64,000 nt of DNA, taken from the NCBI RefSeq assembly GCF_022842375.1, contig NZ_JALHPR010000002.1, forward strand, positions 62,001 through 126,000. Reading direction: 5' to 3'. The notes beneath the pieces are model-generated. The model was not told the DNA's origin. It saw nothing but the letters and a program-made list of their open reading frames with translations, and searched no databases. The stretch comes from Elioraea sp. (GTDB lineage: Bacteria > Pseudomonadota > Alphaproteobacteria > Acetobacterales > Acetobacteraceae). The position numbers and the translations under genes were made by a program. Position 1 is the first letter of the stretch, and each line of letters begins with the position of its first letter. Below are positions 1 through 64,000 of this stretch, in pieces.

Positions 1-278
1 TGGGAGATCGCCTCGGGGAGGATTCCGGCGCAGGCCGGGCCGAGCAGCGTGGCGACGCGCTCGGCAAGTCCTGCCCGCCCGGGCGTTGAGACCACCAGCG
101 CGCTCTTCGCGCCGACGTCGGCGAGAACGCGCGCGATCTCCTCGAGCGCGCCGGCGCCGAACTCGATCCGCGGCGGGGTGGCGTTGTAGACGCCACCGGG
201 AAGGCTGAAGGCGCGTGCCCGACCGAAGCTGGCGCGAGCGAGAAAGCCGTGACGCGTCGTGACCGATTGCCCTGCCAT
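1..278 (-). CDS. Iron-containing alcohol dehydrogenase / maleylacetate reductase-like (partial)
   Basis: Only the N-terminal 92 residues are inside the window; the gene continues beyond base 1. The reading frame begins with ATG five bases after the stop of the enolase-superfamily gene, so it is the third gene of a minus-strand operon. Residues 27-47 (PGGVYNATPPRIEFGAGALE) followed by a segment ending ALVVSTPGRA match the start of the nucleotide-binding domain of iron-dependent alcohol dehydrogenases, most like maleylacetate reductases. The family reduces aldehydes, ketones or maleylacetate with NAD(P)H. The metal-binding domain is not visible, so substrate cannot be judged. Its partners suggest sugar-acid or aromatic-acid breakdown (inference). 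Confidence 0.75.
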   Translation of the reverse strand, partial: MAGQSVTTRHGFLARASFGRARAFSLPGGVYNATPPRIEFGAGALEEIARVLADVGAKSALVVSTPGRAGLAERVATLLGPACAGILPEAIS

Positions 279-283
279 CACGC

Positions 284-1474
284 TCACCAGTCCACGACGG
301 TGCCGTCGGGCAGGACGGCATTGCTGGTGTGGATGACCTCCTGCTCGAAGGGATGCTTGGCTGCCTCGGTCTCATTGATGTCGACGCCGAGGCCGGGCGC
401 CGTAGGCACCTCCCAGAAGCTTCCGCTGCGCCGCATCGGCGTGCGAACGACGTCGTCGTACCAGGGCACGGCCCCGCTCATCTCCTCCTGGATCACGAAG
501 TTCGGCGTGGAGACCGCGAAGTGCAGCGCCGCGGCACCAGCGATCGGCCCGTTCGGGTTGTGCGGCGCGACGCCCATTAAGGCCTGCTCCGCGGCGGCGG
601 CGATGCGCTTGCCCTCGAGGATTCCACCGGTGTGGTTGAGGTCGGGCTGAACGATATGCAGCGCCTTGGCCTGGAACAGCGGCTCGAACTCCTTGAAGCC
701 TACGAGCCTCTCGCCCGAGGCAATCGGGCAGCCGGCCCGCTCGGTCACCATCCGCATGGCCTCCGTGTCGCCAGGCTGGACGGGCTCCTCGCAGAACATC
801 GGCGCGTAGGGCGAAACCTCGTCGATGAACTGCAGCGCCGCCGAGATGGAGGCGGGCCTGCCGTGGAAGTCGATCATGATGTCGACGGCATCGCCCACGG
901 TCTCGCGCAACACCCGCATCATCCGGCCCACGTGTCGGCGCGAGGGAAGGTCGGCCGTATAGTGCGTGTAGGGAATGAACACGACCTTCATCGCGTCATA
1001 GCCTTTGGCGACGACCCTGAGCGCGAGTTCCCTGAGAGCGCCTTCGTCGAACGTCTCGTAGACGGACTTCATGTCGCCGAGGCCGAGATGGGTGTAGAGG
1101 CGAACCTTGTCGCGCACCTGGCCACCGATCAGGCGCCACACCGGGAGCCCGACGCTCTTGCCGAAGATGTCCCACAGCGCGTGCTCGATGCCCGAGATCG
1201 CCGTCGCGCCGATGATGCCGAGACGGTAGTAGCTGTGCTTGTTGAGCACTCGGACGATCTGCTCGATGTCGCGCGGGTCGCGGCCGACCACGAGCGGCGA
1301 GAGGTCCTCGATCGCGCCGACCACCGCGCGCGTCTTCCAGTTGAGGCTCGCCTCGCCCCAGCCCCACAGCCCGTCCTGGTCGGTCAGAACCTTGACGAAG
1401 AGCCAGTTGCGCATCTGCGCGTTCACCACGCGCGTTTCGATTCCCGTGATGCGGATCGGATGGGTCACGCTCAT
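284..1474 (-). CDS. Mandelate racemase/muconate lactonizing enzyme family dehydratase (sugar-acid dehydratase)
   Basis: A 396-residue enolase-superfamily protein. The start at 1474 is chosen because it gives MSVTHPIRITG, the usual beginning of this family, and overlaps the upstream stop by ATGA; the longer open frame upstream is only overlap with the dehydrogenase. Visible barrel motifs are IMIDFHGR (first metal Asp), FCEEPVQPGD and IASGER (the two metal Glu), a later Asp in VQPDLNHTGG and a catalytic His in APHNPNGP. The His and the APHNP stretch fit the galactonate/mannonate dehydratase branch better than racemases. The expected role is dehydration of an acid sugar to a 2-keto-3-deoxy acid. 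The exact substrate is not decidable from sequence. Confidence 0.85.
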   Translation of the reverse strand: MSVTHPIRITGIETRVVNAQMRNWLFVKVLTDQDGLWGWGEASLNWKTRAVVGAIEDLSPLVVGRDPRDIEQIVRVLNKHSYYRLGIIGATAISGIEHALWDIFGKSVGLPVWRLIGGQVRDKVRLYTHLGLGDMKSVYETFDEGALRELALRVVAKGYDAMKVVFIPYTHYTADLPSRRHVGRMMRVLRETVGDAVDIMIDFHGRPASISAALQFIDEVSPYAPMFCEEPVQPGDTEAMRMVTERAGCPIASGERLVGFKEFEPLFQAKALHIVQPDLNHTGGILEGKRIAAAAEQALMGVAPHNPNGPIAGAAALHFAVSTPNFVIQEEMSGAVPWYDDVVRTPMRRSGSFWEVPTAPGLGVDINETEAAKHPFEQEVIHTSNAVLPDGTVVDW

Positions 1475-2463
1475 GTCGCCTCCACTGCCCGCGGAGACCG
1501 CGCGGCACGCACGACGTTCAGAAGGGGAAGCCCGTCGCGCAGGCGCCGGATGTTCTCGGCGATGACGCGGTAGCGGCGCCCGGGCAGCGCGGTCGTCCAT
1601 GCCGAGGAGTGCGGCGTGGCGACGACATTCGGGAGATCAAGGAACGGAAAGCGGGAGGGCGGTGGGCGGTCCTCCGTGCCGTTGGGATAGGCGTACCAGA
1701 CATCGAGATAGGCGCCGCCGATCACGCCGTCGCGCAGCGCGACGTAGAGATCCTCCTCCTGGACGATCTCCGCCCGCGCGATGTTGATCAGCACGCCCGT
1801 CGGCTTCATCGCGCGAAACTCCGCCGCGCCGACCATGCCGGTGGTATCGGGCGTAAGCGGTGCGCAGATCACCACATAATCACTCGCGCCGAGCAGGGCC
1901 GGCAATTCGGTGCGGGGGACCAGGAGGTCGGCGAGCGCGCCGGCCGCGCCAGGCGAACGGTCGAGCGTCGCAACGCGCATGCCGAAGGCTCGCGCGCGCT
2001 GCGCCACCGCCTGGCCGATCCGACCGAAGCCGATGATGCCGACGGTCTTGCCGAGAAGCTCGCCATGCGGCGCGCGCGTCCGGTAGGCGTCCGCCCAGGT
2101 CTCGGCGGTGAAGCGCATGGCCTCTGGCCGGATTTCCCAGCGCAGCATGGCCCACAGCACGAACTCGGCGATCGGCGCCTCGTGCTCGAACACGTTGCAC
2201 ACGGCTGTCTCGGGCGCGAGCTGATCCATCGAGATGCCGTCGAGGCCAGCGCCCGGCGCATGCAGCAGCCGGAAGCGCGGCGCCGCGCCGCCGCTTCTCG
2301 AGAACCGCAGCGCGATGACGACATCGTCGGACGCGATCTCGGAATCATGCGCCGGGCTCGATGCCGCCTCGCGCGGCAGTGCCGTCACGACGAATTCCTC
2401 GCCGAGCAGGGTGCGCAGCCGATCGGCCTGCCGGGCAGTGTCGCCGAGCAGGTGGACCCTCAT
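1471..2463 (-). CDS. D-2-hydroxyacid dehydrogenase, NAD(P)-binding
   Basis: 330 residues, normal for the family. The Rossmann motif GIIGFGRIGQAVAQRA sits near residue 145. The catalytic Arg lies in NIARAEIVQEEDL and the catalytic His in ATPHSSAWT near residue 290. The protein should interconvert a 2-keto acid and a D-2-hydroxy acid with NAD(P)H in the cytosol. It is the first gene of the operon and its stop overlaps the start of the sugar-acid dehydratase by four bases, so the two are probably translationally coupled. The promoter would lie in the 227-base gap shared with the divergent GntR gene. The substrate is unknown. Confidence 0.85.
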   Translation of the reverse strand: MRVHLLGDTARQADRLRTLLGEEFVVTALPREAASSPAHDSEIASDDVVIALRFSRSGGAAPRFRLLHAPGAGLDGISMDQLAPETAVCNVFEHEAPIAEFVLWAMLRWEIRPEAMRFTAETWADAYRTRAPHGELLGKTVGIIGFGRIGQAVAQRARAFGMRVATLDRSPGAAGALADLLVPRTELPALLGASDYVVICAPLTPDTTGMVGAAEFRAMKPTGVLINIARAEIVQEEDLYVALRDGVIGGAYLDVWYAYPNGTEDRPPPSRFPFLDLPNVVATPHSSAWTTALPGRRYRVIAENIRRLRDGLPLLNVVRAARSPRAVEAT

Positions 2464-2585
2464 CGGAAAATCCCTGGAGAAAAGACTCGATGGCGCAACA
2501 ACAAGTGACGTTTATCCCCTGCCAACCCATGATTTTTCATTCTGTTTCAGTCCATTGAACGATTGCGCACTGAGCTTGGCAGTGA

Positions 2586-2604
2586 ATTGTGCATAATGTA
2601 CGAT
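2586..2604. promoter_or_regulatory. Candidate GntR operator between divergent genes
   Basis: An imperfect palindrome with half-sites ATTGTGCAT and ATGTACGAT around a single A; seven of nine positions are complementary. It lies in the gap between the divergent dehydrogenase and GntR genes, where an FCD-type GntR regulator usually binds. The core also contains a CATAAT that could serve as a -10 box. Binding is inferred. Confidence 0.4.
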
Positions 2605-2690
2605 CCTTGGCAAGCTGGCATTGACACACTCGCGATGGATGGGTTTCCTTCAGTCATCGGCAGCGCCCCAGACAGGGAACGCGGGGATCA

Positions 2691-3422
2691 ATGGGGGGCA
2701 ACACAGAGCAGAAGCGGCGCGTGGTCCGCCCCGGCAGCAGATCGGTGCCGAGGACGACGATCGCCGAGCGTGTCTATGAGGACATCAAGGAGCGCATCCT
2801 CGATCAGACCCTCGCGCCAGGCGAGCGGCTCACGATGGACTTCCTCTGCCGCGAGCTCGCCGTGTCCTCGTCACCGGTCCGCGAGGCGCTGGCGAGGCTG
2901 GAGAGCGAGAAGCTAGTCGTCTCCGAGGTCTATGCGGGCTACTCGGTGGCGCCGCCTCCCGACCCAGAGTATCTGCGCGGCCTGCTCAGGTTCCGCATCC
3001 TGGTCGAGGGACACTGCGGATGCGTCGGTGCACCGAAGCGGCTGCCGGACGTGCTGAAGGCAATGGAAAGCGCGTTCGACGCGATGGCCCGCACCAAGAA
3101 GCTCGGCACGCGCTATCGCGAGTATAGGCGCTTCATCCAGGAGGACTCGCGCTTCCACCGGGCGATCGTAACGAGTTCCGGCAATCCGGCGACGATCGCA
3201 ATCTATGCAAATCTGCATCCGATCCTGCTCCAGTCGCGTCTCTATATCACCCGTTCGACTGACGGGTCACCGGCCGAGGAGGTGCTGTTGGAGCACGAGA
3301 AGATACTGGCGGCCTTCCGTGAAGGTGACGGCGATGCGGCGGAAGCTGCGATCCGGACGCATCTTGAAGGTGGGTTGAGGCGCCTGCATCGGGTCGGATT
3401 GGAACGCCAAACGAACGGATGA
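2691..3422 (+). CDS. GntR family transcriptional regulator, FCD domain
   Basis: 243 residues. An N-terminal winged helix (about residues 22-90) carries [22 protein letters not shown] and [18 protein letters not shown], the standard GntR DNA-binding signature. The remainder, with [15 protein letters not shown]-like spacing ([14 protein letters not shown]) and a C-terminal [11 protein letters not shown] helix, is an all-helical FCD ligand domain. These regulators usually bind an organic or sugar acid and release DNA. It is divergent from the dehydrogenase-dehydratase operon and is its probable regulator; a palindrome at 2586-2604 is a candidate site. The start at 2691 is the first in-frame ATG after a purine-rich stretch. 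Confidence 0.88.
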
Positions 3423-3519
3423 GATTTCTGTGTGCTCCGAGCCCGTTCGTTGGAGCGCCGGAGGGTGGAGTTTCCGGCCTGCTTGCACCTGCCCCCGTCT
3501 TTGGTCGGGCCTCGCTTCC

Positions 3520-3897
3520 TGCCCCACCGTCGGCAATGCGTTCGACAAGCTCTGGGAGAACGGCAACACGCTGGTGTTCGGCGACACGACGGAGCTCCGA
3601 CCTCTCCGAGAGCCAGCCGACCAAGGGCAACATCGAGGGTGGGCTCACCACGATCGAGGAGAAAGCGCTCGGCAACATCCAGAAGATCGGGAAGAAGTGC
3701 TTGGTCGATGGCGTGATCGACAAGGCCGAGCTGCCGACGCAGCCGGGCCTGTGGTTCATGGACAGCTCCTCAGCGGCAGCGGAGATGGTCACGCTCTGCG
3801 CGGCCTCATCGTCAGGACCGCCGATGGCGAACTGACCGCAGCCGAGATCCTCGGCTTCCGCGAGTTCTCCCTCACCCGCCACTCCGAAAGCGCCTGA
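3520..3897 (+). pseudogene. Decayed UxaA/GarD-type altronate-galactarate dehydratase, C-terminal part
   Basis: Three consecutive segments read like the C-terminal domain of UxaA-family dehydratases, but in alternating frames. About 3526-3597 gives [20 protein letters not shown]. About 3600-3800, in the next frame, gives [20 protein letters not shown] and then [18 protein letters not shown]. About 3800-3897, back in the first frame, gives [20 protein letters not shown] and a terminal stop. The middle of the domain is missing and the N-terminus is absent. The frame changes and internal deletion make it a pseudogene. Its presence beside a sugar-acid operon suggests a former step of that pathway. 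Confidence 0.7.
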
Positions 3898-3907
3898 ACA
3901 ACCGCAT

Positions 3908-3933
3908 GAGGGCCGCCGTGCGCGGCGGCCCTC
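3908..3933. terminator. GC-rich hairpin, bidirectional terminator
   Basis: A perfect 11-base-pair stem (GAGGGCCGCCG with CGGCGGCCCTC) and a four-base loop. It lies between the plus-strand dehydratase remnant and the end of the minus-strand PrpD gene, overlapping the latter's stop. There is no long T run, so termination efficiency is uncertain. Confidence 0.55.
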
Positions 3934-5278
3934 ACACCGCGCGCATCAAGCCTGCAAGATTGGGTGCATCGTCGAGCGCCTCAACGGCGGCGACGAGGGC
4001 GGCGGCATCCGCGCGGGGGTTCCGCCCGGCAGCAAGGCACGCCGCCGCTTTGTCGACACGCGCCTCGCTCGTCAGCGGATTGGCGGGGCTGCCGAGCGTG
4101 TGCGTGACCGTTACCCGCGCCGTCGGGCCATGCACGACCTCGATCGTCTGAGGCACCACGGCGTTGGGGTCAGGGTTGTCGACTTCCACCATCGTCACCC
4201 TGGCGGCGAGCGCGAGCGTCTCGGGGTCGGCCAAGCGCGCGGGGGTAAAGTCAGCGAGCGTGACAGTGCCGAAGCGAAGCGTGGTCGCAGCAACGAAGGG
4301 CAGGCAGAGGCGGGCGTAGTTCGGCGTCAGGTCACCGCGCAAGGGGCGGCCGACGAGGCGCATCGCAAGCGGTGGCAGATGGAGCCTGATCTCGCGGATC
4401 GTTTCGGGAACGATCGCTTCGTGCCCCAACAGGCGCTGCAACCCGTCGATCACCGGATGCGTCAGCCGCCCCGAGGGGAATGGCTTGTGCGACACCGCCT
4501 CGACCTGCCAGCTCCGCCCGAGCCCGGCGAGGCCAGGGGCGAGATCATGGGCGGGCTCGGTCATCGGCAGGAAGCCCGACGCGCCGGTCAGCCACGCTGA
4601 CGGCCCGCGTGCGCCGGCGTCGACCAGGTCAGCGGCGCGGATCCCGGCGGCAGCGGCGAAGCCCATCTGCACCGCAAGCGCCATCCCGCCTTCGTGATGG
4701 GCCTGCATCGTTCCGGGGATCTGGCCAAGCAGCAGCCCCGCTCCGCCAGCACCGCGCGCGAGATCGAAGCCGCGCAGCCGCGCCACAGCACCATAGGCGC
4801 CGAACATCCCCGCGGTGGCCGGGCGGAAGAAGCGCATTGGCCCACGCGCGGCCGCACCGATGGTGCAGGCAAGGTCGAGGCCGAACACGACGGCGGAGAC
4901 GAGCCGCGTGCCGCTGACGCCGCCGAGCCGTTCCGCTTCGGCAAGTGCCGCGGCAAGCGTCGGCGTCACGGCATGCACGATCGCGGCTTCATGGATCGCG
5001 TCGAACTCCAGCGCATGCGCCTGGAAGGCGTTCACGAAGGCGGCCTGCGCGGCCGGCAGGCGCACGGTATCGCCCCACACCGCGGCCGCCGTGCCCTCGC
5101 CCCAGCAGCGGGCTGCCGCGAGCACGCCAGGCTGGTCGTCATGCGCGGTGCCCGCCACGCCAACCGCGAGCGTATCGAGCATGAACACACGGGCTGCAGC
5201 GCGCGCGGCCGCGGGGATTGCGGCCTCGGGTGTCTCGAGCACATGCCGCAGCAGCGCGGCTTCAGCATCCGGCATCAT
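3932..5278 (-). CDS. MmgE/PrpD family protein
   Basis: 448 residues when started at the MMPDAEAALL methionine; the open frame upstream runs into the divergent HyuB gene and is not used. The N-terminal helical domain (VFMLDTLAVGVAGTAHDD, then FVNAFQAHALEFDAIHE) and the later SHKPFPSGRLTHPVID segment are typical of MmgE/PrpD proteins, which include 2-methylcitrate dehydratase and cis-aconitate decarboxylase. Most members have unknown substrates. It is transcribed away from the hydantoinase-type genes across a 109-base shared promoter region and is probably co-regulated with them. The catalytic reaction, likely hydration/dehydration or decarboxylation of a carboxylic acid, is not established. 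Confidence 0.82.
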   Translation of the reverse strand: MMPDAEAALLRHVLETPEAAIPAAARAAARVFMLDTLAVGVAGTAHDDQPGVLAAARCWGEGTAAAVWGDTVRLPAAQAAFVNAFQAHALEFDAIHEAAIVHAVTPTLAAALAEAERLGGVSGTRLVSAVVFGLDLACTIGAAARGPMRFFRPATAGMFGAYGAVARLRGFDLARGAGGAGLLLGQIPGTMQAHHEGGMALAVQMGFAAAAGIRAADLVDAGARGPSAWLTGASGFLPMTEPAHDLAPGLAGLGRSWQVEAVSHKPFPSGRLTHPVIDGLQRLLGHEAIVPETIREIRLHLPPLAMRLVGRPLRGDLTPNYARLCLPFVAATTLRFGTVTLADFTPARLADPETLALAARVTMVEVDNPDPNAVVPQTIEVVHGPTARVTVTHTLGSPANPLTSEARVDKAAACLAAGRNPRADAAALVAAVEALDDAPNLAGLMRAV

Positions 5279-5387
5279 GCGCGGATGCTGATGCCGCGTC
5301 GGCGATCGGTCAATCCGCAACCGCCTTGCGGCAACTGGATATAGCGTCGACACTCGCGCAACGACCGCACGAGAGGCACCGCACGCG

Positions 5388-7172
5388 ATGTCCACAAGCC
5401 ACGATCCGATCGCCTTCGAGCTGTTCCGGAACGCGATCTTCTCGATTGCCGACGAGATGGCACTGACGGTGTTCCGCACGACCTATTCGGGCGTCCTGAA
5501 GGACAACATGGACTACTCGACCGCCATCGCGGACGCGAACGGCCGCCTCGTGGCGCAGGGGCTGACGCTGCCCGGGCATCTCGGCTCGATCCCGACTGCG
5601 CTCGACAGCATCATGCGGCACTTCGGCGACACGATGAACGAGGGCGACGTCTACGCGCTGAACGACCCCTTCGACGGCGGCATGCATCTTCCGGACATCT
5701 TCGTGTTCAAGCCGTTGTACGTCGACGGCAGGCGGCTGGCCTTCGCCGCCACCGTCTGCCACCACACCGATGTGGGCGGCCGCGTCGCTGGCTCGAACGC
5801 GTCGGACTCCACCGAGATCTACGCCGAGGGGCTGCGGATTCCGCCGCTCAAGCTCTACGACCGCGGCGTGCGCAACGAGACGCTGATGGCGATCATCGAG
5901 AAGAACGTGCGCCTGCCCGTGCGGCTGTTCGGTGACCTGCGCGCACAACTCGCCGCCTGTCACATCGCCGAGACCCAGCTCGCCGACCTGGTCGGCCGAT
6001 ACGGTGCCGATACCACCGCCTTCTACATGGAGGAGGTGATCGACTACGCCGAGCGGCTGACGCGCGCCGCGCTGGCCGACCTGCCGGACGGCGAATGGTC
6101 GTTCGAGGACTGGATCGACGATGATGGCGTCGATGTCGGCAAGCCGATCCGCCTTTTCGTCACGCTCAGGAAACGCGGCGGACACATGGTGGTGGATTGG
6201 ACCGGTACGAACCCGCAGGTGAAGGGCGCGATCAACAACACCCTCTCCTTCACCAAGGCTGCGTCCTACACCGCCATTCGCTCGGTGCTGCCGGGGGGCA
6301 TTCCGAACAACGAGGGCGTTTTCCGCGCGATCGAGGTGATCTGCCCTCCCGGCACGGTGGGCAACGGCGTGCTGCCCGCTGCCTGTGCAGCGCGCGGGCT
6401 GACCGGCTTCCGCATGACCGACTGCATGTTCGGCGCGCTCGCCATGATGCTGCCCGAGCGCGTGTTCGCCGCCGGCGACGGCGGCAACACCGGCATCTCG
6501 ATCGGCGGGTGGGACGCCACGCGCCAGCCCTTCATCTATGTCGACTTCACCTGCGGCGCCTGGGGCGCACGGCCCTGGGCGGACGGGCTGGACGGAAACA
6601 GCCACATGTTCGCGAACATGGCCTCGCACTCCGTCGAGGTCACCGAAGTCGAGCAGCCGATCCAGCTCCTCGCCTACGAGTTCGTCGCCGACAAGGCGGG
6701 ATCCGGCAAGTTCCGCGGCGGCGTGCCCTTCCGCCGCGACTACCGGTTCCTCGAGGAGGAAGGAACGTTGCAGGTCCGGTCCGACCGGCACGTGCACCGG
6801 CCGTTCGGCCTCTACGGTGGCAGCCCAGGCGCGCCCTCCCAGAATACGCTGAACCCGGACAGCGAGAACCGCCCCCTGCCCTCGAAGGTCACGATGACGA
6901 TCCGACACGGCGAGGTGTTCCGCCACGTGCTCGCGGGCGGCGGCGGCTGGGGCGATCCGCTGGAGCGCGATCCCGCACAGGTGCTGCGCGATGTGCGCAA
7001 CGAGCTGCTTTCGGTCACGAAGGCCGCTGCCGACTATGGCGTCGTGATCACCGCCGGTGCGGTCGACGTCGCGGCCACGGCGCGCATGCGGGCGGAACAT
7101 CGCGCGCGGCGCGGCTGGCACGAACCACCCAAGGTGCTCCGGACAGACCCCATGCCCCAGGCCGCGGAGTAA
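5388..7172 (+). CDS. Hydantoinase B/5-oxoprolinase family, HyuB-type subunit
   Basis: 594 residues, usual length for HyuB. Motifs in order are YSGVLKDNMDYSTAI near the N-terminus, NDPFDGGMHLPDIFVFKP near residue 85 and HHTDVGGRVAG near 125. At the C-terminus come GGGGWGDPLERDP and a conserved RNE helix. HyuB works with HyuA as an ATP-dependent amidohydrolase or carboxylase on cyclic amides such as hydantoins or 5-oxoproline, or on acetone-like ketones; the exact substrate cannot be read. It lies five bases upstream of its HyuA partner. This pair is the first of two in the window and reads away from the PrpD gene. Confidence 0.9.
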   Translation: MSTSHDPIAFELFRNAIFSIADEMALTVFRTTYSGVLKDNMDYSTAIADANGRLVAQGLTLPGHLGSIPTALDSIMRHFGDTMNEGDVYALNDPFDGGMHLPDIFVFKPLYVDGRRLAFAATVCHHTDVGGRVAGSNASDSTEIYAEGLRIPPLKLYDRGVRNETLMAIIEKNVRLPVRLFGDLRAQLAACHIAETQLADLVGRYGADTTAFYMEEVIDYAERLTRAALADLPDGEWSFEDWIDDDGVDVGKPIRLFVTLRKRGGHMVVDWTGTNPQVKGAINNTLSFTKAASYTAIRSVLPGGIPNNEGVFRAIEVICPPGTVGNGVLPAACAARGLTGFRMTDCMFGALAMMLPERVFAAGDGGNTGISIGGWDATRQPFIYVDFTCGAWGARPWADGLDGNSHMFANMASHSVEVTEVEQPIQLLAYEFVADKAGSGKFRGGVPFRRDYRFLEEEGTLQVRSDRHVHRPFGLYGGSPGAPSQNTLNPDSENRPLPSKVTMTIRHGEVFRHVLAGGGGWGDPLERDPAQVLRDVRNELLSVTKAAADYGVVITAGAVDVAATARMRAEHRARRGWHEPPKVLRTDPMPQAAE

Positions 7173-7177
7173 CGCGC

Positions 7178-9262
7178 ATGACAACCACCTGGCGCATCGG
7201 TGTCGACATCGGCGGCACCTTCACCGACATCGTGCTGCTCGGCTCGGACGGCACCGTGCACACGAAGAAGATCCCCTCCAGCGTGGGTGACTATGCACGC
7301 GCGATCGTCGAGGGCCTGAGCGAACTCTTCGCCGAGACCGGCATCGTGGCCGGCGCGATCGAGGAGATCCGCCACGGCACCACCGTGGCCTCAAACGCCA
7401 TCCTCGAGCACAAGGGGGCGCGCACGGGGCTGATCACCACCCGCGGCTTCCGCGACGTGCTGGAAATCCGCACCCTGCGCATGCCGCGCCTCTACGACAT
7501 GGCGTGGGAAAAGCCACCGCCACTCGTCGAACGCCACCTGCGCCGCGTCGTTGACGAACGTGTCGATGCGCGCGGACAGATCGAACGGCCACTCGATCCG
7601 GCAGAGGCGGAAACGGTCGTGCGCGCGCTGATCGACGACGGCGTCGAAGCGATCGCGGTGTGCCTGCTGCACGCCTACGCCAACCCGGCGCATGAAGCGA
7701 TGATCGCTTCGATCGTGCGCCGCCTCGCCCCCGACCTGCCACTCTCGATCTCCTCCGAGGTGCAGCCCGAGATCAAGGAGTACGAGCGCACCTCGACGAC
7801 AGTGATCAACGCCTATGTCATGCCGATCGTCACGCGTTACCTCCGCGCGCTGCGCGAAGGCCTCGACAATGCGGGCGTGACGGCGCGGCTGCTGCTGATG
7901 CAGTCGAATGGCGGGTTGATGGCGTCCGAAGCCGCCGCCGCCAAGCCGATGCATATCATCGAGTCAGGCCCCGCCGGCGGCGTGATCGGCGCGCAGGCGC
8001 TCGCGAGGGCGAAGAACCTGCCCGACGTCATCACCTTCGACATGGGCGGCACCACCGCGAAGGCAGCGACCGTGGAAGGCGGGCATGTCGCGCGCGCGGC
8101 CGAGTATTCGGTTGGCGCTGGCATCATGGTCGGGTCACGCCTGCTGACGGGGGCTGGCTATCTCCTGAAGGTGCCCGCGATCGACCTCGCCGAGGTCGGC
8201 GCCGGGGGCGGCTCGCTCGTGCGCGTGAATGCGGCCGGCGGCGTTCAGGTCGGCCCTGAGAGTGCGGGGGCGATGCCAGGGCCGGTCTGCTACGATCGTG
8301 GCGGCGCCGAGCCGACGATCACGGATGCGAACGTGATCCTCGGCTTCATCAATCCACGCCACCTCGTTGGCGGGGCGGTGGCGCTGAACGCCGCGCGGGC
8401 GGCCGAGGTGTTCGAGCAGAAGGTTGCGCGCCCCCTCGGGCTTGAGCTCGCACGCGCGGCGCATGGGGCGCATCTGATCGCGGCTTCAAACATGATCCGC
8501 GCCATTCGCGCCGTCTCGACCGAGCGCGGGCGCGATCCACGCGGCTTCGCGCTGTTCGCCTTCGGCGGCAACGGCCCGTTATTCGCCTGCGGCATGGCGG
8601 AATCACTCGGCATGCGGCGCGTTGTCGTGCCGCCCTCGCCGGGCCTGTTCTCCTCCTTCGGCCTCCTCTACGCCGACACCGAGCACCATTACGCACGCAG
8701 CTTCCGCCGCCTGACGCGGACGGTTGATCTTGCCGAGCTCAACGCCGCGTGGGACGCGCTCGCCGGCCAGGCGCTCGCCCAGCTCGGCGTGGAAGGGTTT
8801 TCCGGCCCCTCAGCCGAGGTCACGCGCGCGGCGGCGCTGCACTACCACGGCCAGAGTTTCGACCTCACCGTGCCCGTTCCCGACGGGCCGCTCGACGCTG
8901 CTTCGCTACGCGCCCTCGACGAGGCCTTCGGCGTGGAGCACGAGCGCACCTATGGTCACCGCGCCGGCCCGGATGAACCGGTCGAGCTCGTGTCGATTCA
9001 GGTCGTCGGGCGCGGGCTTCGCGCGCACGGCGCTCTGCCCGAGCACACCACCCCGGCGCGCAGCGGGGCAGCGCCGCCGCCACGCCGCGCCTATTTCGGC
9101 CCTGACGTCGGCTGGATTGAGACACCTGTGCTGAGCCGGGCCGATCTGGCCACGCACCGGGTCGGGCCGGTGATCATCGAGGAGTACGACGCGACATGCG
9201 TGGTGCTGCCGGGCTGGCACGCACGCCTCGATGACGGCGGCAACATCGTGATCGAACGGTAG
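7178..9262 (+). CDS. Hydantoinase A/5-oxoprolinase family, HyuA-type subunit
   Basis: 694 residues. The start at 7178 (MTTTWRIGVDIGGTFTDI) is chosen over a much longer frame that only overlaps HyuB. The actin-like ATPase fold is marked by VDIGGTFTDIVLLG at the N-terminus, HGTTVASNAILE near residue 65, FDMGGTTAKAATVE near 286 and GAGGGSLVRV. These are the phosphate- and adenosine-binding loops of the hydantoinase A family. The protein supplies the ATP-driven half of the HyuAB complex. A short hairpin follows the stop. The second HyuA at 12654 is a clearly diverged paralog, so the two pairs probably handle different substrates (inference). Confidence 0.9.
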   Translation: MTTTWRIGVDIGGTFTDIVLLGSDGTVHTKKIPSSVGDYARAIVEGLSELFAETGIVAGAIEEIRHGTTVASNAILEHKGARTGLITTRGFRDVLEIRTLRMPRLYDMAWEKPPPLVERHLRRVVDERVDARGQIERPLDPAEAETVVRALIDDGVEAIAVCLLHAYANPAHEAMIASIVRRLAPDLPLSISSEVQPEIKEYERTSTTVINAYVMPIVTRYLRALREGLDNAGVTARLLLMQSNGGLMASEAAAAKPMHIIESGPAGGVIGAQALARAKNLPDVITFDMGGTTAKAATVEGGHVARAAEYSVGAGIMVGSRLLTGAGYLLKVPAIDLAEVGAGGGSLVRVNAAGGVQVGPESAGAMPGPVCYDRGGAEPTITDANVILGFINPRHLVGGAVALNAARAAEVFEQKVARPLGLELARAAHGAHLIAASNMIRAIRAVSTERGRDPRGFALFAFGGNGPLFACGMAESLGMRRVVVPPSPGLFSSFGLLYADTEHHYARSFRRLTRTVDLAELNAAWDALAGQALAQLGVEGFSGPSAEVTRAAALHYHGQSFDLTVPVPDGPLDAASLRALDEAFGVEHERTYGHRAGPDEPVELVSIQVVGRGLRAHGALPEHTTPARSGAAPPPRRAYFGPDVGWIETPVLSRADLATHRVGPVIIEEYDATCVVLPGWHARLDDGGNIVIER

Positions 9263-9263
9263 G

Positions 9264-9280
9264 CCCGGCGTTCCGCCGGG
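9264..9280 (+). terminator. Hairpin after HyuA
   Basis: A perfect seven-base-pair GC stem (CCCGGCG and CGCCGGG) with a TTC loop, two bases after the HyuA stop. It is followed by TTGG rather than a long T run. Confidence 0.45.
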
Positions 9281-9306
9281 TTGGCTGCGGACCGATCGGG
9301 CGCAGC

Positions 9307-9358
9307 TCTAGAGCACGTTCCGATCGATTGGAATCAATCGATCGGAACGTGCTCTAGA
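9307..9358. repeat. Perfect 24-bp inverted repeat (extragenic palindrome)
   Basis: Arms of 24 bases, starting TCTAGAGCACGTTCCGATCG, are exactly complementary around a GAAT loop. It lies in the gap between convergent HyuA and TRAP genes. The form, TCTAGAGCA followed by TCCGATnnnATTGGAAT, resembles an extragenic palindrome I recall as abundant in alphaproteobacteria. It could act as a bidirectional terminator or a REP-type repeat. Confidence 0.75.
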
Positions 9359-9370
9359 AACATCAATGAG

Positions 9371-9433
9371 TAGAGCAGCTTAGCCAGATCTGATCGAACC
9401 GGTTCCGGTTCGATCAGATCGGGCGCTGCTCTA
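9371..9433. repeat. Second nested inverted repeat beside the first
   Basis: The inner arms GATCTGATCGAACC (9387-9400) and GGTTCGATCAGATC (9407-9420) are perfect complements with a six-base loop. The outer arms TAGAGCAG (9371-9378) and CTGCTCTA (9426-9433) add a further stem. The right outer arm contains the TRAP large-permease stop codon. It shares the AGAGCA border with the palindrome just upstream. Confidence 0.7.
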
Positions 9434-10717
9434 GCCGCGCGCCGTGCGCGGCAGCCACAGCGCGATGTCGGGCCAGATGACCAGGATCGCGATCATGGCG
9501 AGCAGCGTCAGCACGAAGGGTGCGGCGCCGATGATGACGTCGTCGATCCGGCCGCGCTTGCGCAGCCCCTGGACGACGTAGAGGTTGATCCCGACCGGCG
9601 GCGTGATCATCGCCGTTTCCATCAGCAGCACGATCAGCACGCCGAGCCAGACAGGATCGTACCCAGCTCGGACAAGCACCGGCACGATGATCGGCACGGT
9701 CGCCACCATCATCGACAGCGTCTCCATGAACATGCCGAGCACGAGGTAGAACGCGATCACGACAAGCAGGAGCTCGAACGGCCCAAGCCCGAGAGCGGTG
9801 ATGGAGCGGTTGACGATCGCCGTCAGCCCGATCGAGGTGATGACGAAGTTCAGGAAGTAGGCCGCGATCAGGATCGCCATGATCATCGCGGTGGTGCGCA
9901 TCGTTCCTTCGAGTGACTCGCGCAGCACCATCCATGTCAGCCGCCGCTTCGCCGCCGCGACCACGAGCGCAGCGATCACACCGAGCGCTGCCGACTCCGT
10001 TGCGGTGGCAAGCCCGGCATAGATCGAGCCGACCACGGCAACGAAAATGAACAACGGTGGCAGCAGATCGGGCAGCGAGCGCATGCGCCCTTCCCAATCC
10101 GTCGGGATCCGCTCGCCATCCAGCCCCGGGCGCACCAGGCAGATGATTATGACCGTCAGGCTGAACAGGACGGCGAGTGCGACCCCGGGAATCAACCCTG
10201 CGAGGTAGAGAGACGGGATCGAAGTTTCGGTCAGCACGCCGTAGACGATCATGTTGATCGAAGGCGGAATGAGGATGCCGAGCGTGCCGCCGGCGGCAAT
10301 CGTGCCGAGGAACAGCCGCTCGTTGTAGCCGCGCCGCTCGACCTCGCCGATGGCAACCGTGCCGATCGTCGCGGCGGTGGCGACACTCGAGCCGGAGGTG
10401 GCGGCGAACAGCGCGCAGGCCGCAATGTTCGAGTGCATCAGCCCCCCCGGCAGCCAGGGCAGCCACTGCACCAGTGCCGCGTACATCCGCTCCGCCGCGC
10501 CCGAGCGCAGCAGGATCTCGCCGAGCAGCACGAAGAACGGGATCGCGACCAGCAGGAACGAGTTCGAGGTCGACCACGCAAGCTCGCCCATCGCCAGGTG
10601 CAGCGGGAAGCGGCCGTACATCTCGCCAAGGCTGAGGGCGAGCACGCCGAGCGCGGCGGCGACCGGGATACCCGCGCCAAGCAACCCGAGCAGGATCAGG
10701 ATGGTGGTGGGGATCAT
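9431..10717 (-). CDS. TRAP transporter large permease (DctM type)
   Basis: 428 residues starting at MIPTTILILLGLL; the longer frame only overlaps the small permease gene. About twelve hydrophobic segments are visible. Signatures include AIPFFVLLGEILLRSG near residue 60, the ATSGSSVATAATIGTVAIGE loop, and GILIPPSINMIVYGVLTE. Near the end is TPPVGINLYVVQG. It is the ion-coupled membrane channel of a tripartite importer, working with the small permease and periplasmic binding protein encoded upstream. The gene ends at the palindromes in the convergent gap. Likely substrate is an organic acid or cyclic amide related to the flanking hydantoinases (inference). Confidence 0.92.
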   Translation of the reverse strand: MIPTTILILLGLLGAGIPVAAALGVLALSLGEMYGRFPLHLAMGELAWSTSNSFLLVAIPFFVLLGEILLRSGAAERMYAALVQWLPWLPGGLMHSNIAACALFAATSGSSVATAATIGTVAIGEVERRGYNERLFLGTIAAGGTLGILIPPSINMIVYGVLTETSIPSLYLAGLIPGVALAVLFSLTVIIICLVRPGLDGERIPTDWEGRMRSLPDLLPPLFIFVAVVGSIYAGLATATESAALGVIAALVVAAAKRRLTWMVLRESLEGTMRTTAMIMAILIAAYFLNFVITSIGLTAIVNRSITALGLGPFELLLVVIAFYLVLGMFMETLSMMVATVPIIVPVLVRAGYDPVWLGVLIVLLMETAMITPPVGINLYVVQGLRKRGRIDDVIIGAAPFVLTLLAMIAILVIWPDIALWLPRTARG

Positions 10718-10730
10718 CGCCGTGGGGCCG

Positions 10731-11315
10731 TCATCGCCGCCTCTCCATGGCGCGGACCTCTTCGGCGACCTCATCCGCCGCGGAGCGCGTGCCGATCAGC
10801 TCAGCCATGCCGGCCCGGTCGCCCCGTGCCAGCCGCGCCAACGCGGCGATGCACAGCGCCACACCGACAAGGATGAACAAGGCAAGCCCCAGCAGCCAGA
10901 TCGCCTGCGGCACGATCAGTGGCGTTTCGAGGGCTGACTGGCTGCGCGAGTTCGACGTCCAGGACTGCTCCAACACACCGAGCCCGTGCCAGAACACCAG
11001 AGCGAAGAAGCCGACCAGCAGCACGAGCCCGGCGAGGTCAAGAACGATCCGGATGCTGCCTGGCAGGAGCATGTAGAGGCTGTCGATCCGGATATGCGCC
11101 CGGTCGAGTAGCGTCGCCGCGAGCGCCCAAGCGGTGCCGATCGCCAGCGCATAGCCCGCGAGCTCATCACCACCGCCGATCGAGATCACGAACACCTTGC
11201 GCAGGAAGACGTCGATGCCGATCAGGATGGCGGAGAGCAGGATCAGCCCTCCGCCGAACCAGAGACCTGACCGGGCCACCAAGGCCAATACGCTCATCAC
11301 GCAGGACACCCGCAT
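10731..11315 (-). CDS. TRAP transporter small permease (DctQ type)
   Basis: Up to 194 residues with four hydrophobic segments. The N-terminal membrane part contains VFLRKVFVISIGGGDELAGY, the usual DctQ pattern in which a polar GxxELxxY stretch follows the first long membrane helix. A start six codons later (MSVLAL, base 11297) is also possible; neither has a strong ribosome site. It sits 13 bases before the large permease and 64 bases after the binding protein, with strong hairpins in that latter gap. Confidence 0.88.
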   Translation of the reverse strand: MRVSCVMSVLALVARSGLWFGGGLILLSAILIGIDVFLRKVFVISIGGGDELAGYALAIGTAWALAATLLDRAHIRIDSLYMLLPGSIRIVLDLAGLVLLVGFFALVFWHGLGVLEQSWTSNSRSQSALETPLIVPQAIWLLGLALFILVGVALCIAALARLARGDRAGMAELIGTRSAADEVAEEVRAMERRR

Positions 11316-11357
11316 GCGCCGGACCGGCAGGGCAGCGCGCCGGTCCGGCGCGCTGCC
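11316..11357 (-). promoter_or_regulatory. Nested hairpins between TRAP binding-protein and permease genes
   Basis: Two alternative perfect stems overlap here. GCGCCGGACCGG (11316-11327) pairs with CCGGTCCGGCGC (11340-11351), and GGCAGCGCGCCG (11331-11342) pairs with CGGCGCGCTGCC (11346-11357). They cannot form together. Such intercistronic hairpins usually protect the upstream binding-protein mRNA from 3' decay and lower permease expression. This role is inferred from position. Confidence 0.6.
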
Positions 11358-11379
11358 GCCGGACCGGCCTTCATGACGA

Positions 11380-12438
11380 TCAAGGAACCGGTGCAGTCAG
11401 GCCGAGCGCCTTGCCGACCGTATTGTTCCACTCGCGCGTGCACTCGGCACCGCAGCGGCGTGCCCAGTTCGCCAGAACCGCGCCCTCCACAAGGCGCTTG
11501 TGCACCTCGGCCTCCTCGGGCTTCACCGCCACCAGAGTCATGTTGGCGGGCCTGCCCATGGTGCATGGGCCGCGGCCAAAGTTGCAGTTGTCGGCCTGCG
11601 CGTCAGCGGCCTTCAGCGTCTGCCACATCTTGTCCTCGTAGGCCTTCACCTGATCGAGGAGGAACTGCTGCACGCGCGGCTCGAGGCGGTTCCAGGTGTT
11701 GAGGTTCACCGCCAGGATGTTGATGCTCCACCCAAGCGACATCGGGTAGAGCGACTTGGTCACCTCGGCCCAGCGCGCGGTGTTGCCCGACAGGCTGCCG
11801 GTGACGGCGCAATCGACCACGCCGCTGTTCAGCGCCGGCACCACTTCGGCGAACGCCATGCTGACCGCGGTCGCGCCGATGCCCTGCAGGAAGTCACGCA
11901 TCGTATTGTTGAAGACGCGAACCTTCTTGCCGCGCAGCCCCTCGAGCCCGCTGACCACGTCGCGGCACCAGAACACCTGAGGTGGGTTGCCGCCGAAGGC
12001 CAGCAGCTTGGCGTTCCAGTTGCGCTGCATCTGCCGGTCAATGACCGCGCGCCAGGCATCGCATGCGGCGCGCGCCTTGTCGGCATCGAGCGTCAGCCCG
12101 GCGAGGTCACAGCCCTCGAACCGCGCGTCGTCACCGGCCATCTTGGAGATGTCCATGCCGGCGAAGTCCATCACGCCAAGGCGCAACAGGCGCAGCATGG
12201 TCCGGTCGTCGATGCCCATCTGGTCGAGCGGCGTGATGTCGACGGTGATCCGGCCATTCGAAGCGCGCGGAATGGTCTCGCGCCAGAACGGCACCTCATC
12301 GACCATCGATGCCACGGTCGGACCGTTCAGCCCGATCGCCTTGAACTGGAGCTGCGGCAGTTCCTGCGCCTGGGCCGCACCGAAGGGTTGAAGCAGGAGC
12401 ACGGCCACAGCCGCGACCAAGAGATTGCGCATCCTCAT
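11380..12438 (-). CDS. TRAP transporter substrate-binding protein (DctP type)
   Basis: 352 residues started at MRMRNLL, which has a GGGAGG ribosome site eight bases upstream; the frame extending further lacks one. The first 25 residues form a Sec signal peptide ending GAAQAQ. The body has DctP features: RASNGRITVDITPLDQMG near residue 60, LRGKKVRVFNN near 180, and SMAFAEVVPALNSGVVD where the conserved Arg/Phe/Asn region defines the ligand pocket. It captures the substrate in the periplasm and delivers it to the two permeases downstream. It is divergent from the second HyuA/HyuB pair, and the shared gap probably holds both promoters. Confidence 0.9.
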   Translation of the reverse strand: MRMRNLLVAAVAVLLLQPFGAAQAQELPQLQFKAIGLNGPTVASMVDEVPFWRETIPRASNGRITVDITPLDQMGIDDRTMLRLLRLGVMDFAGMDISKMAGDDARFEGCDLAGLTLDADKARAACDAWRAVIDRQMQRNWNAKLLAFGGNPPQVFWCRDVVSGLEGLRGKKVRVFNNTMRDFLQGIGATAVSMAFAEVVPALNSGVVDCAVTGSLSGNTARWAEVTKSLYPMSLGWSINILAVNLNTWNRLEPRVQQFLLDQVKAYEDKMWQTLKAADAQADNCNFGRGPCTMGRPANMTLVAVKPEEAEVHKRLVEGAVLANWARRCGAECTREWNNTVGKALGLTAPVP

Positions 12439-12653
12439 GCTAGCCTCCCGTTTCAGACGATCGACCGCCACGCCCGCACCAACGGGCGCATCGGGTAACT
12501 CCCCGGCGGCGATCGTTGCACTGCTCAGGCGCTTTCGGCAAGGCGCCCTTTCGCAGAGCGCGGGTTTTCATTCCGACGCTCCTGTCACAAACTAGGCCGT
12601 CATCGTCATCGTGGACCGCACCCTTGTCATCGTCCGATCCTGTCCTGCGTCCC

Positions 12654-14708
12654 GTGCGCGTTGCCGTCGATATCGGCGGCACCTTCACCGACCTGCAGAT
12701 ATTCGACGCGCGCACCGCCCAGGTGCACGCGTGGAAAACGCCGACCACACCAGCCGATCCTTCCATCGGGTTGATGCGAGGGCTTGGCGAGGCGGCCGCG
12801 CGGTTCGGCTTCACGCTCGCCGAGATCGGGCTGCTTCTGCACGGCACCACGATCGCGACCAATGCTGTGCTGGAACGGCGCCTCGCCCGCGGCGTGCTGG
12901 TCACCACCGCCGGCTTCGAGGACGTGCTGGAGATCAACCGCCATGTGCGGCGCGATATTTACGGCCTCGCCCCCAATCCGCTGCCGACGCTGATCTCACG
13001 CGACCGTCGCCTCGGCGTGCGCGAGAGGATGCGCGCGGACGGTGCGGTGGACACGCCGCTCGACGAGGCTTCGCTGCAGGGGCTGATCGAGCGGATCACC
13101 GCCCTTGGCGCCGAGTCCGTTGCGGTGACGCTGCTCAACAGCCACGCCAATCCGGCGCATGAGCGGCTGGTTGCCGCGCACATCGCCGCGGCGCTGCCCG
13201 ATCTGCCGGTGTCGATCTCGGCCGATGTCTCGCCCGAGATCCGCGAGTACGAGCGGAGCTCGACGACAGTGCTGAACGCGCTGCTCGTGCCCGTGGTGCG
13301 CGCCTATCTCGACAGGCTGGAAAAGCGGATCGGCGAGGACGGGTTCCGTCCCGCGATCTTCCTGGTTCAGTCCAACGGCGGCGTATGCAGCCTGCGCATG
13401 GCCGCCGAACAGCCCGCGCGGCTGCTGCTCTCCGGCCCCTCGGGCGGCGTGCTGGCCGCGGCGCGGATCGCGAACCTGATCGGGCGATCCGACCTGGTCG
13501 CGGTGGACATGGGCGGCACCAGCTTCGACGTCTCGGTGATCCGTGACGGCCGCGGCTCTGTCATCACCCAGGGCGAGATCGACAGGCTCCCGGTGCGCCT
13601 GCCCATGGTGGAGATGCGCACGATCGGTGCCGGTGGCGGCTCGATCGCCGCGGTCGATGCAGGGGGGCGGCTGACCGTCGGGCCACGCAGCGCGGGCGCT
13701 ACGCCGGGCCCGGTTGCCTATGGCCGCGGCGGCACCGAGCCGACGGTGACCGACACCAATCTCGCGCTCGGCCGCATCGATCCGGACTATTTCCTCGGCG
13801 GCACGATGCAGCTCGACATGCCGACCGCGCGCGCGGCCATCGCCGAACGCGTCGGCCTACGGCTTGGCCTCGGCCTTGAAGCGGCATCCGAGGGCATCCT
13901 CGCCGTCACCAATGCGGGGCTCGGCGCGGCCATCAGGCTGTCGCTGTTCGAGAAGGGACTCGATCCGCGTGACTTCGCGCTGCTGTCGTTCGGCGGCGCG
14001 GGCGGGCTGCACGCCACCGACGTGGCGGCGGAACTCGGCATCGGCGAGGTCGTGTTTCCCCGCGATCCCGGAACGCTCTCGGCCTACGGCATCCTGTTCG
14101 CCGACCTGGCGCAGGATCTCGCCCGCTCGCGCCTGCTGCGCGTCGAGCCGGCGCAGCTGCCAGCCATCGCCGAAGCCGTCGCGGCCCTCAACGCGGAGGC
14201 CGATGCACGGCTCGCGCGCGACGGCGTGGCGGCGGCCGACAGGCGGGTCGAGATCGCAGCTGACATGCGCTACCACGGCCAGGCCTTCGAGCTGCTGATC
14301 CCGTGGGGCGAGATCGCCACGCCGGACGAGACCGCCCTCGCCCGCCTGGTCGACGACTTCCACGCCACCCATCGCCAGCGCTTCAGCTACGCCAACCCCG
14401 GCGAGCCGGTGGAGATCGTGACACTGCGCGCAACCGCGATCGGCCGGCTGCAGAAGCCCGAACCTGGCGCCGTGACGCCGGCGGCACGCCCTGCGCGCAA
14501 GGGCACGCGCCGGGCATACGAGGGCGGTGCCTGGCGCGAACTGCCCGTCTGGGACCGCGACGCGCTGACGGCGGAGCTCGCCATCGAAGGCCCCGCGATC
14601 GTCGAGGAGGCCTTCGCCACGCATTGGATCGGGCGCGGCTGGAGCGCACGGCTCGGCCCGGCCGGCGCCCTCATCGCAACGCGTGACAGCAACGGAGAGG
14701 TGTCGTGA
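12654..14708 (+). CDS. Hydantoinase A/5-oxoprolinase family, HyuA-type subunit (second)
   Basis: 684 residues from GTG at 12654, which gives VRVAVDIGGTFTDLQIF, the normal family start. An in-frame TTG 46 codons earlier would add a low-complexity leader with no family resemblance. The ATPase motifs are VDIGGTFTD, HGTTIATNAVLERR near residue 65, VDMGGTSFDVSVI near 283 and GAGGGSIAAVD. It overlaps its HyuB partner by the four bases GTGA. The two HyuA proteins in this window share the family skeleton but differ widely in sequence. It is divergent from the TRAP binding protein. Confidence 0.87.
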   Translation: MRVAVDIGGTFTDLQIFDARTAQVHAWKTPTTPADPSIGLMRGLGEAAARFGFTLAEIGLLLHGTTIATNAVLERRLARGVLVTTAGFEDVLEINRHVRRDIYGLAPNPLPTLISRDRRLGVRERMRADGAVDTPLDEASLQGLIERITALGAESVAVTLLNSHANPAHERLVAAHIAAALPDLPVSISADVSPEIREYERSSTTVLNALLVPVVRAYLDRLEKRIGEDGFRPAIFLVQSNGGVCSLRMAAEQPARLLLSGPSGGVLAAARIANLIGRSDLVAVDMGGTSFDVSVIRDGRGSVITQGEIDRLPVRLPMVEMRTIGAGGGSIAAVDAGGRLTVGPRSAGATPGPVAYGRGGTEPTVTDTNLALGRIDPDYFLGGTMQLDMPTARAAIAERVGLRLGLGLEAASEGILAVTNAGLGAAIRLSLFEKGLDPRDFALLSFGGAGGLHATDVAAELGIGEVVFPRDPGTLSAYGILFADLAQDLARSRLLRVEPAQLPAIAEAVAALNAEADARLARDGVAAADRRVEIAADMRYHGQAFELLIPWGEIATPDETALARLVDDFHATHRQRFSYANPGEPVEIVTLRATAIGRLQKPEPGAVTPAARPARKGTRRAYEGGAWRELPVWDRDALTAELAIEGPAIVEEAFATHWIGRGWSARLGPAGALIATRDSNGEVS

Positions 14709-16339
14709 GGACGCTCGGCCCCATCGAGATCGAGGTCATCCGCAACGCCCTGACCGCCGCGGCGGCCGAGATGGACGTGACGATCTGGCGCACCAGCCGC
14801 AGCACGATCGTGCGCGAGCTGCTCGACTACTCCACCGCCGTGTTCGATGCCAACGGCAACAACGTCGCACAGTCAGCGCGCATCCCCCAGCATCTGAACT
14901 CCATGGGGGCGGCACTGCGCACGCTGCTCGACGAGTTCGTCGACCCCGCGACATGGGGTCCTGACGACGTGATCGCAACGAACGATCCCTATTGCGGCGC
15001 GCAGCACCTGAACGACGTGCTCGTGTTCAAGCCTGTGTTCCATGACGGAAGGCGTGTCGGGTATGTCGGCGCGCTCTGCCATCACATCGACATGGGCGGG
15101 CTTGCGCCGGGCAGCTACGCTGCGACGGCGACCGAGATCTTTCAGGAAGGGCTGCGCATCCCACCCGTGAAGCTGATCGAGGGCGGGGTGCTGAACCGTG
15201 CGGTCTGGGCGATGATCGGTCAGAACGTGCGCAAGCCCGCGCTCATGCTCGGCGACCTGCAGAGCGAGCTCGCGAGCCTCGAGGTTGGTGCCGCCGCGAT
15301 CCACCGCCTCGCTTCCCGTTACGGTGCCGATACGATGATCGAGGCCTGCGGGCGCATCCTCGACATGAGCGAGGCGGCGATGCGGGCGGCGATCACAGCC
15401 ATGCCGGACGGCAGCTACGCCTTCGAGGATTTCCTCGACGATGACGGCATCAGCGGCCAGCCGGTACGCCTGCACGCGGCGGTGACCATCGCGGGCGACG
15501 AGATCACTGTCGATCTCACGGGCTGCGCCGACCAGCAGGCAGGGCCGGTGAACTGCACGCCGGCGATGTCGAACTGCGCCGTCTACTACGCCGTGATCGC
15601 GGCGACGGATGGCTCGGTGATGGCCAATGCCGGTTGCTACCGCCCGGTGCGGATCATCTCGCGCCCCGGCAGCGTTGTGAACTGCCGCGCGCCCGCGCCC
15701 GTGGCGCACCGCGTCGCGATCACCCACCGCCTCGCCAACGTGCTGTTCGGCGCCCTGCACGAGGCGCTCCCCGATCGCATTCCGGCCGCCTATTACGGCG
15801 GATCCTACGTCGCGACCTTCCAGACGGTCGCCGAGGACCACAGCCGCGAGGTGCTGGTGGAGATCGAGATCGGCGGCACCGGCGCGCATCCGCGGAAGGA
15901 CGGCGTCAACGCCTGGTCGTTCGGGATGCATAACAATGCCAACATTCCGATCGAGATGATCGAGGCGACCATGCCGCTCTCGATCACGCGCTACGGGTTG
16001 CTGCCGGATTCCGGCGGGGCGGGCAAGTTCCGCGGCGGGCTCGGCCTGGTGCGCGAGTGGCGCGTCGAAAGCCCGGCCTGCGTGTTCACCGCCAACATGG
16101 ACCGGTTCCGCTTTCCGCCCTACGGGCTCGCCGGTGGTGAGCCCGGCAGCCTCGGGCGGCTCACGCGCGTCCGTGCCGGCATCGAGACGCCGATCGGCTC
16201 GAAAAGCGACGGCGTGGCGCTCAAGCGCGGCGACATCGTGCGGCTCGAGACCTCGGGCGGCGGCGGCTTCGGCGATCCTGCCAGCCGCGACGCGGCGGCG
16301 GCCGAGCGCGATCGGGCGCTCGGCTACATCACGGCTTAA
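14705..16339 (+). CDS. Hydantoinase B/5-oxoprolinase family, HyuB-type subunit (second)
   Basis: 544 residues starting at a GTG that overlaps the HyuA stop, which indicates coupled translation. Motifs are TSRSTIVRELLDYSTAVFD near the N-terminus, NDPYCGAQHLNDVLVFKP near residue 97, HHIDMGGLAPGSY near 120, and SGGGGFGDPASRDA close to the C-terminus. These are the standard HyuB landmarks. It should form the catalytic half of an ATP-dependent cyclic-amide hydrolase or related carboxylase with the HyuA encoded just before. The gene ends three bases from the convergent aminotransferase. Confidence 0.9.
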   Translation: MRTLGPIEIEVIRNALTAAAAEMDVTIWRTSRSTIVRELLDYSTAVFDANGNNVAQSARIPQHLNSMGAALRTLLDEFVDPATWGPDDVIATNDPYCGAQHLNDVLVFKPVFHDGRRVGYVGALCHHIDMGGLAPGSYAATATEIFQEGLRIPPVKLIEGGVLNRAVWAMIGQNVRKPALMLGDLQSELASLEVGAAAIHRLASRYGADTMIEACGRILDMSEAAMRAAITAMPDGSYAFEDFLDDDGISGQPVRLHAAVTIAGDEITVDLTGCADQQAGPVNCTPAMSNCAVYYAVIAATDGSVMANAGCYRPVRIISRPGSVVNCRAPAPVAHRVAITHRLANVLFGALHEALPDRIPAAYYGGSYVATFQTVAEDHSREVLVEIEIGGTGAHPRKDGVNAWSFGMHNNANIPIEMIEATMPLSITRYGLLPDSGGAGKFRGGLGLVREWRVESPACVFTANMDRFRFPPYGLAGGEPGSLGRLTRVRAGIETPIGSKSDGVALKRGDIVRLETSGGGGFGDPASRDAAAAERDRALGYITA

Positions 16340-16342
16340 GCG

Positions 16343-17728
16343 TCAGGCGATCTCGCGCTCCTCGCGCAGGGCGCGGATGGCGCCGCGGAACGCCGCGACC
16401 GTTCGGTCAAGATCCTCGTCGGTGTGCGCGGCCGAGGCCGGGCCGCCGGGCCAGGGCGCGAAGTCGACACCGCGGGTACGCATCGCCAGCAGCAGCTTCG
16501 TCACGGTCTGATTGCCGCGCGGGATCTTCAGCTCGGCATATCCCATCGAAAGCGGCTCGAAGTTGCGCGGCCCGATCGCCAGGCCCTTGGGATTGACGAA
16601 CACATGGATTCCCGTGTGCGCGCCATACACCGCCCAGTTCAGGCTCTCCTCGGCCAGCACGTCATTCAGCGCGGCGCGCAGCCGTGCGGCATAGGCGTGG
16701 CAGCGAGCCACAGCATCGGTGTCACGGATGATCTCCAGCGTCGCGATGCCGGCTGCCGCAGAGAGCGGATTGGCGTTGTAGGTACCCTGGTGCTGCACCT
16801 TCTCGACGCCGCGCGCGGCCGCCCGCTCGGGGTCGAGCAGCTCGAGCACGTCGCGTGTGCCGACCACCGCCCCGCCTGGCAGGCCGCCGGCGAGGATCTT
16901 GGCGAGCGTCGTCAGGTCAGGGCGGATGCCGAGCTCCTCCTGCGCACCGCCGCGCGCGACCCGAAAGCCGGTGACGACCTCGTCGAACACCAGCACGATG
17001 CCGCGCCGCGCCGTCTCCTCCCGCAGGCGGCGCACGAAGGCGGGGCGCAGCGGCGCCTGACCGTAGCTCGCCCCCGTCGGTTCGAGGATCGCGGCCGCGA
17101 TGTCCGCCCCCTCGGCGTCGAGCAGCGCGACAAGCCCGGCCTCGTCGTTCGGATCGACGAACACCACGTTGTCGGCCAGCGCGCCGAGCACGCCCGGTGT
17201 CGGCGTGCCATCGAAATGGTTGGTGACACCGAAGGCCATATGGTCATGCCACCCGTGGAAATGGCCCCGCAGGCGCAGCAGTTTCGTGCGCCCCGTCGCC
17301 GCCCGGGCAAGGCGCAGCGCCATCAGCGTCGCCTCGGTGCCTGAGCTGGTGAAGCGCACCATCTCCGCACTCGGCACCAGCTCCTGGATCAGCTCGGCCC
17401 AGCGGTTCTCGAGAGCGTGGTTGGCCCCGTAATGCGTGCCGCGCGCGAGTTGCTCAGCGACGCGTGCCATCACGGCGGGGTGCGCATGGCCGAGGATCAG
17501 CGCGCCGTGGCCACCCGCATAGTCGACATACTCGTTGCCATCCACGTCCCACTTGCGCGCGCCCTCGGCGCGGGCAATCGCGAGCGGATGCGGCCTGACG
17601 TAGCGCGAGTCGTGCGTGACGCCGCCGGGGAACAGGCGCTGCGCGGCCGCGTAGTTCTCGGCGCTGCCAGGCGTGTGCGCGATGAAAGCGGCGATGATCG
17701 GCGAGTTGGTCGGCGGCATGGCGTTCAT
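16343..17728 (-). CDS. Class III PLP aminotransferase, glutamate-1-semialdehyde aminomutase-like
   Basis: 461 residues. The start is supported by AGGAG nine bases upstream. The N-terminal FPGGVTHDSRY and the KWDVDGNEYVDYAGGHGALILGH stretch are typical of the HemL-like branch. FTSSGTEATLMALRLAR binds the cofactor phosphate, VFDEVVTGFR contains the Asp that pairs with the pyridine nitrogen, and LTTLAKILAGGLPGGA carries the Schiff-base Lys. In catabolic operons such proteins usually transaminate an amino acid or beta-amino acid rather than make heme. It faces the second hydantoinase pair tail to tail, so a role in metabolism of the amino acid released by ring opening is plausible (inference). 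Confidence 0.87.
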   Translation of the reverse strand: MNAMPPTNSPIIAAFIAHTPGSAENYAAAQRLFPGGVTHDSRYVRPHPLAIARAEGARKWDVDGNEYVDYAGGHGALILGHAHPAVMARVAEQLARGTHYGANHALENRWAELIQELVPSAEMVRFTSSGTEATLMALRLARAATGRTKLLRLRGHFHGWHDHMAFGVTNHFDGTPTPGVLGALADNVVFVDPNDEAGLVALLDAEGADIAAAILEPTGASYGQAPLRPAFVRRLREETARRGIVLVFDEVVTGFRVARGGAQEELGIRPDLTTLAKILAGGLPGGAVVGTRDVLELLDPERAAARGVEKVQHQGTYNANPLSAAAGIATLEIIRDTDAVARCHAYAARLRAALNDVLAEESLNWAVYGAHTGIHVFVNPKGLAIGPRNFEPLSMGYAELKIPRGNQTVTKLLLAMRTRGVDFAPWPGGPASAAHTDEDLDRTVAAFRGAIRALREEREIA

Positions 17729-17904
17729 GGCAGCACTCCTGAAACGATCATGTAGCGTTGCGCGGCGGGGTGCTCTTGTCCATCACCGGTGATGGCGATC
17801 ACGCCGTCCGTGCTGATCCGGGGCGGACCTGCCTCTCCAGCACGCAATCAGCCGCCCATGGTCTTCAGAGTACCATCAGCGGCGCTACAGGCGACGACGG
17901 CGGC
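17729..17904. other. Intergenic, no gene recognised
   Basis: This stretch holds the ribosome site of the minus-strand aminotransferase and nothing else that I can recognise. The open frames through it have no family resemblance. Confidence 0.5.
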
Positions 17905-18025
17905 GATCGATATAGCCCTCCGGGTGCCTGGCCGGGATACGCGTCGCGTGCACGTCAGCGGGGCTGAGCGCCCCGCCACCGCGGGCAAGGATGCGCGGCG
18001 CTGGCAGGCCTTCACCGGCGAGGCG
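17905..18025 (-). pseudogene. Remnant of a Gfo/Idh/MocA oxidoreductase C-terminal segment
   Basis: The minus strand reads PRILARGGGALSPADVHAT followed by RIPARHPEGYID. The intact oxidoreductase at 25478 has PRILARGAGGLSPAAAHAT and RIPVGHPEGYIE at the equivalent place. The similarity stops on both sides and no start or full domain is present. It is therefore a fragment of a paralogous oxidoreductase gene, diverged at roughly one base in four from the intact copy by eye. Confidence 0.6.
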
Positions 18026-18092
18026 GCGACGCTGGAGGCCACGGGCGAGAGCTTCGCCTCCGTCACCACCCAGCGCAGCGAGGAGGCATCCG

Positions 18093-18452
18093 ATGCAGGG
18101 CGTACGGTTTGAGCCGACGGAGGAGCAGCGCCGCACCGTGCGTGCGATGAGCGGCTTCGGCATCCCCCAGGAGGACATCGCCACCTTCCTCGACATCGAG
18201 CCGAAGCCGCTGCGCAGGCATTTCCGGCGCGAACTCGATCGCGGCATGGTGGAGGCGACGGCGAAGGTGGCGCAGTCACTGTTCCAGATGGCGACATCCG
18301 GCAACAACGTCGCGGCCGCGATCTTCTGGATGAAGGCGCGCGCTGGCTGGCGGGAGAAGCAGGAGATCCGCGTCGGCCCGACCAACCTCGATGAGGTGAG
18401 CGACGAGGAGCTCCTCCAGGTGATCCAGTACGTCCGCGGCCTCCAGGCTTAG
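18093..18452 (+). CDS. Phage-like small DNA-binding protein (terminase-small-subunit-like)
   Basis: 119 residues with an AGGAGG ribosome site seven bases before the ATG. The N-terminal half reads FEPTEEQRRTVRAMSGFGIP and then EDIATFLDIEPKPLRRHFRREL, a helix-turn-helix of the kind used by phage packaging or gene-transfer-agent proteins. The second half, AAAIFWMKARAGWREKQEIR, is also common in proteins annotated near phage terminases. I cannot assign an exact function. It is followed by three more very short genes that overlap each other, all on the plus strand, which supports a phage-derived module. Confidence 0.65.
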   Translation: MQGVRFEPTEEQRRTVRAMSGFGIPQEDIATFLDIEPKPLRRHFRRELDRGMVEATAKVAQSLFQMATSGNNVAAAIFWMKARAGWREKQEIRVGPTNLDEVSDEELLQVIQYVRGLQA

Positions 18453-18671
18453 CTGCTGGTTCACCGCCGCCCTCTCCGCCCGATCAGCCCGCATCGCTCT
18501 CTCCGCCGTCTGCACGCCCAACACGTTGCTCTGTGCGCGGACGAAGTGAAGCGAAACCGAAAGCAATCCTGTTGCGAAGTTCGGCACCGGCCGATCATCA
18601 CATGATCACCGCTGCTGGCGTTCACCGCGCTCCGCACCGCCCGCGCCGGCACGCAGGACGGGGCATGGGTC

Positions 18672-18815
18672 ATGCGCCCCGAAGGCGGCGGGCCGACACT
18701 CGCCGAACGCCTCAGCGACGAACTCGACAGAGATCCCCTCGGCACCGCTCATGCCATTGGCCACCTCGTCGGCCACATCGCGCTGATCGTTCTGCTCCCC
18801 GCACGAGGGCCATGA
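18672..18815 (+). CDS. Hypothetical short protein in phage-like module
   Basis: A 47-residue frame beginning MRPEGGGPTLAERLSDELD and ending with a hydrophobic stretch (HLVGHIALIVLLPARGP). The sequence resembles coding DNA by its GC-rich third positions. In-frame sequence continues upstream to about 18609 without an ATG, so a longer protein with a rare start is possible. Its stop overlaps the next start by ATGA. No family is recognised. Confidence 0.4.
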   Translation: MRPEGGGPTLAERLSDELDRDPLGTAHAIGHLVGHIALIVLLPARGP

Positions 18816-18880
18816 ACGGCGGGCTCACCGCCATGCGCGCGGGCGATGCGATGCTGGTGCAGCGCGTCCCTGCTGGCTGA
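18812..18880 (+). CDS. Very short overlapping ORF (22 codons)
   Basis: Encodes MNGGLTAMRAGDAMLVQRVP plus two residues. It overlaps the preceding stop (ATGA) and the next start, so the three frames form a tight chain. It could be a real mini-gene or a frame-shifted part of a longer former gene. Support is only the overlap arrangement. Confidence 0.25.
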   Translation: MNGGLTAMRAGDAMLVQRVPAG

Positions 18881-19203
18881 TGGATGGCGCCCCGCTGGCA
18901 GCGGAAGCGGTTGCAGGCGATCCAGTCTGGGACGCTCTCTTTGCAGCTGGCGTGAGGCCCGAGCCTTACGCCGAGCCCGCCCCGCCGCCCGATGCCCTAG
19001 TGCCGCTCTCGGTGGTCGCGGAGCGACTGAAGGCCGCGGGCGTGTGGGAGGCGATCGTCGCGCTCGTGTTCGATCCCACCAACCGCTCCGCGCTCGCCGA
19101 CCTCATCATGGTGCAGCAAGGCATCGCGCCGAACGATCCCGTCGCGCGAGCGCTCATCAGCGCCGCGGGGGCGGACCCGGAGGTCGCGCTGCGGCCGCTG
19201 TGA
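18880..19203 (+). CDS. Hypothetical phage-associated protein, source of dispersed fragments
   Basis: 107 residues: an N-terminal MDGAPLAAEAVAGDPVWDAL helix, a proline-rich linker (PEPYAEPAPPPD), and a C-terminal helical part with VVAERLKAAGVWEAI and ALADLIMVQQGIAPNDPVAR. No catalytic or membrane motif is visible and I do not recognise the family. Pieces of the same sequence recur at 27507-27620, 32070-32143 and 52555-52605, each truncated or internally deleted. This is the only complete-looking copy in the window. Its start overlaps the preceding stop by one base. Confidence 0.55.
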   Translation: MDGAPLAAEAVAGDPVWDALFAAGVRPEPYAEPAPPPDALVPLSVVAERLKAAGVWEAIVALVFDPTNRSALADLIMVQQGIAPNDPVARALISAAGADPEVALRPL

Positions 19204-19225
19204 TTCCAATCGCATTGTCATCACC

Positions 19226-19320
19226 GGCTCGCGTGGAGTAGGCGGTCTTGGCCCCGATCTCCGTGATCCAGTCGCGCACCGCCCTGGCGATGAACACCGG
19301 ACCGTTGTCGGGTCGGCTAT
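19226..19320 (-). pseudogene. IS3-family transposase remnant (integrase core)
   Basis: The minus strand reads DNGPVFIARAVRDWITEIGA and then KTAYSTRA. This matches the second catalytic Asp region of IS3-type OrfB transposases, usually (R)SDNGPEFxAxxVRxW followed by GxKTAY. No other part of the transposase is present nearby and there are no terminal repeats, so it is an old fragment. Confidence 0.65.
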
Positions 19321-19571
19321 CGGCGGCTCGCACCCTCGCCGAGCGATGCCGCCACCCGATCCCGCAGATCTCTCGACAGCGCTCGCGTTGGGCTGCTTAC
19401 CTCCACCCAGCCAGGAGCTTGAGCCAGAGATCAGCACGCGCTGGAATCCAAAAAGCCATTCCGTCTATGGCAATCGCACTCTAACGGGCACGTTGACGAA
19501 GCCCTGGGCGAGGCGTCTCGACGCAGCCCGGCGGTCTGGCCCACACAGCCGGAACCATTGTCGGTTGAGTA
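19321..19571. other. Non-coding scar sequence
   Basis: Between the IS3 remnant and the AraC gene I see no supported gene. Base composition is more even than in the flanking genes, consistent with decayed mobile DNA. Confidence 0.4.
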
Positions 19572-20642
19572 TCAGTCTCCCGCGCCCGCCAGGGCCTCTG
19601 AGCCCTCGCGTCGTGACGCAGCGCTTCGCCGACCCTGCCTGGGAGGAACGCCGAACTCAGCGCGGTATGCTGTCGAGAAATGCTGACTCGACCCGAAGCC
19701 GCAGGCGAAGGCGATCTCCGTCACGCTGCGAGCCTGGTCTTCGCGGATCAGCAGCGCCGCCTTGTTCAGCCGCAGCCGCCGCAGGTGCTGCGCCGGCGTC
19801 GCGTTGGTGATCAGGCGGCAGTAATGCGCAAAGCGCGTGCGCGACAGCCCACATTCGCGCGCCATGTCCTCGAGCCGCCAGGGCTGCTCCAGCGCCAGCG
19901 GCAGCCGCGAGAGGAACAGGTCCACGGTCCGCCGCGTCGTCGCCGCGTCCGCGTCGAGCGGCGGCGGGGCGGCGTCCAGCGCGTCGAGCAGGGCAAGCAA
20001 CATCGCGTTGCCCGCCACCATCATCCGCGCCTCGCCGTTCTCGGGCGTCTGTCGTTCCAGCACGGCGCGGATGCCGAGGAAGGCCTGGGCAAGCGCCGGC
20101 GAGGCGCGCAGCACCGAACGATCGTTCAATGCCAGGTAGTCGTGCAGCCGCTGCACGTCGGCGTCAGACCAGAGCAACCACCGCGGCCAGCGCCAGCGGT
20201 CCGTCGGCCGTCGCATGTTCACGTCGAGCAGCATCCAGACGAGCTGGTTGGCATCGACATGCGGCGTGCCGATCGCGTGCAGTTGCCATGGACGGATGAT
20301 GAACACGTCGCCGGCCGAGAGCTGGTGCGTCACCCCATCGACCTCGAGCGAGAGCGTGCCGCGCGCGAGATAGGCGAACTTGATGCCCTCGTTGCAGTGC
20401 CGCGCCAGACCCCAGCGCTGCGGCGACCGCGCATCCCAGAACCCGATGGTGCACACGCCCGGCAGCCGCCCGTCGAGAGGCCGGCCGGGATAACTCCCCC
20501 GCGTCCAGGCCACGAGCCGCGTTTCCCCCCGTGCCGCCGCCTCCTGCAGGGCGCGGCAATTGTCGGCATAGAGCATGGACCCCGGCTGGCGGAACACCGC
20601 TGGGCGAACCCGCTCCGTCCGCGTTTCGCGCTTCCCAGGCAT
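19572..20642 (-). CDS. AraC family transcriptional regulator
   Basis: 356 residues. An N-terminal cupin-like sensor includes GIKFAYLARGTLSLEVDG and GDVFIIRPWQLHAIG. The C-terminal double helix-turn-helix (about residues 235-335) has MARECGLSRTRFAHYCRLI and SVTEIAFACGFGSSQHFSTA, the standard AraC pattern, although the final YR/PxxYR element is altered to FGVPPRQGRR. It is divergent from a TRAP transporter operon with two epimerases and an oxidoreductase, and probably activates it in response to a sugar-like ligand. The shared gap is 147 bases. Confidence 0.87.
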   Translation of the reverse strand: MPGKRETRTERVRPAVFRQPGSMLYADNCRALQEAAARGETRLVAWTRGSYPGRPLDGRLPGVCTIGFWDARSPQRWGLARHCNEGIKFAYLARGTLSLEVDGVTHQLSAGDVFIIRPWQLHAIGTPHVDANQLVWMLLDVNMRRPTDRWRWPRWLLWSDADVQRLHDYLALNDRSVLRASPALAQAFLGIRAVLERQTPENGEARMMVAGNAMLLALLDALDAAPPPLDADAATTRRTVDLFLSRLPLALEQPWRLEDMARECGLSRTRFAHYCRLITNATPAQHLRRLRLNKAALLIREDQARSVTEIAFACGFGSSQHFSTAYRAEFGVPPRQGRRSAASRREGSEALAGAGD

Positions 20643-20789
20643 CGCGTTCCCCCGTTCACACCGGCATCACAGCCAGATGGCCCGACTTAAGGAATTTACC
20701 AGTGGCAGGCCATGCAAGCCAAACCCGAGTGCCTCGGGCAAGAGGCTGCAAGCAACGCCGAACGGCCTGCTCCAAGGGAGGAAACACGC

Positions 20790-21761
20790 ATGAAGACCGT
20801 CGCTTTCGCCGCCGCGATGCTGTGCGCGGTCGCGGCCACGCCCATGACGGCCACGGCACAGCAGACGCTGCGGCTCGGCCACAACATCTCGACCTCGTCG
20901 CCCTACCACCTCGCCGCCGAGCGTTTCGCGCGGCTGGTCCAGGAGCGCACCGAGGGACGCGTGCGTGTGCAGGTCTTCCCCGCCGGCGCACTTGGCAACG
21001 AGCGCGACATGATCGAGGGCGCCCAGCTCGGCACCATCGACATGGTCGTCACCTCCTCTGCCGCCGCGGGCCCGTTCGTGCCGGCGCTGCGCATCCTCGA
21101 CGCGCCGTTCCTGTTCCGTGACCCAACCCATGCCCGCGGCGTGCTCGATGGCGCGCTCGGCGCAGAGCTGCTGGCCGCGATGCCGGCGCGGAACCTGATC
21201 GGGCTCGCCTGGGGCGACATCGGCTTCCGCCACATCTCGGCCAACAAGCCCATCCGTACCCTCGATGACGTGCGCGGCCTGAAGCTGCGCGCGCAGAACA
21301 ACCCGATCCACCTCGCCGCCTTTCGCGCGCTCGGCATGCAGCCGACGGTGATCGGCTTCAACGAGCTCTATGCCGCGCTGCAGACCGGCGTGGTCGATGC
21401 CAACGAGCAGCCGATCTCGATCCACGTCGCGAGCCGCTTCTACGAGGTGCAGCGCCACCTGACGCTGACCGGGCACCTGGTGGCCTCCGCCCTGTTCGTT
21501 GCCTCTCCGTCAACGTTCAACCGCCTGCCCGCGGCCACGCAGGAGATCCTGCGGGTAGCGGCGCGTGAGTCCACGCCAGTGATGCGCCGCGCGGCCGACG
21601 AGCAGGACGCTGCCGGCCTCGGCACACTGCGCGAGCGTGGCATGACCATCCAGGACAGCTTCGACCGCGAGGGCTTCCTGCGCGCGCTGCAGCCCGCCTT
21701 CGCCGAGTTCGGCCGCGAGCTCGGCGAGGCGAACATCCGCCGGATCCAGGACGCCCGCTGA
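20790..21761 (+). CDS. TRAP transporter substrate-binding protein (DctP type)
   Basis: 323 residues from the ATG with a GGGAGG site just upstream; an earlier in-frame ATG at 20712 lacks one and would bury the signal peptide. Residues 1-25 are a Sec signal ending TATAQQ. The mature part begins LRLGHNISTSSPYHLAAERF and contains VFPAGALGNERDMIEG, GLKLRAQNNPIHLAAFRALG (with the conserved Arg) and ELYAALQTGVVDANEQP. These are standard for sugar-acid or dicarboxylate TRAP receptors. It heads an operon of six genes on the plus strand. Confidence 0.92.
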   Translation: MKTVAFAAAMLCAVAATPMTATAQQTLRLGHNISTSSPYHLAAERFARLVQERTEGRVRVQVFPAGALGNERDMIEGAQLGTIDMVVTSSAAAGPFVPALRILDAPFLFRDPTHARGVLDGALGAELLAAMPARNLIGLAWGDIGFRHISANKPIRTLDDVRGLKLRAQNNPIHLAAFRALGMQPTVIGFNELYAALQTGVVDANEQPISIHVASRFYEVQRHLTLTGHLVASALFVASPSTFNRLPAATQEILRVAARESTPVMRRAADEQDAAGLGTLRERGMTIQDSFDREGFLRALQPAFAEFGRELGEANIRRIQDAR

Positions 21762-21780
21762 TGATCGGGGAAGGGCGCTG

Positions 21781-22281
21781 ATGCAGGGGCTGCGCCGGGC
21801 CGTACTGGCGATCGACCGTGTGACCACCACGGTCGTGACCTGGGCGGCCTGCGCGGCCCTCGCACTCGCCGCCGCCATGGCCTTCGGCCAGGTCGTCATG
21901 CGCTATGTCGTCCGCCAGCCGGTTGCCTGGTCGGAGCCGGTGGTGCAGATGGCGGTGATCTGGATGGTCTATCTCGGCGCGGCGGTAACGTTCCGCACGG
22001 GCGCGCTGGTCGCGATCGACCTGCTGCTGACACGGCTCACCGGGCACTGGCAGCGTGGCCTTGCCTGGGTCATCACCGCCGCGTCCCTCCTGCTGCTCGC
22101 CCACATGGGCTGGTATGGCTGGGAGATGGTTGAGCGGGCGCAGTTCAACGTCAACCCCACGCTCGGCGTCTCGATGTCCTGGGGCTTCGCGGCGATCCCG
22201 GTGGGCGCTGTCTTCGCGATCATCGCCGTGGTCGCGCACGCGCTCGACCCCCCTCCGCGGGACATCGACGGGGCATCCTGA
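21781..22281 (+). CDS. TRAP transporter small permease (DctQ type)
   Basis: 166 residues with four membrane segments. VMRYVVRQPVAWSEPVVQMA near residue 40 is the typical post-helix polar segment, and GAAVTFRTGALVAIDLLLTRL follows. It lies 19 bases after the binding protein and six bases before the large permease. It links receptor and channel in the tripartite importer. Confidence 0.9.
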   Translation: MQGLRRAVLAIDRVTTTVVTWAACAALALAAAMAFGQVVMRYVVRQPVAWSEPVVQMAVIWMVYLGAAVTFRTGALVAIDLLLTRLTGHWQRGLAWVITAASLLLLAHMGWYGWEMVERAQFNVNPTLGVSMSWGFAAIPVGAVFAIIAVVAHALDPPPRDIDGAS

Positions 22282-22287
22282 CCGGGC

Positions 22288-23568
22288 ATGTTGACCCAAT
22301 CGCTTCTCGTCGTGATGTGCACGCTGTTCCTGCTCGGCGTGCCGATCGCCGTGTCGATCGGGCTTGCGGCCATCTTCGGCATCCAGGTGCTGGGCGCGAT
22401 CAACCCCGTGATCATCGGCCAGCAGCTCTACGTGGTGCTGGACAAGTTCCCCCTCGTCGCCATCCCGTTCTTCATCCTGGCCGGCAACCTGATGGACACA
22501 GGCGGCATCTCGCGCCGGCTGATCGACGTCGCGCGCGCCATGGTCGGCAGGACGCAGGGCGGGCTTGCGGCCACCTGCGTGGTCGCCTGCATGATCTTCG
22601 CCGCCGTCTCCGGCTCCTCCACCGCCACCACCTTCGCGATCGGCGCGATCATGATCCCCGCGCTCGAACGGGCGGGGTACCCGAAGCCCTGGGCGGCCGC
22701 ATTGCAGGCCACGTCGGCCGAGCTCGGCGTCATCATCCCGCCCTCGATCCCGCTGATCCTGTTCGGCGTGGCGGCGGATGTCTCGATCGGCGAGCTGTTC
22801 ATCGCGGGGTTCGGGCCCGGGCTGCTGATCGGGTTCGTGCTGATCGGCTACGTGCTGGTCTGGGCGCGGCTCACCGGACACGGCAAGGCGGATGCGCTCG
22901 AGGGCGTCTCGCCGCTGCCGGCCTTCCGCCGCGCCACCTTCGCGCTGCTCATGCCCGTGGTGGTGCTGGGCGGCATCTATGGCGGCGTGTTCACCCCGAC
23001 GGAGGCCTCGGCCATCGCGGTCGTCTATGCCCTGGCGATCGGGATGTTCGTGCATCGCGAGCTCGGCTGGCGTGACCTCGGGCCGGTGCTGCGGAAGTCT
23101 GTCATCTCCTCGGTCGTGATCCTGTTCATCATCGCCTGGGCCGGGCTGTTCGCCTTCATCATCAACCGCGAGGGCGTGCCGGCGGCGATCGGTGCGTGGA
23201 TGCTCACGGTCATCGACAGCCCCGTCACCTTCCTGCTCGTGGTGAACCTTGTCCTGTTCGTCATCGGCATGTTCATCGAGGGCTCGGCGGCGATCATCGT
23301 GCTCGCGCCGATCCTCGTGCCCGTCGCCATCCGCTACGGCATCGATCCGGTGCATTTCGGCATCGTCATGGTGGTGAACCTCGCGATCGGCTTCATCACG
23401 CCTCCCTTCGGCGTCAACCTGTTCGCCGCCTGCGCGGTCGCGCGCATCCCGCTCCAGCGCATCGTGAAGCCGATCGTCGCGTTCATCGGCGTCGTCCTCG
23501 CCTGCCTTCTGCTGATCACCTACATCCCACCGATCCCACTCGCGCTGCGGGACTGGGTCTATCGCTGA
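22288..23568 (+). CDS. TRAP transporter large permease (DctM type)
   Basis: 426 residues, twelve predicted membrane spans. Landmarks are FPLVAIPFFILAGNLMDTGGI near residue 52, SGSSTATTFAIGAIMIP near 108 and ELGVIIPPSIPLILFGVAADVSIGELF near 145. GGVFTPTEASAIAVVYAL comes later, with FITPPFGVNLFAACAVA near the end. It is the sodium-coupled channel of the AraC-linked importer. The next gene begins seven bases after its stop. Confidence 0.93.
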   Translation: MLTQSLLVVMCTLFLLGVPIAVSIGLAAIFGIQVLGAINPVIIGQQLYVVLDKFPLVAIPFFILAGNLMDTGGISRRLIDVARAMVGRTQGGLAATCVVACMIFAAVSGSSTATTFAIGAIMIPALERAGYPKPWAAALQATSAELGVIIPPSIPLILFGVAADVSIGELFIAGFGPGLLIGFVLIGYVLVWARLTGHGKADALEGVSPLPAFRRATFALLMPVVVLGGIYGGVFTPTEASAIAVVYALAIGMFVHRELGWRDLGPVLRKSVISSVVILFIIAWAGLFAFIINREGVPAAIGAWMLTVIDSPVTFLLVVNLVLFVIGMFIEGSAAIIVLAPILVPVAIRYGIDPVHFGIVMVVNLAIGFITPPFGVNLFAACAVARIPLQRIVKPIVAFIGVVLACLLLITYIPPIPLALRDWVYR

Positions 23569-23575
23569 GGCCACG

Positions 23576-24421
23576 ATGCGCTACGGCATGAACCTCCTGC
23601 TCTGGACCACGGACGTGACCGACGCCCACTGGCCGCTGCTCGAGCGGCTGAAGGCCATCGGCTACGACCTTGTCGAGGTCCCGGTGTTCGAGACGGGCGA
23701 CGTGGCCGCCTATGCGCGGCTGGGCGCGCGGCTGCGCGGGCTCGGACTCGCGCCGCACGCGGTCACCGCCCTCGGGGCGGAGGCGAACATCGCGTCGGAT
23801 GACGCCACCATCCGCGCCAGCGGCGAGGCGAGGCTGCGCGCCATCGTCGACTGCGCCGCAGCCCTCGGCGCGCCGACACTCTCGGGGCCGATCCACTCAG
23901 CACTCGGCGTGTTCACGGGGCAAGGCCCGCGGGCGGACGAGATCGCGCGCAGCACCGAGATCCTCGGGCGGATCGCCGCGCACGCGCGCCCCGCCGGCAT
24001 GCGGTTGGCCATCGAGCCGCTGAACCGCTTCGAGTGCTACCTGCTGAACGACCTCGCCTCCGCCGCCGCCTTCGCAGAGGCCGTCGCACCCGATGCCGGC
24101 GTGCTCTACGACACGTTCCATGCCCATATCGAGGAGAAGGACGTTGCCGCCGCCATCGCGGCCAATGCCGATCGCATCGCGCTGGTGCATGTGTCGGAGA
24201 ATGATCGTTCCACCCCCGGCCGCGGCCAGGTGCGCTGGCGGGAGAACTTCACGGCTCTCAAGGCGGCAGGCTATGACGGGCCGCTGATCGTCGAAGCGTT
24301 CGGCCTTGCCCTGCCCGCGCTCTCGGCCGCGACCCGGATCTGGCGGCGCATGTTCGATGACGAGTTCGCCCTCGCGGAAGAATCGCTCGCCTTCATGAAG
24401 CAGCAGTGGGAGGTTGCATGA
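23576..24421 (+). CDS. Sugar epimerase, D-tagatose/D-allulose 3-epimerase-like TIM barrel
   Basis: 281 residues, xylose isomerase-like TIM barrel. The four metal ligands expected for ketohexose 3-epimerases are all visible: Glu in LAIEPLNRFECYLLND, Asp in VLYDTFHAHIEE, His in ALVHVSENDRSTPGRG and Glu in LIVEAFG. The FHxHIEExD stretch and the HVSENDRxxPGxG stretch are characteristic of the tagatose/allulose 3-epimerase branch. It should interconvert ketose C3 epimers in the cytosol. Its stop overlaps the start of the next TIM-barrel gene (ATGA). The natural substrate is inferred from family only. Confidence 0.82.
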   Translation: MRYGMNLLLWTTDVTDAHWPLLERLKAIGYDLVEVPVFETGDVAAYARLGARLRGLGLAPHAVTALGAEANIASDDATIRASGEARLRAIVDCAAALGAPTLSGPIHSALGVFTGQGPRADEIARSTEILGRIAAHARPAGMRLAIEPLNRFECYLLNDLASAAAFAEAVAPDAGVLYDTFHAHIEEKDVAAAIAANADRIALVHVSENDRSTPGRGQVRWRENFTALKAAGYDGPLIVEAFGLALPALSAATRIWRRMFDDEFALAEESLAFMKQQWEVA

Positions 24422-25476
24422 TGCGTACGCTCAAGGGACCGGCGATCTTTCTCGCCCAGTTCGCCGGCGACGATCCGCCCTTCGACACGCTGGATGGGAT
24501 CGCCGCCTGGGCCGCCTCTCTCGGCTTCAAGGGCGTTCAGATCCCGTCATGGGACGCGCGGTTCATCGACCTTGCGAAGGCCGCCGAGAGCCGTGCCTAT
24601 GCCGAGGAGGTCCAGGGGCGGCTCGCCGCGCACGGCCTCGCGGTGACGGAGCTCTCGACGCATCTGCAAGGCCAACTCATCGCCGTCCACCCGGCCTATG
24701 ACATCGCCTTCGACGGCTTCGCGCCCGAGGAGGTACGCGGCAGGCCGGCCGCGCGGCAGGCCTGGGCGGTGGAGCAGCTGCGCCTCGCGGCGCGCGCCTC
24801 GCGCAATCTCGGCCTCGACGCGCACGCCACCTTCTCGGGCGCTCTCGCCTGGCCCTTCGTCTATCCCTGGCCGCAGCGCCCGGCCGGCCTTGTGGAGACC
24901 GCCTTCGCCGAGCTCGCCCGCCGCTGGCGGCCGATCCTCGATGCGTTCGACGCAGCTGGCGTCGACCTCTGCTACGAGATCCACCCTGGGGAGGACCTGC
25001 ATGACGGGGCGAGCTTCGAGAGGTTCCTCGATGCGGTGGGCAACCACCCGCGCTGCAACATCCTGTACGACCCCAGCCACCTCGTGCTGCAGCAGCTCGA
25101 CCACCTCGCCTTCCTCGACATCTATCATTCGCGCATCCGGGCGTTCCATGTGAAGGACGCGGAGTTCCTCCCGAATGGCCGCGTCGGCGTCTACGGCGGC
25201 TACCTGCCATGGATCGATCGCGCAGGCCGCTTCCGCTCACTGGGTGACGGGCAGGTGGATTTCCGTGGCGTGTTCTCGAAGCTTGCGCAGTATGGGTTCC
25301 CGGGCTGGGCCGTGCTGGAGTGGGAGTGCTGCCTGAAGCACCCCGAGGACGGCGCGCGGGAAGGGGCGGCGTTCATCGCCGAGCACATCATCCGCGTGAC
25401 CGAGAGGGCCTTCGACGATTTCGCCGCCGCCGGCATGGACGAGGCCGCGAACCGCCGCCTGCTCGGGATCGGCTGA
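24418..25476 (+). CDS. Sugar phosphate isomerase/epimerase family (IolE/IolI-like TIM barrel)
   Basis: 352 residues starting at the ATGA overlap. The barrel carries CYEIHPGEDLHDGASFERFL (metal Glu), ILYDPSHLVLQQLD (metal Asp/His), FHVKDAEFLPNGRVGVYGGY (metal His) and AVLEWECCLKHPEDGAREGA (metal Glu). This pattern, with a long KDAEF loop, is that of a larger sub-family found beside Gfo/Idh oxidoreductases in inositol and rare-sugar operons. It probably isomerises the keto product of the oxidoreductase encoded next. Substrate unknown. Confidence 0.82.
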   Translation: MMRTLKGPAIFLAQFAGDDPPFDTLDGIAAWAASLGFKGVQIPSWDARFIDLAKAAESRAYAEEVQGRLAAHGLAVTELSTHLQGQLIAVHPAYDIAFDGFAPEEVRGRPAARQAWAVEQLRLAARASRNLGLDAHATFSGALAWPFVYPWPQRPAGLVETAFAELARRWRPILDAFDAAGVDLCYEIHPGEDLHDGASFERFLDAVGNHPRCNILYDPSHLVLQQLDHLAFLDIYHSRIRAFHVKDAEFLPNGRVGVYGGYLPWIDRAGRFRSLGDGQVDFRGVFSKLAQYGFPGWAVLEWECCLKHPEDGAREGAAFIAEHIIRVTERAFDDFAAAGMDEAANRRLLGIG

Positions 25477-25477
25477 G

Positions 25478-26665
25478 ATGTCTGTGCAGCAGTGTTTCGC
25501 CGGCGTCTCCCGGCGCCTGCGCCTCGGCATGGTCGGCGGTGGCGAGGGCGCATTCATCGGAGCAGTGCACCGGCTGGCCGCACGGCTCGATGACCGGTGG
25601 GAGCTGGTTGCCGGCGCCTTCTCCCGCGATGCGGACCGCGGCCGGCGGTCCGCCGCCGCGCTGCATGTCGCGCCAGACCGGGCTTATGCTGATGCGGAGT
25701 TGATGGCGCGCGCCGAGGCAGCGCGTGACGATGGCATCGACGCGGTCGCGATCGTCACGCCGAACGCCAGCCACCACGCGATCGCGCGGGCCTTCCTTGA
25801 TGCCGGCATCCACGTCATCTGCGACAAACCGATGACGACGACGATGGATCATGCGCACAACCTCGTACGCGCCGTGGCTGCGAGTGGGCGCATCTTCGCG
25901 CTGACGCACAACTACACGGGCTATCCCATGGTGCGCCAGGCGCGCGCGATGGTGGCTGACGGTGCGATCGGCGCGGTGCGCGTGGTGCAGGTCGAGTATC
26001 CACAGGACTGGCTCACGACCCCGATCGAGGAGACCGGGCAGAAGCAGGCTGCCTGGCGGCTCGACCCAGCGCAGGCGGGACCAGCGGGGTCGCTCGGCGA
26101 TCTCGGGACGCATGCGCACAACATCGCCGAGTTCGTAACGGGCCTTGCGGTGGAGAGTGTCGCGGCCCAGCTCACCGCCTTCGTGCCGGGCCGGCGCGTC
26201 GATGACGATGCGCAGGTGCTGCTGCGCTTCGGCGGCGGTGCGCGCGGGATGCTGTGGGCGTCACAGATCGTGCCAGGCAACGCGAACGCGCTTCGGCTCC
26301 GCGTCTATGGCGAGACGGGTGGGCTCGACTGGGCGCAGGAACAGCCGAACGAGCTTCGCTTCACCAGGCTTGGCGAGGCGCCGCGGATCCTGGCCCGCGG
26401 TGCAGGTGGGCTCAGCCCCGCCGCGGCGCATGCCACGCGCATCCCCGTCGGCCACCCGGAGGGCTACATCGAGGCCTTCGCGCAACTCTACCGTGACATC
26501 GCCGACCAGATCACGGCGCGGATCAACGGCAGCGCTCCCGATCCGGCAACGTTGCTGGTGCCAGGCGTCACCGATGGGGCACGCGGCGTCGCCTTCGTCA
26601 CCGCCGCGGTGGCGAGCAGCGGGGCCGACGGTGCGTGGACGCAGCTCCCGCCCGTGCTTGGCTGA
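25478..26665 (+). CDS. Gfo/Idh/MocA family oxidoreductase
   Basis: 395 residues. The N-terminal Rossmann domain has LGMVGGGEGAFIGAVHRLAA near residue 18 (NAD(P) binding) and DAVAIVTPNASHHAIARAFL. The catalytic Lys follows in HVICDKPMTTTMDHA. The C-terminal domain contains GSLGDLGTHAHNIAEFVTGL, where the GxHxxH-like His residues lie. Such enzymes oxidise sugars or inositols at one hydroxyl. It starts one base after the preceding stop and ends the operon. A fragment of a related gene lies at 17905-18025 on the other strand. Confidence 0.9.
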   Translation: MSVQQCFAGVSRRLRLGMVGGGEGAFIGAVHRLAARLDDRWELVAGAFSRDADRGRRSAAALHVAPDRAYADAELMARAEAARDDGIDAVAIVTPNASHHAIARAFLDAGIHVICDKPMTTTMDHAHNLVRAVAASGRIFALTHNYTGYPMVRQARAMVADGAIGAVRVVQVEYPQDWLTTPIEETGQKQAAWRLDPAQAGPAGSLGDLGTHAHNIAEFVTGLAVESVAAQLTAFVPGRRVDDDAQVLLRFGGGARGMLWASQIVPGNANALRLRVYGETGGLDWAQEQPNELRFTRLGEAPRILARGAGGLSPAAAHATRIPVGHPEGYIEAFAQLYRDIADQITARINGSAPDPATLLVPGVTDGARGVAFVTAAVASSGADGAWTQLPPVLG

Positions 26666-26770
26666 TGCCCGAACGCGGATCAGTCGCGGATCACCAGCCG
26701 CGCCCTTCCCTTCAGCAGAAGCCCGCGTATTCGATGACGACAGATTACCCCGACGGCGAAGGACGAGCGC

Positions 26771-26814
26771 CGGACTTCTGAGCCGGTTCGAATCCCGGCG
26801 TACCCCCTCCGCCA
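26771..26814 (+). other. tRNA-like 3' end (T-arm plus CCA), possible attachment site
   Basis: The stretch contains GCCGGTTCGAATCCCGGC, which carries the T-loop consensus GGTTCGAATCC with an imperfect T stem, followed by TACCCCCTCCGCCA ending in an acceptor-like CTCCGCCA. No matching 5' acceptor, D-arm or anticodon arm is present in the 100 bases before it. It is therefore a 3' fragment of a tRNA (serine type) or tmRNA. Such fragments are left where integrases insert elements into tRNA genes. Phage-like debris occurs on both sides of it. Confidence 0.45.
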
Positions 26815-26916
26815 GTGCTCCTGGGTTCGAAGCGTCGTCTTCAGCGTGGTAGCGCGCCAATCGGGGCTGCGTCGGCCCGGCGGGTTTCGGTCCGCGCGGG
26901 GCAATCAGCAGAGGTT

Positions 26917-27420
26917 TCAGTTGGACGGCGCGCCTTGGATCGGGGCGGCCGGCTGCGCGGGCGCGGCATCGAGCGCCGCGCGGATGGCCGCGAACGGGAT
27001 CACCACCGTGTTGCTGCGCCACGGGATCCACATGAACTCCGCCCCGCGCGCGAGCACGCAAAGGTCATCCGGCGCGCGTTGCCAGTCCAATTCGGGCTGG
27101 TTCTCCCTCCGCAACGTGCCGCGTTCGTCCCGCACCGACACGAAGGCCCGCAAGGAAATTGGCGGCATGACGAGGTAACGACCGTCACGCGGCACGCCCT
27201 CAGCCGGAGACAGCTCGCGTGGACCAGGCAGGACACTCAACCCCGCATCCCTGATATAGCCGCACTCATCGAAGAACTCTCCGGCCCTGAACCCCACGGC
27301 AGGATAGAACATGTCCTCGGTGTGCGGCCGGCCGGCGCAGGGTTCGGTCCGGCCCTGGAACGTCGTGCTCGACCGTCCGGGCATCCGGCGCATGTCTCGC
27401 TGCGACGAGAACTCGGCCAC
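26917..27420 (-). CDS. Hypothetical protein, possibly a fragment
   Basis: 167 residues from a GTG; the frame stays open further upstream with NSRDEQRYFFGG, so the true N-terminus may be lost or lie in the scar. The composition looks coding: FYPAVGFRAGEFFDECGYIR, then GRYLVMPPISLRAFVSVRDE and EFMWIPWRSNTVVIPFAAIR, ending in an Ala/Pro-rich tail. No domain is recognised and there is no signal peptide. It sits between the tRNA-like fragment and a fragment of the dispersed phage-like gene. Confidence 0.4.
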   Translation of the reverse strand: MAEFSSQRDMRRMPGRSSTTFQGRTEPCAGRPHTEDMFYPAVGFRAGEFFDECGYIRDAGLSVLPGPRELSPAEGVPRDGRYLVMPPISLRAFVSVRDERGTLRRENQPELDWQRAPDDLCVLARGAEFMWIPWRSNTVVIPFAAIRAALDAAPAQPAAPIQGAPSN

Positions 27421-27506
27421 GATCCCACCGAAGAAGTACCGTTGCTCATCCCTGGAGTTAAGCGGCGGCGGGAACGCGGGACGCGCCCGTTGCTGAGGGC
27501 ATCGTT

Positions 27507-27620
27507 CCCGAGCCCTTCTGCGGCGCCGGCGCCGCCGTCCGCGCCAACCGCAGCGCGCTCGCAGACCTCATCATGGTGCAGCAAGGTGTCGCGCCCAGTG
27601 ATCCCGTCGCGCCGGCGCTC
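27507..27620 (+). pseudogene. Internally deleted fragment of the 18880 hypothetical gene
   Basis: The plus strand reads PEPFCGAGAAVRA and then NRSALADLIMVQQGVAPSDP. In the copy at 18880 the PEPYAEPAPP linker and NRSALADLIMVQQGIAPNDP are separated by about 30 residues, which are missing here. No start is present. Confidence 0.6.
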
Positions 27621-27696
27621 ATGCGCCCCAGCTGGCAGCGTGCAAACCCCCCCGGTCGTGACCTGAGCGCCGTGGTCTAGCTATGGCAGCCCGCCC

Positions 27697-28239
27697 TCAA
27701 TCAACCGGTCGGCGGGCCCGCACATAGGCCAGCAGCAATCCGCCGAACACGGCGATCCAAAACAGATAGTGCGCGGCAAAAACCACCCAGGCCAGCGTCG
27801 GCTTCAGCGAGATCAAGTTCGGATGCCATGAGGCCAGGTAGTTGCGCACGCCGGTCGCGATGAAGGTGCGCGCCTCCTCCGGCTTGCCCTCGATCGATTT
27901 CGCGACGCCGTACACGTCATCAGCGTTCCGCTTCAGGAACAGCCAGGAATCCTCATTGCGGAACTGCTGGTCCCCGCCCCAGCCACGCGTGTAGATGAAG
28001 TCCACATCCTCGGTCTCGCGCGGCGCTGTTGAGCGCTCAACGCGACGCACCTCGGTGCCAGTGACATAGCCGTGCCCGACAAACGGCCGGCTCATCTCGA
28101 ACGGCACCCACAGCACGATCGCCGCAACCACGATGGCCAGCGCGCGAAAGTCGCGCCGCCGAAGGCTCCGCCAGGCCAGCAGCAGCAGGACGGCCAGCAG
28201 CACCAGGCCAAGGGAGACGTAGTTGTAAAGAAAACTCAT
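27697..28239 (-). CDS. DUF1523-like membrane protein
   Basis: 180 residues when started at MSFLYNYVSLGLVLL; the frame extends upstream but without clear coding character. There are membrane segments at the N-terminus (two, residues 3-23 and 31-50) and at the C-terminus (LAWVVFAAHYLFWIAVFGGL). The soluble middle has DVDFIYTRGWGGDQQFRNED and then ASWHPNLISLKP. The RNED and FPN/HPNxxSxKP elements are those of DUF1523 proteins of alphaproteobacteria. Function unknown; probably an inner-membrane protein with a periplasmic domain. Confidence 0.6.
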   Translation of the reverse strand: MSFLYNYVSLGLVLLAVLLLLAWRSLRRRDFRALAIVVAAIVLWVPFEMSRPFVGHGYVTGTEVRRVERSTAPRETEDVDFIYTRGWGGDQQFRNEDSWLFLKRNADDVYGVAKSIEGKPEEARTFIATGVRNYLASWHPNLISLKPTLAWVVFAAHYLFWIAVFGGLLLAYVRARRPVD

Positions 28240-28450
28240 CAGGTGTTCCGTCGCGAACGCTCCCAGACCGACATCGGCAGATGGCCAGCCCATCTGGCCA
28301 ACTGGGAGGTAGGCTATCCAGCATCCGACGGCCTTTGCATAGGAAGAACTGGCGGGACGGCGCCAGCGGCCAGCGGCACAGGTTAGTGATTGCTGTCCGA
28401 CCGGAGATTGGGCTGGGCAGGGCGACAAAAGAAGGCTGTTCAGCCTCCCG

Positions 28451-28822
28451 GTGAAGCTACAGCTTTCCGACACGAATGACGGGTTGGTCGCACTCGGGCT
28501 AACGCTGCTTTCCTATGGCGTCGCCGAGATCTACCGCTACGGGTTCGTTGCTGTCTTCGCCGCCGCAGTGACCCTGCGCGCGGCGGGGTGTGCTCACAGG
28601 TATCACGAGGAGTTGCACGCGTTTGCCGAACGGATCGAGCGTGTGGCGATCACACCCGTCCTCGTGTGCTTCGGTGCGGCTATCGCAGAGGGCTTGGTAC
28701 TCGGGTCGATCGAGTGGGCAGCGATCGCTGTCGCTTTGGTGACGTTGCCAGCGCTGCGTCCCGTCGCTGCTTTCGTCATCCTGATCGGGACGAGCTCGCC
28801 ACGACGTTGCGGCGCGCGTTAA
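28451..28822 (+). pseudogene. Truncated CPA1-type sodium/proton antiporter
   Basis: The frame reads LVALGLTLLSYGVAEIYRYG, then FVAVFAAAVTLRAAGCAHRY and HEELHAFAERIERV. This is a well-known stretch of NhaP/CPA1 antiporters: a membrane helix with YGxAE, then the E/DYHxxLHxFAExIE loop. An intact protein has about 400 residues; here only about 120 are left, without the N-terminal transport core or the end. It cannot be functional. Confidence 0.65.
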
Positions 28823-28871
28823 TGGAGCAGGTCCACGATCGACGTTCCCGCTGTCATGCGGGCGGCGCAAG

Positions 28872-29846
28872 TCACCCCGCGCGCGGGACGCCCTGCTCGA
28901 GTTGTGTCGGCTGAGTGTTGTCGTCCGACCTGGCGGGCACCGGCGCAGCGCGCCTGCTTCCGTGTCGGTTGGCCCAGGCGCGCGTAAACTCAGCTCCAGC
29001 CAGAAATATCAGCGATGAATAGTATATCCATACAAGCAGGACAATGAGGGCTCCAGCTGCGCCAAATCCGGCCGCAATGCTGGTGTACCCGATGTAGAAG
29101 GCGATAGCCGATTTGCCAATCGTGAACAGGAGTGCTGTCGCGAGTGCTCCGATGGACACGTCGCCCCAATCCAGTTGCCGGTCGGGCAGAAATTTGAAGA
29201 TCGCTGCGAATAACGTGGTGAGAATCGTGACGGTCACGGCTGTGTTCAAGAGGAAAGCGAGCACTGCGCCACCGGGTAAGGCGCTCTCCAACCAAGTCAC
29301 GAGCGACGAGATGGCGGCGCTGACCGCGAGTGACGCAATCATGACGAACCCGGTCGTTGCCACGAGCCCAAGGGCCGCAGCTCTCGCCTTGACCAGTCTG
29401 GAAACTGTTTCGACAATCGAAGCTGCTTCAGGAACTTCGGTTTTCCAAATGGCATTCAATGCCGACTGAAGTGATGCAAACGCTCCGCTTGCCGTGACGA
29501 GCAGCGTTAGCAAGCCAGCAGCGAGCGCCAAGCCGCCGCGCGCATCGCCGAGGGCGCCTTCCGCCATCTCTCTGACCTCGCCAGCACCTCGTTCGCCGAC
29601 GATGCTCGTCAGCTGCGCGCCAAGCGCGCTGTCGACCTGCTGACGATCAAACATCAATTCAGCGATGCCTGTGACGATGAACAGCAGTGGCCCGACGGAG
29701 AAAAGGGTGAAATAGGCAATTCCGGCCCCACGCGTCAGACACTCATCCGCGATGAACCCTTCGCCGGCATCCACCAGCATTGCCCGAAAACCACCCATCG
29801 CGCTTCCATCCTCATCGATGAACGGGCTGCGCTGCCATTCTCCCAT
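28872..29846 (-). CDS. YihY/BrkB family inner-membrane protein
   Basis: 324 residues from MGEWQRSPF. A GTG three codons earlier and an ATG at 29798 (MGGFRAML) are alternatives. The family signature is clear: ADECLTRGAGIAYFTLFSVG, then SGAFASLQSALNAIWKTE and FKFLPDRQLDWGDVSIGAL. Further on is GFGAAGALIVLLVWIYYSSLIFLAGAEFTR. Six membrane helices are visible. The family (formerly called ribonuclease BN) has no agreed function. The C-terminal tail is polar and probably cytoplasmic. It lies downstream of the stress-type genes on the same strand. Confidence 0.85.
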   Translation of the reverse strand: MGEWQRSPFIDEDGSAMGGFRAMLVDAGEGFIADECLTRGAGIAYFTLFSVGPLLFIVTGIAELMFDRQQVDSALGAQLTSIVGERGAGEVREMAEGALGDARGGLALAAGLLTLLVTASGAFASLQSALNAIWKTEVPEAASIVETVSRLVKARAAALGLVATTGFVMIASLAVSAAISSLVTWLESALPGGAVLAFLLNTAVTVTILTTLFAAIFKFLPDRQLDWGDVSIGALATALLFTIGKSAIAFYIGYTSIAAGFGAAGALIVLLVWIYYSSLIFLAGAEFTRAWANRHGSRRAAPVPARSDDNTQPTQLEQGVPRAG

Positions 29847-29912
29847 GCCAGACACGGGACCGAAGATCGAAGGCCACCATGCCCACCCCGGAACTACACG
29901 GCATTCACTGGC

Positions 29913-30758
29913 TCATGATGTCGGGGGCGGTCGGACGGAGGTCTCGGTGCCGCTCGGTACGTCCTTGCCAGGATTGATGCGAGACGCAGCCGCACTTGCG
30001 ACTGCTCCCAGCGTCTCGCCGACATCGTCGGCAGCCCTGATCAGCGTGTCGCCAGTCCTTTCCCGATCGAACTGTTCCTTCGTACGGGTATAGGTCTCGC
30101 TGATTTTCTGCGCGGCTTGCTCAGCCTCCTCACCGACGACCGCACGAACCTCATCGTACGTTGCCGTTGCGCTGTCGGTCACGCGGCCGATGACAGCGTC
30201 GCGCGCTTCTCCCATCAAGCGGTCTTCCGTCCGGGTGCCCGGAAGAACGGCAGCGAGTGCCGCGCCGAGTGCGAGGCCGAAGACACCGATGAGCAATGGT
30301 TGGGCTTCTGAAACTTCATCCCAGCGACTGACTGCCCGCCGTGCCAGCGCGGATGTCCGTTCCATCGCCCGTCGTCCGCCTCCAGGCTCTTCGGACGGGG
30401 ACGCGCCCGCGCCCGGCGCCTCGGCGTGGCCTTGCACGGGATGGCCCGCAGACCCCTGAGAGGACGGCGCGCCGCTGGCGTGCTTGGACAGAAGGAGCCA
30501 CCCGATCCCAGCGCCAATCAGCAGCACGGGCAAAGGATTATCACGTACCGATGCGCCCAGGTTGCGAGCGAAGTCGGCCCCGCCTGACCCTTTGGCATAA
30601 TCTGAGATGCGGTCCACCACATCATCCACGATCTGACCTGGCTGTAGCTTGACCCTAAGCGCGTCAACCGTTCCGGATACGCTGGCGCGTGTCTGCTCCA
30701 CCTCGTGCTCGATCTGGTCAGCAGACTTGCTGCCGGGATGCGTTGTTGTCGCGCTCAT
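29913..30758 (-). CDS. DUF3618 domain protein
   Basis: 281 residues. The N-terminal SADQIEHEVEQTRASVSGTVDALRVKL helix is the DUF3618 signature. A membrane helix follows (NPLPVLLIGAGIGWLLLSKH near residue 90) and a second comes near 155 (LLIGVFGLALGAALAAVLPG). Between and after these are long charged helices with a coiled-coil look (AEQAAQKISETYTRTKEQFD). It overlaps the upstream holin-like gene by ATGA. Such proteins accompany holin-like DUF1469 proteins in alphaproteobacterial envelope-stress operons. Molecular role unknown. Confidence 0.8.
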   Translation of the reverse strand: MSATTTHPGSKSADQIEHEVEQTRASVSGTVDALRVKLQPGQIVDDVVDRISDYAKGSGGADFARNLGASVRDNPLPVLLIGAGIGWLLLSKHASGAPSSQGSAGHPVQGHAEAPGAGASPSEEPGGGRRAMERTSALARRAVSRWDEVSEAQPLLIGVFGLALGAALAAVLPGTRTEDRLMGEARDAVIGRVTDSATATYDEVRAVVGEEAEQAAQKISETYTRTKEQFDRERTGDTLIRAADDVGETLGAVASAAASRINPGKDVPSGTETSVRPPPTS

Positions 30759-31150
30759 GGCATCTGCTCCTTGACGACCGCTGCATCGCGGGACACCTGG
30801 TTCATCGTGCGTTCTGGAGCGAAGCTCGTCGCCTTCATCCGGCCCAGACCAGACCGCAGGACGGCGTATCCGATGATCGCAACGACAACCCCGACGATCA
30901 GCGAGGACACCGTTGCCGACAGCCCGGCGTATTCGACAAGGAGCGCGACTACCGCCTGCAGCAGGATGATCAGTGCCGCGAGCATGAGGACCGCGCCTGC
31001 GCCGATGGAAGCGCCCGCCGTGCCGACCGATGAGACCTTCTCGTTGATCTCCGCGCGAGCGAGCTGAATTTCCTTGCGCACCAGGGTCGTCGTCTGGCTC
31101 ACGAGATCACCGAGCAGATCGGGAACCGAGCGTTGAGTATCCTGGCTCAT
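30755..31150 (-). CDS. Phage-holin-family (DUF1469/holin-X-like) membrane protein
   Basis: 131 residues. An amphipathic N-terminus with LVSQTTTLVRKEIQLARAEI is followed by two adjacent membrane helices (residues about 48-70 and 78-97). This is the layout of chromosomal holin-X/DUF1469 proteins, which are not true phage lysis proteins. It overlaps the genes on both sides by four bases, so the three form one translationally coupled unit. Confidence 0.8.
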   Translation of the reverse strand: MSQDTQRSVPDLLGDLVSQTTTLVRKEIQLARAEINEKVSSVGTAGASIGAGAVLMLAALIILLQAVVALLVEYAGLSATVSSLIVGVVVAIIGYAVLRSGLGRMKATSFAPERTMNQVSRDAAVVKEQMP

Positions 31151-31905
31151 GACAGTGCCCTCGACTGGTCCTTGGACTTTGGTGCCTCGTGATCTTCTCC
31201 GATCCGCGATGCCGTCGGATCGACAGGGGCGGGATCGTGGCTGGGGACCAACCCCGTCGGTATCGGACCGGCCGCGCCCTTCCCATGCTGCTGCGCTGCG
31301 GCTCCACGCAGGGTCGCCTGGGCCGTCGTCATCGGCGCCGGAGCCGTACCTTCGTCGGGCCTTGTCGATCCCGGTCCCGTGTTCTGTGTCGGCCTGGAGC
31401 GATGCTGACGCCGCGGGCGTTCGGACGACTGCTCGGTCGAACTCTTGGCAAACCGAACGAGAGCGAATCCCGCCATTGCTGTGACACCGAAGAATGCCGT
31501 GGGTTGTCGGCGCGCGAAATCGGACAAGTCGTGGAACAGTTGGCCGGAGCTGCGCTGATGCATCGCGCCTGAGATCCCCTCGATGGCGTCAGCTGCCGAG
31601 CGCACGTGGCGTGCGATTTCCGGCGACGAGTCCTCCAGATCATCCGCCGCCGCCAAGATGGCATTCGCTACCGCTGACAGCTTTCCGGCTCCGGCCTCCT
31701 TGCCTTCCTCAGCCAATCCTTCGACACGGCTTTTCGCGGCGTCCAAAACTTCACCGCCTTTCTCGCCAACGCGCTCCACGACGCCGGCAGCCTTGTCCCG
31801 CACGTCGTCCGCAAATTCCATCGCTCCATCCTTAACGTCAGAGAGCCCCGCTCGCGCGGCGTCAGCTGATCTGGCGAGCGGATCTGGATCTGAACGGGTG
31901 GCCAT
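31147..31905 (-). CDS. Helix-rich stress-type protein (apolipoprotein-like repeats)
   Basis: 252 residues started at MATRSDPDP; the frame continues upstream but loses character. Residues 10-75 form amphipathic helices rich in Ala, Lys and Asp (MEFADDVRDKAAGVVERVGE, AKSRVEGLAEEGKEAGAGKL), like nutrient-deprivation or late-embryogenesis-type proteins. A short membrane helix (AFFGVTAMAGFALVRFAKSS) lies near residue 140. The C-terminal 90 residues are disordered and Pro/Gln-rich. It is the first gene of the overlapping envelope operon. No enzymatic motif is seen. Confidence 0.72.
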   Translation of the reverse strand: MATRSDPDPLARSADAARAGLSDVKDGAMEFADDVRDKAAGVVERVGEKGGEVLDAAKSRVEGLAEEGKEAGAGKLSAVANAILAAADDLEDSSPEIARHVRSAADAIEGISGAMHQRSSGQLFHDLSDFARRQPTAFFGVTAMAGFALVRFAKSSTEQSSERPRRQHRSRPTQNTGPGSTRPDEGTAPAPMTTAQATLRGAAAQQHGKGAAGPIPTGLVPSHDPAPVDPTASRIGEDHEAPKSKDQSRALS

Positions 31906-32069
31906 GCGCGCTACCTCCGTGGAGAGCGACCTCTGTCGCGATGCGGGGTCGACAAGCGGCCCTTCGAACAAAACGACGCGCGCAGCCGCAGTTCCCAGTG
32001 CGGGCATCACGTTTCGTCAAGCTGATGGCATCGTCGGCAATCCGGTGTGCCGGGCATGCGCTCAATCGG

Positions 32070-32143
32070 CGTAGTCGCCGAGCGGCTGAAATCCGCGCTC
32101 GCGGACTTATCCAGGTCCATCAAGGCATCGCGCCCAACGATAT
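32070..32143 (+). pseudogene. Small fragment of the 18880 hypothetical gene
   Basis: The plus strand reads VVAERLK directly joined to SALADL and, after a frame change, IQVHQGIAPNDM. The intact copy at 18880 has VVAERLKAAGVWEAI and ALADLIMVQQGIAPNDP. The intervening residues are deleted. Confidence 0.55.
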
Positions 32144-32216
32144 GGGGAAACGTGTAGGAGCCCGCACGGAGAAGGCTGCGATCGCGCGCCGCGTCGGACG
32201 CAGATTGTCGCGACAC

Positions 32217-33206
32217 TCACTCTCTCGACGCACTCCCGATGCAGGCGGGCTCATCTTCGATCGGCGGAGCGCAGTGGTTATGGATGTGTGTCGCGGCGAC
32301 AGCGGCGTGGCCCATCCCTACGACGATCTGGTCGAGCCCGAGCGCCACGTCGCCAACGGCATACAGCCCCTTCACAGTCGTCTGGCAATTGGCGTCCACC
32401 AGCACCGCACCAGCGGCGTCACGCTCGGCGCCCAGCGCTCCGGCCAGCCCAGAGCGATAGGTCAGCCCGAGCGCCGAGTAGAGGATGTCGAAGCGCAGTT
32501 CCGCCCCGCCGCAGGTGCGCATGGCCGCGATGCGGCCGTCTTGCACGTCGAGCCCCGCGATCGGCTCGTCCACGAGACGGATGCGGTGTTGCTCCACGAG
32601 CGCACGCTCCGGCGGGAGGAGCTCAAGCGGGCGGCCGAGCGTCAGCAGCGTGACGTCGTCCGAGTAGGTGCGCGCGATGAAGGCTGCCTCGCCCAGGCCG
32701 CGCGTCCCATGCCCGATCACCGCGATGCGACTGTCACGTGATTCGAAGCCATCGCAGATCGGGCAATAGCGGACGAGGCCGCGACGCACGGCATCCGGGA
32801 GGTCCGGCAACTCGGGCTCGACATCGATCCCGCCAGTGGCGAGAAGCACCCGTCGCGCCTGCACCTCGCAGTTCCCGTCCCTCGTTTCAACCTCTGCACG
32901 GAAACCCTCTCGTCCCGACTTGCGCAGCGCAGAGACGCGGCCGTCGAGCGGCGAGACACCGTAGCGGCCGGCGTGCTCACGCACGCGCGCAAGAATCTCC
33001 GGGCCCGGGATACCGTCGGCGAAGAAGGGGATGTTGTGGCTGGTGGGAATCCAAGCGGCACGAGGATCCCCCTCGTCCACCACCAGCGCAAGCCGACGGA
33101 AGCGTGCGAGGTAGAGCGCCGCCGTCATTCCGGCAGGTCCTCCACCGACGATCAGGCAATCCAGGGCGTTCAGGGAGTCGTTCTTCAGGGACTGGAGCAA
33201 GCTCAT
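32217..33206 (-). CDS. Thioredoxin reductase-like FAD/NAD(P) oxidoreductase
   Basis: 329 residues from MSLLQSLK, with GAAAGG-type ribosome site upstream. FAD binding is shown by CLIVGGGPAGMTAALYLARF near the N-terminus and GLYAVGDVALGLDQIVVGMG near the C-terminus. NAD(P) binding is weaker (IAVIGHGTRGLGEAAFIA). A CPIC motif in RYCPICDGFE near residue 145 sits where thioredoxin reductase has its redox CxxC, so a disulfide-exchange reaction is plausible. It is just downstream, on the same strand, of the sulfur genes and may reduce a sulfur carrier or thiol (inference). Sequence fits the broader NAD(P)/FAD-dependent reductase group rather than classic TrxB. Confidence 0.85.
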   Translation of the reverse strand: MSLLQSLKNDSLNALDCLIVGGGPAGMTAALYLARFRRLALVVDEGDPRAAWIPTSHNIPFFADGIPGPEILARVREHAGRYGVSPLDGRVSALRKSGREGFRAEVETRDGNCEVQARRVLLATGGIDVEPELPDLPDAVRRGLVRYCPICDGFESRDSRIAVIGHGTRGLGEAAFIARTYSDDVTLLTLGRPLELLPPERALVEQHRIRLVDEPIAGLDVQDGRIAAMRTCGGAELRFDILYSALGLTYRSGLAGALGAERDAAGAVLVDANCQTTVKGLYAVGDVALGLDQIVVGMGHAAVAATHIHNHCAPPIEDEPACIGSASRE

Positions 33207-33483
33207 ACGAGAACCTTTCGGCAGGTCGCTGGTCACACCGCCCGATGCAGGTGCTCGTCTTGTTCCAAAGCGGCCTGGACCGCCCTTCGTGCCAGCATAG
33301 CTTCGTGTGCTGTGCCCCCCGATCCTCCGTGAACGGGCAGCCCATGTGGTGCCCTGCCATGGCGTCGAAATCGCTGGCGCCTATTGGCTGATCGAGCGCA
33401 TTCGAGCGATGGCCTTCAAACTGCACGCACTCGGTTCTGGGCGTCGGCCCGGGTCGCCTTGCAGCGCCGTTGCCGGTTCACTC
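33207..33483. other. Intergenic, nothing recognised
   Basis: The 277 bases between the two minus-strand genes contain open frames without family likeness. No repeat or hairpin stands out. Confidence 0.4.
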
Positions 33484-34068
33484 TCAACGCTCGACGAGGG
33501 CATTGAGGACGATGAGAAACACGACAAGGGTCCCTGCTACCGTCGGGACCAGCACCTTACGGGGTACGTGCAGGACAGCATCCAGCGTCAGCTTCCCGAG
33601 GTCGCCCCAGCGCTCCACCGTTTGCTTGAGGCGGCCCGAAAGTTCTGCGTAGACCCAGGATCCGACGACTAGTCCTGCCATGCCGAAAAGCGCATCCCAG
33701 CTCCCCTGCCCAAGCGCGGCCGCCGCCGTTCCTGGGCAGTAGCCGATCAGCGCGAAGCCCGCGCCGAACACCAGGCCGCCCAGAATGTTCGGGCCGAGCC
33801 GTGTCGGCTGGATGTGCAGCTCGACCTTACCGAAATGGTGCAGGGCGAACACGCCGACCATGCCGACGACGATCGCACTCAGCATGATCTTCACGACCGT
33901 CCAATCCTGGAACAGAAGCTGCCCGACCAGGATGTGATAGGTGCCGACCCCGCCCTTCTGCAGGAGGAAGCCGAAGACAAATCCGAAGACGGCGCCCTGG
34001 ACCATGGTGCGCACTTTCAGCGTCGCTGCAGCATCCGCATGCTCGCCGGTCCCAACAACCTCCGCCAT
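33484..34068 (-). CDS. YeeE/YedE family membrane protein, second half (DUF6691-type)
   Basis: 194 residues with about five membrane helices. FGFLLQKGGVGTYHILVGQL lies near residue 33. GYCPGTAAAALGQGSWDALFG near residue 108 holds the conserved Cys of one half of YeeE thiosulfate transporters. The protein is half the size of classic YeeE. Together with the next gene upstream, which carries the other Cys motif, it should form a split sulfur-compound channel in the inner membrane. It lies four bases after its partner's stop. Confidence 0.87.
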   Translation of the reverse strand: MAEVVGTGEHADAAATLKVRTMVQGAVFGFVFGFLLQKGGVGTYHILVGQLLFQDWTVVKIMLSAIVVGMVGVFALHHFGKVELHIQPTRLGPNILGGLVFGAGFALIGYCPGTAAAALGQGSWDALFGMAGLVVGSWVYAELSGRLKQTVERWGDLGKLTLDAVLHVPRKVLVPTVAGTLVVFLIVLNALVER

Positions 34069-34072
34069 CGTC

Positions 34073-34684
34073 TCAGGTCCTGAAAAGAAGGGCGGCGACG
34101 AAGGCGCCGCCGATGAAGAAACAGATCACCGCGATCCACGACGCGACATTCAGCTGCAAGGTCCCGCTGATGCCATGCCCGCTGGTGCAGCCACCCGCCA
34201 ACCTTGCGCCGAACGCCATCAGTCCACCGCCCACGAAAGCGAAGGCGCCGCGCAAGGCGATGCTCTCGCCGAAGCGGGCGTGCCACATCTCGGGTATCCA
34301 CCGGTTGGTCTGCTCGCCCACCGGCCAAGCGGCGGCGGCGGCGCCGAGAACGGCGGCGACCACGAACATGAACCCCCAGTTCACCCTGGGCGCGTTGTCT
34401 TTGAAATAATCGAGGCTCTCTGTCCGCCGCGGGGCGACGAGCTTGCCGATAAGGCCGGCGACGCTGGCGTAGAAGGACGAGGCGCCAATAGGCTTGTCGG
34501 AGAAGTAGAAGGTGGCCCAGGCCAGCACGCCGATGCCCGCTCCCACCAGGTACGGCGACCAGGCAGGACCCGCGTAGTTTCTCGCGTCCACAGCGGGATC
34601 CGCGGCGACGGCCGCCGCCGGAACTGCCAGAAGCAGAAGGGCGACCCAGGCGCTATGACGCACGGAAGCCGGTAATCTCGTCAC
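34073..34684 (-). CDS. YeeE/YedE family membrane protein, first half
   Basis: 203 residues. There is a signal-like N-terminus (ALLLLAVPAAAVAADPA) and four to five membrane helices. The motif ARLAGGCTSGHGISGTLQL near residue 165 contains the conserved Cys that relays thiosulfate in YeeE proteins. It overlaps the upstream persulfide dioxygenase-rhodanese gene by ATGA. The pair therefore imports or exports a sulfane-sulfur compound handled by that enzyme. Confidence 0.87.
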   Translation of the reverse strand: MTRLPASVRHSAWVALLLLAVPAAAVAADPAVDARNYAGPAWSPYLVGAGIGVLAWATFYFSDKPIGASSFYASVAGLIGKLVAPRRTESLDYFKDNAPRVNWGFMFVVAAVLGAAAAAWPVGEQTNRWIPEMWHARFGESIALRGAFAFVGGGLMAFGARLAGGCTSGHGISGTLQLNVASWIAVICFFIGGAFVAALLFRT

Positions 34685-36081
34685 GGCTCCCTCCCCTCAA
34701 CGGGGAATCCCGCCTTCGTCCACGCCTGCCAGCTGCCCGGGATGTTGCAAACCTTGGTGAACCCCTCCTGCTGAAGAATGCTCGTGCCGATGCTGGCGCG
34801 GTAGCCGCTGTCGCAATAAATCGCTGTCGGGCGCAAGCGGTCGAGCTCCGACGCCTTTTCCCTGAGCTCAGGCAAAAACATGTGGCGCGCGCCGGGAACG
34901 TGCCCGCCTTTCCATTCATCGGGCGCACGGACGTCGACCACCTGCAGGGCGTCACCAGCGTCCTGCACCTCGTGCACCGTCATTTGCCGGACGTGTTCGA
35001 GCTGGAACCCCGCATTATCCCAAGCCTTCATGCCGCCAACCAGATAGCCGGCGAACCTGGTGTAGCCGGTCCGCAGGAAGAGTTTGACGACTTCCTCCAG
35101 CTTGGTATCGGCGTCGAGCACCAGCAGAATTGGTTCCTCGGGATCCAGCAGCCAGCCTGCCCAGATCGACAGCATCGGCGAGCCGCCGATGTTCAGGGCG
35201 CCTTCGATGTGGCCTCCACCGAAGCCAAGCATCGACCGCGTATCCACCACCACTCCGGCACCGTCCTGCGCCGCCTGCCTAAAGGCCTTGGGCGGCAGGC
35301 CGGGAACCCGCGGCAGGCTCCCCAGGATCTCCGGCCCACGGGCATTCACCTGCTTCATGAGCGGGTAGTAGTGAGGCACGGGCGGTGCGGTGCCGAGTGC
35401 ATACTCGGTAAAGGACGGCACGTGTTCGAATTGGAGGAAGGCGTTGTGCCGCCGCTCGTAGCCGATGCTGCTTTCCAGGCGGTCCCCGATATCGGCGCCG
35501 CAGGGTGATCCGGCCCCGTGCGCTGGGTAGAGGAGGACTCCGTCGGGCAGGGCCTTGTAGAAATCCTGCAGCGTATGGAAGAGCTGCTCCGCCAGCTTCT
35601 TGCTTTCGCCCTCGCCGAGCAGATCCGGCCGCCCGGCGGAATTGACGAACAGCGAATCACCCGTGAGGACACCCCATGGCGTCTCGGGATGGGACCTGTC
35701 GGCAAGCAGGAAAGAGACATGCTCCGGCGTGTGCCCCGGCGTGTGCCTGACCGTGACGAGAGTCTTGCCGATCTCGAAACGGTCGCCGTCCCGGATCGTC
35801 TCGTGCACAAAGCCGTAGCTCGCGCCACCTTCCTCGCTCAGGAAGATCTTCGCCGAACCAGCCCGGGCGCACAGCTCACGTGCACCGCTGACCAGGTCGG
35901 CATGGATATGCGTCTCGAAGATATGCGTGATCGTGACACTTTTTTGCCGGGCCAAGTCGACGTACTTGTCGACATCCCAGGTGGGGTCGAAGACGGCCGC
36001 GACGCCGTCACTGTCGTCTCCGATCAGGTATGACAGGACGGCGATGCCTTCTGTCTGAATGCGCTCGAATATCAGGGCCAT
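34681..36081 (-). CDS. CstB-like persulfide dioxygenase-rhodanese fusion
   Basis: 466 residues in three parts. Residues 1-240 are a metallo-beta-lactamase fold with THIHADLVSG, HTPGHTPEH, LTGDSLFV and YPAHGAGS supplying the iron ligands of ETHE1-type persulfide dioxygenases. Residues about 250-350 form a rhodanese fold whose catalytic loop reads VLDADTKL and has no Cys, so it is inactive. Residues about 365-466 form a second rhodanese with an intact loop (IYCDSGYRAS). This dioxygenase, pseudo-rhodanese, rhodanese order is that of CstB. It should oxidise glutathione or cysteine persulfide and transfer sulfane sulfur. It is the first gene of the sulfur operon. Confidence 0.9.
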   Translation of the reverse strand: MALIFERIQTEGIAVLSYLIGDDSDGVAAVFDPTWDVDKYVDLARQKSVTITHIFETHIHADLVSGARELCARAGSAKIFLSEEGGASYGFVHETIRDGDRFEIGKTLVTVRHTPGHTPEHVSFLLADRSHPETPWGVLTGDSLFVNSAGRPDLLGEGESKKLAEQLFHTLQDFYKALPDGVLLYPAHGAGSPCGADIGDRLESSIGYERRHNAFLQFEHVPSFTEYALGTAPPVPHYYPLMKQVNARGPEILGSLPRVPGLPPKAFRQAAQDGAGVVVDTRSMLGFGGGHIEGALNIGGSPMLSIWAGWLLDPEEPILLVLDADTKLEEVVKLFLRTGYTRFAGYLVGGMKAWDNAGFQLEHVRQMTVHEVQDAGDALQVVDVRAPDEWKGGHVPGARHMFLPELREKASELDRLRPTAIYCDSGYRASIGTSILQQEGFTKVCNIPGSWQAWTKAGFPVEGREP

Positions 36082-36397
36082 GCGTCAACTCCTCATCCCG
36101 GTAGGCCCCTGTTGGCCGCGCCGAGCCGCCAAGTGCAGAGGACCGGCCGCGACACCGGGCGCTGCAACGAAGCGCCGAGGTGACAAACCCGCACCTCGGG
36201 CGGCGTCACACAACGCCAGTGCCGAACCGACGATCAGCCTCTGCCGGAAAGGCGCGTCCACTCGCTTTTGGTGAAACACCTCACGCCAGGCGAGGTTGCT
36301 TGTGGCGATCCTTGTTGGTCCGCGGCAACCGCAGGACCCGATCGCGCGTGACCGTCGCCGTGGGCGCTGGAATACGGGCGGGAGCGAGACGCCCTCG
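36082..36397. other. Scar sequence, no intact gene
   Basis: Frames on both strands are short or unlike known proteins. It joins the IS3 OrfA remnant to the sulfur operon promoter. Confidence 0.4.
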
Positions 36398-36544
36398 TCC
36401 TCCGACCCCGTCAGACGCCGCGCATCCGCGGCCTGGAGCCCGCCATACCTGGCCTTCCACATGTAGAACGTCGCGCTTCGCAGGGCCGGCCTCTTGCTCC
36501 TTCCGGATGCCAATCGTCTAATCCGCAATGAAGCGTGATCGCTT
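36398..36544 (-). pseudogene. IS3-family OrfA remnant
   Basis: Reading the minus strand from 36544, one frame gives KRSRFIAD, a stop, then TIGIRKEQEAG. The neighbouring frame then gives SATFYMWKARYGGLQAADAR and RLTGSEDE. An intact IS3/IS407-type OrfA has KRSRFxExQIIxILKExEAG, then SxATFYxWKAKYGGMxxSDARRLKxLEDEN. The in-frame stop, frame change and missing middle show decay. Confidence 0.7.
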
Positions 36545-36740
36545 AACGGCAGCACCGCTGGCGGCGCAGGTGATCAAGCGGACGCTCCCATCATTCCGCG
36601 GGATGAGCGACATCCTTGTCGCGTCGCAAGCGCGCGCCAAAGATACGGACGATCGGCCGCATCGGACTCGAAGCCTGCTCTCCCAGGTGCTCGACGCGGA
36701 AGGTCTCTTGATGACGCCGCGCTCTGTTATGGTCCGAGCG

Positions 36741-37697
36741 ATGGCGCAGACCGATCAGCAAGGCATGATGGCCGAGGAAACCGACAGGCTCAGGGTCCTG
36801 GTCGGTCGCATCCTGCCGCTGCACTGGGCCGCCTGCGCCAACGGCACGGTGCTGCGGGATGGGCCGCCACCGGCCGATCTCGGCTCGCCGCCGGTGCGGC
36901 GCCTGATGGCCGATCCGCGCATCCGCTACATGACCGGGCGCGACCGCCATGCCCGGTTCTGGCTGCGCGAGCAGGCCTATGTGCTGCTGCTCACCGCCAT
37001 CGCATTGCGCTCCTCCTGGCTGAACGGGGCGCCGCTACCGGTAGCGCAGAAGGAGCTGCCCGGCCTGTCCGGGCTGTCGGAGCGCATGGTGCGCAACACG
37101 CTGCAGCGCGCCATCGCCACCGGCGACCTCGTCCGGAGGAAGCCGGCGCCCGGGATGCGTGGGCTGCTGCTCGACCTCGCGCCAGGGGTCGTCGCCGCCA
37201 TCGAGGCGCGCAACGCCGGCTATCTCGCGGCGGTGGCGGAGGCGATCGGGCGGCCCGTGCCCGAGCTGCCGCCGGCGGCCAAGCCCGCCTTCGAACGGCT
37301 GCGCTGCCGGATGCTGCTGGCCTCCTACGGGCCGCCGGGCACGCCGCCCGATCCGCTCTTCCTGCGCCGCAGCTTCGCCTATCTCGTGCTCGATGCGCTG
37401 CTCGATGGATCGAAGCACCGGGCCGCGGTGGTGGCGGCGGCGGCGGGGCGCACCGGGGTGACAGCCATGACCATCCGCAACACCCTGGCACGGGCCGAGC
37501 GCACCGGCTGGATCGCTCGGGGGAAGACCGTCGCGGCCACGCCGATGGCGCGCGAACGGGTCGGGCGCATGGCCTCGGCGATGATGCTGCGCTGGGAACT
37601 GGCGCTCGATGTGATGGCGCTGCTGGTCCGCGAGCCCGGGCTTGCCGCGCGGCTCGACGCGGCCTGCGCGGCCGCGTGGCCCGCCGGGTCCGTCTGA
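36741..37697 (+). CDS. Hypothetical protein with two winged-helix-like segments
   Basis: 318 residues if started at MAQTDQQGMM. The open frame reaches back to 36528, but that part overlaps the IS3 remnant and is unlikely to be coding; starts at 36711 and 36729 are also possible. Two segments look like DNA-binding winged helices: LSGLSERMVRNTLQRAIATG followed by DLVRRKP (residues about 110-135), and GVTAMTIRNTLARAERTGWI followed by ARGK (about 240-265). In both, an RNTLxRAxxTG helix is followed by a basic turn. A regulator is plausible; no family is recognised. Strong GC bias at third positions supports coding. Confidence 0.65.
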   Translation: MAQTDQQGMMAEETDRLRVLVGRILPLHWAACANGTVLRDGPPPADLGSPPVRRLMADPRIRYMTGRDRHARFWLREQAYVLLLTAIALRSSWLNGAPLPVAQKELPGLSGLSERMVRNTLQRAIATGDLVRRKPAPGMRGLLLDLAPGVVAAIEARNAGYLAAVAEAIGRPVPELPPAAKPAFERLRCRMLLASYGPPGTPPDPLFLRRSFAYLVLDALLDGSKHRAAVVAAAAGRTGVTAMTIRNTLARAERTGWIARGKTVAATPMARERVGRMASAMMLRWELALDVMALLVREPGLAARLDAACAAAWPAGSV

Positions 37698-37823
37698 CAC
37701 CGTCACGCAAAAAAGTGCCGCCACGCGCGGTTGCATGCTGCGCGCTGCGTCGCGCCGGATAGGATTGAACGCGTTCTCGCAATCCTGCAGGCCGCGCGCA
37801 TCGGCCAGCGCGAAAGGTGTCCG

Positions 37824-38876
37824 ATGTCGAAGAAGCTCACGCCTGCCGTCGCCGCTGTCCTCGTGGGGCTGTTCGCGACGGAAAGCGCCCTGTCCTGCAC
37901 GCGCGTCCTCTGGGCGTCCACCGACAACCAGGTCTTCGTCGGACGGACGCAGGACTGGACCGAGCGCGCCAACTCGGCCTTTCGCGTCTTTCCGCGCGGC
38001 ATCGAGCGCACCGGCGCGGTGGCGGAGAACCCCCACAGGTGGACCTCCCGCTACGGCAGCGTGGTCCTGACGGCCTATGACAGCGGCACGCATGAGGGGG
38101 TGAACGAGCGGGGCCTCGCCGGCCACGCCCTGTACCTGGCCGTCGAGGCCGCGTTCGGGGAGCGCGACACCAAGCGCGAGGCGATCGGCGTCATGCAATG
38201 GGTCCAGTACTACCTGGACAACTTCGCAACCGTCGCCGAGGCCGTCGAGGCGCAGCGGTCCTTCACTTTCCAGATCGAGCCGCTGATCCTGCCGAATGGC
38301 TACCCGACCCTGGTGCACCTGGCGCTATCCGACCGGACCGGCGATTCCGCCGTGATCGAATACATCAATGGCGAGGCGCGGATCTACCACGACCGCCGCC
38401 ACACGGTCATGACCAACGAGCCGACCTTCGACAAGCAGATCGAGAACCTGCGGCAGTATCGCACCTTCGGCGGGGACCTGCCCCTGCCCGGCGAGCGCAC
38501 GCCGACCGACCGCTTCGTCCGCGCCGCCTACTATGCCAACGGCCTGCCGCAGCCGACGAGCCGCGCGGAGGGCGCGGCGTTCATGTTCAGCGTGATCCGG
38601 AACGTGTCGGTGCCCTTCGGACTGGGCGACCCCGACAGGCCGAACGTCGCCAGCACCATCTTCCGCACCGTGATCGACCTGACCGGCGGGCGTTACTTCT
38701 TCGAGAGCACCTACGCGCCCAACGTGGTCTGGATCGATTTCGACAGGATCGACTTCAGCAAGGGACGGCCGGAGATGGAGCTGCAGGTCGAGCGAAGGAT
38801 CTTCACCCTCGCCGGCGACGTGAGCGGCCAGCTTCAGGCGGCGACGCCGTTCGTCTTCGGCATGAACCGCCGCTGA
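37824..38876 (+). CDS. Secreted linear amide C-N hydrolase (choloylglycine hydrolase family)
   Basis: 350 residues from MSKKLTPAV, with a GAAAGG ribosome site. Residues 1-24 are a signal peptide ending ESALS, immediately followed by Cys25 (CTRVLWAS). In this Ntn-hydrolase family the nucleophile is the N-terminal Cys freed by cleavage, so signal removal would activate the enzyme. Other family marks are GRTQDWTE (substrate-binding Arg/Asp), GVNERGLAGHALYL and the VMTNEPTFDKQIENL stretch holding the conserved Asn/Thr. The product should hydrolyse an amide such as a bile-salt, penicillin V or acyl-homoserine lactone type substrate in the periplasm. Which one is unknown. Confidence 0.88.
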   Translation: MSKKLTPAVAAVLVGLFATESALSCTRVLWASTDNQVFVGRTQDWTERANSAFRVFPRGIERTGAVAENPHRWTSRYGSVVLTAYDSGTHEGVNERGLAGHALYLAVEAAFGERDTKREAIGVMQWVQYYLDNFATVAEAVEAQRSFTFQIEPLILPNGYPTLVHLALSDRTGDSAVIEYINGEARIYHDRRHTVMTNEPTFDKQIENLRQYRTFGGDLPLPGERTPTDRFVRAAYYANGLPQPTSRAEGAAFMFSVIRNVSVPFGLGDPDRPNVASTIFRTVIDLTGGRYFFESTYAPNVVWIDFDRIDFSKGRPEMELQVERRIFTLAGDVSGQLQAATPFVFGMNRR

Positions 38877-38880
38877 AGGC

Positions 38881-38913
38881 CCAGAGCGGCTTTTCGCCGC
38901 GAAGCCGCTCTGG
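38881..38913 (+). terminator. Hairpin terminator after amide hydrolase
   Basis: A perfect 12-base-pair stem (CCAGAGCGGCTT with AAGCCGCTCTGG) and a nine-base loop lie five bases past the hydrolase stop codon. Confidence 0.6.
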
Positions 38914-39349
38914 ACCGCCGAACGCGGCCTCTGCGTGGCACAGCGTCAGGACGCTGCCTCTGCCGCGTGCCGTCTTTCACCCGGCTGAATGCGTTGATGA
39001 CGTGATTCTCCCGGCGCCTTCATGGGCGCGAGCGCCGACCTTCAGTTGGGAAGATGGACCCTGAGGTCAGGCGGCAACCGCCCCTGTCAGCCCCGCCGCG
39101 AAGGATGGAAGCAGAGACGGGCGCCGTAACGATCCGCCAGCTCGCCCCGCCGGCTCCGATCACGAGCGAGCCGTCGCCTGCGGACTCACAGTCCGCGCGG
39201 TTTCGGGCCGAGACGATCAGTGAGATCTTCGGGATGGCGCGATACCTGCTCACGAACGGCACGCTTCCTGTCAGCGTCGCCGCGTCTCACCGCGACGACA
39301 CGGGACACGTCCCCGGAGAGCGCGCGCGGGGTTGCCATGCGCGCAGCGA
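38914..39349. other. Gap without a supported gene
   Basis: An open plus-strand frame (from 39054) contains ARFRAETISEIFGMARYLLT but has no family likeness or ribosome site. I see no repeats or RNA structure. Confidence 0.35.
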
Positions 39350-40546
39350 TCACAGGATGGTGCCGTCCTGCGCGACGAGGCGGCCTCGGAAGAACACCAG
39401 GCGCCGTGGCGGATGCTGGCCAATCGCCTCGCCAATGGTCTCGGCCGGGATGGTGAAGAAACTCGCCTCCTTGCCAACGGCGATTCCGTGGCCGGCGATG
39501 CCGAGCACCTCTGCGCCGACGGAGGAGCACATGGCGAACAACTGCTCCAGCAGGGTGTCGTGACGGACATCGACGCGCCAGCCGATGATCGCCGCGCGCT
39601 CCAGCATGTCGCCGTTGCCGTAGGGGCTCCAGGTGTCGCGCACATCGTCATTGCCGCAGAACACACGCACGCCAGCACCAGCGAGCGCAAAGAGCGGCGG
39701 CAGCGTGGCGCCGCCAGCGCCATGGCTCGCCAACGCAACGCCGGCTTCTGCCATCAGCTCGGCTGCTGCCTTCTGCTTGCTCTCAGCGACGCCGCCGAGG
39801 CAGAAGCCGTGGCTGATCGTCACCTTTCCCTGCATGCCAAGCGCGCGCGTACGAGCGCAGATCTCCTGCACGGCGTAGAGGCCGAGTTCGCCCGGCTCGT
39901 GCAGATGGATATCGATGCCGACCCCATGTCGCTCGGCGATGCCGAAGATGGTGTCGAGCTGGCCGCGCGCGTCGCGGTCAACCTCGGATGGATCGATGCC
40001 GCCGACCAGGTCGGCGCCGGCGCGGATCGCATCATCGAGCAGTGCGGCGACACCAGGGACGCGCATCACGCCGGCCTGCGGAAAAGCCACGATCTGGATG
40101 CTGGCGAGATGCGCGTGCGCCTCCCGCGCCGCCAGCACGCCTTCGAGGGCACTCAGCTTGAAGGCGGGGGTGATGTCAGCATGAGTCCGAATATGGCCGG
40201 TGCCATGGGCCACGCAGCGGTGGATCAGCGCGCCCGCACGCGCGGCCGTCGGCAGCGGCAGGGCCGGCAGCGTCTCCTGGTCGGTTTCGATGCGGCTCAT
40301 GCGGAAGGGCTGCGCGCGATGCGGCATCCAGGGCAAGCCGAACAGCGTCTTGTCGAGGTGCATGTGCCCGTCGGTCAGTGCGGGCAGCACGAGATCGCCG
40401 CCGAGATCATGGACCGTACCGGCCTGGGGCATGGGGCCATCCGGGGGAATGATGGCGGCGATGCGCGTGCCCTCGATGGCAATTGCCATGCCCTGTCGGC
40501 CGTCAGGCAGGCGGACATTGTTGAGCAGGATGTCGGCGGCGGTCAT
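39350..40546 (-). CDS. Amidohydrolase, cytosine deaminase (CodA)-like
   Basis: 398 residues from MTAADILLNNVRLPDG; the longer frame upstream has no coding character. The amidohydrolase metal residues are visible as DGHMHLDKTLFG near residue 60, DIHLHEPGELGLYAV near 200, ISHGFCLGGV near 235 and FCGNDDVRDTWSPYGNGDML near 300. The HxH with following LDKT, and the GNDxxRDxWxPYGxGDML motif, are characteristic of cytosine deaminase and N-isopropylammelide hydrolase relatives. It should deaminate or hydrolyse a nitrogen heterocycle in the cytosol. No linked transporter or regulator is evident. Confidence 0.85.
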   Translation of the reverse strand: MTAADILLNNVRLPDGRQGMAIAIEGTRIAAIIPPDGPMPQAGTVHDLGGDLVLPALTDGHMHLDKTLFGLPWMPHRAQPFRMSRIETDQETLPALPLPTAARAGALIHRCVAHGTGHIRTHADITPAFKLSALEGVLAAREAHAHLASIQIVAFPQAGVMRVPGVAALLDDAIRAGADLVGGIDPSEVDRDARGQLDTIFGIAERHGVGIDIHLHEPGELGLYAVQEICARTRALGMQGKVTISHGFCLGGVAESKQKAAAELMAEAGVALASHGAGGATLPPLFALAGAGVRVFCGNDDVRDTWSPYGNGDMLERAAIIGWRVDVRHDTLLEQLFAMCSSVGAEVLGIAGHGIAVGKEASFFTIPAETIGEAIGQHPPRRLVFFRGRLVAQDGTIL

Positions 40547-41076
40547 TGCACGAACTCCGCGGTAGAACCGATTGCGAAACGCTGAGTGTCGCCCAGGCTT
40601 CCGGAGCCCGGCAAGGTGATGCACGCAGGACGTCGCTCGGACATGCGCCCTGTTCGCCCAAGCCGGACAGCGTACGAGCCGACAAGGGTCCAACGGCCGA
40701 CCCTACGAAAAGAGCAGCTGGTCACCACGCAGCCTGTGACGGTAGTCCCCCCGGCAGCCGAGCGGCGTCGATCTGGGCACGAGCGCGAACGAGTTCACCA
40801 ACCGCGTCGTCGGCCGCGCCTGTGCCGAGTACCTGGCCAGCGCAGACCTCCCCTCCCCCGTCCAAAGCGATGACACCATCCCCCACGTCCACCGACAACA
40901 CGAGCGTCGCCTTTGTGCTGAACCGAGATTTTCGGTTCAAGAAGCGTGGGCGTGGACGGCGCGCTATGGCAGCGCCTGAAATCCCCCCCCCCCCGAGCCG
41001 TCACTATCGGCGCGGGTGAACAAGTTTCGCGTGGCCTCTGTAGCCCTGCCGGCCCGTGTGTTGACGACAGCCGCAC
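40547..41076. other. Long gap with a 12-C homopolymer
   Basis: No supported gene. The plus strand has a run of 12 C at 40983-40994, unusual in this sequence and liable to length variation or sequencing error. A short frame (40722-40940, minus) lacks family likeness. Confidence 0.4.
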
Positions 41077-41748
41077 TCAGAATGGCGCGACAGAAGAAAT
41101 AAAATCGATTCCGTTTTGAACATCCCGTTGCATGGCAATCCGAGCGGCCACGGGATCCCGCGCTCGCAGCGCTGCAATTACCGCCTCATGAAGGCCACGC
41201 TTCTTTACGACGCCGCGCTCCCGGTAGAGGCTCAGCAGCGGGCCAGACTGAAGCCACAGGCTCTCAATGATTGGCAACAAAACGTGTGGGCGGCCGCCGC
41301 GATAGATGGCGAAGTGAAATTCGTGGTTGCGCACCACGTAGGCCTGCCACTTCGTCGGATCCAATGCGATCTCGTTCATTTCGTCACAGGCGATTTCGAG
41401 TGCATCCAGCTCGGACGATGTGATCGTCGGAGCTGCGATCTCCGTCGCCATACCTTCCATGTGCAGGCGAACACGACCAAGTTCCGCGTATTTCTCCCGC
41501 GTTATGGCTGGGATCTGCACGCCGCGTTTGGGAAGAATCTCCACGGCCCGCTCGGCCGCAAGACGCCGCAGGGCCTCGCGAACAGGCATCACGCTGGTGC
41601 CGAGCACCTGGGAAATCTGATTGAGGCTCAGTGTCTGCCCCGGAGCGTATAGCCCCGCCATGATGGCGCGCCGGACCTCCTGGTAAACGCGGTCGTGCAG
41701 CGTTGCCGTATCGACCCGCTGTAACACTGGTTGAATCGTCCCATCCAT
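41077..41748 (-). CDS. GntR family transcriptional regulator, FCD domain
   Basis: 223 residues. The winged helix (about residues 14-80) reads DRVYQEVRRAIMAGLYAPGQ, then SLNQISQVLGTSVMPVREALRRLAAERAVE. The FCD part has VVRNHEFHFAIYRGG (metal-binding His region) and ends with ARIAMQRDVQNGIDFI. It is divergent from the TAXI-TRAP/CoA operon, 181 bases away, and is its likely regulator. A perfect inverted repeat TGATC-N3-GATCA lies in the shared gap. Confidence 0.9.
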   Translation of the reverse strand: MDGTIQPVLQRVDTATLHDRVYQEVRRAIMAGLYAPGQTLSLNQISQVLGTSVMPVREALRRLAAERAVEILPKRGVQIPAITREKYAELGRVRLHMEGMATEIAAPTITSSELDALEIACDEMNEIALDPTKWQAYVVRNHEFHFAIYRGGRPHVLLPIIESLWLQSGPLLSLYRERGVVKKRGLHEAVIAALRARDPVAARIAMQRDVQNGIDFISSVAPF

Positions 41749-41829
41749 TGTGAAGCGAACCCTGATTCGAGTGGGCGGGCCTGCTCATACCATTTGCCAG
41801 CCGCCGGTACACCACCTGCCTTTGATGCT

Positions 41830-41842
41830 TGATCTTCGATCA
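41830..41842. promoter_or_regulatory. Candidate GntR operator
   Basis: A perfect inverted repeat TGATC-TTC-GATCA between the divergent GntR and TAXI receptor genes. GntR regulators commonly bind short palindromes with a few-base spacer. Binding is inferred. Confidence 0.4.
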
Positions 41843-41929
41843 CAGCGAACCGTATGATCCTCGCGCACAGAAGTGCGCGCGAGGCAGGCCGGATCTTGCC
41901 GCGACGCATAACGATGGGAGGAGGAAGAA

Positions 41930-42919
41930 ATGGTCATCACACGACGTGCCATTGGTGCGCTCGCTGCGAGCGCAGCCATCTTCAAGACAGGCGGCGCGAA
42001 CGCGCAAGTGGCAGCGCCGCGGCGGCAGTTCCTATCACTGGCCACGTCGAGTGTCGGCGGCTCCTGGTATCCACTTGGCAGCGCGATGGCGACCGTGATC
42101 ACGCGCCACTACCCGATGCTCAACGTGAATACCGAGGTCACCGGCGGCACGAACGACAACCTCAATCTCCTACGCAGCCGCCGCGTCGACCTCGCATTAT
42201 CCACCACTGACCAGGCCTTCATGGCCATGAACGGGCGCGGCGCGTTCCAGGGCAATCCGGTGACGAGCTTTCAAGGCTTGATCGGCGGTCACATGATCAT
42301 CTGGCACCTCTACACACTGCGGCGAAACAACATCACGTCGATTGCCGACCTCCGCGGCAAACGCGTGTCGCTCGGCGGCGCAGGTTCGATCGGCAACGAG
42401 ATCGGCCAGATTGTGCTCGAGGCGCACGGCCTCAAGATGAACCAGGACTGGCGGCCGGAGTATCTGGGCCATGCGGACGGTACGGGCGCGCTGAAGGATG
42501 GGCGGGTCCACGCAGTCATCAACATCACCGCTGCCCCGACCGGTGCGATCACCGACATTACGAGCACCGACAGCGCAAATGTGGTGTTCATCAATCCGGA
42601 TCCGAACGTGCTCGATCGTTTGCTTGAGCAGTACCCATACTGGTCCCGCGCGGTGTTGCCGGGCGGCGTCTATCGCGGGCACGACCGTGATCTTCCGGGC
42701 AGCTTCGGCGTCGCGACGATTCTCGTTGCCGGGGACCGTGTGGACGAGGCAACCACGTATGCGATTACAAAGGCCTTGCTCGAGAACCAGCGCGAGCTTT
42801 CGGCCGCACACGCACTCGGCCGTGAGTGGACTACCGAAACAGCAACCCGGGGTATCAAGGGCGTCATTCCGTTCCATCCTGGCGCGGAGCGGTACCTGAA
42901 GGAGAAAGGGCTGCTGTAG
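41930..42919 (+). CDS. TAXI family TRAP substrate-binding protein
   Basis: 329 residues with a GGGAGGAGGAA ribosome site. The N-terminus MVITRRAIGALAAS is a signal with twin arginines, cleaved near ANAQ. The mature protein begins with LSLATSSVGGSWYPLGSAMA and has TEVTGGTNDNLNLLRSRRVD, DLRGKRVSLGGAGSIGN and AAPTGAITDI, all hallmarks of TAXI solute receptors. It is the first gene of a nine-gene operon and works with the fused permease encoded 16 bases downstream. TAXI systems typically carry glutamate, 2-oxoglutarate or other dicarboxylates; the ligand here is unknown. Confidence 0.92.
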   Translation: MVITRRAIGALAASAAIFKTGGANAQVAAPRRQFLSLATSSVGGSWYPLGSAMATVITRHYPMLNVNTEVTGGTNDNLNLLRSRRVDLALSTTDQAFMAMNGRGAFQGNPVTSFQGLIGGHMIIWHLYTLRRNNITSIADLRGKRVSLGGAGSIGNEIGQIVLEAHGLKMNQDWRPEYLGHADGTGALKDGRVHAVINITAAPTGAITDITSTDSANVVFINPDPNVLDRLLEQYPYWSRAVLPGGVYRGHDRDLPGSFGVATILVAGDRVDEATTYAITKALLENQRELSAAHALGREWTTETATRGIKGVIPFHPGAERYLKEKGLL

Positions 42920-42935
42920 CCGGGGCCGGCAGCCG

Positions 42936-44828
42936 ATGCGGGGCAGGCTTTTCGCAGTGAGCGTCGGGGCAATCGCCGCGACGTTCTCACTCTTTCATCT
43001 CTGGACGAGCTATGTCGGAACGCTGCCCACCCTGCAGCAGGCCTATGTTCATCTCGGCTTTGCGCTCGTCCTGATTTTCCTGACGAAGCCCTTGGTGAAG
43101 ACGGAGGGCAGGCCCGGCGCCGCATGGCTCAGGTGGACGGTGGACGGAACGCTGATCGCGGCCTCCGCATTTGTCAGCGCCTATGCCGTCGTGAATTTCC
43201 TGGAGCTATCGCAGCGCGGAGCCGGCAATCCTTCCGAACTGAGCATCTGGCTTGGCGTCGTCGCAGTCCTGATCGTGATCGAGGCCACGAGACGTATGGT
43301 TGGCCTGGCGCTGCCGATCCTCGCCACTGTCTTTCTCGTGTACGCTTTCGTGGGTCCCTACATGCCGGGCCCCCTTGGACACCGCGGATACGATCTCGAG
43401 AGGGTGGCGGCAACGCTCTATGTCACCACCTCGGGCCTTGCGGGAACGCCACTGCAAGTCTCTGCGACATACGTCGCAATCTTCATCATCTTCGCCGCCT
43501 TCCTCGATGCATCGGGCGCGGGGAAGTTCTTCATCGAGTGGAGCTATGCCGGGCTGGGCTGGCTGCGTGGCGGGCCGGCGAAGGTCGCCGTCGTGGGCAG
43601 CGCGCTGATGGGCACAATCTCCGGGTCCGCCGTCGCCAACGTCGTCGCAACCGGCACCTTCACCATTCCCGTCATGAAGCGGGCAGGACTGAAGCCCGCC
43701 TTCGCGGGAGGCGTCGAAGCTGCCGCATCGTCAGGCGGGCAGATCATGCCGCCCGTCATGGGCGCAGCTGCCTTCATCATGGTCGAAATCCTCGGAGCGC
43801 CGTACACCACGATCATGGCGGCCGCGCTTCTGCCTGCGGTCCTCTACTTTGTCGCGATCCTCGCGATGGTCGACTTCGAGGTCGCCAAGCAGGGCATCAA
43901 GGGTTTGCCGCGATCGGCACTTCCAAGCGCCTGGGGCATCTTCAAGCAAGGCTGGCATCTGCTCGCTCCGCTGGCCCTGCTGATCTATCTGCTTGTTGTC
44001 ATCGAGTACACGCCAATCACCTCAGCAGTCTACGGGATCGCTGCGATCTTCGCGGTGAGCTTCCTGCGCGGCGCGACGCGCATGAATCCACAACGGCTCT
44101 GGACGGCACTCCAAAGCGGGGGCACGGCGATGCTTGAAGTCGCCGCCGCCTGCGCCACGGCCGGCATCGTCATCGGCATACTGATGCTCACGGGCCTCGC
44201 CACACGGCTTTCCACGATCATGATCGGGTTGGCCGGCGGCAGCCTGTTTCTGCTGATGGTCATCACGATGGTCATCTCGCTGATTCTCGGGATGGGGCTG
44301 CCCACGTCCGCGGTCTATGTCGTGCTCGCGACGCTCGTCGTGCCTGCGATGGTTGAGATGGGCGTCGACCCGCTCGGCGCGCACATGTTCGTCTTCTATT
44401 TCGGCGTGCTGGCCAACGTCACACCGCCGGTGGCGATCGCTGCATATGCGGGAGCCGGGCTGGCTGGTTCCAACCCGACCGAAACGGGTGTCATCGCCTT
44501 CAAGATCGCGCTCGCGGGTTTCCTCCTCCCCTTTGTCTGGGTCTACAACCCCGCACTGCTGCTGCAGGGAGATGTTCTTGATATCGTGCTGGTAACGTTT
44601 TCCGCCCTCGTCGGCATTGTCGCGCTCGCGAGCGCGGTGCAGGGCTACCTGCCTGGAGGGCGCTCCCGCTGGTACCAGCGGCTCCTCATGGGCGCTGGGG
44701 CGCTGGCATTGATCAAGCCGGGCTTGGTGACTGATCTCCTGGGCTTCGGGCTGATCGGCATCGCGCTGCTATCCTGGTACGTCGGTCGTCGTGCCGCCGG
44801 CGTCGAAGCGACGGAACGAAGCACATGA
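42936..44828 (+). CDS. TRAP transporter fused permease (4TM/12TM)
   Basis: 630 residues, the usual size for TAXI-linked fusions of small and large permease. The first about 150 residues hold the DctQ-like helices (LFHLWTSYVGTLPTLQQAYV). The large part has GPLGHRGYDLERVAATLYVT, then MGTISGSAVANVVATGTFTI and EAAASSGGQIMPPVMGAAAF. Near the end are LILGMGLPTSAVYVVLATLV and VLANVTPPVAIAAYAGAGLA. It is the ion-driven channel for the TAXI receptor. Its stop overlaps the start of the flavoprotein gene by four bases. Confidence 0.93.
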   Translation: MRGRLFAVSVGAIAATFSLFHLWTSYVGTLPTLQQAYVHLGFALVLIFLTKPLVKTEGRPGAAWLRWTVDGTLIAASAFVSAYAVVNFLELSQRGAGNPSELSIWLGVVAVLIVIEATRRMVGLALPILATVFLVYAFVGPYMPGPLGHRGYDLERVAATLYVTTSGLAGTPLQVSATYVAIFIIFAAFLDASGAGKFFIEWSYAGLGWLRGGPAKVAVVGSALMGTISGSAVANVVATGTFTIPVMKRAGLKPAFAGGVEAAASSGGQIMPPVMGAAAFIMVEILGAPYTTIMAAALLPAVLYFVAILAMVDFEVAKQGIKGLPRSALPSAWGIFKQGWHLLAPLALLIYLLVVIEYTPITSAVYGIAAIFAVSFLRGATRMNPQRLWTALQSGGTAMLEVAAACATAGIVIGILMLTGLATRLSTIMIGLAGGSLFLLMVITMVISLILGMGLPTSAVYVVLATLVVPAMVEMGVDPLGAHMFVFYFGVLANVTPPVAIAAYAGAGLAGSNPTETGVIAFKIALAGFLLPFVWVYNPALLLQGDVLDIVLVTFSALVGIVALASAVQGYLPGGRSRWYQRLLMGAGALALIKPGLVTDLLGFGLIGIALLSWYVGRRAAGVEATERST

Positions 44829-46489
44829 GCCGTGCGAGCGAGTTCCCCGCGCACGGTTCCACGGAAGTCGACGTACTGGTCCTCGGCGGAGGCATCGCTG
44901 GCCATCGCGCCGCCGTAGCAGCGCGACAAGCGGGACGTAGCGTGGCGATCGCCTATCTCGCGCAGGGTGCGTCGCCATACATCATCGGCGCGAATGTACC
45001 ACTCGGCGCCGCTGACCCGGCCGACGGCCCGGCCGTCTTCTTTGACGACATCGTGCGCGGCGGATACGGCCTGAACGATCGTCGCCTCGTCGAGGTCCTT
45101 GCAACGCAGGCCACTGTTGCCTTTGCGGAGCTGTCTGCGCTCGGGGTGCCCTTCGCGCGTGAGGGAGACCGTGTGTTGCAGCGTCATCTCTCGGGCAACA
45201 CCTATCCACGCTCCGTGTACGTACCGGAGGGCACGGGACGCGCCATCCTCGACAAATTGCGCGCGCACGTCAGTGAGATCGGGGTTGCGGTCCATGCAGG
45301 ATGGAAGGCACTCGCACTGTTGAAGGACAGTGATGACGTCGTCGGCGCATTGCTTGCGAAGCGTCACGGAAGTGAACTGCTGACCATCAGGGCGCGCGCG
45401 ACCGTTCTCGCAATGGGCGGGATCGGGCAGATCTACGACGACAGCACCTATCCGACCGATGTCGCCTCCGACGCCTATGCGCTCGCCTTCGAAGCAGGTG
45501 CATCCCTCATCGACATGGAGTTCGTCCAGTTCGAACCCGTGGTCACGGTCTGGCCGGACGAGTGCCGCGGCCTCGAGATGCCAACCGCCATGCTCGGCGA
45601 CGGCGCCCGCCTGCTGAACGCAGAGGGCGAGCGTTTCATGTTTCGCTACAATCCCGAGCATGGCGAAAAGCGTCTCGAGAAGGCGCGACTCTCGCTCTGC
45701 ATCCAGCGCGAGATCGATGAGGGTCGTGGCCTCTCGGACGGCTCGGTGCTTTTCGATACGACCTCGGTGCCGCGCGATCGACTCGAGAGCTATGTATCGC
45801 ACTGCAAGCGCCTGCGTGCAGCAGGGCTAGAACCGTCAATCCAAGGGCCGCATGTGCGGCCGGCCGCACACAGCCAGATGGGGGGAGTCCTCATCGACGA
45901 CCGCGGCTGGTCCGGGGTTCCTGGGCTTTATGCCGGGGGCGAAGCTGCTGGTGGCTTGCACGGGGCCAGCCGGCTGGCTGGCAACGGCGGCAGCGACACG
46001 ATCGTCTTTGGCGCTGTCGCAGGGCGTGGCGCCGCGGATGGTCTCCTTGATGCGACGTCGCGTGACTGGCGTCGGATCGAAGCGACAGCACTCGCGCCGC
46101 TGCGCCGCGCGTTGGGCGGCACGACGAGCGGTGTCGTGCCGAAGTCGGTAAAGGACCGCATCCGACGGATCATGCCGGCGGCCGCCGGGCTCTATCGCGA
46201 CGACGGTGGGCTTCGTACTGGTCTCGACGAGCTGCGCAGCCTGCAACGCGAAATCGACGGCGGGCTGGAGGCGTCAGACCTCGCGTCGGCCATCGCTGCG
46301 GGCGAGGCTGCGAACATGGCGTTGGTTTCCCGCATCGTGCTGCGCGCCGCGCTTGGCCGCGAGGAGAGCCGGGGGGCGCATCAGCGACGCGACTTCCCGA
46401 GCCAGGATGACGCGAGGTGGACGAAGCACCTCGCCTGGCACTGCGGATCGGGCGACGAGGAAGTGATGAGCTTCGTCCCGGTCCGATGA
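44825..46489 (+). CDS. FAD-dependent flavoprotein of the fumarate reductase/L-aspartate oxidase type
   Basis: 554 residues. FAD binding is marked by DVLVLGGGIAGHRAAVAARQ at residues 15-35 and by LYAGGEAAGGLHGASRLAGN near residue 378. The middle has TVLAMGGIGQIYDDSTYP and DMEFVQFEPVVTVWP, typical of the capping domain. ESRGAHQRRDFPSQDDARW near the end is the conserved substrate Arg/His region. Members oxidise succinate, aspartate or related dicarboxylates. It is the first enzyme after the importer, so it likely oxidises or reduces the imported acid; no iron-sulfur partner gene is adjacent. Confidence 0.87.
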   Translation: MSRASEFPAHGSTEVDVLVLGGGIAGHRAAVAARQAGRSVAIAYLAQGASPYIIGANVPLGAADPADGPAVFFDDIVRGGYGLNDRRLVEVLATQATVAFAELSALGVPFAREGDRVLQRHLSGNTYPRSVYVPEGTGRAILDKLRAHVSEIGVAVHAGWKALALLKDSDDVVGALLAKRHGSELLTIRARATVLAMGGIGQIYDDSTYPTDVASDAYALAFEAGASLIDMEFVQFEPVVTVWPDECRGLEMPTAMLGDGARLLNAEGERFMFRYNPEHGEKRLEKARLSLCIQREIDEGRGLSDGSVLFDTTSVPRDRLESYVSHCKRLRAAGLEPSIQGPHVRPAAHSQMGGVLIDDRGWSGVPGLYAGGEAAGGLHGASRLAGNGGSDTIVFGAVAGRGAADGLLDATSRDWRRIEATALAPLRRALGGTTSGVVPKSVKDRIRRIMPAAAGLYRDDGGLRTGLDELRSLQREIDGGLEASDLASAIAAGEAANMALVSRIVLRAALGREESRGAHQRRDFPSQDDARWTKHLAWHCGSGDEEVMSFVPVR

Positions 46490-46520
46490 ATCACCACGAA
46501 CGCGATCAGCGGAGAGACAC

Positions 46521-47684
46521 ATGGAGAAGGCGCTCAGCGGCATCCGAGTTCTCGACTTCACGCGGCTCTACGCGGGGCCGTTCTGCACGATGCTGCTCGG
46601 CGACCTCGGCGCAGACGTGGTGAAGGTCGAGGCACCTGGCGGTGACCCGATCCGGCACCAGGGACCACCGTTCCATGGCGGTCACAGCATGAGTTACCTC
46701 GCCGTCAATCGGAACAAGCGCTCGATCGTGCTGGACATGAAGTCCGCGGAAGGTCGCGCCACAGCCCATCGCCTCGCACTGCGTGCCGACGTCATCGTCG
46801 AGAATTTCCGTCCTGACGTCATGCCGCGCCTCGGTCTCGGCTACGAGGAACTAGCAGCGCGCAATCCTGGCTTGGTCTACGCGGCGATGTCCGGTCTCGG
46901 CGCCGACGGCCCAGACCGAGACAAGGGTGCCTTCGACCTGACGATCCAGGCAGAAGGCGGATACATGAGCATTACCGGCGAGCGCGACGGCGCTCCGATC
47001 AAGCTCGGCACCTCCGCCTTCGATCTCATCTGCGGCCAGTATGCGATGGGAGCGATTGTAACCGCGCTGTTTGCACGCGCCCGAACGGGCAAGGGCCAGC
47101 GCGTCGAAACCAGCCTGCTTGAGGGACAGGTGAGCTTTCTTGTCGACGCGGCAATGGAGTGGCTGATCGGCGGCACCGTGCGCGGCAAGTGGGGCTCGGA
47201 GCATGCCGCACAGGTGCCCTACAAGGCGTTCCAGACCAGCGACGGTTGGCTCGTGATCGCCGCCGGCATGCAGAAACTGTTCGAGGCGTTCCTGCAGGTC
47301 ATCGGACGGACGGACCTGCTGGCCGACGTGCGCTTCGCCACGCTCGCCGCCCGCGTCGCGAACCGCGATGCAGTCCACGATGTGCTCGACGCTGAGGTGC
47401 GCCGGCATCAGACGGCAGCGCTGCACGCGGCGCTCGAGCACGCCAATGTTCCCTGCGCGCTCGTCAATGATATCCGCAGTGTCTTCGAGCACAGGCAGGT
47501 GCTTCATCGAGGCATGCGTCAGGAGGTCCAGCATCCGGGCTATGGCCGCATTTCGATGGTTGGGCCGGCAGTCAAGTACAGCGGCTTCGATGTCGCCGCG
47601 GACTGGCGCGCGCCACCGAACCTTGGCGAGGACCAGGACGCGGTGCTGCGCGACTGGCTGACGGATGCAGCACATGCAGCGTGA
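46521..47684 (+). CDS. CaiB/BaiF family CoA transferase
   Basis: 387 residues. The N-terminal LSGIRVLDFTRLYAGPFCTM, GADVVKVEAPGGDPIRHQGP and ENFRPDVMPRLGLGYEEL segments are the class III CoA-transferase signature. The catalytic Asp is in DKGAFDLTIQAEGG. It should move CoA from a donor thioester to the imported or oxidised carboxylate, making the substrate for the hydratase and dehydrogenase encoded downstream. The reading frame overlaps the beginning of the longest MaoC frame, but the start preferred there avoids this. Confidence 0.9.
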   Translation: MEKALSGIRVLDFTRLYAGPFCTMLLGDLGADVVKVEAPGGDPIRHQGPPFHGGHSMSYLAVNRNKRSIVLDMKSAEGRATAHRLALRADVIVENFRPDVMPRLGLGYEELAARNPGLVYAAMSGLGADGPDRDKGAFDLTIQAEGGYMSITGERDGAPIKLGTSAFDLICGQYAMGAIVTALFARARTGKGQRVETSLLEGQVSFLVDAAMEWLIGGTVRGKWGSEHAAQVPYKAFQTSDGWLVIAAGMQKLFEAFLQVIGRTDLLADVRFATLAARVANRDAVHDVLDAEVRRHQTAALHAALEHANVPCALVNDIRSVFEHRQVLHRGMRQEVQHPGYGRISMVGPAVKYSGFDVAADWRAPPNLGEDQDAVLRDWLTDAAHAA

Positions 47685-47697
47685 TCAGGATGGGCCG

Positions 47698-48114
47698 ATG
47701 GCCGACTCTGCCGTGGAAGGCGTCCGGATCGGCGCCTCCGCCCGCTTCACAAAGACGGTGTCGGAATCCGACGTCTACCTTTACGCGGGCATAACGGGCG
47801 ATTTCTCGCCCAACCACATCGACGAGCAGTACATGCAGGGCGGCAGGTACGGGCGACGCATCGCACACGGCACGCTGCTGATGGGATTCATGTCGGCCGC
47901 CTCGGCACGGCTGTATCTCGGCCGTACGGTCTCGCTCGGCTACGATCGTGTCCGCTTTCCCGCACCCGTCTTTTTCGGCGACACCATCACGACCGAGTAC
48001 ACCGTGCGCGAGTACGATGCTGACAAGAAACGGGTCATCGCTGAGGTGCGCTGCACCAACCAGAGTGACCAAGTGGTCGGTGCAGCGCTCAACATCCGCG
48101 CCTTCGTAGGCTGA
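47698..48114 (+). CDS. MaoC family hotdog-fold hydratase
   Basis: 138 residues from MADSAVEGV; an in-frame ATG at 47665 would overlap the CoA-transferase end. The (R)-hydratase motif is present as YAGITGDFSPNHIDEQYMQG, with the catalytic Asp and His, followed by GRRIAHGTLLMGFMSA. The fold is a single hotdog domain. It should add water to, or remove it from, a CoA thioester such as a mesaconyl- or enoyl-CoA. It sits between CoA transferase and crotonase genes, supporting a CoA-ester pathway. Confidence 0.87.
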   Translation: MADSAVEGVRIGASARFTKTVSESDVYLYAGITGDFSPNHIDEQYMQGGRYGRRIAHGTLLMGFMSAASARLYLGRTVSLGYDRVRFPAPVFFGDTITTEYTVREYDADKKRVIAEVRCTNQSDQVVGAALNIRAFVG

Positions 48115-48131
48115 CGTTACCGGGAGCTCCC

Positions 48132-48908
48132 ATGTCCATCCTTCTCTACGAGGAGCGCGACGGGGTCGCGCTGCTGACGCTGAACCGCCCCGAGGCGATG
48201 AACGCGATTTCGAGCGAACTGGCCGACGCGATGGCAGTCCAGCTGGAAGCGATCGCACAGAAGCGCGACATCCGTGCGGTGATCGTGACCGGGGCGGGCG
48301 AGAAGGCGTTCTCGGCCGGAACCGACCTCAAGGAGCGACGCGGGCTGGACGCGGACGGCAAGTGGGCACAGCGGACGCGGGGCTGGCGAGTCAACCGCAT
48401 GCTGCATGAGCTGCCGCAGCCCGTGATCGCTGCCGTGCACGGCTGGTGCCTCGGTGGTGGCTTCGAGCTGGCGTTGTTCTGTGACCTGCGTATCGCGGCG
48501 GAGGATGCGGTGTTTGCATTCCCCGAGATGACGCTCGGCGCCTACCCCGGCTCCGGCGCCGCAATCGCGTTGCCGCGACTGATCGGACGCGCACGGGCCA
48601 AGGAGCTGTTCTTCACCGCCCGCCGTGTTGCTGCGAGGGAAGCGCTGTTGCTTGGCATCGTCGAATGGGTGGTGCCGCGCGATGCGCTGCTGGCGAAGGC
48701 CTGGGAGGTAACGGAGCAGGTGAAGTCGACCAGCCCCTTGGGCGTTTCAGCGGTCAAGCGAATGGTGAACGAGGGAGCCGATCTGGAATTCGAAGCAGCG
48801 TCGGACCTCAACGATCGTCTCCGGCGGCCACTTGAAGCGACCAAGGACTATGCGGAGGGAATCCAGGCCTTCTTCGAGCGGCGCAAACCCATTTTCCGGG
48901 GAGAGTAG
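48132..48908 (+). CDS. Enoyl-CoA hydratase/isomerase (crotonase) family
   Basis: 258 residues. LLTLNRPEAMNAISSELADA is the N-terminal CoA-binding start and GAGEKAFSAGTDLKER holds the first oxyanion-hole loop. VHGWCLGGGFELALFCDLRI holds the second, and FPEMTLGAYPGSGAAIALPR has the general-acid Glu in the usual PE position. The family spans hydratases, isomerases, hydrolases and lyases acting on acyl-CoA. Only one of the two typical catalytic Glu positions is obvious, so the exact chemistry is open. It lies two bases before the acyl-CoA dehydrogenase gene. Confidence 0.9.
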   Translation: MSILLYEERDGVALLTLNRPEAMNAISSELADAMAVQLEAIAQKRDIRAVIVTGAGEKAFSAGTDLKERRGLDADGKWAQRTRGWRVNRMLHELPQPVIAAVHGWCLGGGFELALFCDLRIAAEDAVFAFPEMTLGAYPGSGAAIALPRLIGRARAKELFFTARRVAAREALLLGIVEWVVPRDALLAKAWEVTEQVKSTSPLGVSAVKRMVNEGADLEFEAASDLNDRLRRPLEATKDYAEGIQAFFERRKPIFRGE

Positions 48909-48910
48909 CC

Positions 48911-50056
48911 ATGGACTTCAGTCTCACGGAGGAGCAGCGCGTCGGCGTCGACGGCTGGAGCCGCTTTGTCCAGAAGCACATCAAGCCGATCACCGACCAG
49001 CACCGCGATGCCCTGATCCCCGCGCCCGTGCTGAAGCGTCTGCTCGGAATGACGGCCGCCTATGGTGTCGGCTGCGGCTGGGTGCCGGAGGATGGCGGCG
49101 GCCTTGGGCTGGACTTCCTGACCAGCGGCCTTCTCTACGAGGAGTTGTCACGCGTCTCGGCCGACCTCGCCGGCGCGGCGTTCGTCAACGAAGGGGCCGC
49201 GCTGAAAGTCTATAATGCCGGGTCGCCCGCGATCAGGGAGCGCTACCTCGCACCAACGCTGCGCGGGGAACTGATCGGCTGCTCGGCGATCAGCGAACCC
49301 AATGCCGGCTCCAATGTGCGCGCGATGCGCACACGGGCTGTTCGCGACGGGGACCGCTTCCGCATAACCGGCGAGAAGATGTGGATCTCCAACAGTTCGG
49401 TCGCCGACTACGTGACCTTGGTCGCAGCGACCGGCGAGCAGGAGTTCACCATGTTCCTCGTCGACCGTCAGGAGCATGGCTTTGAAACGCGCGAGGCCGA
49501 GAAGCTCGGCTTGAACGGCTGGTCGCTCGGCCAGGTGATCCTGCAGGACGTCATCGTTCCGGCAGAGAACGTGATGGGAGGCGTCGGCCAGGGGCTGCGC
49601 GAAACCATGAAGGGCTTCGAGCGCTCGCGCTGCTTCATTTCGCTGCTCGGCCTCGGCATGGCGAAGGCAAGCCTGGATGCCAGCATCGACTATGCGAAGC
49701 AGCGCGAGAGCTTCGGCAAACCGATCGCGGGCCACCAGCTCATCCAGCAACTGATTGCCGAGATGGCTACCGAGCTCGAGGCGGCGCGATTGATGGTCTA
49801 TCGGGCGCTGAGCATCCTGAACTCCGGTACGCGCTCCAACATCGAGGCGGCCATGGCAAAGGCCTTCGCGACCGAGGCCGCCGTCCGCATTGCCTCCAAG
49901 GCGATCGAGGTGCACGGCGCCTTCGGGATCAGCCGCGAGTTTCCGGTCGAACGAAACTTCAGAAGCACGCGCATGCTGACCATTCCCGACGGAACGACGC
50001 AGATCAACAACCTGATCATCGGCCGCATCCTGCTCGGAACTGATGCTTTTGCATGA
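48911..50056 (+). CDS. Acyl-CoA dehydrogenase family protein with Asp at the catalytic-base position
   Basis: 381 residues. The fold markers are GCSAISEPNAGSNVRAMRTR (FAD-binding loop), GEKMWISNSSVADYVTLVAA and RESFGKPIAGHQLIQQLIAE. IEVHGAFGISREFPVERNFR occurs near residue 325. In short-chain members the catalytic Glu sits in a Y/xEGTxQI motif near the C-terminus; here that place reads TIPDGTTQINNLIIGR with Asp360. It may use a shorter base or a different residue, as in some cyclic or branched acyl-CoA dehydrogenases. It should oxidise the CoA ester formed earlier in the operon; no electron-transfer flavoprotein gene is adjacent. Confidence 0.88.
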   Translation: MDFSLTEEQRVGVDGWSRFVQKHIKPITDQHRDALIPAPVLKRLLGMTAAYGVGCGWVPEDGGGLGLDFLTSGLLYEELSRVSADLAGAAFVNEGAALKVYNAGSPAIRERYLAPTLRGELIGCSAISEPNAGSNVRAMRTRAVRDGDRFRITGEKMWISNSSVADYVTLVAATGEQEFTMFLVDRQEHGFETREAEKLGLNGWSLGQVILQDVIVPAENVMGGVGQGLRETMKGFERSRCFISLLGLGMAKASLDASIDYAKQRESFGKPIAGHQLIQQLIAEMATELEAARLMVYRALSILNSGTRSNIEAAMAKAFATEAAVRIASKAIEVHGAFGISREFPVERNFRSTRMLTIPDGTTQINNLIIGRILLGTDAFA

Positions 50057-50090
50057 AGGCGGGGCGCAGTCCGGCAACCGAGGGGGGCAC

Positions 50091-51479
50091 ATGACGCGGG
50101 CCAACCGCACCAGCAAGCTCGCGGAGTTCGTTGCCGGATTCCGCTGGGAAGACCTACCGGAGGCCGTTCGCGGCAAGACCGTCGAACTCGTGCACGATGG
50201 TGCCGGCGCACTCGTTGCTGCGGCGAACCCAACCTTCTCGACAGGGCGCCTGATCGCTGCCTTCGTGCGGAACCAGGGCGGGGCCGAGCAGGCAACCGTC
50301 GTTGGGCACGGCTTCCGGACGTCGACGGTCATGGCGGCGCTCGCGAACGGAACGATGGGCTACGCGTGTGACGTGGAGCCGCACCATCCAGAGGGCATCC
50401 TGCATCCGATCGCCGTGATGGTTCCGACGGCCCTGGCAGTCGGGGAGTACAGCCGCGCGACGGGAGCTCGATTCCTCGCCGCGGTCGCGCTCGGCCTCGA
50501 AGTCGAATACCGTGTCTCGATCGCGCTCGGACCGGCGGAGCAGTATGCGCTCGGCTTCCACCCTTCCGCGATCTGCGGCACGTTCGGTGCGGCCGCCGCG
50601 GCCTCCTTCCTGCTCCAGCTGCCGGCCGAAGCGGTCGGTCGCGCCTTCGGCCTGGCGGCCTGCCAGGCATCAGGCCTGATGGCTTGGGAAAGCGACCCGA
50701 CCGAGAATGCCCGCCCCTTCCAGATGGGGCTGGCGGCGCGCAATGGCGTGACTGCGGCGCTGCTCGCGCAGTCCGGCTTCGGTGCGCCCGCGGACATCTT
50801 CGACGAAGGGCACACGGTCTTCCGCGCCTATAGCCGCGCCGCCTCCCCGGAGCGCCTTGTCGAAGACCTCGGAAAGCACTGGAGCGGCATTACGGAGATG
50901 GCGATCAAGCCGTACTCCTGCGTGTCGTTCCTCCACCCTGGCCTGGATGCGTTACTCGGCCTGGTCGCTGAGAACGATCTGCGCCCAGAGAGCATCGAAG
51001 GCATCAGGCTTCGCTTCCCAAAGGCGGGCATCCACTGCGTCGACGACAACCCGCTGAAGAGCCACTGCGCGCAGTACATCCTGCCGGTAGCCGTCGCGAA
51101 CCGTCAGCTGAAGGTCGCCGACATCTTCATTGACCGCCGCATTGGGAATCCCGCGCTTGCGGCGCTCTGCAGGAAGGTCACCGTCGAGAGCGATCCTGAG
51201 CTCGACCGCTTGTTTCCCGAATTCTACGCGTCGATCGTGGAGGTCAGGACTACATCCGGAGATCTCCTGACACGGCGCAACGACATAGCCCGCGGCTATC
51301 CCGAATCACCGCTCTCGCCGCACGAGCTACAGGAGAAATTCGTCACCCTAGCCGGGTCGGTCATGGAGGCCAGGGCCGTGGTGCAACTCGACGGTGCGCT
51401 GCGCACGCTCGCCGGCGCCCCCGATCTCGTCGAGCTGGCGCACCTGCTTGGGACCCCGGCGAGGCAGGCAACCCCATGA
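50091..51479 (+). CDS. MmgE/PrpD family protein (second)
   Basis: 462 residues from MTRANRTSKLAEF, preceded by AGGGGGG; the frame upstream overlaps the dehydrogenase. Features are ELVHDGAGALVAAANPTFST, LANGTMGYACDVEPHHPEGI near residue 85, and AIKPYSCVSFLHPGLDALLG near 282. It belongs to the same broad family as the gene at 3932 but is only distantly similar. Family members dehydrate 2-methylcitrate or decarboxylate aconitate; many handle unknown carboxylates. Its place in an acyl-CoA operon suggests hydration/dehydration or decarboxylation of a free dicarboxylate or tricarboxylate. Its stop overlaps the next start. Confidence 0.87.
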   Translation: MTRANRTSKLAEFVAGFRWEDLPEAVRGKTVELVHDGAGALVAAANPTFSTGRLIAAFVRNQGGAEQATVVGHGFRTSTVMAALANGTMGYACDVEPHHPEGILHPIAVMVPTALAVGEYSRATGARFLAAVALGLEVEYRVSIALGPAEQYALGFHPSAICGTFGAAAAASFLLQLPAEAVGRAFGLAACQASGLMAWESDPTENARPFQMGLAARNGVTAALLAQSGFGAPADIFDEGHTVFRAYSRAASPERLVEDLGKHWSGITEMAIKPYSCVSFLHPGLDALLGLVAENDLRPESIEGIRLRFPKAGIHCVDDNPLKSHCAQYILPVAVANRQLKVADIFIDRRIGNPALAALCRKVTVESDPELDRLFPEFYASIVEVRTTSGDLLTRRNDIARGYPESPLSPHELQEKFVTLAGSVMEARAVVQLDGALRTLAGAPDLVELAHLLGTPARQATP

Positions 51480-52282
51480 GGGTCGGGCTCGCCGGCTTCG
51501 GCAATGTCGGCAAACAGGTCGCGGAGCGACTGAGCGCCGGCTGCCTGGACGGCGTTCGGCTGACCGCCGTGACGGCGCGCGACCTCGAGCGTGCCGCCAG
51601 ATCCGCCGCGTCGTTGACACCCGAGCCGGCCGTGGTGCCGCTTGCGGCGCTACCGGCTCTCTGCGACATCGTCGTCGAGTGCGCGACTGCGGACAGTTTC
51701 CCGGAGATCGCTCGTACCGTGCTCCACGCCGGCCTGATGCTCGTCTGCGTCAGCGCTGGGGGCGTGCCCAACTGCCCGGAACTGGTAGACCTTGCGCGAA
51801 AGCACGGGGGGCGCGTGCGGATCGCCTCTGGCGCGATGCCGGGGCTGGACATCATCCGCTCGGCTGCCGAGGGTACAATCCATCGGGTGCATCTGGCATC
51901 ACGCATCCGGCCTGACTCGCTTGCCCACGAGCCCTACGTTCTCGCAGCCGGCCACGACTTCTCGGCACGCCCACCCGTCTCGCCGGTGCTGGTCTTCGAG
52001 GGCACCGCCGGCGAGGCCGCGGCGCACTTCCCACGCCACTTCAATGTTGCAGTGTCGCTCAGCATCGCCGGGATCGGCTTCGAGAGAACGTCGGTAGAGA
52101 TCTGGGCCGATCCACAGCTGCAAGGAACTGTCCACTGTGTTGAGCTTGACGCCGAGGAGGTCGGCCTCACCATGACGAGCCGGAACCGCCCCTCGGCGAA
52201 CCCGCGAACCTCCCGCATCGTTGCGCCGAGCATCATCGCGGCGCTCCGATCGTTGGTGGCCCCCGTCATCGCGGGCTCGTAA
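51476..52282 (+). CDS. L-aspartate dehydrogenase-like (NadX family)
   Basis: 268 residues. The NAD(P)-binding motif VGLAGFGNVGKQVAERL is at the N-terminus, with ALCDIVVECATADSFPEIA following. The catalytic half has GEAAAHFPRHFNVAVSLSIA and NRPSANPRTSRIVAPSIIAAL, which fit the FPxNxNVA and NPKTS features of NadX. Such enzymes interconvert aspartate and oxaloacetate or iminoaspartate with ammonia. As the last gene of the TAXI/CoA operon it hints that the substrate or an intermediate is an amino dicarboxylate (inference). Its ATG overlaps the previous stop by ATGA. Confidence 0.82.
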   Translation: MRVGLAGFGNVGKQVAERLSAGCLDGVRLTAVTARDLERAARSAASLTPEPAVVPLAALPALCDIVVECATADSFPEIARTVLHAGLMLVCVSAGGVPNCPELVDLARKHGGRVRIASGAMPGLDIIRSAAEGTIHRVHLASRIRPDSLAHEPYVLAAGHDFSARPPVSPVLVFEGTAGEAAAHFPRHFNVAVSLSIAGIGFERTSVEIWADPQLQGTVHCVELDAEEVGLTMTSRNRPSANPRTSRIVAPSIIAALRSLVAPVIAGS

Positions 52283-52554
52283 CGCGCGCCGCGGGACCGC
52301 CTCCACCCGCGTCGACGAAAATCCGCTCTGTGCCACTCCGTTCTCTCCGAAGCTGGTGACTGAGACGATCCGGTACATTGGAAAAAAGGCGCTGCCAAAA
52401 CAGCAACGCGCAGCGAAGCCGATTCGCGAATTCGATGGTCATATTGGATGAGTGGGTGCCACTGGATGGAGCACGCTTGGGCGGGGGCGCGATCAACGCG
52501 GCAAACGCGCGCTGCGGCGATCCGGAGCGGCGCCTTGTGCTCGTGCTCAGCGGC

Positions 52555-52605
52555 ATGGACGGGGCGCCGCTCGCAGCTGATGCGGTCGCCGGGGATGCGG
52601 TCGGT
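52555..52605 (+). pseudogene. N-terminal fragment of the 18880 hypothetical gene
   Basis: Reads MDGAPLAADAVAGDAVGAE, matching MDGAPLAAEAVAGDPVWDA at 18880. The similarity stops abruptly where an ABC-ATPase remnant begins on the opposite strand. The DNA before it (52283-52554) has no recognised gene. Confidence 0.55.
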
Positions 52606-52609
52606 GCGG

Positions 52610-52918
52610 AAGCGCCCGTGACGCGTCGAACAGGTGGACGGCTTCGGCGGCAACCGACAGCCTCAGACGGTCGCCCTGCGTTACCGGCCGGCGGCCTCGC
52701 AACACCGGCGACAGGCGCCGCCCGCCCGCGCCACCACCGCCTGCTCCGAGCCCATCTGCGCCACCGCGTCGATGATCACCTCCGGGTCGTTGGTCGACGA
52801 CGAGGCCGCGACGTCCTCGGGACGGATGCCCACCGGCACCGGCCGGCCAGCTTCGATCGCCGCAGGCCGGTCAAGCCGCAGTGTATGAGCCCCCTCGATC
52901 TCCACCGCCAGCGAGCCG
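52610..52918 (-). pseudogene. C-terminal (TOBE) remnant of a sugar ABC-transporter ATPase
   Basis: The minus strand reads LAVEIEGAHTLRLDRPAAIE, then GRPVPVGIRPEDVAASSSTN and VIIDAVAQMGSEQAVVARAGG. After a frame change it reads VTQGDRLRLSVAAEAVHLFD. This is the C-terminal regulatory/TOBE region of UgpC/MsmK-type ATPases (GIRPED and HLFD are standard). Walker A, the LSGGQ signature and Walker B are all absent. It overlaps the end of the LacI gene. Together with the ABC genes at 54406-57482 it suggests the operon's ATPase was lost by deletion. Confidence 0.72.
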
Positions 52919-53905
52919 CTGCGTCGACGCCGCAATCGACAGTTCGACAGGAAGTGTCAGTGTGCGGGGCTCGTGCTCCCTGTCTCCCGCGCGCAGTCGG
53001 GTCACCAGAAGGCGCATCGCCATTGCGCCCTGCTCCTGCATCGGGCGGCGGATCGTGGAGATCCGCGGAGAAATGACGCCCTCGCAGGGTAGCTGATCGA
53101 AGCACAGCAGCGACAGGTTGTCGGGCACCTTGATCCCAAGGTGGCCGATCGCCCGCAACGCACCCATGGACATCATGTTGTTGATGACGAACAGGGCCGA
53201 CGGACGGTCGGCGGCGCTCAGGATGTTCAGGGCTGCCTGATAACCGCCATCCTCGCGGAAGTTGCCGCGCTCGATGAAGCGCTCGGGCACGACAAAGCGT
53301 GCTGCCGCGAAGGTTTCCAGAAAGCCTCGCTCGCGCGCGCTGGACTGCGACGCCGTCAACGGCCCGGTGATGATCGCCACGTCGCGATGCCCGAGATCGA
53401 GAAGGTGTTGCGCGGCCAGCGTGCCACCACGGAAGTTGTCGATGGTGACCGTGTCGAAGCGCCGAGGCCCGAGCGTCTCCCGGTCCATCAACACCAACGG
53501 TATGGCGCTCGGCGCTTCGAACAGCGCTGTGCTCGAACGTTCCGATGCCGGTACGAGTATGACCCCGTCGACGCGGCCCACAATGTCGCGCAGCACGGCT
53601 TTCTCTAGCTCGATGTCCTCGTCCGTGTTGCACAGCACGAGACGCAGCCCGTTCTCGCGGCCCACCTCCTCCGCGCCGGCGACTGTCGCGGCGTAGTAGG
53701 GGTTCTGGATGTCGGGCACGATCATTGCGATGACCTGCGTGCTGCCCTTGCGCAGGTTCCGCGCGCTGGCACTCGCCCGAAAGCCGAGTTCCTCGATGGC
53801 CCTCTCGATCGCTTCCGACTGCCGAACGCTGTGTCCGTTGATGTGCCGCGACACTGTCGACGGCGCAACGCTCGCGGCACGCGCTACGTCATGGATCGTC
53901 GCCAA
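52871..53905 (-). CDS. LacI family transcriptional regulator
   Basis: 344 residues beginning at a TTG preceded by GGAGGGTGAT. The DNA-binding region ATIHDVARAASVAPSTVSRH and the hinge SASARNLRKGSTQ are typical of LacI regulators. The periplasmic-binding-like domain has IAMIVPDIQNPYYAATVAGA, GRVDGVILVPAS and ALFVINNMMSMGALRAIGHL. The C-terminal end overlaps an ABC-ATPase remnant, but the regulator itself is intact. It is divergent from the sugar ABC operon; matching operator-like sites occur next to both. It likely represses its own gene and the transporter until a sugar binds. Confidence 0.9.
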   Translation of the reverse strand: MATIHDVARAASVAPSTVSRHINGHSVRQSEAIERAIEELGFRASASARNLRKGSTQVIAMIVPDIQNPYYAATVAGAEEVGRENGLRLVLCNTDEDIELEKAVLRDIVGRVDGVILVPASERSSTALFEAPSAIPLVLMDRETLGPRRFDTVTIDNFRGGTLAAQHLLDLGHRDVAIITGPLTASQSSARERGFLETFAAARFVVPERFIERGNFREDGGYQAALNILSAADRPSALFVINNMMSMGALRAIGHLGIKVPDNLSLLCFDQLPCEGVISPRISTIRRPMQEQGAMAMRLLVTRLRAGDREHEPRTLTLPVELSIAASTQRLAGGGDRGGSYTAA

Positions 53906-53922
53906 ATCACCCTCCGAGAAAG

Positions 53923-53936
53923 TGAAACCGATTTGA
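53923..53936. promoter_or_regulatory. LacI-type operator at its own promoter
   Basis: TGAAACCGATTTGA, centred on CG, 18 bases before the LacI start. Its complement TCAAATCGGTTTCA matches the site at 54340 at 12 of 13 aligned bases. LacI-family operators are typically CG-centred palindromes of this size. Confidence 0.55.
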
Positions 53937-54339
53937 GTTGATCAAGGCACAACCCCGCATACTGGTCGGCAACACATCGGCGGCCACCAGAATCGGGGTA
54001 TGGGGAAACCGGCAGGGAATCAAGTGCCGGAACGGTCGGCGCCGTTACATCACCCCGTTTGCTCCTCAGCCGTTGATAGCGATAACCGGACCAGCGGGGG
54101 CGCCCGGATTCGAAGCGACCGGCAACAAAAGGTCGAGAAGCTAGGAAAAGCGGCACTTCCAGGCGCCAAGCTCTGGCGTTGGCTGCTGCGACCAGTCGGA
54201 TCGAGGGGGCACGCGTGCAGGCAACACTTGCGAGACGGCGGCAGCCGGTTTCTCAGGCGCCCCCCGGAGGCGCGACCGTCATGGCGGCAGAACTGGGTCG
54301 AAGTAGGCGTTAGGCGCAGATTCTCCTCGACAGCGTCAC
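53937..54339. other. Intergenic region between LacI and ABC genes
   Basis: About 400 bases with no supported gene. It should hold the ABC operon promoter; no clear -35/-10 pair is picked out. Confidence 0.4.
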
Positions 54340-54353
54340 TCAAATCGATTTCG
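54340..54353. promoter_or_regulatory. LacI-type operator upstream of the ABC operon
   Basis: TCAAATCGATTTCG contains the perfect CG-centred palindrome AAATCGATTT and lies 53 bases before the binding-protein gene. It matches the site near the LacI start except at the position after the CG centre and the last base. Confidence 0.6.
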
Positions 54354-54405
54354 GATTGGGTGGCGGAGAACCGATGCCTTCCCCCATAACGACAGGGAGA
54401 CCGAC

Positions 54406-55701
54406 ATGCGACCGAAAGGGATTTCGAAAGCCGCGATGATGGCCGGGGCGCTGATCGCCGGCCTCGCATTCCAATCTTCGAGTTTCGCGCAGGGCACCAC
54501 CGCGCGGCAGGTGACCCTCCGCTTCGCCACGACCGAAGACCCGACCAGGATGCAGCCGGTGATCGACGCCTTCACGGCGAAGAACCCCGGCGTCACCATC
54601 ATCCATGAATCCATTCCGTTCGACGACTTCGACAACGTGCTGCAGGCCCGTATAGGCCAGCGCGACTCAAACCCCGATGTCTTCACGGCGGACATGCCGG
54701 CGGTCGCCGCCCTGGTGCGGCGAGGCTTCCTGACCGACCTCACCACCAGGGTGGGTGATGTCGCCGCGATGCATCTGCCCGCGAGCATGGAGGCCGTCAC
54801 CGTCAACGGGCGCATCTTCGCACTGCCGGTCTCCACCTCGACGATGGTGATGTACTACAACGTCGATCGCCTGAGGGCTGCGGGGATCGACCTGCCCGGC
54901 CGTACGCCGAACGACCGCCTGACCTGGGAACAGGTCGTCGAGATGGGCCGCAAGGCTCAGGCGGCGGGTGCGCGCTGGGGCCTGCTCTGGGATCAGGTGA
55001 GCCGCATCTACCAGCAGCAGACGCTGGTGGAATCCCTCGGCGGCGGCAACGGCATCGATCCGCAGAACGAGCTCAGGCTGAACATCACGAACGACGCCTG
55101 GGTCCGCGGCTTCGAGTTCTACCGCGAGGCCTTTGCCTCCGGCCTGTCGCCGCGCGGCGTGCCTGGTCCGGGCCAGACGGCAGAGCTGTTCGCGTCAGGC
55201 GAGGTGGCCTTCTTCGCCGGCGGGCCCTGGTGGGTGCCGCGGCTGTTCGCCAACCGGCAGGGCCTGAACTATTCCTTCACGCCATACCCGTACTTCGCCG
55301 GCGGCACGCCCGTGACGCCCACCGGCTCCTGGGCGTGGGGTGTCAACCCGCACAGCCGGAACATGGACCTCGCGATCGAGTTCGTGAAGTTCGCCTCGCT
55401 CACGGAGGAGGGCGCGCTTGCAGCCGCTGCGCGCCAGCCGATCCCGCCCGCGAACGTGCAGGCGCTCAAGACCTACATCAACCAGGCGCTCTTCCAGACC
55501 GACAACCTCCGCGGCATCGGCCCGCTCATGGAGTATGAGCTGGCAAACACGGCCCGTATCCGGGCGCGCACCGTGGGCTGGATCCAGTTCCAGTCGATCC
55601 TGAACCGGACCATCGAGGACATCCGCAACGGCGCGCCCGTGCGGCCGGCCCTCCAATCCGCGGCCCAGCAGATCGAAGCGGCCTGGGCGCGCCTCCGCTA
55701 G
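54406..55701 (+). CDS. ABC transporter sugar-binding protein
   Basis: 431 residues preceded by an AGGGAGA site. The signal peptide ends SSSFAQG (residue about 28). The mature protein has LRFATTEDPTRMQPVIDAFT, NPGVTIIHESIPFDDFDNVL, VFTADMPAVAALVRRGFLTD and SGEVAFFAGGPWWVPRLFAN, all typical of family 1 (MalE/UgpB-like) carbohydrate receptors. It supplies ligand to the two permeases encoded next. Transcription probably responds to the LacI protein encoded upstream. Confidence 0.9.
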   Translation: MRPKGISKAAMMAGALIAGLAFQSSSFAQGTTARQVTLRFATTEDPTRMQPVIDAFTAKNPGVTIIHESIPFDDFDNVLQARIGQRDSNPDVFTADMPAVAALVRRGFLTDLTTRVGDVAAMHLPASMEAVTVNGRIFALPVSTSTMVMYYNVDRLRAAGIDLPGRTPNDRLTWEQVVEMGRKAQAAGARWGLLWDQVSRIYQQQTLVESLGGGNGIDPQNELRLNITNDAWVRGFEFYREAFASGLSPRGVPGPGQTAELFASGEVAFFAGGPWWVPRLFANRQGLNYSFTPYPYFAGGTPVTPTGSWAWGVNPHSRNMDLAIEFVKFASLTEEGALAAAARQPIPPANVQALKTYINQALFQTDNLRGIGPLMEYELANTARIRARTVGWIQFQSILNRTIEDIRNGAPVRPALQSAAQQIEAAWARLR

Positions 55702-55743
55702 CGTGTGAGAGGGGAACGCCAGCACGGACGAGTACGGCCGACG

Positions 55744-56628
55744 ATGGTGAGGACGACAGCGACTGGGCGCATCCTGGGGCCGAACCGCGGCCGATGGATG
55801 TTGCTTGCGACCGTCCTCGGCTTCCTCGGACCGGCCCTGCTCACGCTGCTGGCGTTCCGCATCATTCCGACCGCGGTGGCTGTCTTTGAAAGCCTGCAGA
55901 CACGCACGGGGTTCGGGCTGGACAACTACATCGACGTCGCGACCAGCCCGACCTTCCTGAATTCGGTCGGCGTTACACTGCTCTACAGTCTCATCATCAA
56001 CCCCGCGCAGATTGTCATCGCGCTTGCGCTCGCGCTGCTGCTCGACCAGGCCGTCCCCGGGCGGACCTTGGGGCGAATAGGCGTGTTCCTGCCGGTGGCA
56101 GCACCTTTGGCGGTGGCTTCTCTGGTATGGGGCATTGCGATGCGCCCCAGCGACGGCGCGCTCAACGCCATCCTCGCTTTCGCCAGCATTCCGCCCCAAC
56201 CCTGGCTGACCTCGACGAGCCAATCGCTGCTGTCGATCATGATCATCGTCACCTGGGCCGGGGTCGGCTACTGGACGGTGTTCCTGATCGCCGGACTGCG
56301 CGAGATCCCGCGCGAACTCTACGAGGCGGCGACCATCGATGGCGCCGGCTGGTGGCGCTGCCTGTACAGTGTCACCCTGCCAATGCTCAGGCGAACGATC
56401 CTGTTCGTGCTGGTCGCCAATACCGTCGGCAACTTCCTTGTCTTCGCGCCGGTCCAGATCCTGACACGCGGCGGGCCGCAAGGCAGTACGAACCTGTTCA
56501 TCCATGAGATCTACCAGATGGGCTTCGCCTTCGCCGACATGCCCGCGGCATCGGCCGGTGTCGTTCTGCTGCTCGCGTGCATGCTGCTGTGCGTGGCGCT
56601 GCAGTTCCGGCTGCTGCGGGGGCAGTGA
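55744..56628 (+). CDS. ABC sugar transporter permease (MalF-like)
   Basis: 294 residues from MVRTTATGR; an in-frame GTG at 55705 is an alternative. Six membrane helices are visible. The EAA loop reads LYEAATIDGAGWWRCLYSVT followed by LPMLRRTI, the site that docks with the ATPase. It forms the channel with the next gene's product. Confidence 0.9.
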   Translation: MVRTTATGRILGPNRGRWMLLATVLGFLGPALLTLLAFRIIPTAVAVFESLQTRTGFGLDNYIDVATSPTFLNSVGVTLLYSLIINPAQIVIALALALLLDQAVPGRTLGRIGVFLPVAAPLAVASLVWGIAMRPSDGALNAILAFASIPPQPWLTSTSQSLLSIMIIVTWAGVGYWTVFLIAGLREIPRELYEAATIDGAGWWRCLYSVTLPMLRRTILFVLVANTVGNFLVFAPVQILTRGGPQGSTNLFIHEIYQMGFAFADMPAASAGVVLLLACMLLCVALQFRLLRGQ

Positions 56629-56630
56629 CG

Positions 56631-57482
56631 ATGGCGCGCATGTGCAACGAAGCCGGCCCCGCCACGCGGCGCTACCTGCTCGCACCGTTGACGCTGCTGG
56701 TCGCGGCGCTGTTCGCGCTGCCGATCGTCTGGATGCTTGTGAGCTCGCTGCGCGACCCAGCCGACATCCTGCGGTCGCTGTCGCCGCTCGGCTGGCGCGC
56801 CATCGTGCCCGACGAGATCGTGCTGGATGCCTATGTGGACCTGTGGGAGACCGGCTTTGTCCGCGCGGTCGTCAACTCGCTAGTGGTGGCCGTCGGCACG
56901 GTGGCCATCGGCCTGACGATCTGCTCGCTCGCGGCCTTCGCGCTGTCAGTCATCGCGTTCCCGGGGCGGAATCTCGTGTTCGGCCTCGTGGTGCTGAGCT
57001 TCATGATCCCATTCGACGCCGTGGCGATCCCGCTGTTCCGGGTGTTTCGGACAGCCAATCTGCATGACGGCTATCTCGCGCTCATCCTGCCGGGCATCGG
57101 GAATGGCCTCGCGATCTTCCTGCTGCGCCAGTTCTTCCTGGGCATCCCGATCGAGCTCGTCGAGGCAGCACGCATTGACGGAGCCTCGCTCCTGAGAATC
57201 TTCTTTCACGTGTACTTGCCGCTTTCCCGCCCGGCGCTGATCTCCGCTGGCATCATCCTGTTCATGTTCCAGTGGCAGGCCTATCTCTGGCCGCTCATCA
57301 TCATCTCCGATCCATCGATGCGGGTAGGCCCGGTGGCGCTGGCACAGTTCTCGAACCAGTTCGACTTCAACCTGAGCCAGCTTTTCGCGGGGGCAGTGGT
57401 TCTTTCGGTGATTCCAGCCCTGCTGCTGCTGCGCTTCCAGCGCCAGTTCGTGGGCTCCATTGCCACCACAGGAATCAAGTGA
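56631..57482 (+). CDS. ABC sugar transporter permease (MalG-like)
   Basis: 283 residues from MARMCNEAG, starting three bases after the previous stop; the open frame before this only overlaps the first permease. Six membrane helices. The EAA loop is IELVEAARIDGASLLRIFFH followed by VYLPLSRPAL. Its EAA loop is intact, so an ATPase is expected, but none is encoded in the operon. The stop overlaps the next start by GTGA. Confidence 0.9.
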   Translation: MARMCNEAGPATRRYLLAPLTLLVAALFALPIVWMLVSSLRDPADILRSLSPLGWRAIVPDEIVLDAYVDLWETGFVRAVVNSLVVAVGTVAIGLTICSLAAFALSVIAFPGRNLVFGLVVLSFMIPFDAVAIPLFRVFRTANLHDGYLALILPGIGNGLAIFLLRQFFLGIPIELVEAARIDGASLLRIFFHVYLPLSRPALISAGIILFMFQWQAYLWPLIIISDPSMRVGPVALAQFSNQFDFNLSQLFAGAVVLSVIPALLLLRFQRQFVGSIATTGIK

Positions 57483-58531
57483 GCGGCCCCCATCTCGTCT
57501 GGACCGTGACCGGACCCGTCCCGCTCGACGGGCTCGGGGCGACCGTTACGCACGAGCACGTGTTCCTCGACTCCCGCGACGGGTTCACGGCGAAGCTCGA
57601 AGCGGTCTCGCCTGATCTCAAGGTGACGCGCGAGACGCGGCCGGAGGTGGACCGGCACCCGCTGTCGGTGCGCGACAACCTGCTGCTGGACGACATCGAC
57701 ATCGCTGCGGAGGAGCTATCCGCAGCGCGCGCCGCGGGGCTCGACACGCTCGTTGAGGCCACGTCCCTGTTCACGGGGCGACGTCCCGAGCTGCTGGTCG
57801 AGGCGTCGAGACGCAGCGGCGTTCGCATCGTCATGGGATCGGGGCTCTACCTGGAGCGCGCCATCCCGGAGGCGATGCGCGGCTGGTCAGAGGACGACTT
57901 CGTGGCGCTGATCGAGTCCGATCTGCTTGACGGGGTCGAGACACCGCATGGCCGCGTTCGCCCTGGCGTGATCGGCGAGGTCGGCGTCTCGTCGCGGCCC
58001 ACGATCGCCGAGCGCCGGTCGCTCCGCGCGGCCGCGCGCGTGGCGCACCGGCATCGTACGCCGCTTTCGGTCCATCTGCCGGCCTGGGATGCCATCGGAC
58101 ACGTCGTGCTCGACGAGATCGAAGCAGTGCTCCCCGGTCTCCACGGCGTACTTCTCGGGCATCTCAACCCCATGGCACATGATCGCGGCTATCTGGCCAG
58201 CCTCGCCGCGCGGGGCGCGTGGCTTGGCCTCGACATGATGGGGAACAATCTCGACTACGGAGGCGGACGAAAAAGCCCCGATGAGGCGGCGAACATCGCC
58301 AATCTTGCGGCGCTGGTTGCGGAGGGGCTCGGCGACAGGCTGCTGCTGTCCTCGGATGTCGGCCAGAAGAACATGCTGTGGCGTCATGGCGGCCAAGGCT
58401 ACGCCCACGTGCTGCGCAGCACCTTGCCTTGCCTGATCGCGACCGGGGTCGATCCGCACACTGCCCACGCTCTAGCCAGGTGCAACCCGCGCAACTGGTT
58501 CGCGGACGCCGCGCGTGTTCCGCCCGCCTGA
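57479..58531 (+). CDS. Phosphotriesterase family (PHP) metal hydrolase
   Basis: 350 residues from a GTG overlapping the permease stop; the longer frame is an overlap artefact. Barrel metal motifs are ATVTHEHVFLDSRDG (HxH, residues about 23-37), GVIGEVGVSS (Glu in place of the carboxylated Lys, as in many family relatives), SVHLPAWDA (His), LLGHLNPMAHD (His) and LLLSSDVGQKN (catalytic Asp). The family includes lactonases and phosphotriesterases. In a sugar ABC operon a sugar-lactone or sugar-phosphate hydrolase role is more likely than organophosphate breakdown (inference). Confidence 0.85.
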   Translation: MSGPHLVWTVTGPVPLDGLGATVTHEHVFLDSRDGFTAKLEAVSPDLKVTRETRPEVDRHPLSVRDNLLLDDIDIAAEELSAARAAGLDTLVEATSLFTGRRPELLVEASRRSGVRIVMGSGLYLERAIPEAMRGWSEDDFVALIESDLLDGVETPHGRVRPGVIGEVGVSSRPTIAERRSLRAAARVAHRHRTPLSVHLPAWDAIGHVVLDEIEAVLPGLHGVLLGHLNPMAHDRGYLASLAARGAWLGLDMMGNNLDYGGGRKSPDEAANIANLAALVAEGLGDRLLLSSDVGQKNMLWRHGGQGYAHVLRSTLPCLIATGVDPHTAHALARCNPRNWFADAARVPPA

Positions 58532-58539
58532 GGCCCCGC

Positions 58540-58561
58540 GGTCTCCACCGGGGCGGAGACC
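58540..58561 (+). terminator. Hairpin after the PHP hydrolase
   Basis: GGTCTCC and GGAGACC form a perfect seven-base-pair stem with an eight-base GC-rich loop, nine bases past the stop. No T run follows. Confidence 0.4.
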
Positions 58562-58754
58562 TGCCCCGCGTCGGTAGTCCGGGACGAACGTTGGATGTTC
58601 GATCCCAGGTTTTGATGGCGGATTCCTTCTCCCGGGCATCGAGGGAGACAAGAGGCCAAAGGCGAATGGCGTGCTGCGCGGGTGTGCTCTCTTGCGCCCG
58701 GCGCCGCCGTGCTCTACTACCATACCAGAATACGAGAAAATCTTGGGGAGCGGA

Positions 58755-59534
58755 ATGATCGAACGGGGACCAGAGCCCGCCGCATCCGCCCTGCCCGCGG
58801 GCAGGGGGGCGGCGCAGGTCAGCCTGACCGACAGCGCCGGCCCCATCGCGCCGCAACTCCTGCGCCTCCTGCGCGAAACGATCGTGAAGGGCGAATTGCT
58901 GCCCGGTAGCATCGTGTCGGAAGCCGACATCGCCCGTCGCTACGGCGTCAGCCGCCAGCCCGTGCGCGAGGCCTTCATCAAGCTCCAGGAAGCCGGGCTG
59001 CTCTCCATCCGCCCGCAGCGCGGCACGGTGGTGCTGCGCATCTCGGTCGACGCCGTGTACGACGCACGCTTCGTGCGCGAGGCGGTCGAGGTCGCCGTTG
59101 TCCGCGCCTGCGCCGCGCAACGGCCCGAGGGCCTCGCCCGCCGCCTCGCCGACCTGATCGCGGCGCAGGAGGAGGCCGCCGGGGGGGACAACGCGCCAGG
59201 CTTCCTCCGCCTCGACGAGGCCTTCCACCGCGCGCTGGCCGAAGGCATCGGCCGCAGCTTCGCGTGGACGGCGCTCGAAGCGATCAAGGCACAGATGGAC
59301 CGCGTGCGCTTCCTCTCCTTCGAGGGGGCGACGCCGCTGCCCGAACTCATCCGCCAGCACCGTGCCATCGCCGGCGCCGTGGCCGCCGGCGCGGTGGACG
59401 AGGCGGAGACCGCCATGCGTGCGCATCTGCGCGAGATCCTCGCCAGCCTGCCCCGCATCGCCCAGGCCCACCCCGACTACTTCGAGCCGGCACCCGGAGG
59501 CCGAGCCGCAACGCGCAAGGAGGATACGCCATGA
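58755..59534 (+). CDS. GntR family transcriptional regulator, FCD domain
   Basis: 259 residues from MIERGPEP, with a GGGGAG site upstream. The winged helix (about residues 35-105) contains LRETIVKGELLPGSIVSEAD and YGVSRQPVREAFIKLQEAGL. The FCD domain has RLDEAFHRALAEGIGRSFAW, where the His lies in the metal site, and ends with MRAHLREILASLPRI. It is the first gene of the hexuronate operon and its stop overlaps the receptor gene by ATGA, so it is co-transcribed with the genes it probably controls (UxuR-like role by context). Confidence 0.9.
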   Translation: MIERGPEPAASALPAGRGAAQVSLTDSAGPIAPQLLRLLRETIVKGELLPGSIVSEADIARRYGVSRQPVREAFIKLQEAGLLSIRPQRGTVVLRISVDAVYDARFVREAVEVAVVRACAAQRPEGLARRLADLIAAQEEAAGGDNAPGFLRLDEAFHRALAEGIGRSFAWTALEAIKAQMDRVRFLSFEGATPLPELIRQHRAIAGAVAAGAVDEAETAMRAHLREILASLPRIAQAHPDYFEPAPGGRAATRKEDTP

Positions 59535-60517
59535 CAACGACACGCCGCACTCTGCTGATCGCCGGCACCGCCGCGCTGGCAGCGCCCAGCATCCGCACCG
59601 CCTACGGCCAGGGCCGCGTCACGCTTCGCCTCGGCCATCTCGCCAACGAACAGAACGTCTGGCACCGCGCCTCGCTGCACCTGGCAGAACAGGCCCGCGC
59701 CCTGTCGAACGGCAGGATCGAGGTGCAGGTGTTCCCGAACGAGACGCTCGGCCGCGAGATGGACGTCATCAACGGCATGCAGCTCGGCACCGCCGACATG
59801 ACCATCACCGGCGAGAGCCTGCAGAACTGGGCGCCGCTCGCCTCGCTCCTCGCAGTGCCATACGCCATCACCTCGATCGAGCAGATGGACGTGATCGCCG
59901 CCGGCCCGATCGGCCAGCAGATCAACGCCGAGATCATCGGCCGCGCGCGCGTGCGCCCGCTCGGCTACTTCGCGCGCGGGCCGCGCAACCTGACGTCCAA
60001 CCGCCCCGTCCGCACGCCCGACGAGTTGAATGGCCTGCGCCTGCGCGTGCCGAACGTGCCTCTGTTCGTCGCGGTATGGCAGGCGCTTGGCGCACGCCCG
60101 ACCCCGATGGCCTTCGGCGAGGTCTTCACCTCGCTGCAGAACGGCACGATCGACGGCCAGGAGAACCCGCTGGCGCTGATCCGCAGTGCAAACTTCAACG
60201 AGGTGCAGCGCGTGCTGAACCGCACCGAGCACGTGCGGAGCTGGATCTATGTCGCGATCAGCGAGCGTCGCTGGCAGCAGCTTTCCCCGGCCGACCGCGA
60301 GATCGTTGCCGAGGCGACGCGCCGTGCGCAGGCCTTCGAGAGGACGCTGTTCATGGAGGATGAGCGCACCCTGGAAGCCGACCTCAAGGGCAAGGGCATG
60401 ACCTTCGTCGACAGCGACCAGGCTGCCTTCGCCGCGCGCGCGCGGCCGGCCGCGCTGGCCGCGGTCCGCCCCGAGGCACGGCCGTTGCTTGAGCAGATCA
60501 TTTCGATCCGCGCTTGA
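59531..60517 (+). CDS. TRAP transporter substrate-binding protein (DctP type)
   Basis: 328 residues from MTTTRRTLL at the ATGA overlap. The signal carries twin arginines and ends near AYGQG. Receptor motifs are LRLGHLANEQNVWHRASLHL, VFPNETLGREMDVINGMQLG, GLRLRVPNVPLFVAVWQALG (conserved Arg) and EVFTSLQNGTIDGQENPLAL. With UxuA and a dehydrogenase downstream, a hexuronate or aldonate ligand is likely (inference). Confidence 0.92.
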   Translation: MTTTRRTLLIAGTAALAAPSIRTAYGQGRVTLRLGHLANEQNVWHRASLHLAEQARALSNGRIEVQVFPNETLGREMDVINGMQLGTADMTITGESLQNWAPLASLLAVPYAITSIEQMDVIAAGPIGQQINAEIIGRARVRPLGYFARGPRNLTSNRPVRTPDELNGLRLRVPNVPLFVAVWQALGARPTPMAFGEVFTSLQNGTIDGQENPLALIRSANFNEVQRVLNRTEHVRSWIYVAISERRWQQLSPADREIVAEATRRAQAFERTLFMEDERTLEADLKGKGMTFVDSDQAAFAARARPAALAAVRPEARPLLEQIISIRA

Positions 60518-60596
60518 TCGCCATCCGGGCCTGATCAGCCTTCACACCGTTCCGCTCCTCCGCGCCTGGGCGCGGGGGAGCGTCGGAGGCACCGGG

Positions 60597-61079
60597 ATGC
60601 TCCTCACCCTGCTCGGCCGGCTGCATGCGGCGCTGCGCCTCGTCGTGGGCCTCTGCTTCGCCGTGCTGCTCGCGGCGGTGCTGCTCCAGGTGGTCTCGCG
60701 GCTGATGCTGCCGCGGCCGCCGGTCTGGACCGAGGAGCTCTCGCGCTTCGCGCTGCTGTTCTGCGCCGGCTTCGGCATCGGCCTCGCGCTGCGCTCGGGC
60801 CAGCTCGTCGGCGTCGATCTCGTGACGATGCTGCTGCCCAGGCGTGCGAAGGCGATGGTGGACATCGCCAGCTGCATCGTCATGGCCGGGTTCGGCCTGC
60901 TGCTGCTCCAGCCCGCCTGGTCGTTCGTCGACATCGGGTCCCTGCAGACCTCGCCGGCGCTGCAATGGAACATGTTCTGGGTGCACCTCGCCGTGCTCAT
61001 CGCCCCCGCCGCGCTGGTGCTCGCCGCGGCCGAGCGGATGCTGCGCGTGCTCGCCGGCCTGTCGCCGGACGTGACCTGA
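60597..61079 (+). CDS. TRAP transporter small permease (DctQ type)
   Basis: 160 residues from the ATG with GGAGG upstream; the frame starting at 60489 overlaps the receptor end. Four membrane helices; RPPVWTEELSRFALLFCAGF near residue 40 is the usual polar motif, then LRSGQLVGVDLVTMLLP. It is one base from the large permease start. Confidence 0.9.
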   Translation: MLLTLLGRLHAALRLVVGLCFAVLLAAVLLQVVSRLMLPRPPVWTEELSRFALLFCAGFGIGLALRSGQLVGVDLVTMLLPRRAKAMVDIASCIVMAGFGLLLLQPAWSFVDIGSLQTSPALQWNMFWVHLAVLIAPAALVLAAAERMLRVLAGLSPDVT

Positions 61080-61080
61080 G

Positions 61081-62361
61081 ATGGACCCGCTGTACCTGCT
61101 CGCCCTCGCCTTCCTCGGCGGCCTTCTCGCCGGGATGCCGGTCGCGGTCGTGCTCGGCCTCTCCTCGCTCGTCTACCTCCTGGCGGGCGACATCCCGCTC
61201 GAGGTGATCCCGCAGAAGATGTTCTCGGGCATGGACAGCTTCGTGCTGCTCTCCATCCCGGGCTTCGTGCTGGCGGGCAACCTGATGAACGGCGGCGGCA
61301 TCACCGACCGCATCCTGCGCTTCTCCAATTCCATCGTCGGCCATTTCCGCGGCGGGCTGGCGCAGACCAACATCGTCGGCTCGATGATCTTCGCCGGCAT
61401 CTCCGGTACCGCGGCGGCGGATGCTGCGAGCCAGGGTGCGGTGCTGATCCCGGGCATGAAGCGCGTCGGCTACACCGTTCCCTATGCGGCGGCGGTCACG
61501 GCAGCCTCTGCCGTCGTGGGGCCGATGATCCCGCCCTCGGTGCCGATGATCATCGTGGGCTCCCTCACCGGCATCTCGGTCGGGCAGATGTTCCTTGCGG
61601 GGGCGGTGCCGGGCGTGCTGCTCGGCCTCGGCATGATGGTGCCGGCCTACATCCTGGCGGTGCGCCACAACCATCCGCGCGAGCCGTGGCGCGGCTGGCG
61701 CGAGGTGGCGGCCTCCGGCCGCAGCGCGATCTGGGCGATGGGCATGATGGCGCTGGTGCTGTTCGGCATCGTGGGCGGCTTCTTCACCCCGACGGAGGCC
61801 GCCGTCATCGCGGTGGTCTACGCGACCGTCATCGGCCTGTTCGTCTATCGCGAGCTCGGCTGGCGCGACCTGCCGCGGCTGGTGACCGACAGCGCGATCT
61901 CCGGCGCGGCGATCATGGTGCTGGTCGGCTTCGCGAACGTGTTCGGCTGGATCCTGGCGGCCGAGCGCGTGCCCCAGGCGCTCATCGGGGTGATGACGTC
62001 CATCTCGACCGAGAAATGGGCCATCATGCTGATGATGAATGTGCTGCTGCTGGGCGTGGGCATGTTCATGGAGACGATCGCGGCGCTGATTATCCTGTTC
62101 CCGCCGTTGCTGGCGGTGGCGGTGCAGGTGGGCATCGAGCCGGTTCACTTCGCCACCTTCGCCGTGCTGAACCTGATGATCGGGCTGTCGACGCCGCCGG
62201 TCGGGGTGTGCCTGTTCATCTGCGCCAGCATCGGGCGGATCTCGATCTGGGAAATCACGGTCGCGATCTGGCCGTTCCTGCTGGCCAATTTCGCCGTGCT
62301 GGCGCTGGTGACGGCGGTGCCGGATATCTCACTGTGGCTGCCACGGCAGTTCTATCCATGA
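61081..62361 (+). CDS. TRAP transporter large permease (DctM type)
   Basis: 426 residues with twelve predicted helices. It has SFVLLSIPGFVLAGNLMNGG, then GISGTAAADAASQGAVLIPG, VVGPMIPPSVPMIIVGSLTG and GGFFTPTEAAVIAVVYATVI. LSTPPVGVCLFICASIGR lies near the end. It is the channel of the hexuronate-cluster importer. The dehydrogenase gene starts ten bases later. Confidence 0.93.
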   Translation: MDPLYLLALAFLGGLLAGMPVAVVLGLSSLVYLLAGDIPLEVIPQKMFSGMDSFVLLSIPGFVLAGNLMNGGGITDRILRFSNSIVGHFRGGLAQTNIVGSMIFAGISGTAAADAASQGAVLIPGMKRVGYTVPYAAAVTAASAVVGPMIPPSVPMIIVGSLTGISVGQMFLAGAVPGVLLGLGMMVPAYILAVRHNHPREPWRGWREVAASGRSAIWAMGMMALVLFGIVGGFFTPTEAAVIAVVYATVIGLFVYRELGWRDLPRLVTDSAISGAAIMVLVGFANVFGWILAAERVPQALIGVMTSISTEKWAIMLMMNVLLLGVGMFMETIAALIILFPPLLAVAVQVGIEPVHFATFAVLNLMIGLSTPPVGVCLFICASIGRISIWEITVAIWPFLLANFAVLALVTAVPDISLWLPRQFYP

Positions 62362-62371
62362 GGATGATGCG

Positions 62372-63415
62372 ATGACGACGACCGAAGCCTGCGTGCTGCA
62401 CGCCCAGCGCGACCTCCGCGTCGAGGCGGTGGACCTCGGCTCGCCCGGGCCCGGCGAAGTGCTGGTCGAGATCGGCGCGGGCGGCATCTGCGGGTCCGAC
62501 CTGCACTACTTCCTCGATGGCGGCTTCGGCACGGTGCGGGTGCGCCAGCCGATCATCCTCGGCCACGAGGTCGCGGGCACGATCGCGGCGCTGGGCGCCG
62601 GCGTGGCCGGACTGCGGGAGGGTGATCGCGTCGCCCTCAACCCCTCCCACCCCTGCGGCGTGTGCGAATACTGCGCCCGCGACGAGCCGCAGCATTGCCT
62701 CGAGATGCGCTTCTGGGGCAGCGCGATGCGCATGCCGCATGTCCAGGGCGGGTTCCGGCGCCGCCTCGTCGCGGCCGCGCGGCAATGCGTGCCCGTGGGC
62801 GATGTGGTCGGCATCGGCGAGGCGGCGATGAGCGAGCCGCTCGCCGTCGCGCTGCATGCCGTCGCGCAGGCCGGCGAGGTGCGCGGCAAGCGCGTGCTCG
62901 TCACCGGCTTCGGCCCGATCGGCGGCGTGGTGCTGCTGGCACTCCGCCAGGCCGGCGCGGGCGAGGTCACGGTGACCGACCTGGTGGACGAGCCGCTCGC
63001 GCTCGCCCGCCGCATCGGCGCCGCCGCCGCGCTGAACGTCGCGGCCGACACGGGCGCGCTGTCCGCCGAGGAGCGTGACAAGGGCCGCTTCGACCTCGCC
63101 TTCGAATGCAGCGGCAGCCCGCGCGCGCTTGCCCAAGCGATCGCCTGCGTGCGCCCGCGCGGCACCATCGTGCAGGTCGGCGTCGGCGGTGCTTTCGACG
63201 TTCCGATGAACAGCATCGTCGCGAAGGAACTCCGCCTCGTCGGCACCTTCCGCTTCCACCCCGAATTCGCCCGCGCCGTCGGGCTGATCGCCGGGCGTGA
63301 GATCGACGTCCGCCCGCTGATCACAGCGACATGCCCGCTGGCGGAGGCGGAGGCTGCCTTCGCCCTCGCCGCGGACCGGCGCGCGGCGATGAAGGTCCAG
63401 CTGAGTTTCGGTTGA
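62372..63415 (+). CDS. Zinc-dependent alcohol dehydrogenase, L-idonate 5-dehydrogenase-like
   Basis: 347 residues. The catalytic zinc site is marked by GICGSDLHYFLDGG (Cys near residue 35) and ILGHEVAGTIAALG (His/Glu). The structural zinc has four Cys in CGVCEYCARDEPQHC. The Rossmann motif is VTGFGPIGGVVLLALRQAGA near residue 175. The SDLHYF with following GxxGxxxVRxP pattern is that of L-idonate 5-dehydrogenase and sorbitol-type enzymes. It probably oxidises an aldonate or hexonate made from the imported sugar acid. It precedes uxuA by 13 bases. Confidence 0.88.
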   Translation: MTTTEACVLHAQRDLRVEAVDLGSPGPGEVLVEIGAGGICGSDLHYFLDGGFGTVRVRQPIILGHEVAGTIAALGAGVAGLREGDRVALNPSHPCGVCEYCARDEPQHCLEMRFWGSAMRMPHVQGGFRRRLVAAARQCVPVGDVVGIGEAAMSEPLAVALHAVAQAGEVRGKRVLVTGFGPIGGVVLLALRQAGAGEVTVTDLVDEPLALARRIGAAAALNVAADTGALSAEERDKGRFDLAFECSGSPRALAQAIACVRPRGTIVQVGVGGAFDVPMNSIVAKELRLVGTFRFHPEFARAVGLIAGREIDVRPLITATCPLAEAEAAFALAADRRAAMKVQLSFG

Positions 63416-63428
63416 GGAGCGAACACCC

Positions 63429-64000
63429 ATGGAAGAAACCTGGCGCTGGTTCGGCCCGCTGGACGACATCCGGCTGGACGAGATCCGGCAGACCGGTGCC
63501 GCCGGCATCGTCACCGCGCTGCACGAGATCCCCTATGGCGAGGTCTGGCCGCTCGAGGCGATCCTCGCGCGCCAGGCGATGATCGCGGCGGCAGGGCTGC
63601 GCTGGTCGGTCGTCGAGAGCCTGCCGGTGCACGAGGACGTCAAGCGCGGCACAGGCGATCTTGCGCGCATCTTCGCCAACTACCGTGAGTCGCTGCGCAA
63701 CCTCGGCCGCGCCGGCATCCGGACCGTCTGCTACAACTTCATGCCGGTGCTGGACTGGACCCGCACCGACCTCGCCCACCGCATGCCGACCGGGGCTCTC
63801 GCGCTGCGCTTCGACGCGGTGCGCCAGGCCGCGTTCGACGTTCTGATGCTGCAACGCCCCGGCGCTGAGGCCGACCACCGGCCCGACGTGCTGGCCGAGG
63901 GAAGGCGCTGGTTCGCGGCCTCAACCGAAGCCGAACGGGCCGCGCTGCTCACCACCATCATGGCCGGCCTGCCCGGTGCCTATGACCGCTACGACATTCC
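63429..64000 (+). CDS. uxuA: Mannonate dehydratase (partial)
   Basis: 190 residues are inside the window and the gene runs off the end. The N-terminal ETWRWFGPLDDIRLDEIRQT and the segment GIRTVCYNFMPVLDWTRTDL are diagnostic for UxuA, which dehydrates D-mannonate to 2-keto-3-deoxygluconate in glucuronate breakdown. HEIPYGEVWPLE and ESLPVHEDVKRGT complete the barrel's first half. The later metal-binding Cys/His residues lie beyond the window. Its ATG follows a GAGGAGCGAA site. Confidence 0.93.
   Translation, partial: MEETWRWFGPLDDIRLDEIRQTGAAGIVTALHEIPYGEVWPLEAILARQAMIAAAGLRWSVVESLPVHEDVKRGTGDLARIFANYRESLRNLGRAGIRTVCYNFMPVLDWTRTDLAHRMPTGALALRFDAVRQAAFDVLMLQRPGAEADHRPDVLAEGRRWFAASTEAERAALLTTIMAGLPGAYDRYDI

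Follow-up and report, generated by a model that had tools for sequence, protein, structure and literature searches.

A predicted import-and-breakdown operon for a small acid in Elioraea sp. encodes an unusual relative of succinate dehydrogenase

Which small acid might be taken up and broken down by a compact set of nine genes in Elioraea sp. that joins a transporter to a flavoprotein and to enzymes of CoA chemistry, and by which reactions? The genes lie at positions 41930-52282 of the window, by which we mean the whole stretch of 64,000 nucleotides that was analyzed, in the order TAXI receptor, fused TRAP permease, FAD flavoprotein, CaiB, MaoC, crotonase, acyl-CoA dehydrogenase (ACAD), MmgE/PrpD and aspartate-dehydrogenase-like (AspDH-like) protein (Table 1). 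According to the list of open reading frames (ORFs) and family models, all nine are intact and on the same strand, and the identities assigned to them in an earlier sequence-only reading were borne out by the ORFs, Pfam and NCBIfam.

Table 1. Coordinates in the window of the nine operon genes and the neighboring regulator, with the evidence for each assignment.
Feature	Position	Strand	Evidence and remarks
GntR/FCD-family regulator	41077..41748	-	Pfam GntR and FCD above cut-off; divergent from the operon
TAXI-type TRAP solute receptor	41930..42919	+	TIGR02122, 224 bits (cut-off 84)
Fused TRAP permease	42936..44828	+	TIGR02123, 682 bits (cut-off 321)
SDH/FRD/NadB-superfamily flavoprotein	44825..46489	+	Pfam, alignment to solved relatives, family alignment, tree
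Class III (CaiB-type) CoA-transferase	46521..47684	+	PF02515, 411 bits
MaoC-type hydratase	47698..48114	+	PF01575, 75 bits; ORF opens at 47665
Crotonase/enoyl-CoA hydratase	48132..48908	+	PF00378, 214 bits
Acyl-CoA dehydrogenase	48911..50056	+	Three ACAD domains
MmgE/PrpD-family protein	50091..51479	+	PF03972 and PF19305 above cut-off; ORF opens at 50043, start 50091 preferred
Aspartate-dehydrogenase-like protein	51476..52282	+	PF01958, 86 bits

The genes had also been described as tightly spaced and often overlapping. The tight spacing was confirmed, with intergenic gaps of at most 34 bases when the preferred starts, taken from the ORF coordinates and the upstream bases, are used. With MaoC starting at 47698, which is preferred because it matches the start in G008, and PrpD at 50091, the eight junctions measure 16 bases, a 4-bp overlap, 31, 13, 17, 2 and 34 bases, and a 4-bp overlap, whereas if the longest ORFs are taken, MaoC and PrpD also overlap their neighbors, by 20 and 14 bp. 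Depending on the starts chosen, "often overlapping" thus applies to between two and four of the eight junctions. Because promoter-like sites (1 found vs. 1.1 expected) and terminator-like sites (7 found vs. 6.0 expected) occur at chance level, the predicted co-transcription of the nine genes is argued from spacing and synteny.

The closest known system is the itaconate/methylsuccinate degradation cluster (P. aeruginosa PA0878-0886, C. necator), which comprises CaiB, MaoC, ACAD and MmgE/PrpD (PMC12290011; PMC9875883). The window has these four families and a transporter in common with it, but adds the SDH-like flavoprotein, crotonase and AspDH-like genes. The earlier claim that no described pathway contains the full set held in our literature searches, in which no published pathway matched gene-for-gene, although this closest system had gone unnamed. 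Among the nine operon genes there is no HpcH/CitE gene for an (S)-citramalyl-CoA lyase, and MaoC scores 30.1 bits on the itaconyl-CoA hydratase (RipB/Ich) model against a cut-off of 340, a strict one because none of 60 relatives passes it either. CaiB and ACAD are 37% and 33% identical to genes adjoining putative Ich-like matches in relatives.

The flavoprotein is an unusual relative of succinate dehydrogenase. Like succinate dehydrogenase (SDH), fumarate reductase (FRD) and L-aspartate oxidase, it has an FAD_binding_2 domain and an SDH C-terminal domain, but unlike SDH/FRD it has no genes for Fe-S or membrane partner subunits in its operon. It falls below the cut-offs of all models listed (25 of 34 NCBIfam families), and scores 242 bits on the L-aspartate oxidase (NadB) model TIGR00551, for which the cut-off is 453. 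In the tree it belongs to a supported clade within the SDH superfamily, and in all eight clade members the alignment places Glu at the substrate-binding His242 and Leu at the catalytic Arg286, residues kept in 25 and 23, respectively, of 29 other superfamily flavoproteins (29 chosen from at least 80 loci listed, less L048, dropped for a stop codon, plus G021). Equivalents of the carboxylate-binding His354 and Arg399 are kept, so that one carboxylate site is retained. Sister flavoproteins with the same Glu adjoin FdrA; they form long branches in the tree. A genome-contig scan returned, among the matches listed, other SDH/FRD-superfamily flavoproteins at 28-38% identity, because the search patterns matched the common DMEFVQF motif, and a plasmid search gave no match at 1e-50.

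With respect to import, the TAXI ligands identified so far are few and include glutamate, 2-oxo- and 2-hydroxyglutarate and phthalate (PMC12344293). The glutamate system VcGluP likewise consists of a TAXI receptor and a fused TRAP permease, but the places of its Y45 and Q93, as mapped by motif, are occupied by Trp and Thr in the window receptor, which is therefore probably not a glutamate receptor. Its pocket motif is common to three orthologs, and the permease is 68-69% identical to three orthologs, each of which adjoins a homologous flavoprotein.

The CoA genes fit the activation of a dicarboxylate, as the earlier reading had proposed: the closest solved relative of CaiB is SUGCT (succinate-hydroxymethylglutarate CoA-transferase; 299 bits across the full length), although CaiB reaches 307 bits on the succinate-glutarate model, with a cut-off of 750, and the known substrates of MmgE/PrpD proteins, most of which are uncharacterized, have a common C4 1,4-dicarboxylate backbone (PMC12290011). 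Two Glu positions of the crotonase are conserved in 4 of 4 aligned sequences. Plasmid matches to CaiB, ACAD and TRAP are 42-47% identical, and four such loci that were inspected were uninformative. The window PrpD (188 and 97 bits for the N- and C-terminal Pfam domains) resembles iminodisuccinate (IDS) epimerase in keeping the catalytic His99 and Tyr145 as well as Asp88, His150 and Lys266, but it is only ~26% identical. In 4 of 4 members of its clade, Tyr replaces His85 and Arg replaces Lys198; these are two carboxylate-binding positions of the methylsuccinate-isomerase type, of which the other five residues are kept. The AspDH-like protein stays just below the curated cut-off for aspartate dehydrogenase (PRK13302, 247.9 bits vs. 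253) and further below other NCBIfam models; it keeps a His aligned with H189 of 2dc1, which we take to be the conserved His of aspartate dehydrogenase. PrpD and AspDH genes are adjacent in three other genomes, and AspDH homologs adjoin amino-acid ABC transporters in other genomes.

The operon combines modules that can also be found apart from one another, and therefore it need not be a single linear pathway. TAXI, TRAP and flavoprotein genes stand together in the window, G491, G1050 and G1052; the latter three genomes belong to another family and have this module beside TauD dioxygenases, and tblastn of the 32-36 kb fetched found none of the window's CoA-pathway genes there. The combination of flavoprotein, CaiB and crotonase recurs in four further genomes. 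Two of these, G226 and G1272, have damaged or chimeric flavoproteins, and that of G1272 was excluded from the tree because its first ~180 residues resemble the G021 protein (62-88%) and the remainder resembles the window family. CaiB at E<=1e-115 was found in at least 4 of 170 genomes (its own included), always with the flavoprotein or part of it adjoining; such counts from the large searches are lower bounds, because scoring was confined to the top 3-11 first-look candidates of each genome. G997 also has flavoprotein and CaiB together, and crotonase is near in all five genomes. No ACAD homolog was found in the stretches fetched from G997 and G226 (34 and 19.5 kb), and therefore the flavoprotein may perform the oxidation there. 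G008 carries flavoprotein, CaiB, ACAD (62% identical to that of the window), an ABC transporter and MmgE/PrpD on one strand, and MaoC (67% identical) and crotonase on the other. Its PrpD, of another subfamily (27% identical to the window PrpD), is without the second-base Tyr and has each of the six residues given for carboxylate binding in methylsuccinate isomerase, and its AspDH homolog lies on a different contig. Among the comparative loci, AspDH and a window-type PrpD were seen beside the flavoprotein in the window only.

From gene content, spacing, co-travelling genes and residues kept or lost, all observed directly, we infer a catabolic operon joined from modules that would import a C4-C5 dicarboxylate-like acid, oxidize it, activate it with CoA and hydrate it, and would epimerize or deaminate a C4 amino-dicarboxylate, a tentative reading in its substrate, every reaction and their order, to which we give somewhat less than an even chance. 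The TAXI-TRAP system would import the acid, which may carry an amino or substituted-amino group, and the flavoprotein would oxidize it in free form, with His349 and Arg383 holding one carboxylate and the other end near Glu237, although the loss of the Arg used by SDH relatives counts against free-acid oxidation. CaiB would transfer CoA to the acid, probably from succinyl-CoA, the enoyl-CoA would be hydrated by crotonase and MaoC, and ACAD may oxidize further. The PrpD-type protein might epimerize a C4 1,4-dicarboxylate, and the AspDH-like enzyme might convert a C4 amino-dicarboxylate by deamination into an oxaloacetate-type acid. The route may end in a central metabolite, as the earlier reading proposed.

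Alternatively, the operon might encode a variant itaconate/methylsuccinate pathway for a branched C5 dicarboxylate, in which CaiB would serve as Ict, ACAD would act as the methylsuccinyl-CoA dehydrogenase, MaoC would be the hydratase and PrpD the isomerase, and the lyase would be encoded elsewhere in the genome. Four enzyme families and a transporter are common to the described cluster, and G008 also joins CaiB, ACAD and MaoC to an MmgE/PrpD with the six isomerase residues, a presence that raised our estimate of this pathway. Nevertheless, we consider it rather unlikely: MaoC scores far below the (strict) Ich cut-off, the operon is without a lyase, the window PrpD clade differs at two carboxylate-binding residues, and the crotonase, flavoprotein and AspDH are left unexplained. 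Far less probable is a route in which tricarballylate is oxidized to aconitate and decarboxylated by PrpD to itaconate for degradation via CaiB and MaoC. The relation of PrpD to cis-aconitate decarboxylases speaks for this route, as do CaiB and MaoC, whose families suit itaconate, but no tricarballylate-dehydrogenase model is among the flavoprotein matches listed (25 of 34 NCBIfam families), a tricarboxylate would be disfavored by an additional Glu close to it, and PrpD keeps the epimerase Tyr while being without a Lys kept in IDS epimerase.

The substrate might instead be an N-substituted aspartate or opine-like acid, whose C-N bond would be opened by the flavoprotein (elsewhere also by TauD dioxygenase) and whose aspartate part would be processed by PrpD and AspDH. 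The Glu at the His242 site, the FdrA neighbors of the same-Glu sisters, the relation of PrpD to IDS epimerase with its His/Tyr pair kept, the amino-acid ABC transporters beside AspDH homologs, and the G008 ABC transporter, whose closest match, though below cut-off, is to 2-aminoethylphosphonate types, all point indirectly in this direction, yet the FdrA sisters are long-branched and the window alone places AspDH and its type of PrpD beside the flavoprotein, and we regard such a substrate as fairly improbable. It is still more doubtful that there is no single pathway and that two or three separate catabolic modules are transcribed together by chance as a regulon; every module is indeed found without the others, but the spacing is tight throughout, one divergent regulator is present, and G008 independently combines the flavoprotein with CoA genes and MmgE/PrpD.

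Taken together, the nine genes look like a pathway that would take up and degrade a small acid, similar to the methylsuccinate pathway yet distinct from it. A bolder and unlikely extension is that this clade of flavoproteins represents a functional class new to the SDH superfamily, which oxidizes an amino- or N-substituted dicarboxylate and stands at the center of two or more alternative routes feeding an unrecognised opine-like acid into central metabolism; if true, one route would use CoA transfer and hydration, as in the window, and the other TauD dioxygenase and alcohol dehydrogenase, in another bacterial family. Because one TAXI system, a flavoprotein whose active site is rebuilt and a PrpD-AspDH pair come together at this locus, a single screen for ligands could give access to three protein families at the same time.

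The nine genes outlined in the sequence-only reading are confirmed, with all ORFs intact, in the order TAXI receptor, fused TRAP permease, flavoprotein, class III CoA-transferase (CaiB), MaoC, crotonase, acyl-CoA dehydrogenase (ACAD), MmgE/PrpD (PrpD) and aspartate-dehydrogenase-like protein (AspDH). With the preferred start codons, intergenic gaps are at most 34 bases, and a GntR/FCD regulator is divergent from the operon. The TAXI receptor and TRAP permease passed the NCBIfam cut-offs, and the flavoprotein carries FAD_binding_2 and the SDH C-terminal domain. A single transcript is only likely, because matches in promoter and terminator consensus scans of the operon were at chance level. The NMT1_3 (TAXI receptor type) model has ten matches across several contigs of the 4.8-Mb genome holding the window (G000).

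Coordinates of the operon, its surroundings and compared flavoprotein loci
Locus	Coordinates	Strand	Content
Window, upstream	37731-40693		Choloylglycine-hydrolase-family amidase, amidohydrolase
Window, operon	41930-52282	+	Nine genes
Window, downstream	52871-60517		LacI regulator, ABC solute receptor, phosphotriesterase-family protein, GntR regulator, DctP-type TRAP receptor
L107 (genome G1272)	2623-4239		Flavoprotein; first ~180 residues 62-88% like the other flavoprotein of G021, rest like the window family
L164 (genome G226)	10573-13065		C-terminal flavoprotein remnant; the adjoining ORF has ABC permease domains and weakly matches an IS4/5 transposase (below cut-off)
L020	9980-15558		Flavoprotein, FdrA-type gene (above model cut-off), AllG-type gene
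L030	9977-13187		Flavoprotein, FdrA-type gene (below model cut-off)

The operon stands out by one unusual enzyme. The flavoprotein scored far under every curated cut-off among the best 25 of 34 models (top 344 bits vs. a cut-off of 718), and its close relatives are rare. As lower bounds that include G000 where listed, it was found in at least 1 of 299 genomes at order level (1e-100; G000 only), 2 of 385 at class level (1e-110; G000, G491), 2 of 398 at phylum level (1e-110; G000, G997) and 3 of 299 at family level (1e-100; G000, G008, G1272). In the family of G997 at least one of 200 genomes has it (G997 itself), and in that of G491 all four do. At 1e-60, at least three of 60 relatives matched (G000, G008, G021), the G021 protein (34%) being of another kind.

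We aligned the flavoprotein with solved relatives and 29 other flavoproteins, labeling sites by what we take to be the E. coli SdhA numbers. All eight clade members, including that of G1272, which is chimeric in its N-terminal third, have Glu237 at the His242 place and Leu291 at the Arg286 place, and retain the equivalents of His354 and Arg399. Among the 29 others, His occurs in 25, Arg in 23, Lys at the Arg place in two, and both carboxylate residues in all. Loss of Arg286 is not unique to the clade, because Arg and Lys are both absent from that place in four outgroup proteins (L016, L021, G021, and L069); in L016 and L021, from Nitrospirota, the substrate His is retained and the catalytic Arg is replaced by Leu. 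Residue 288, Arg in seven members and Lys in one, might stand in for the missing Arg286. The clade (seven rows, without G1272) has support of 100/100 in the tree, and the nearest rows, L020 and L030, lie on long branches with the Glu present and the Arg retained. The FdrA-type gene following both of these sister flavoproteins, and the AllG-type gene in L020, hint at ureide or carbamoyl chemistry. By its sequence, the G1272 protein is a recombination or assembly chimera.

TAXI, TRAP and flavoprotein genes occur together in the window and in G491, G1050, and G1052, whose loci also encode TauD-family dioxygenases (one or two each) and an iron alcohol dehydrogenase. The latter scored above the 4-hydroxybutyrate dehydrogenase cut-off in G491 (572.6 vs. 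500), and its counterparts in G1050 and G1052 are 88–89% identical to it. In G1051, the remaining genome of the G491 family, a 3.1-kb contig shows TauD and flavoprotein only. Searches by tblastn with the CoA-pathway genes of the window recovered no homologue in 32–36 kb around the G491, G1050, and G1052 loci. Since the flavoprotein gene is common to the TauD and CoA routes, the enzyme should act on their shared substrate or its first product.

A flavoprotein-CaiB-crotonase module is found in the window, G008 (60, 66, and 52% identity to the window, respectively), G997 (47, 52, and 40%), G1272 (41, 62, and 60%, the flavoprotein being chimeric; 5.3-kb contig) and G226 (53, 66, and 63%, the first for the C-terminal part only). 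CaiB searches (1e-115) matched at least four of 170 genomes (G000, G008, G226, G1272), and in all four the flavoprotein, whole or in part, adjoins CaiB. Only in G008 did we see orthologues of ACAD (62%) and MaoC (67%), the ACAD of G1272 being remote (22%). The G008 genes are split between the two strands: on one lie flavoprotein, CaiB, ACAD, an ABC transporter most similar to 2-aminoethylphosphonate types (below cut-off) and a PrpD 27% identical to that of the window, and on the opposite one a LysR regulator, MaoC and crotonase. Also present at the G997 locus are an aldehyde dehydrogenase most similar to 2,5-dioxovalerate types (below cut-off), a protein weakly assigned to the DHDPS family, and a TctC receptor.

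PrpD adjoins AspDH in four of six AspDH at 51% identity or more, the window included: Shinella sp. PSBB067 (PrpD/AspDH 66/55%), G1244 (60/60%) and G1248 (59/55%), with no flavoprotein orthologue in the 32.8, 18, and 8.5 kb read, respectively. No annotated PrpD lies near two further AspDH relatives (56 and 51.5%). The first, on Rhizobium pMK-3, has an Asp/Glu-racemase-family gene as its neighbor; the second, on an Agrobacterium leguminum Ti plasmid, adjoins genes for a TPP enzyme and a LysA-like protein. Both loci (L141, L142) also carry amino-acid ABC transporters, and opine-type contexts are possible.

The CaiB Asp aligned with that of human SUGCT, presumably catalytic, is retained in all four proteins, as are both crotonase Glu positions, whose roles we assume. 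ACAD of the window and G008 has Asp at what we take to be the MCAD Glu376 place, and Glu within FERSR. The MaoC motif is D-x4-H, and AspDH retains the aligned His. Of the iminodisuccinate epimerase residues named in PMC12290011 (H85, D88, H99, Y145, H150, K198, K266), the window PrpD clade (4/4) retains D88, H99, Y145, H150, and K266, whereas position 85 is Tyr and position 198 is Arg. The G008 PrpD reads H, E, H, H, K, K, with Val at the Tyr place, the same six named residues as methylsuccinate isomerase. Y45 and Q93, described in PMC11574862 as mattering most for glutamate binding by VcGluP, are Trp and Thr in the window TAXI receptor and its three orthologues, as mapped by motif rather than by alignment with VcGluP. 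TAXI ligands named in PMC12344293 are of glutamate type, 2-oxo- and 2-hydroxyglutarate, and phthalate.

The closest system is the itaconate/methylsuccinate cluster (PMC12290011, PMC9875883), which the window operon may in part resemble in uptake, free-dicarboxylate isomerization, CoA transfer, dehydrogenation and hydration. However, MaoC scores below the hydratase model of that cluster, the operon includes no lyase gene, and two PrpD residues differ. CaiB and ACAD are 37 and 33% identical to genes that, in relatives, adjoin putative Ich-like hits. We infer that an acid would be imported and oxidized in its free form by the flavoprotein, before CoA is attached and the product hydrated. With Glu237 replacing His, the group at that substrate end may be cationic or neutral; PrpD of different subfamilies in the window and G008 points to a C4 1,4-dicarboxylate undergoing a stereochemical or dehydration step, and AspDH suggests a C4 amino-dicarboxylate in the window.
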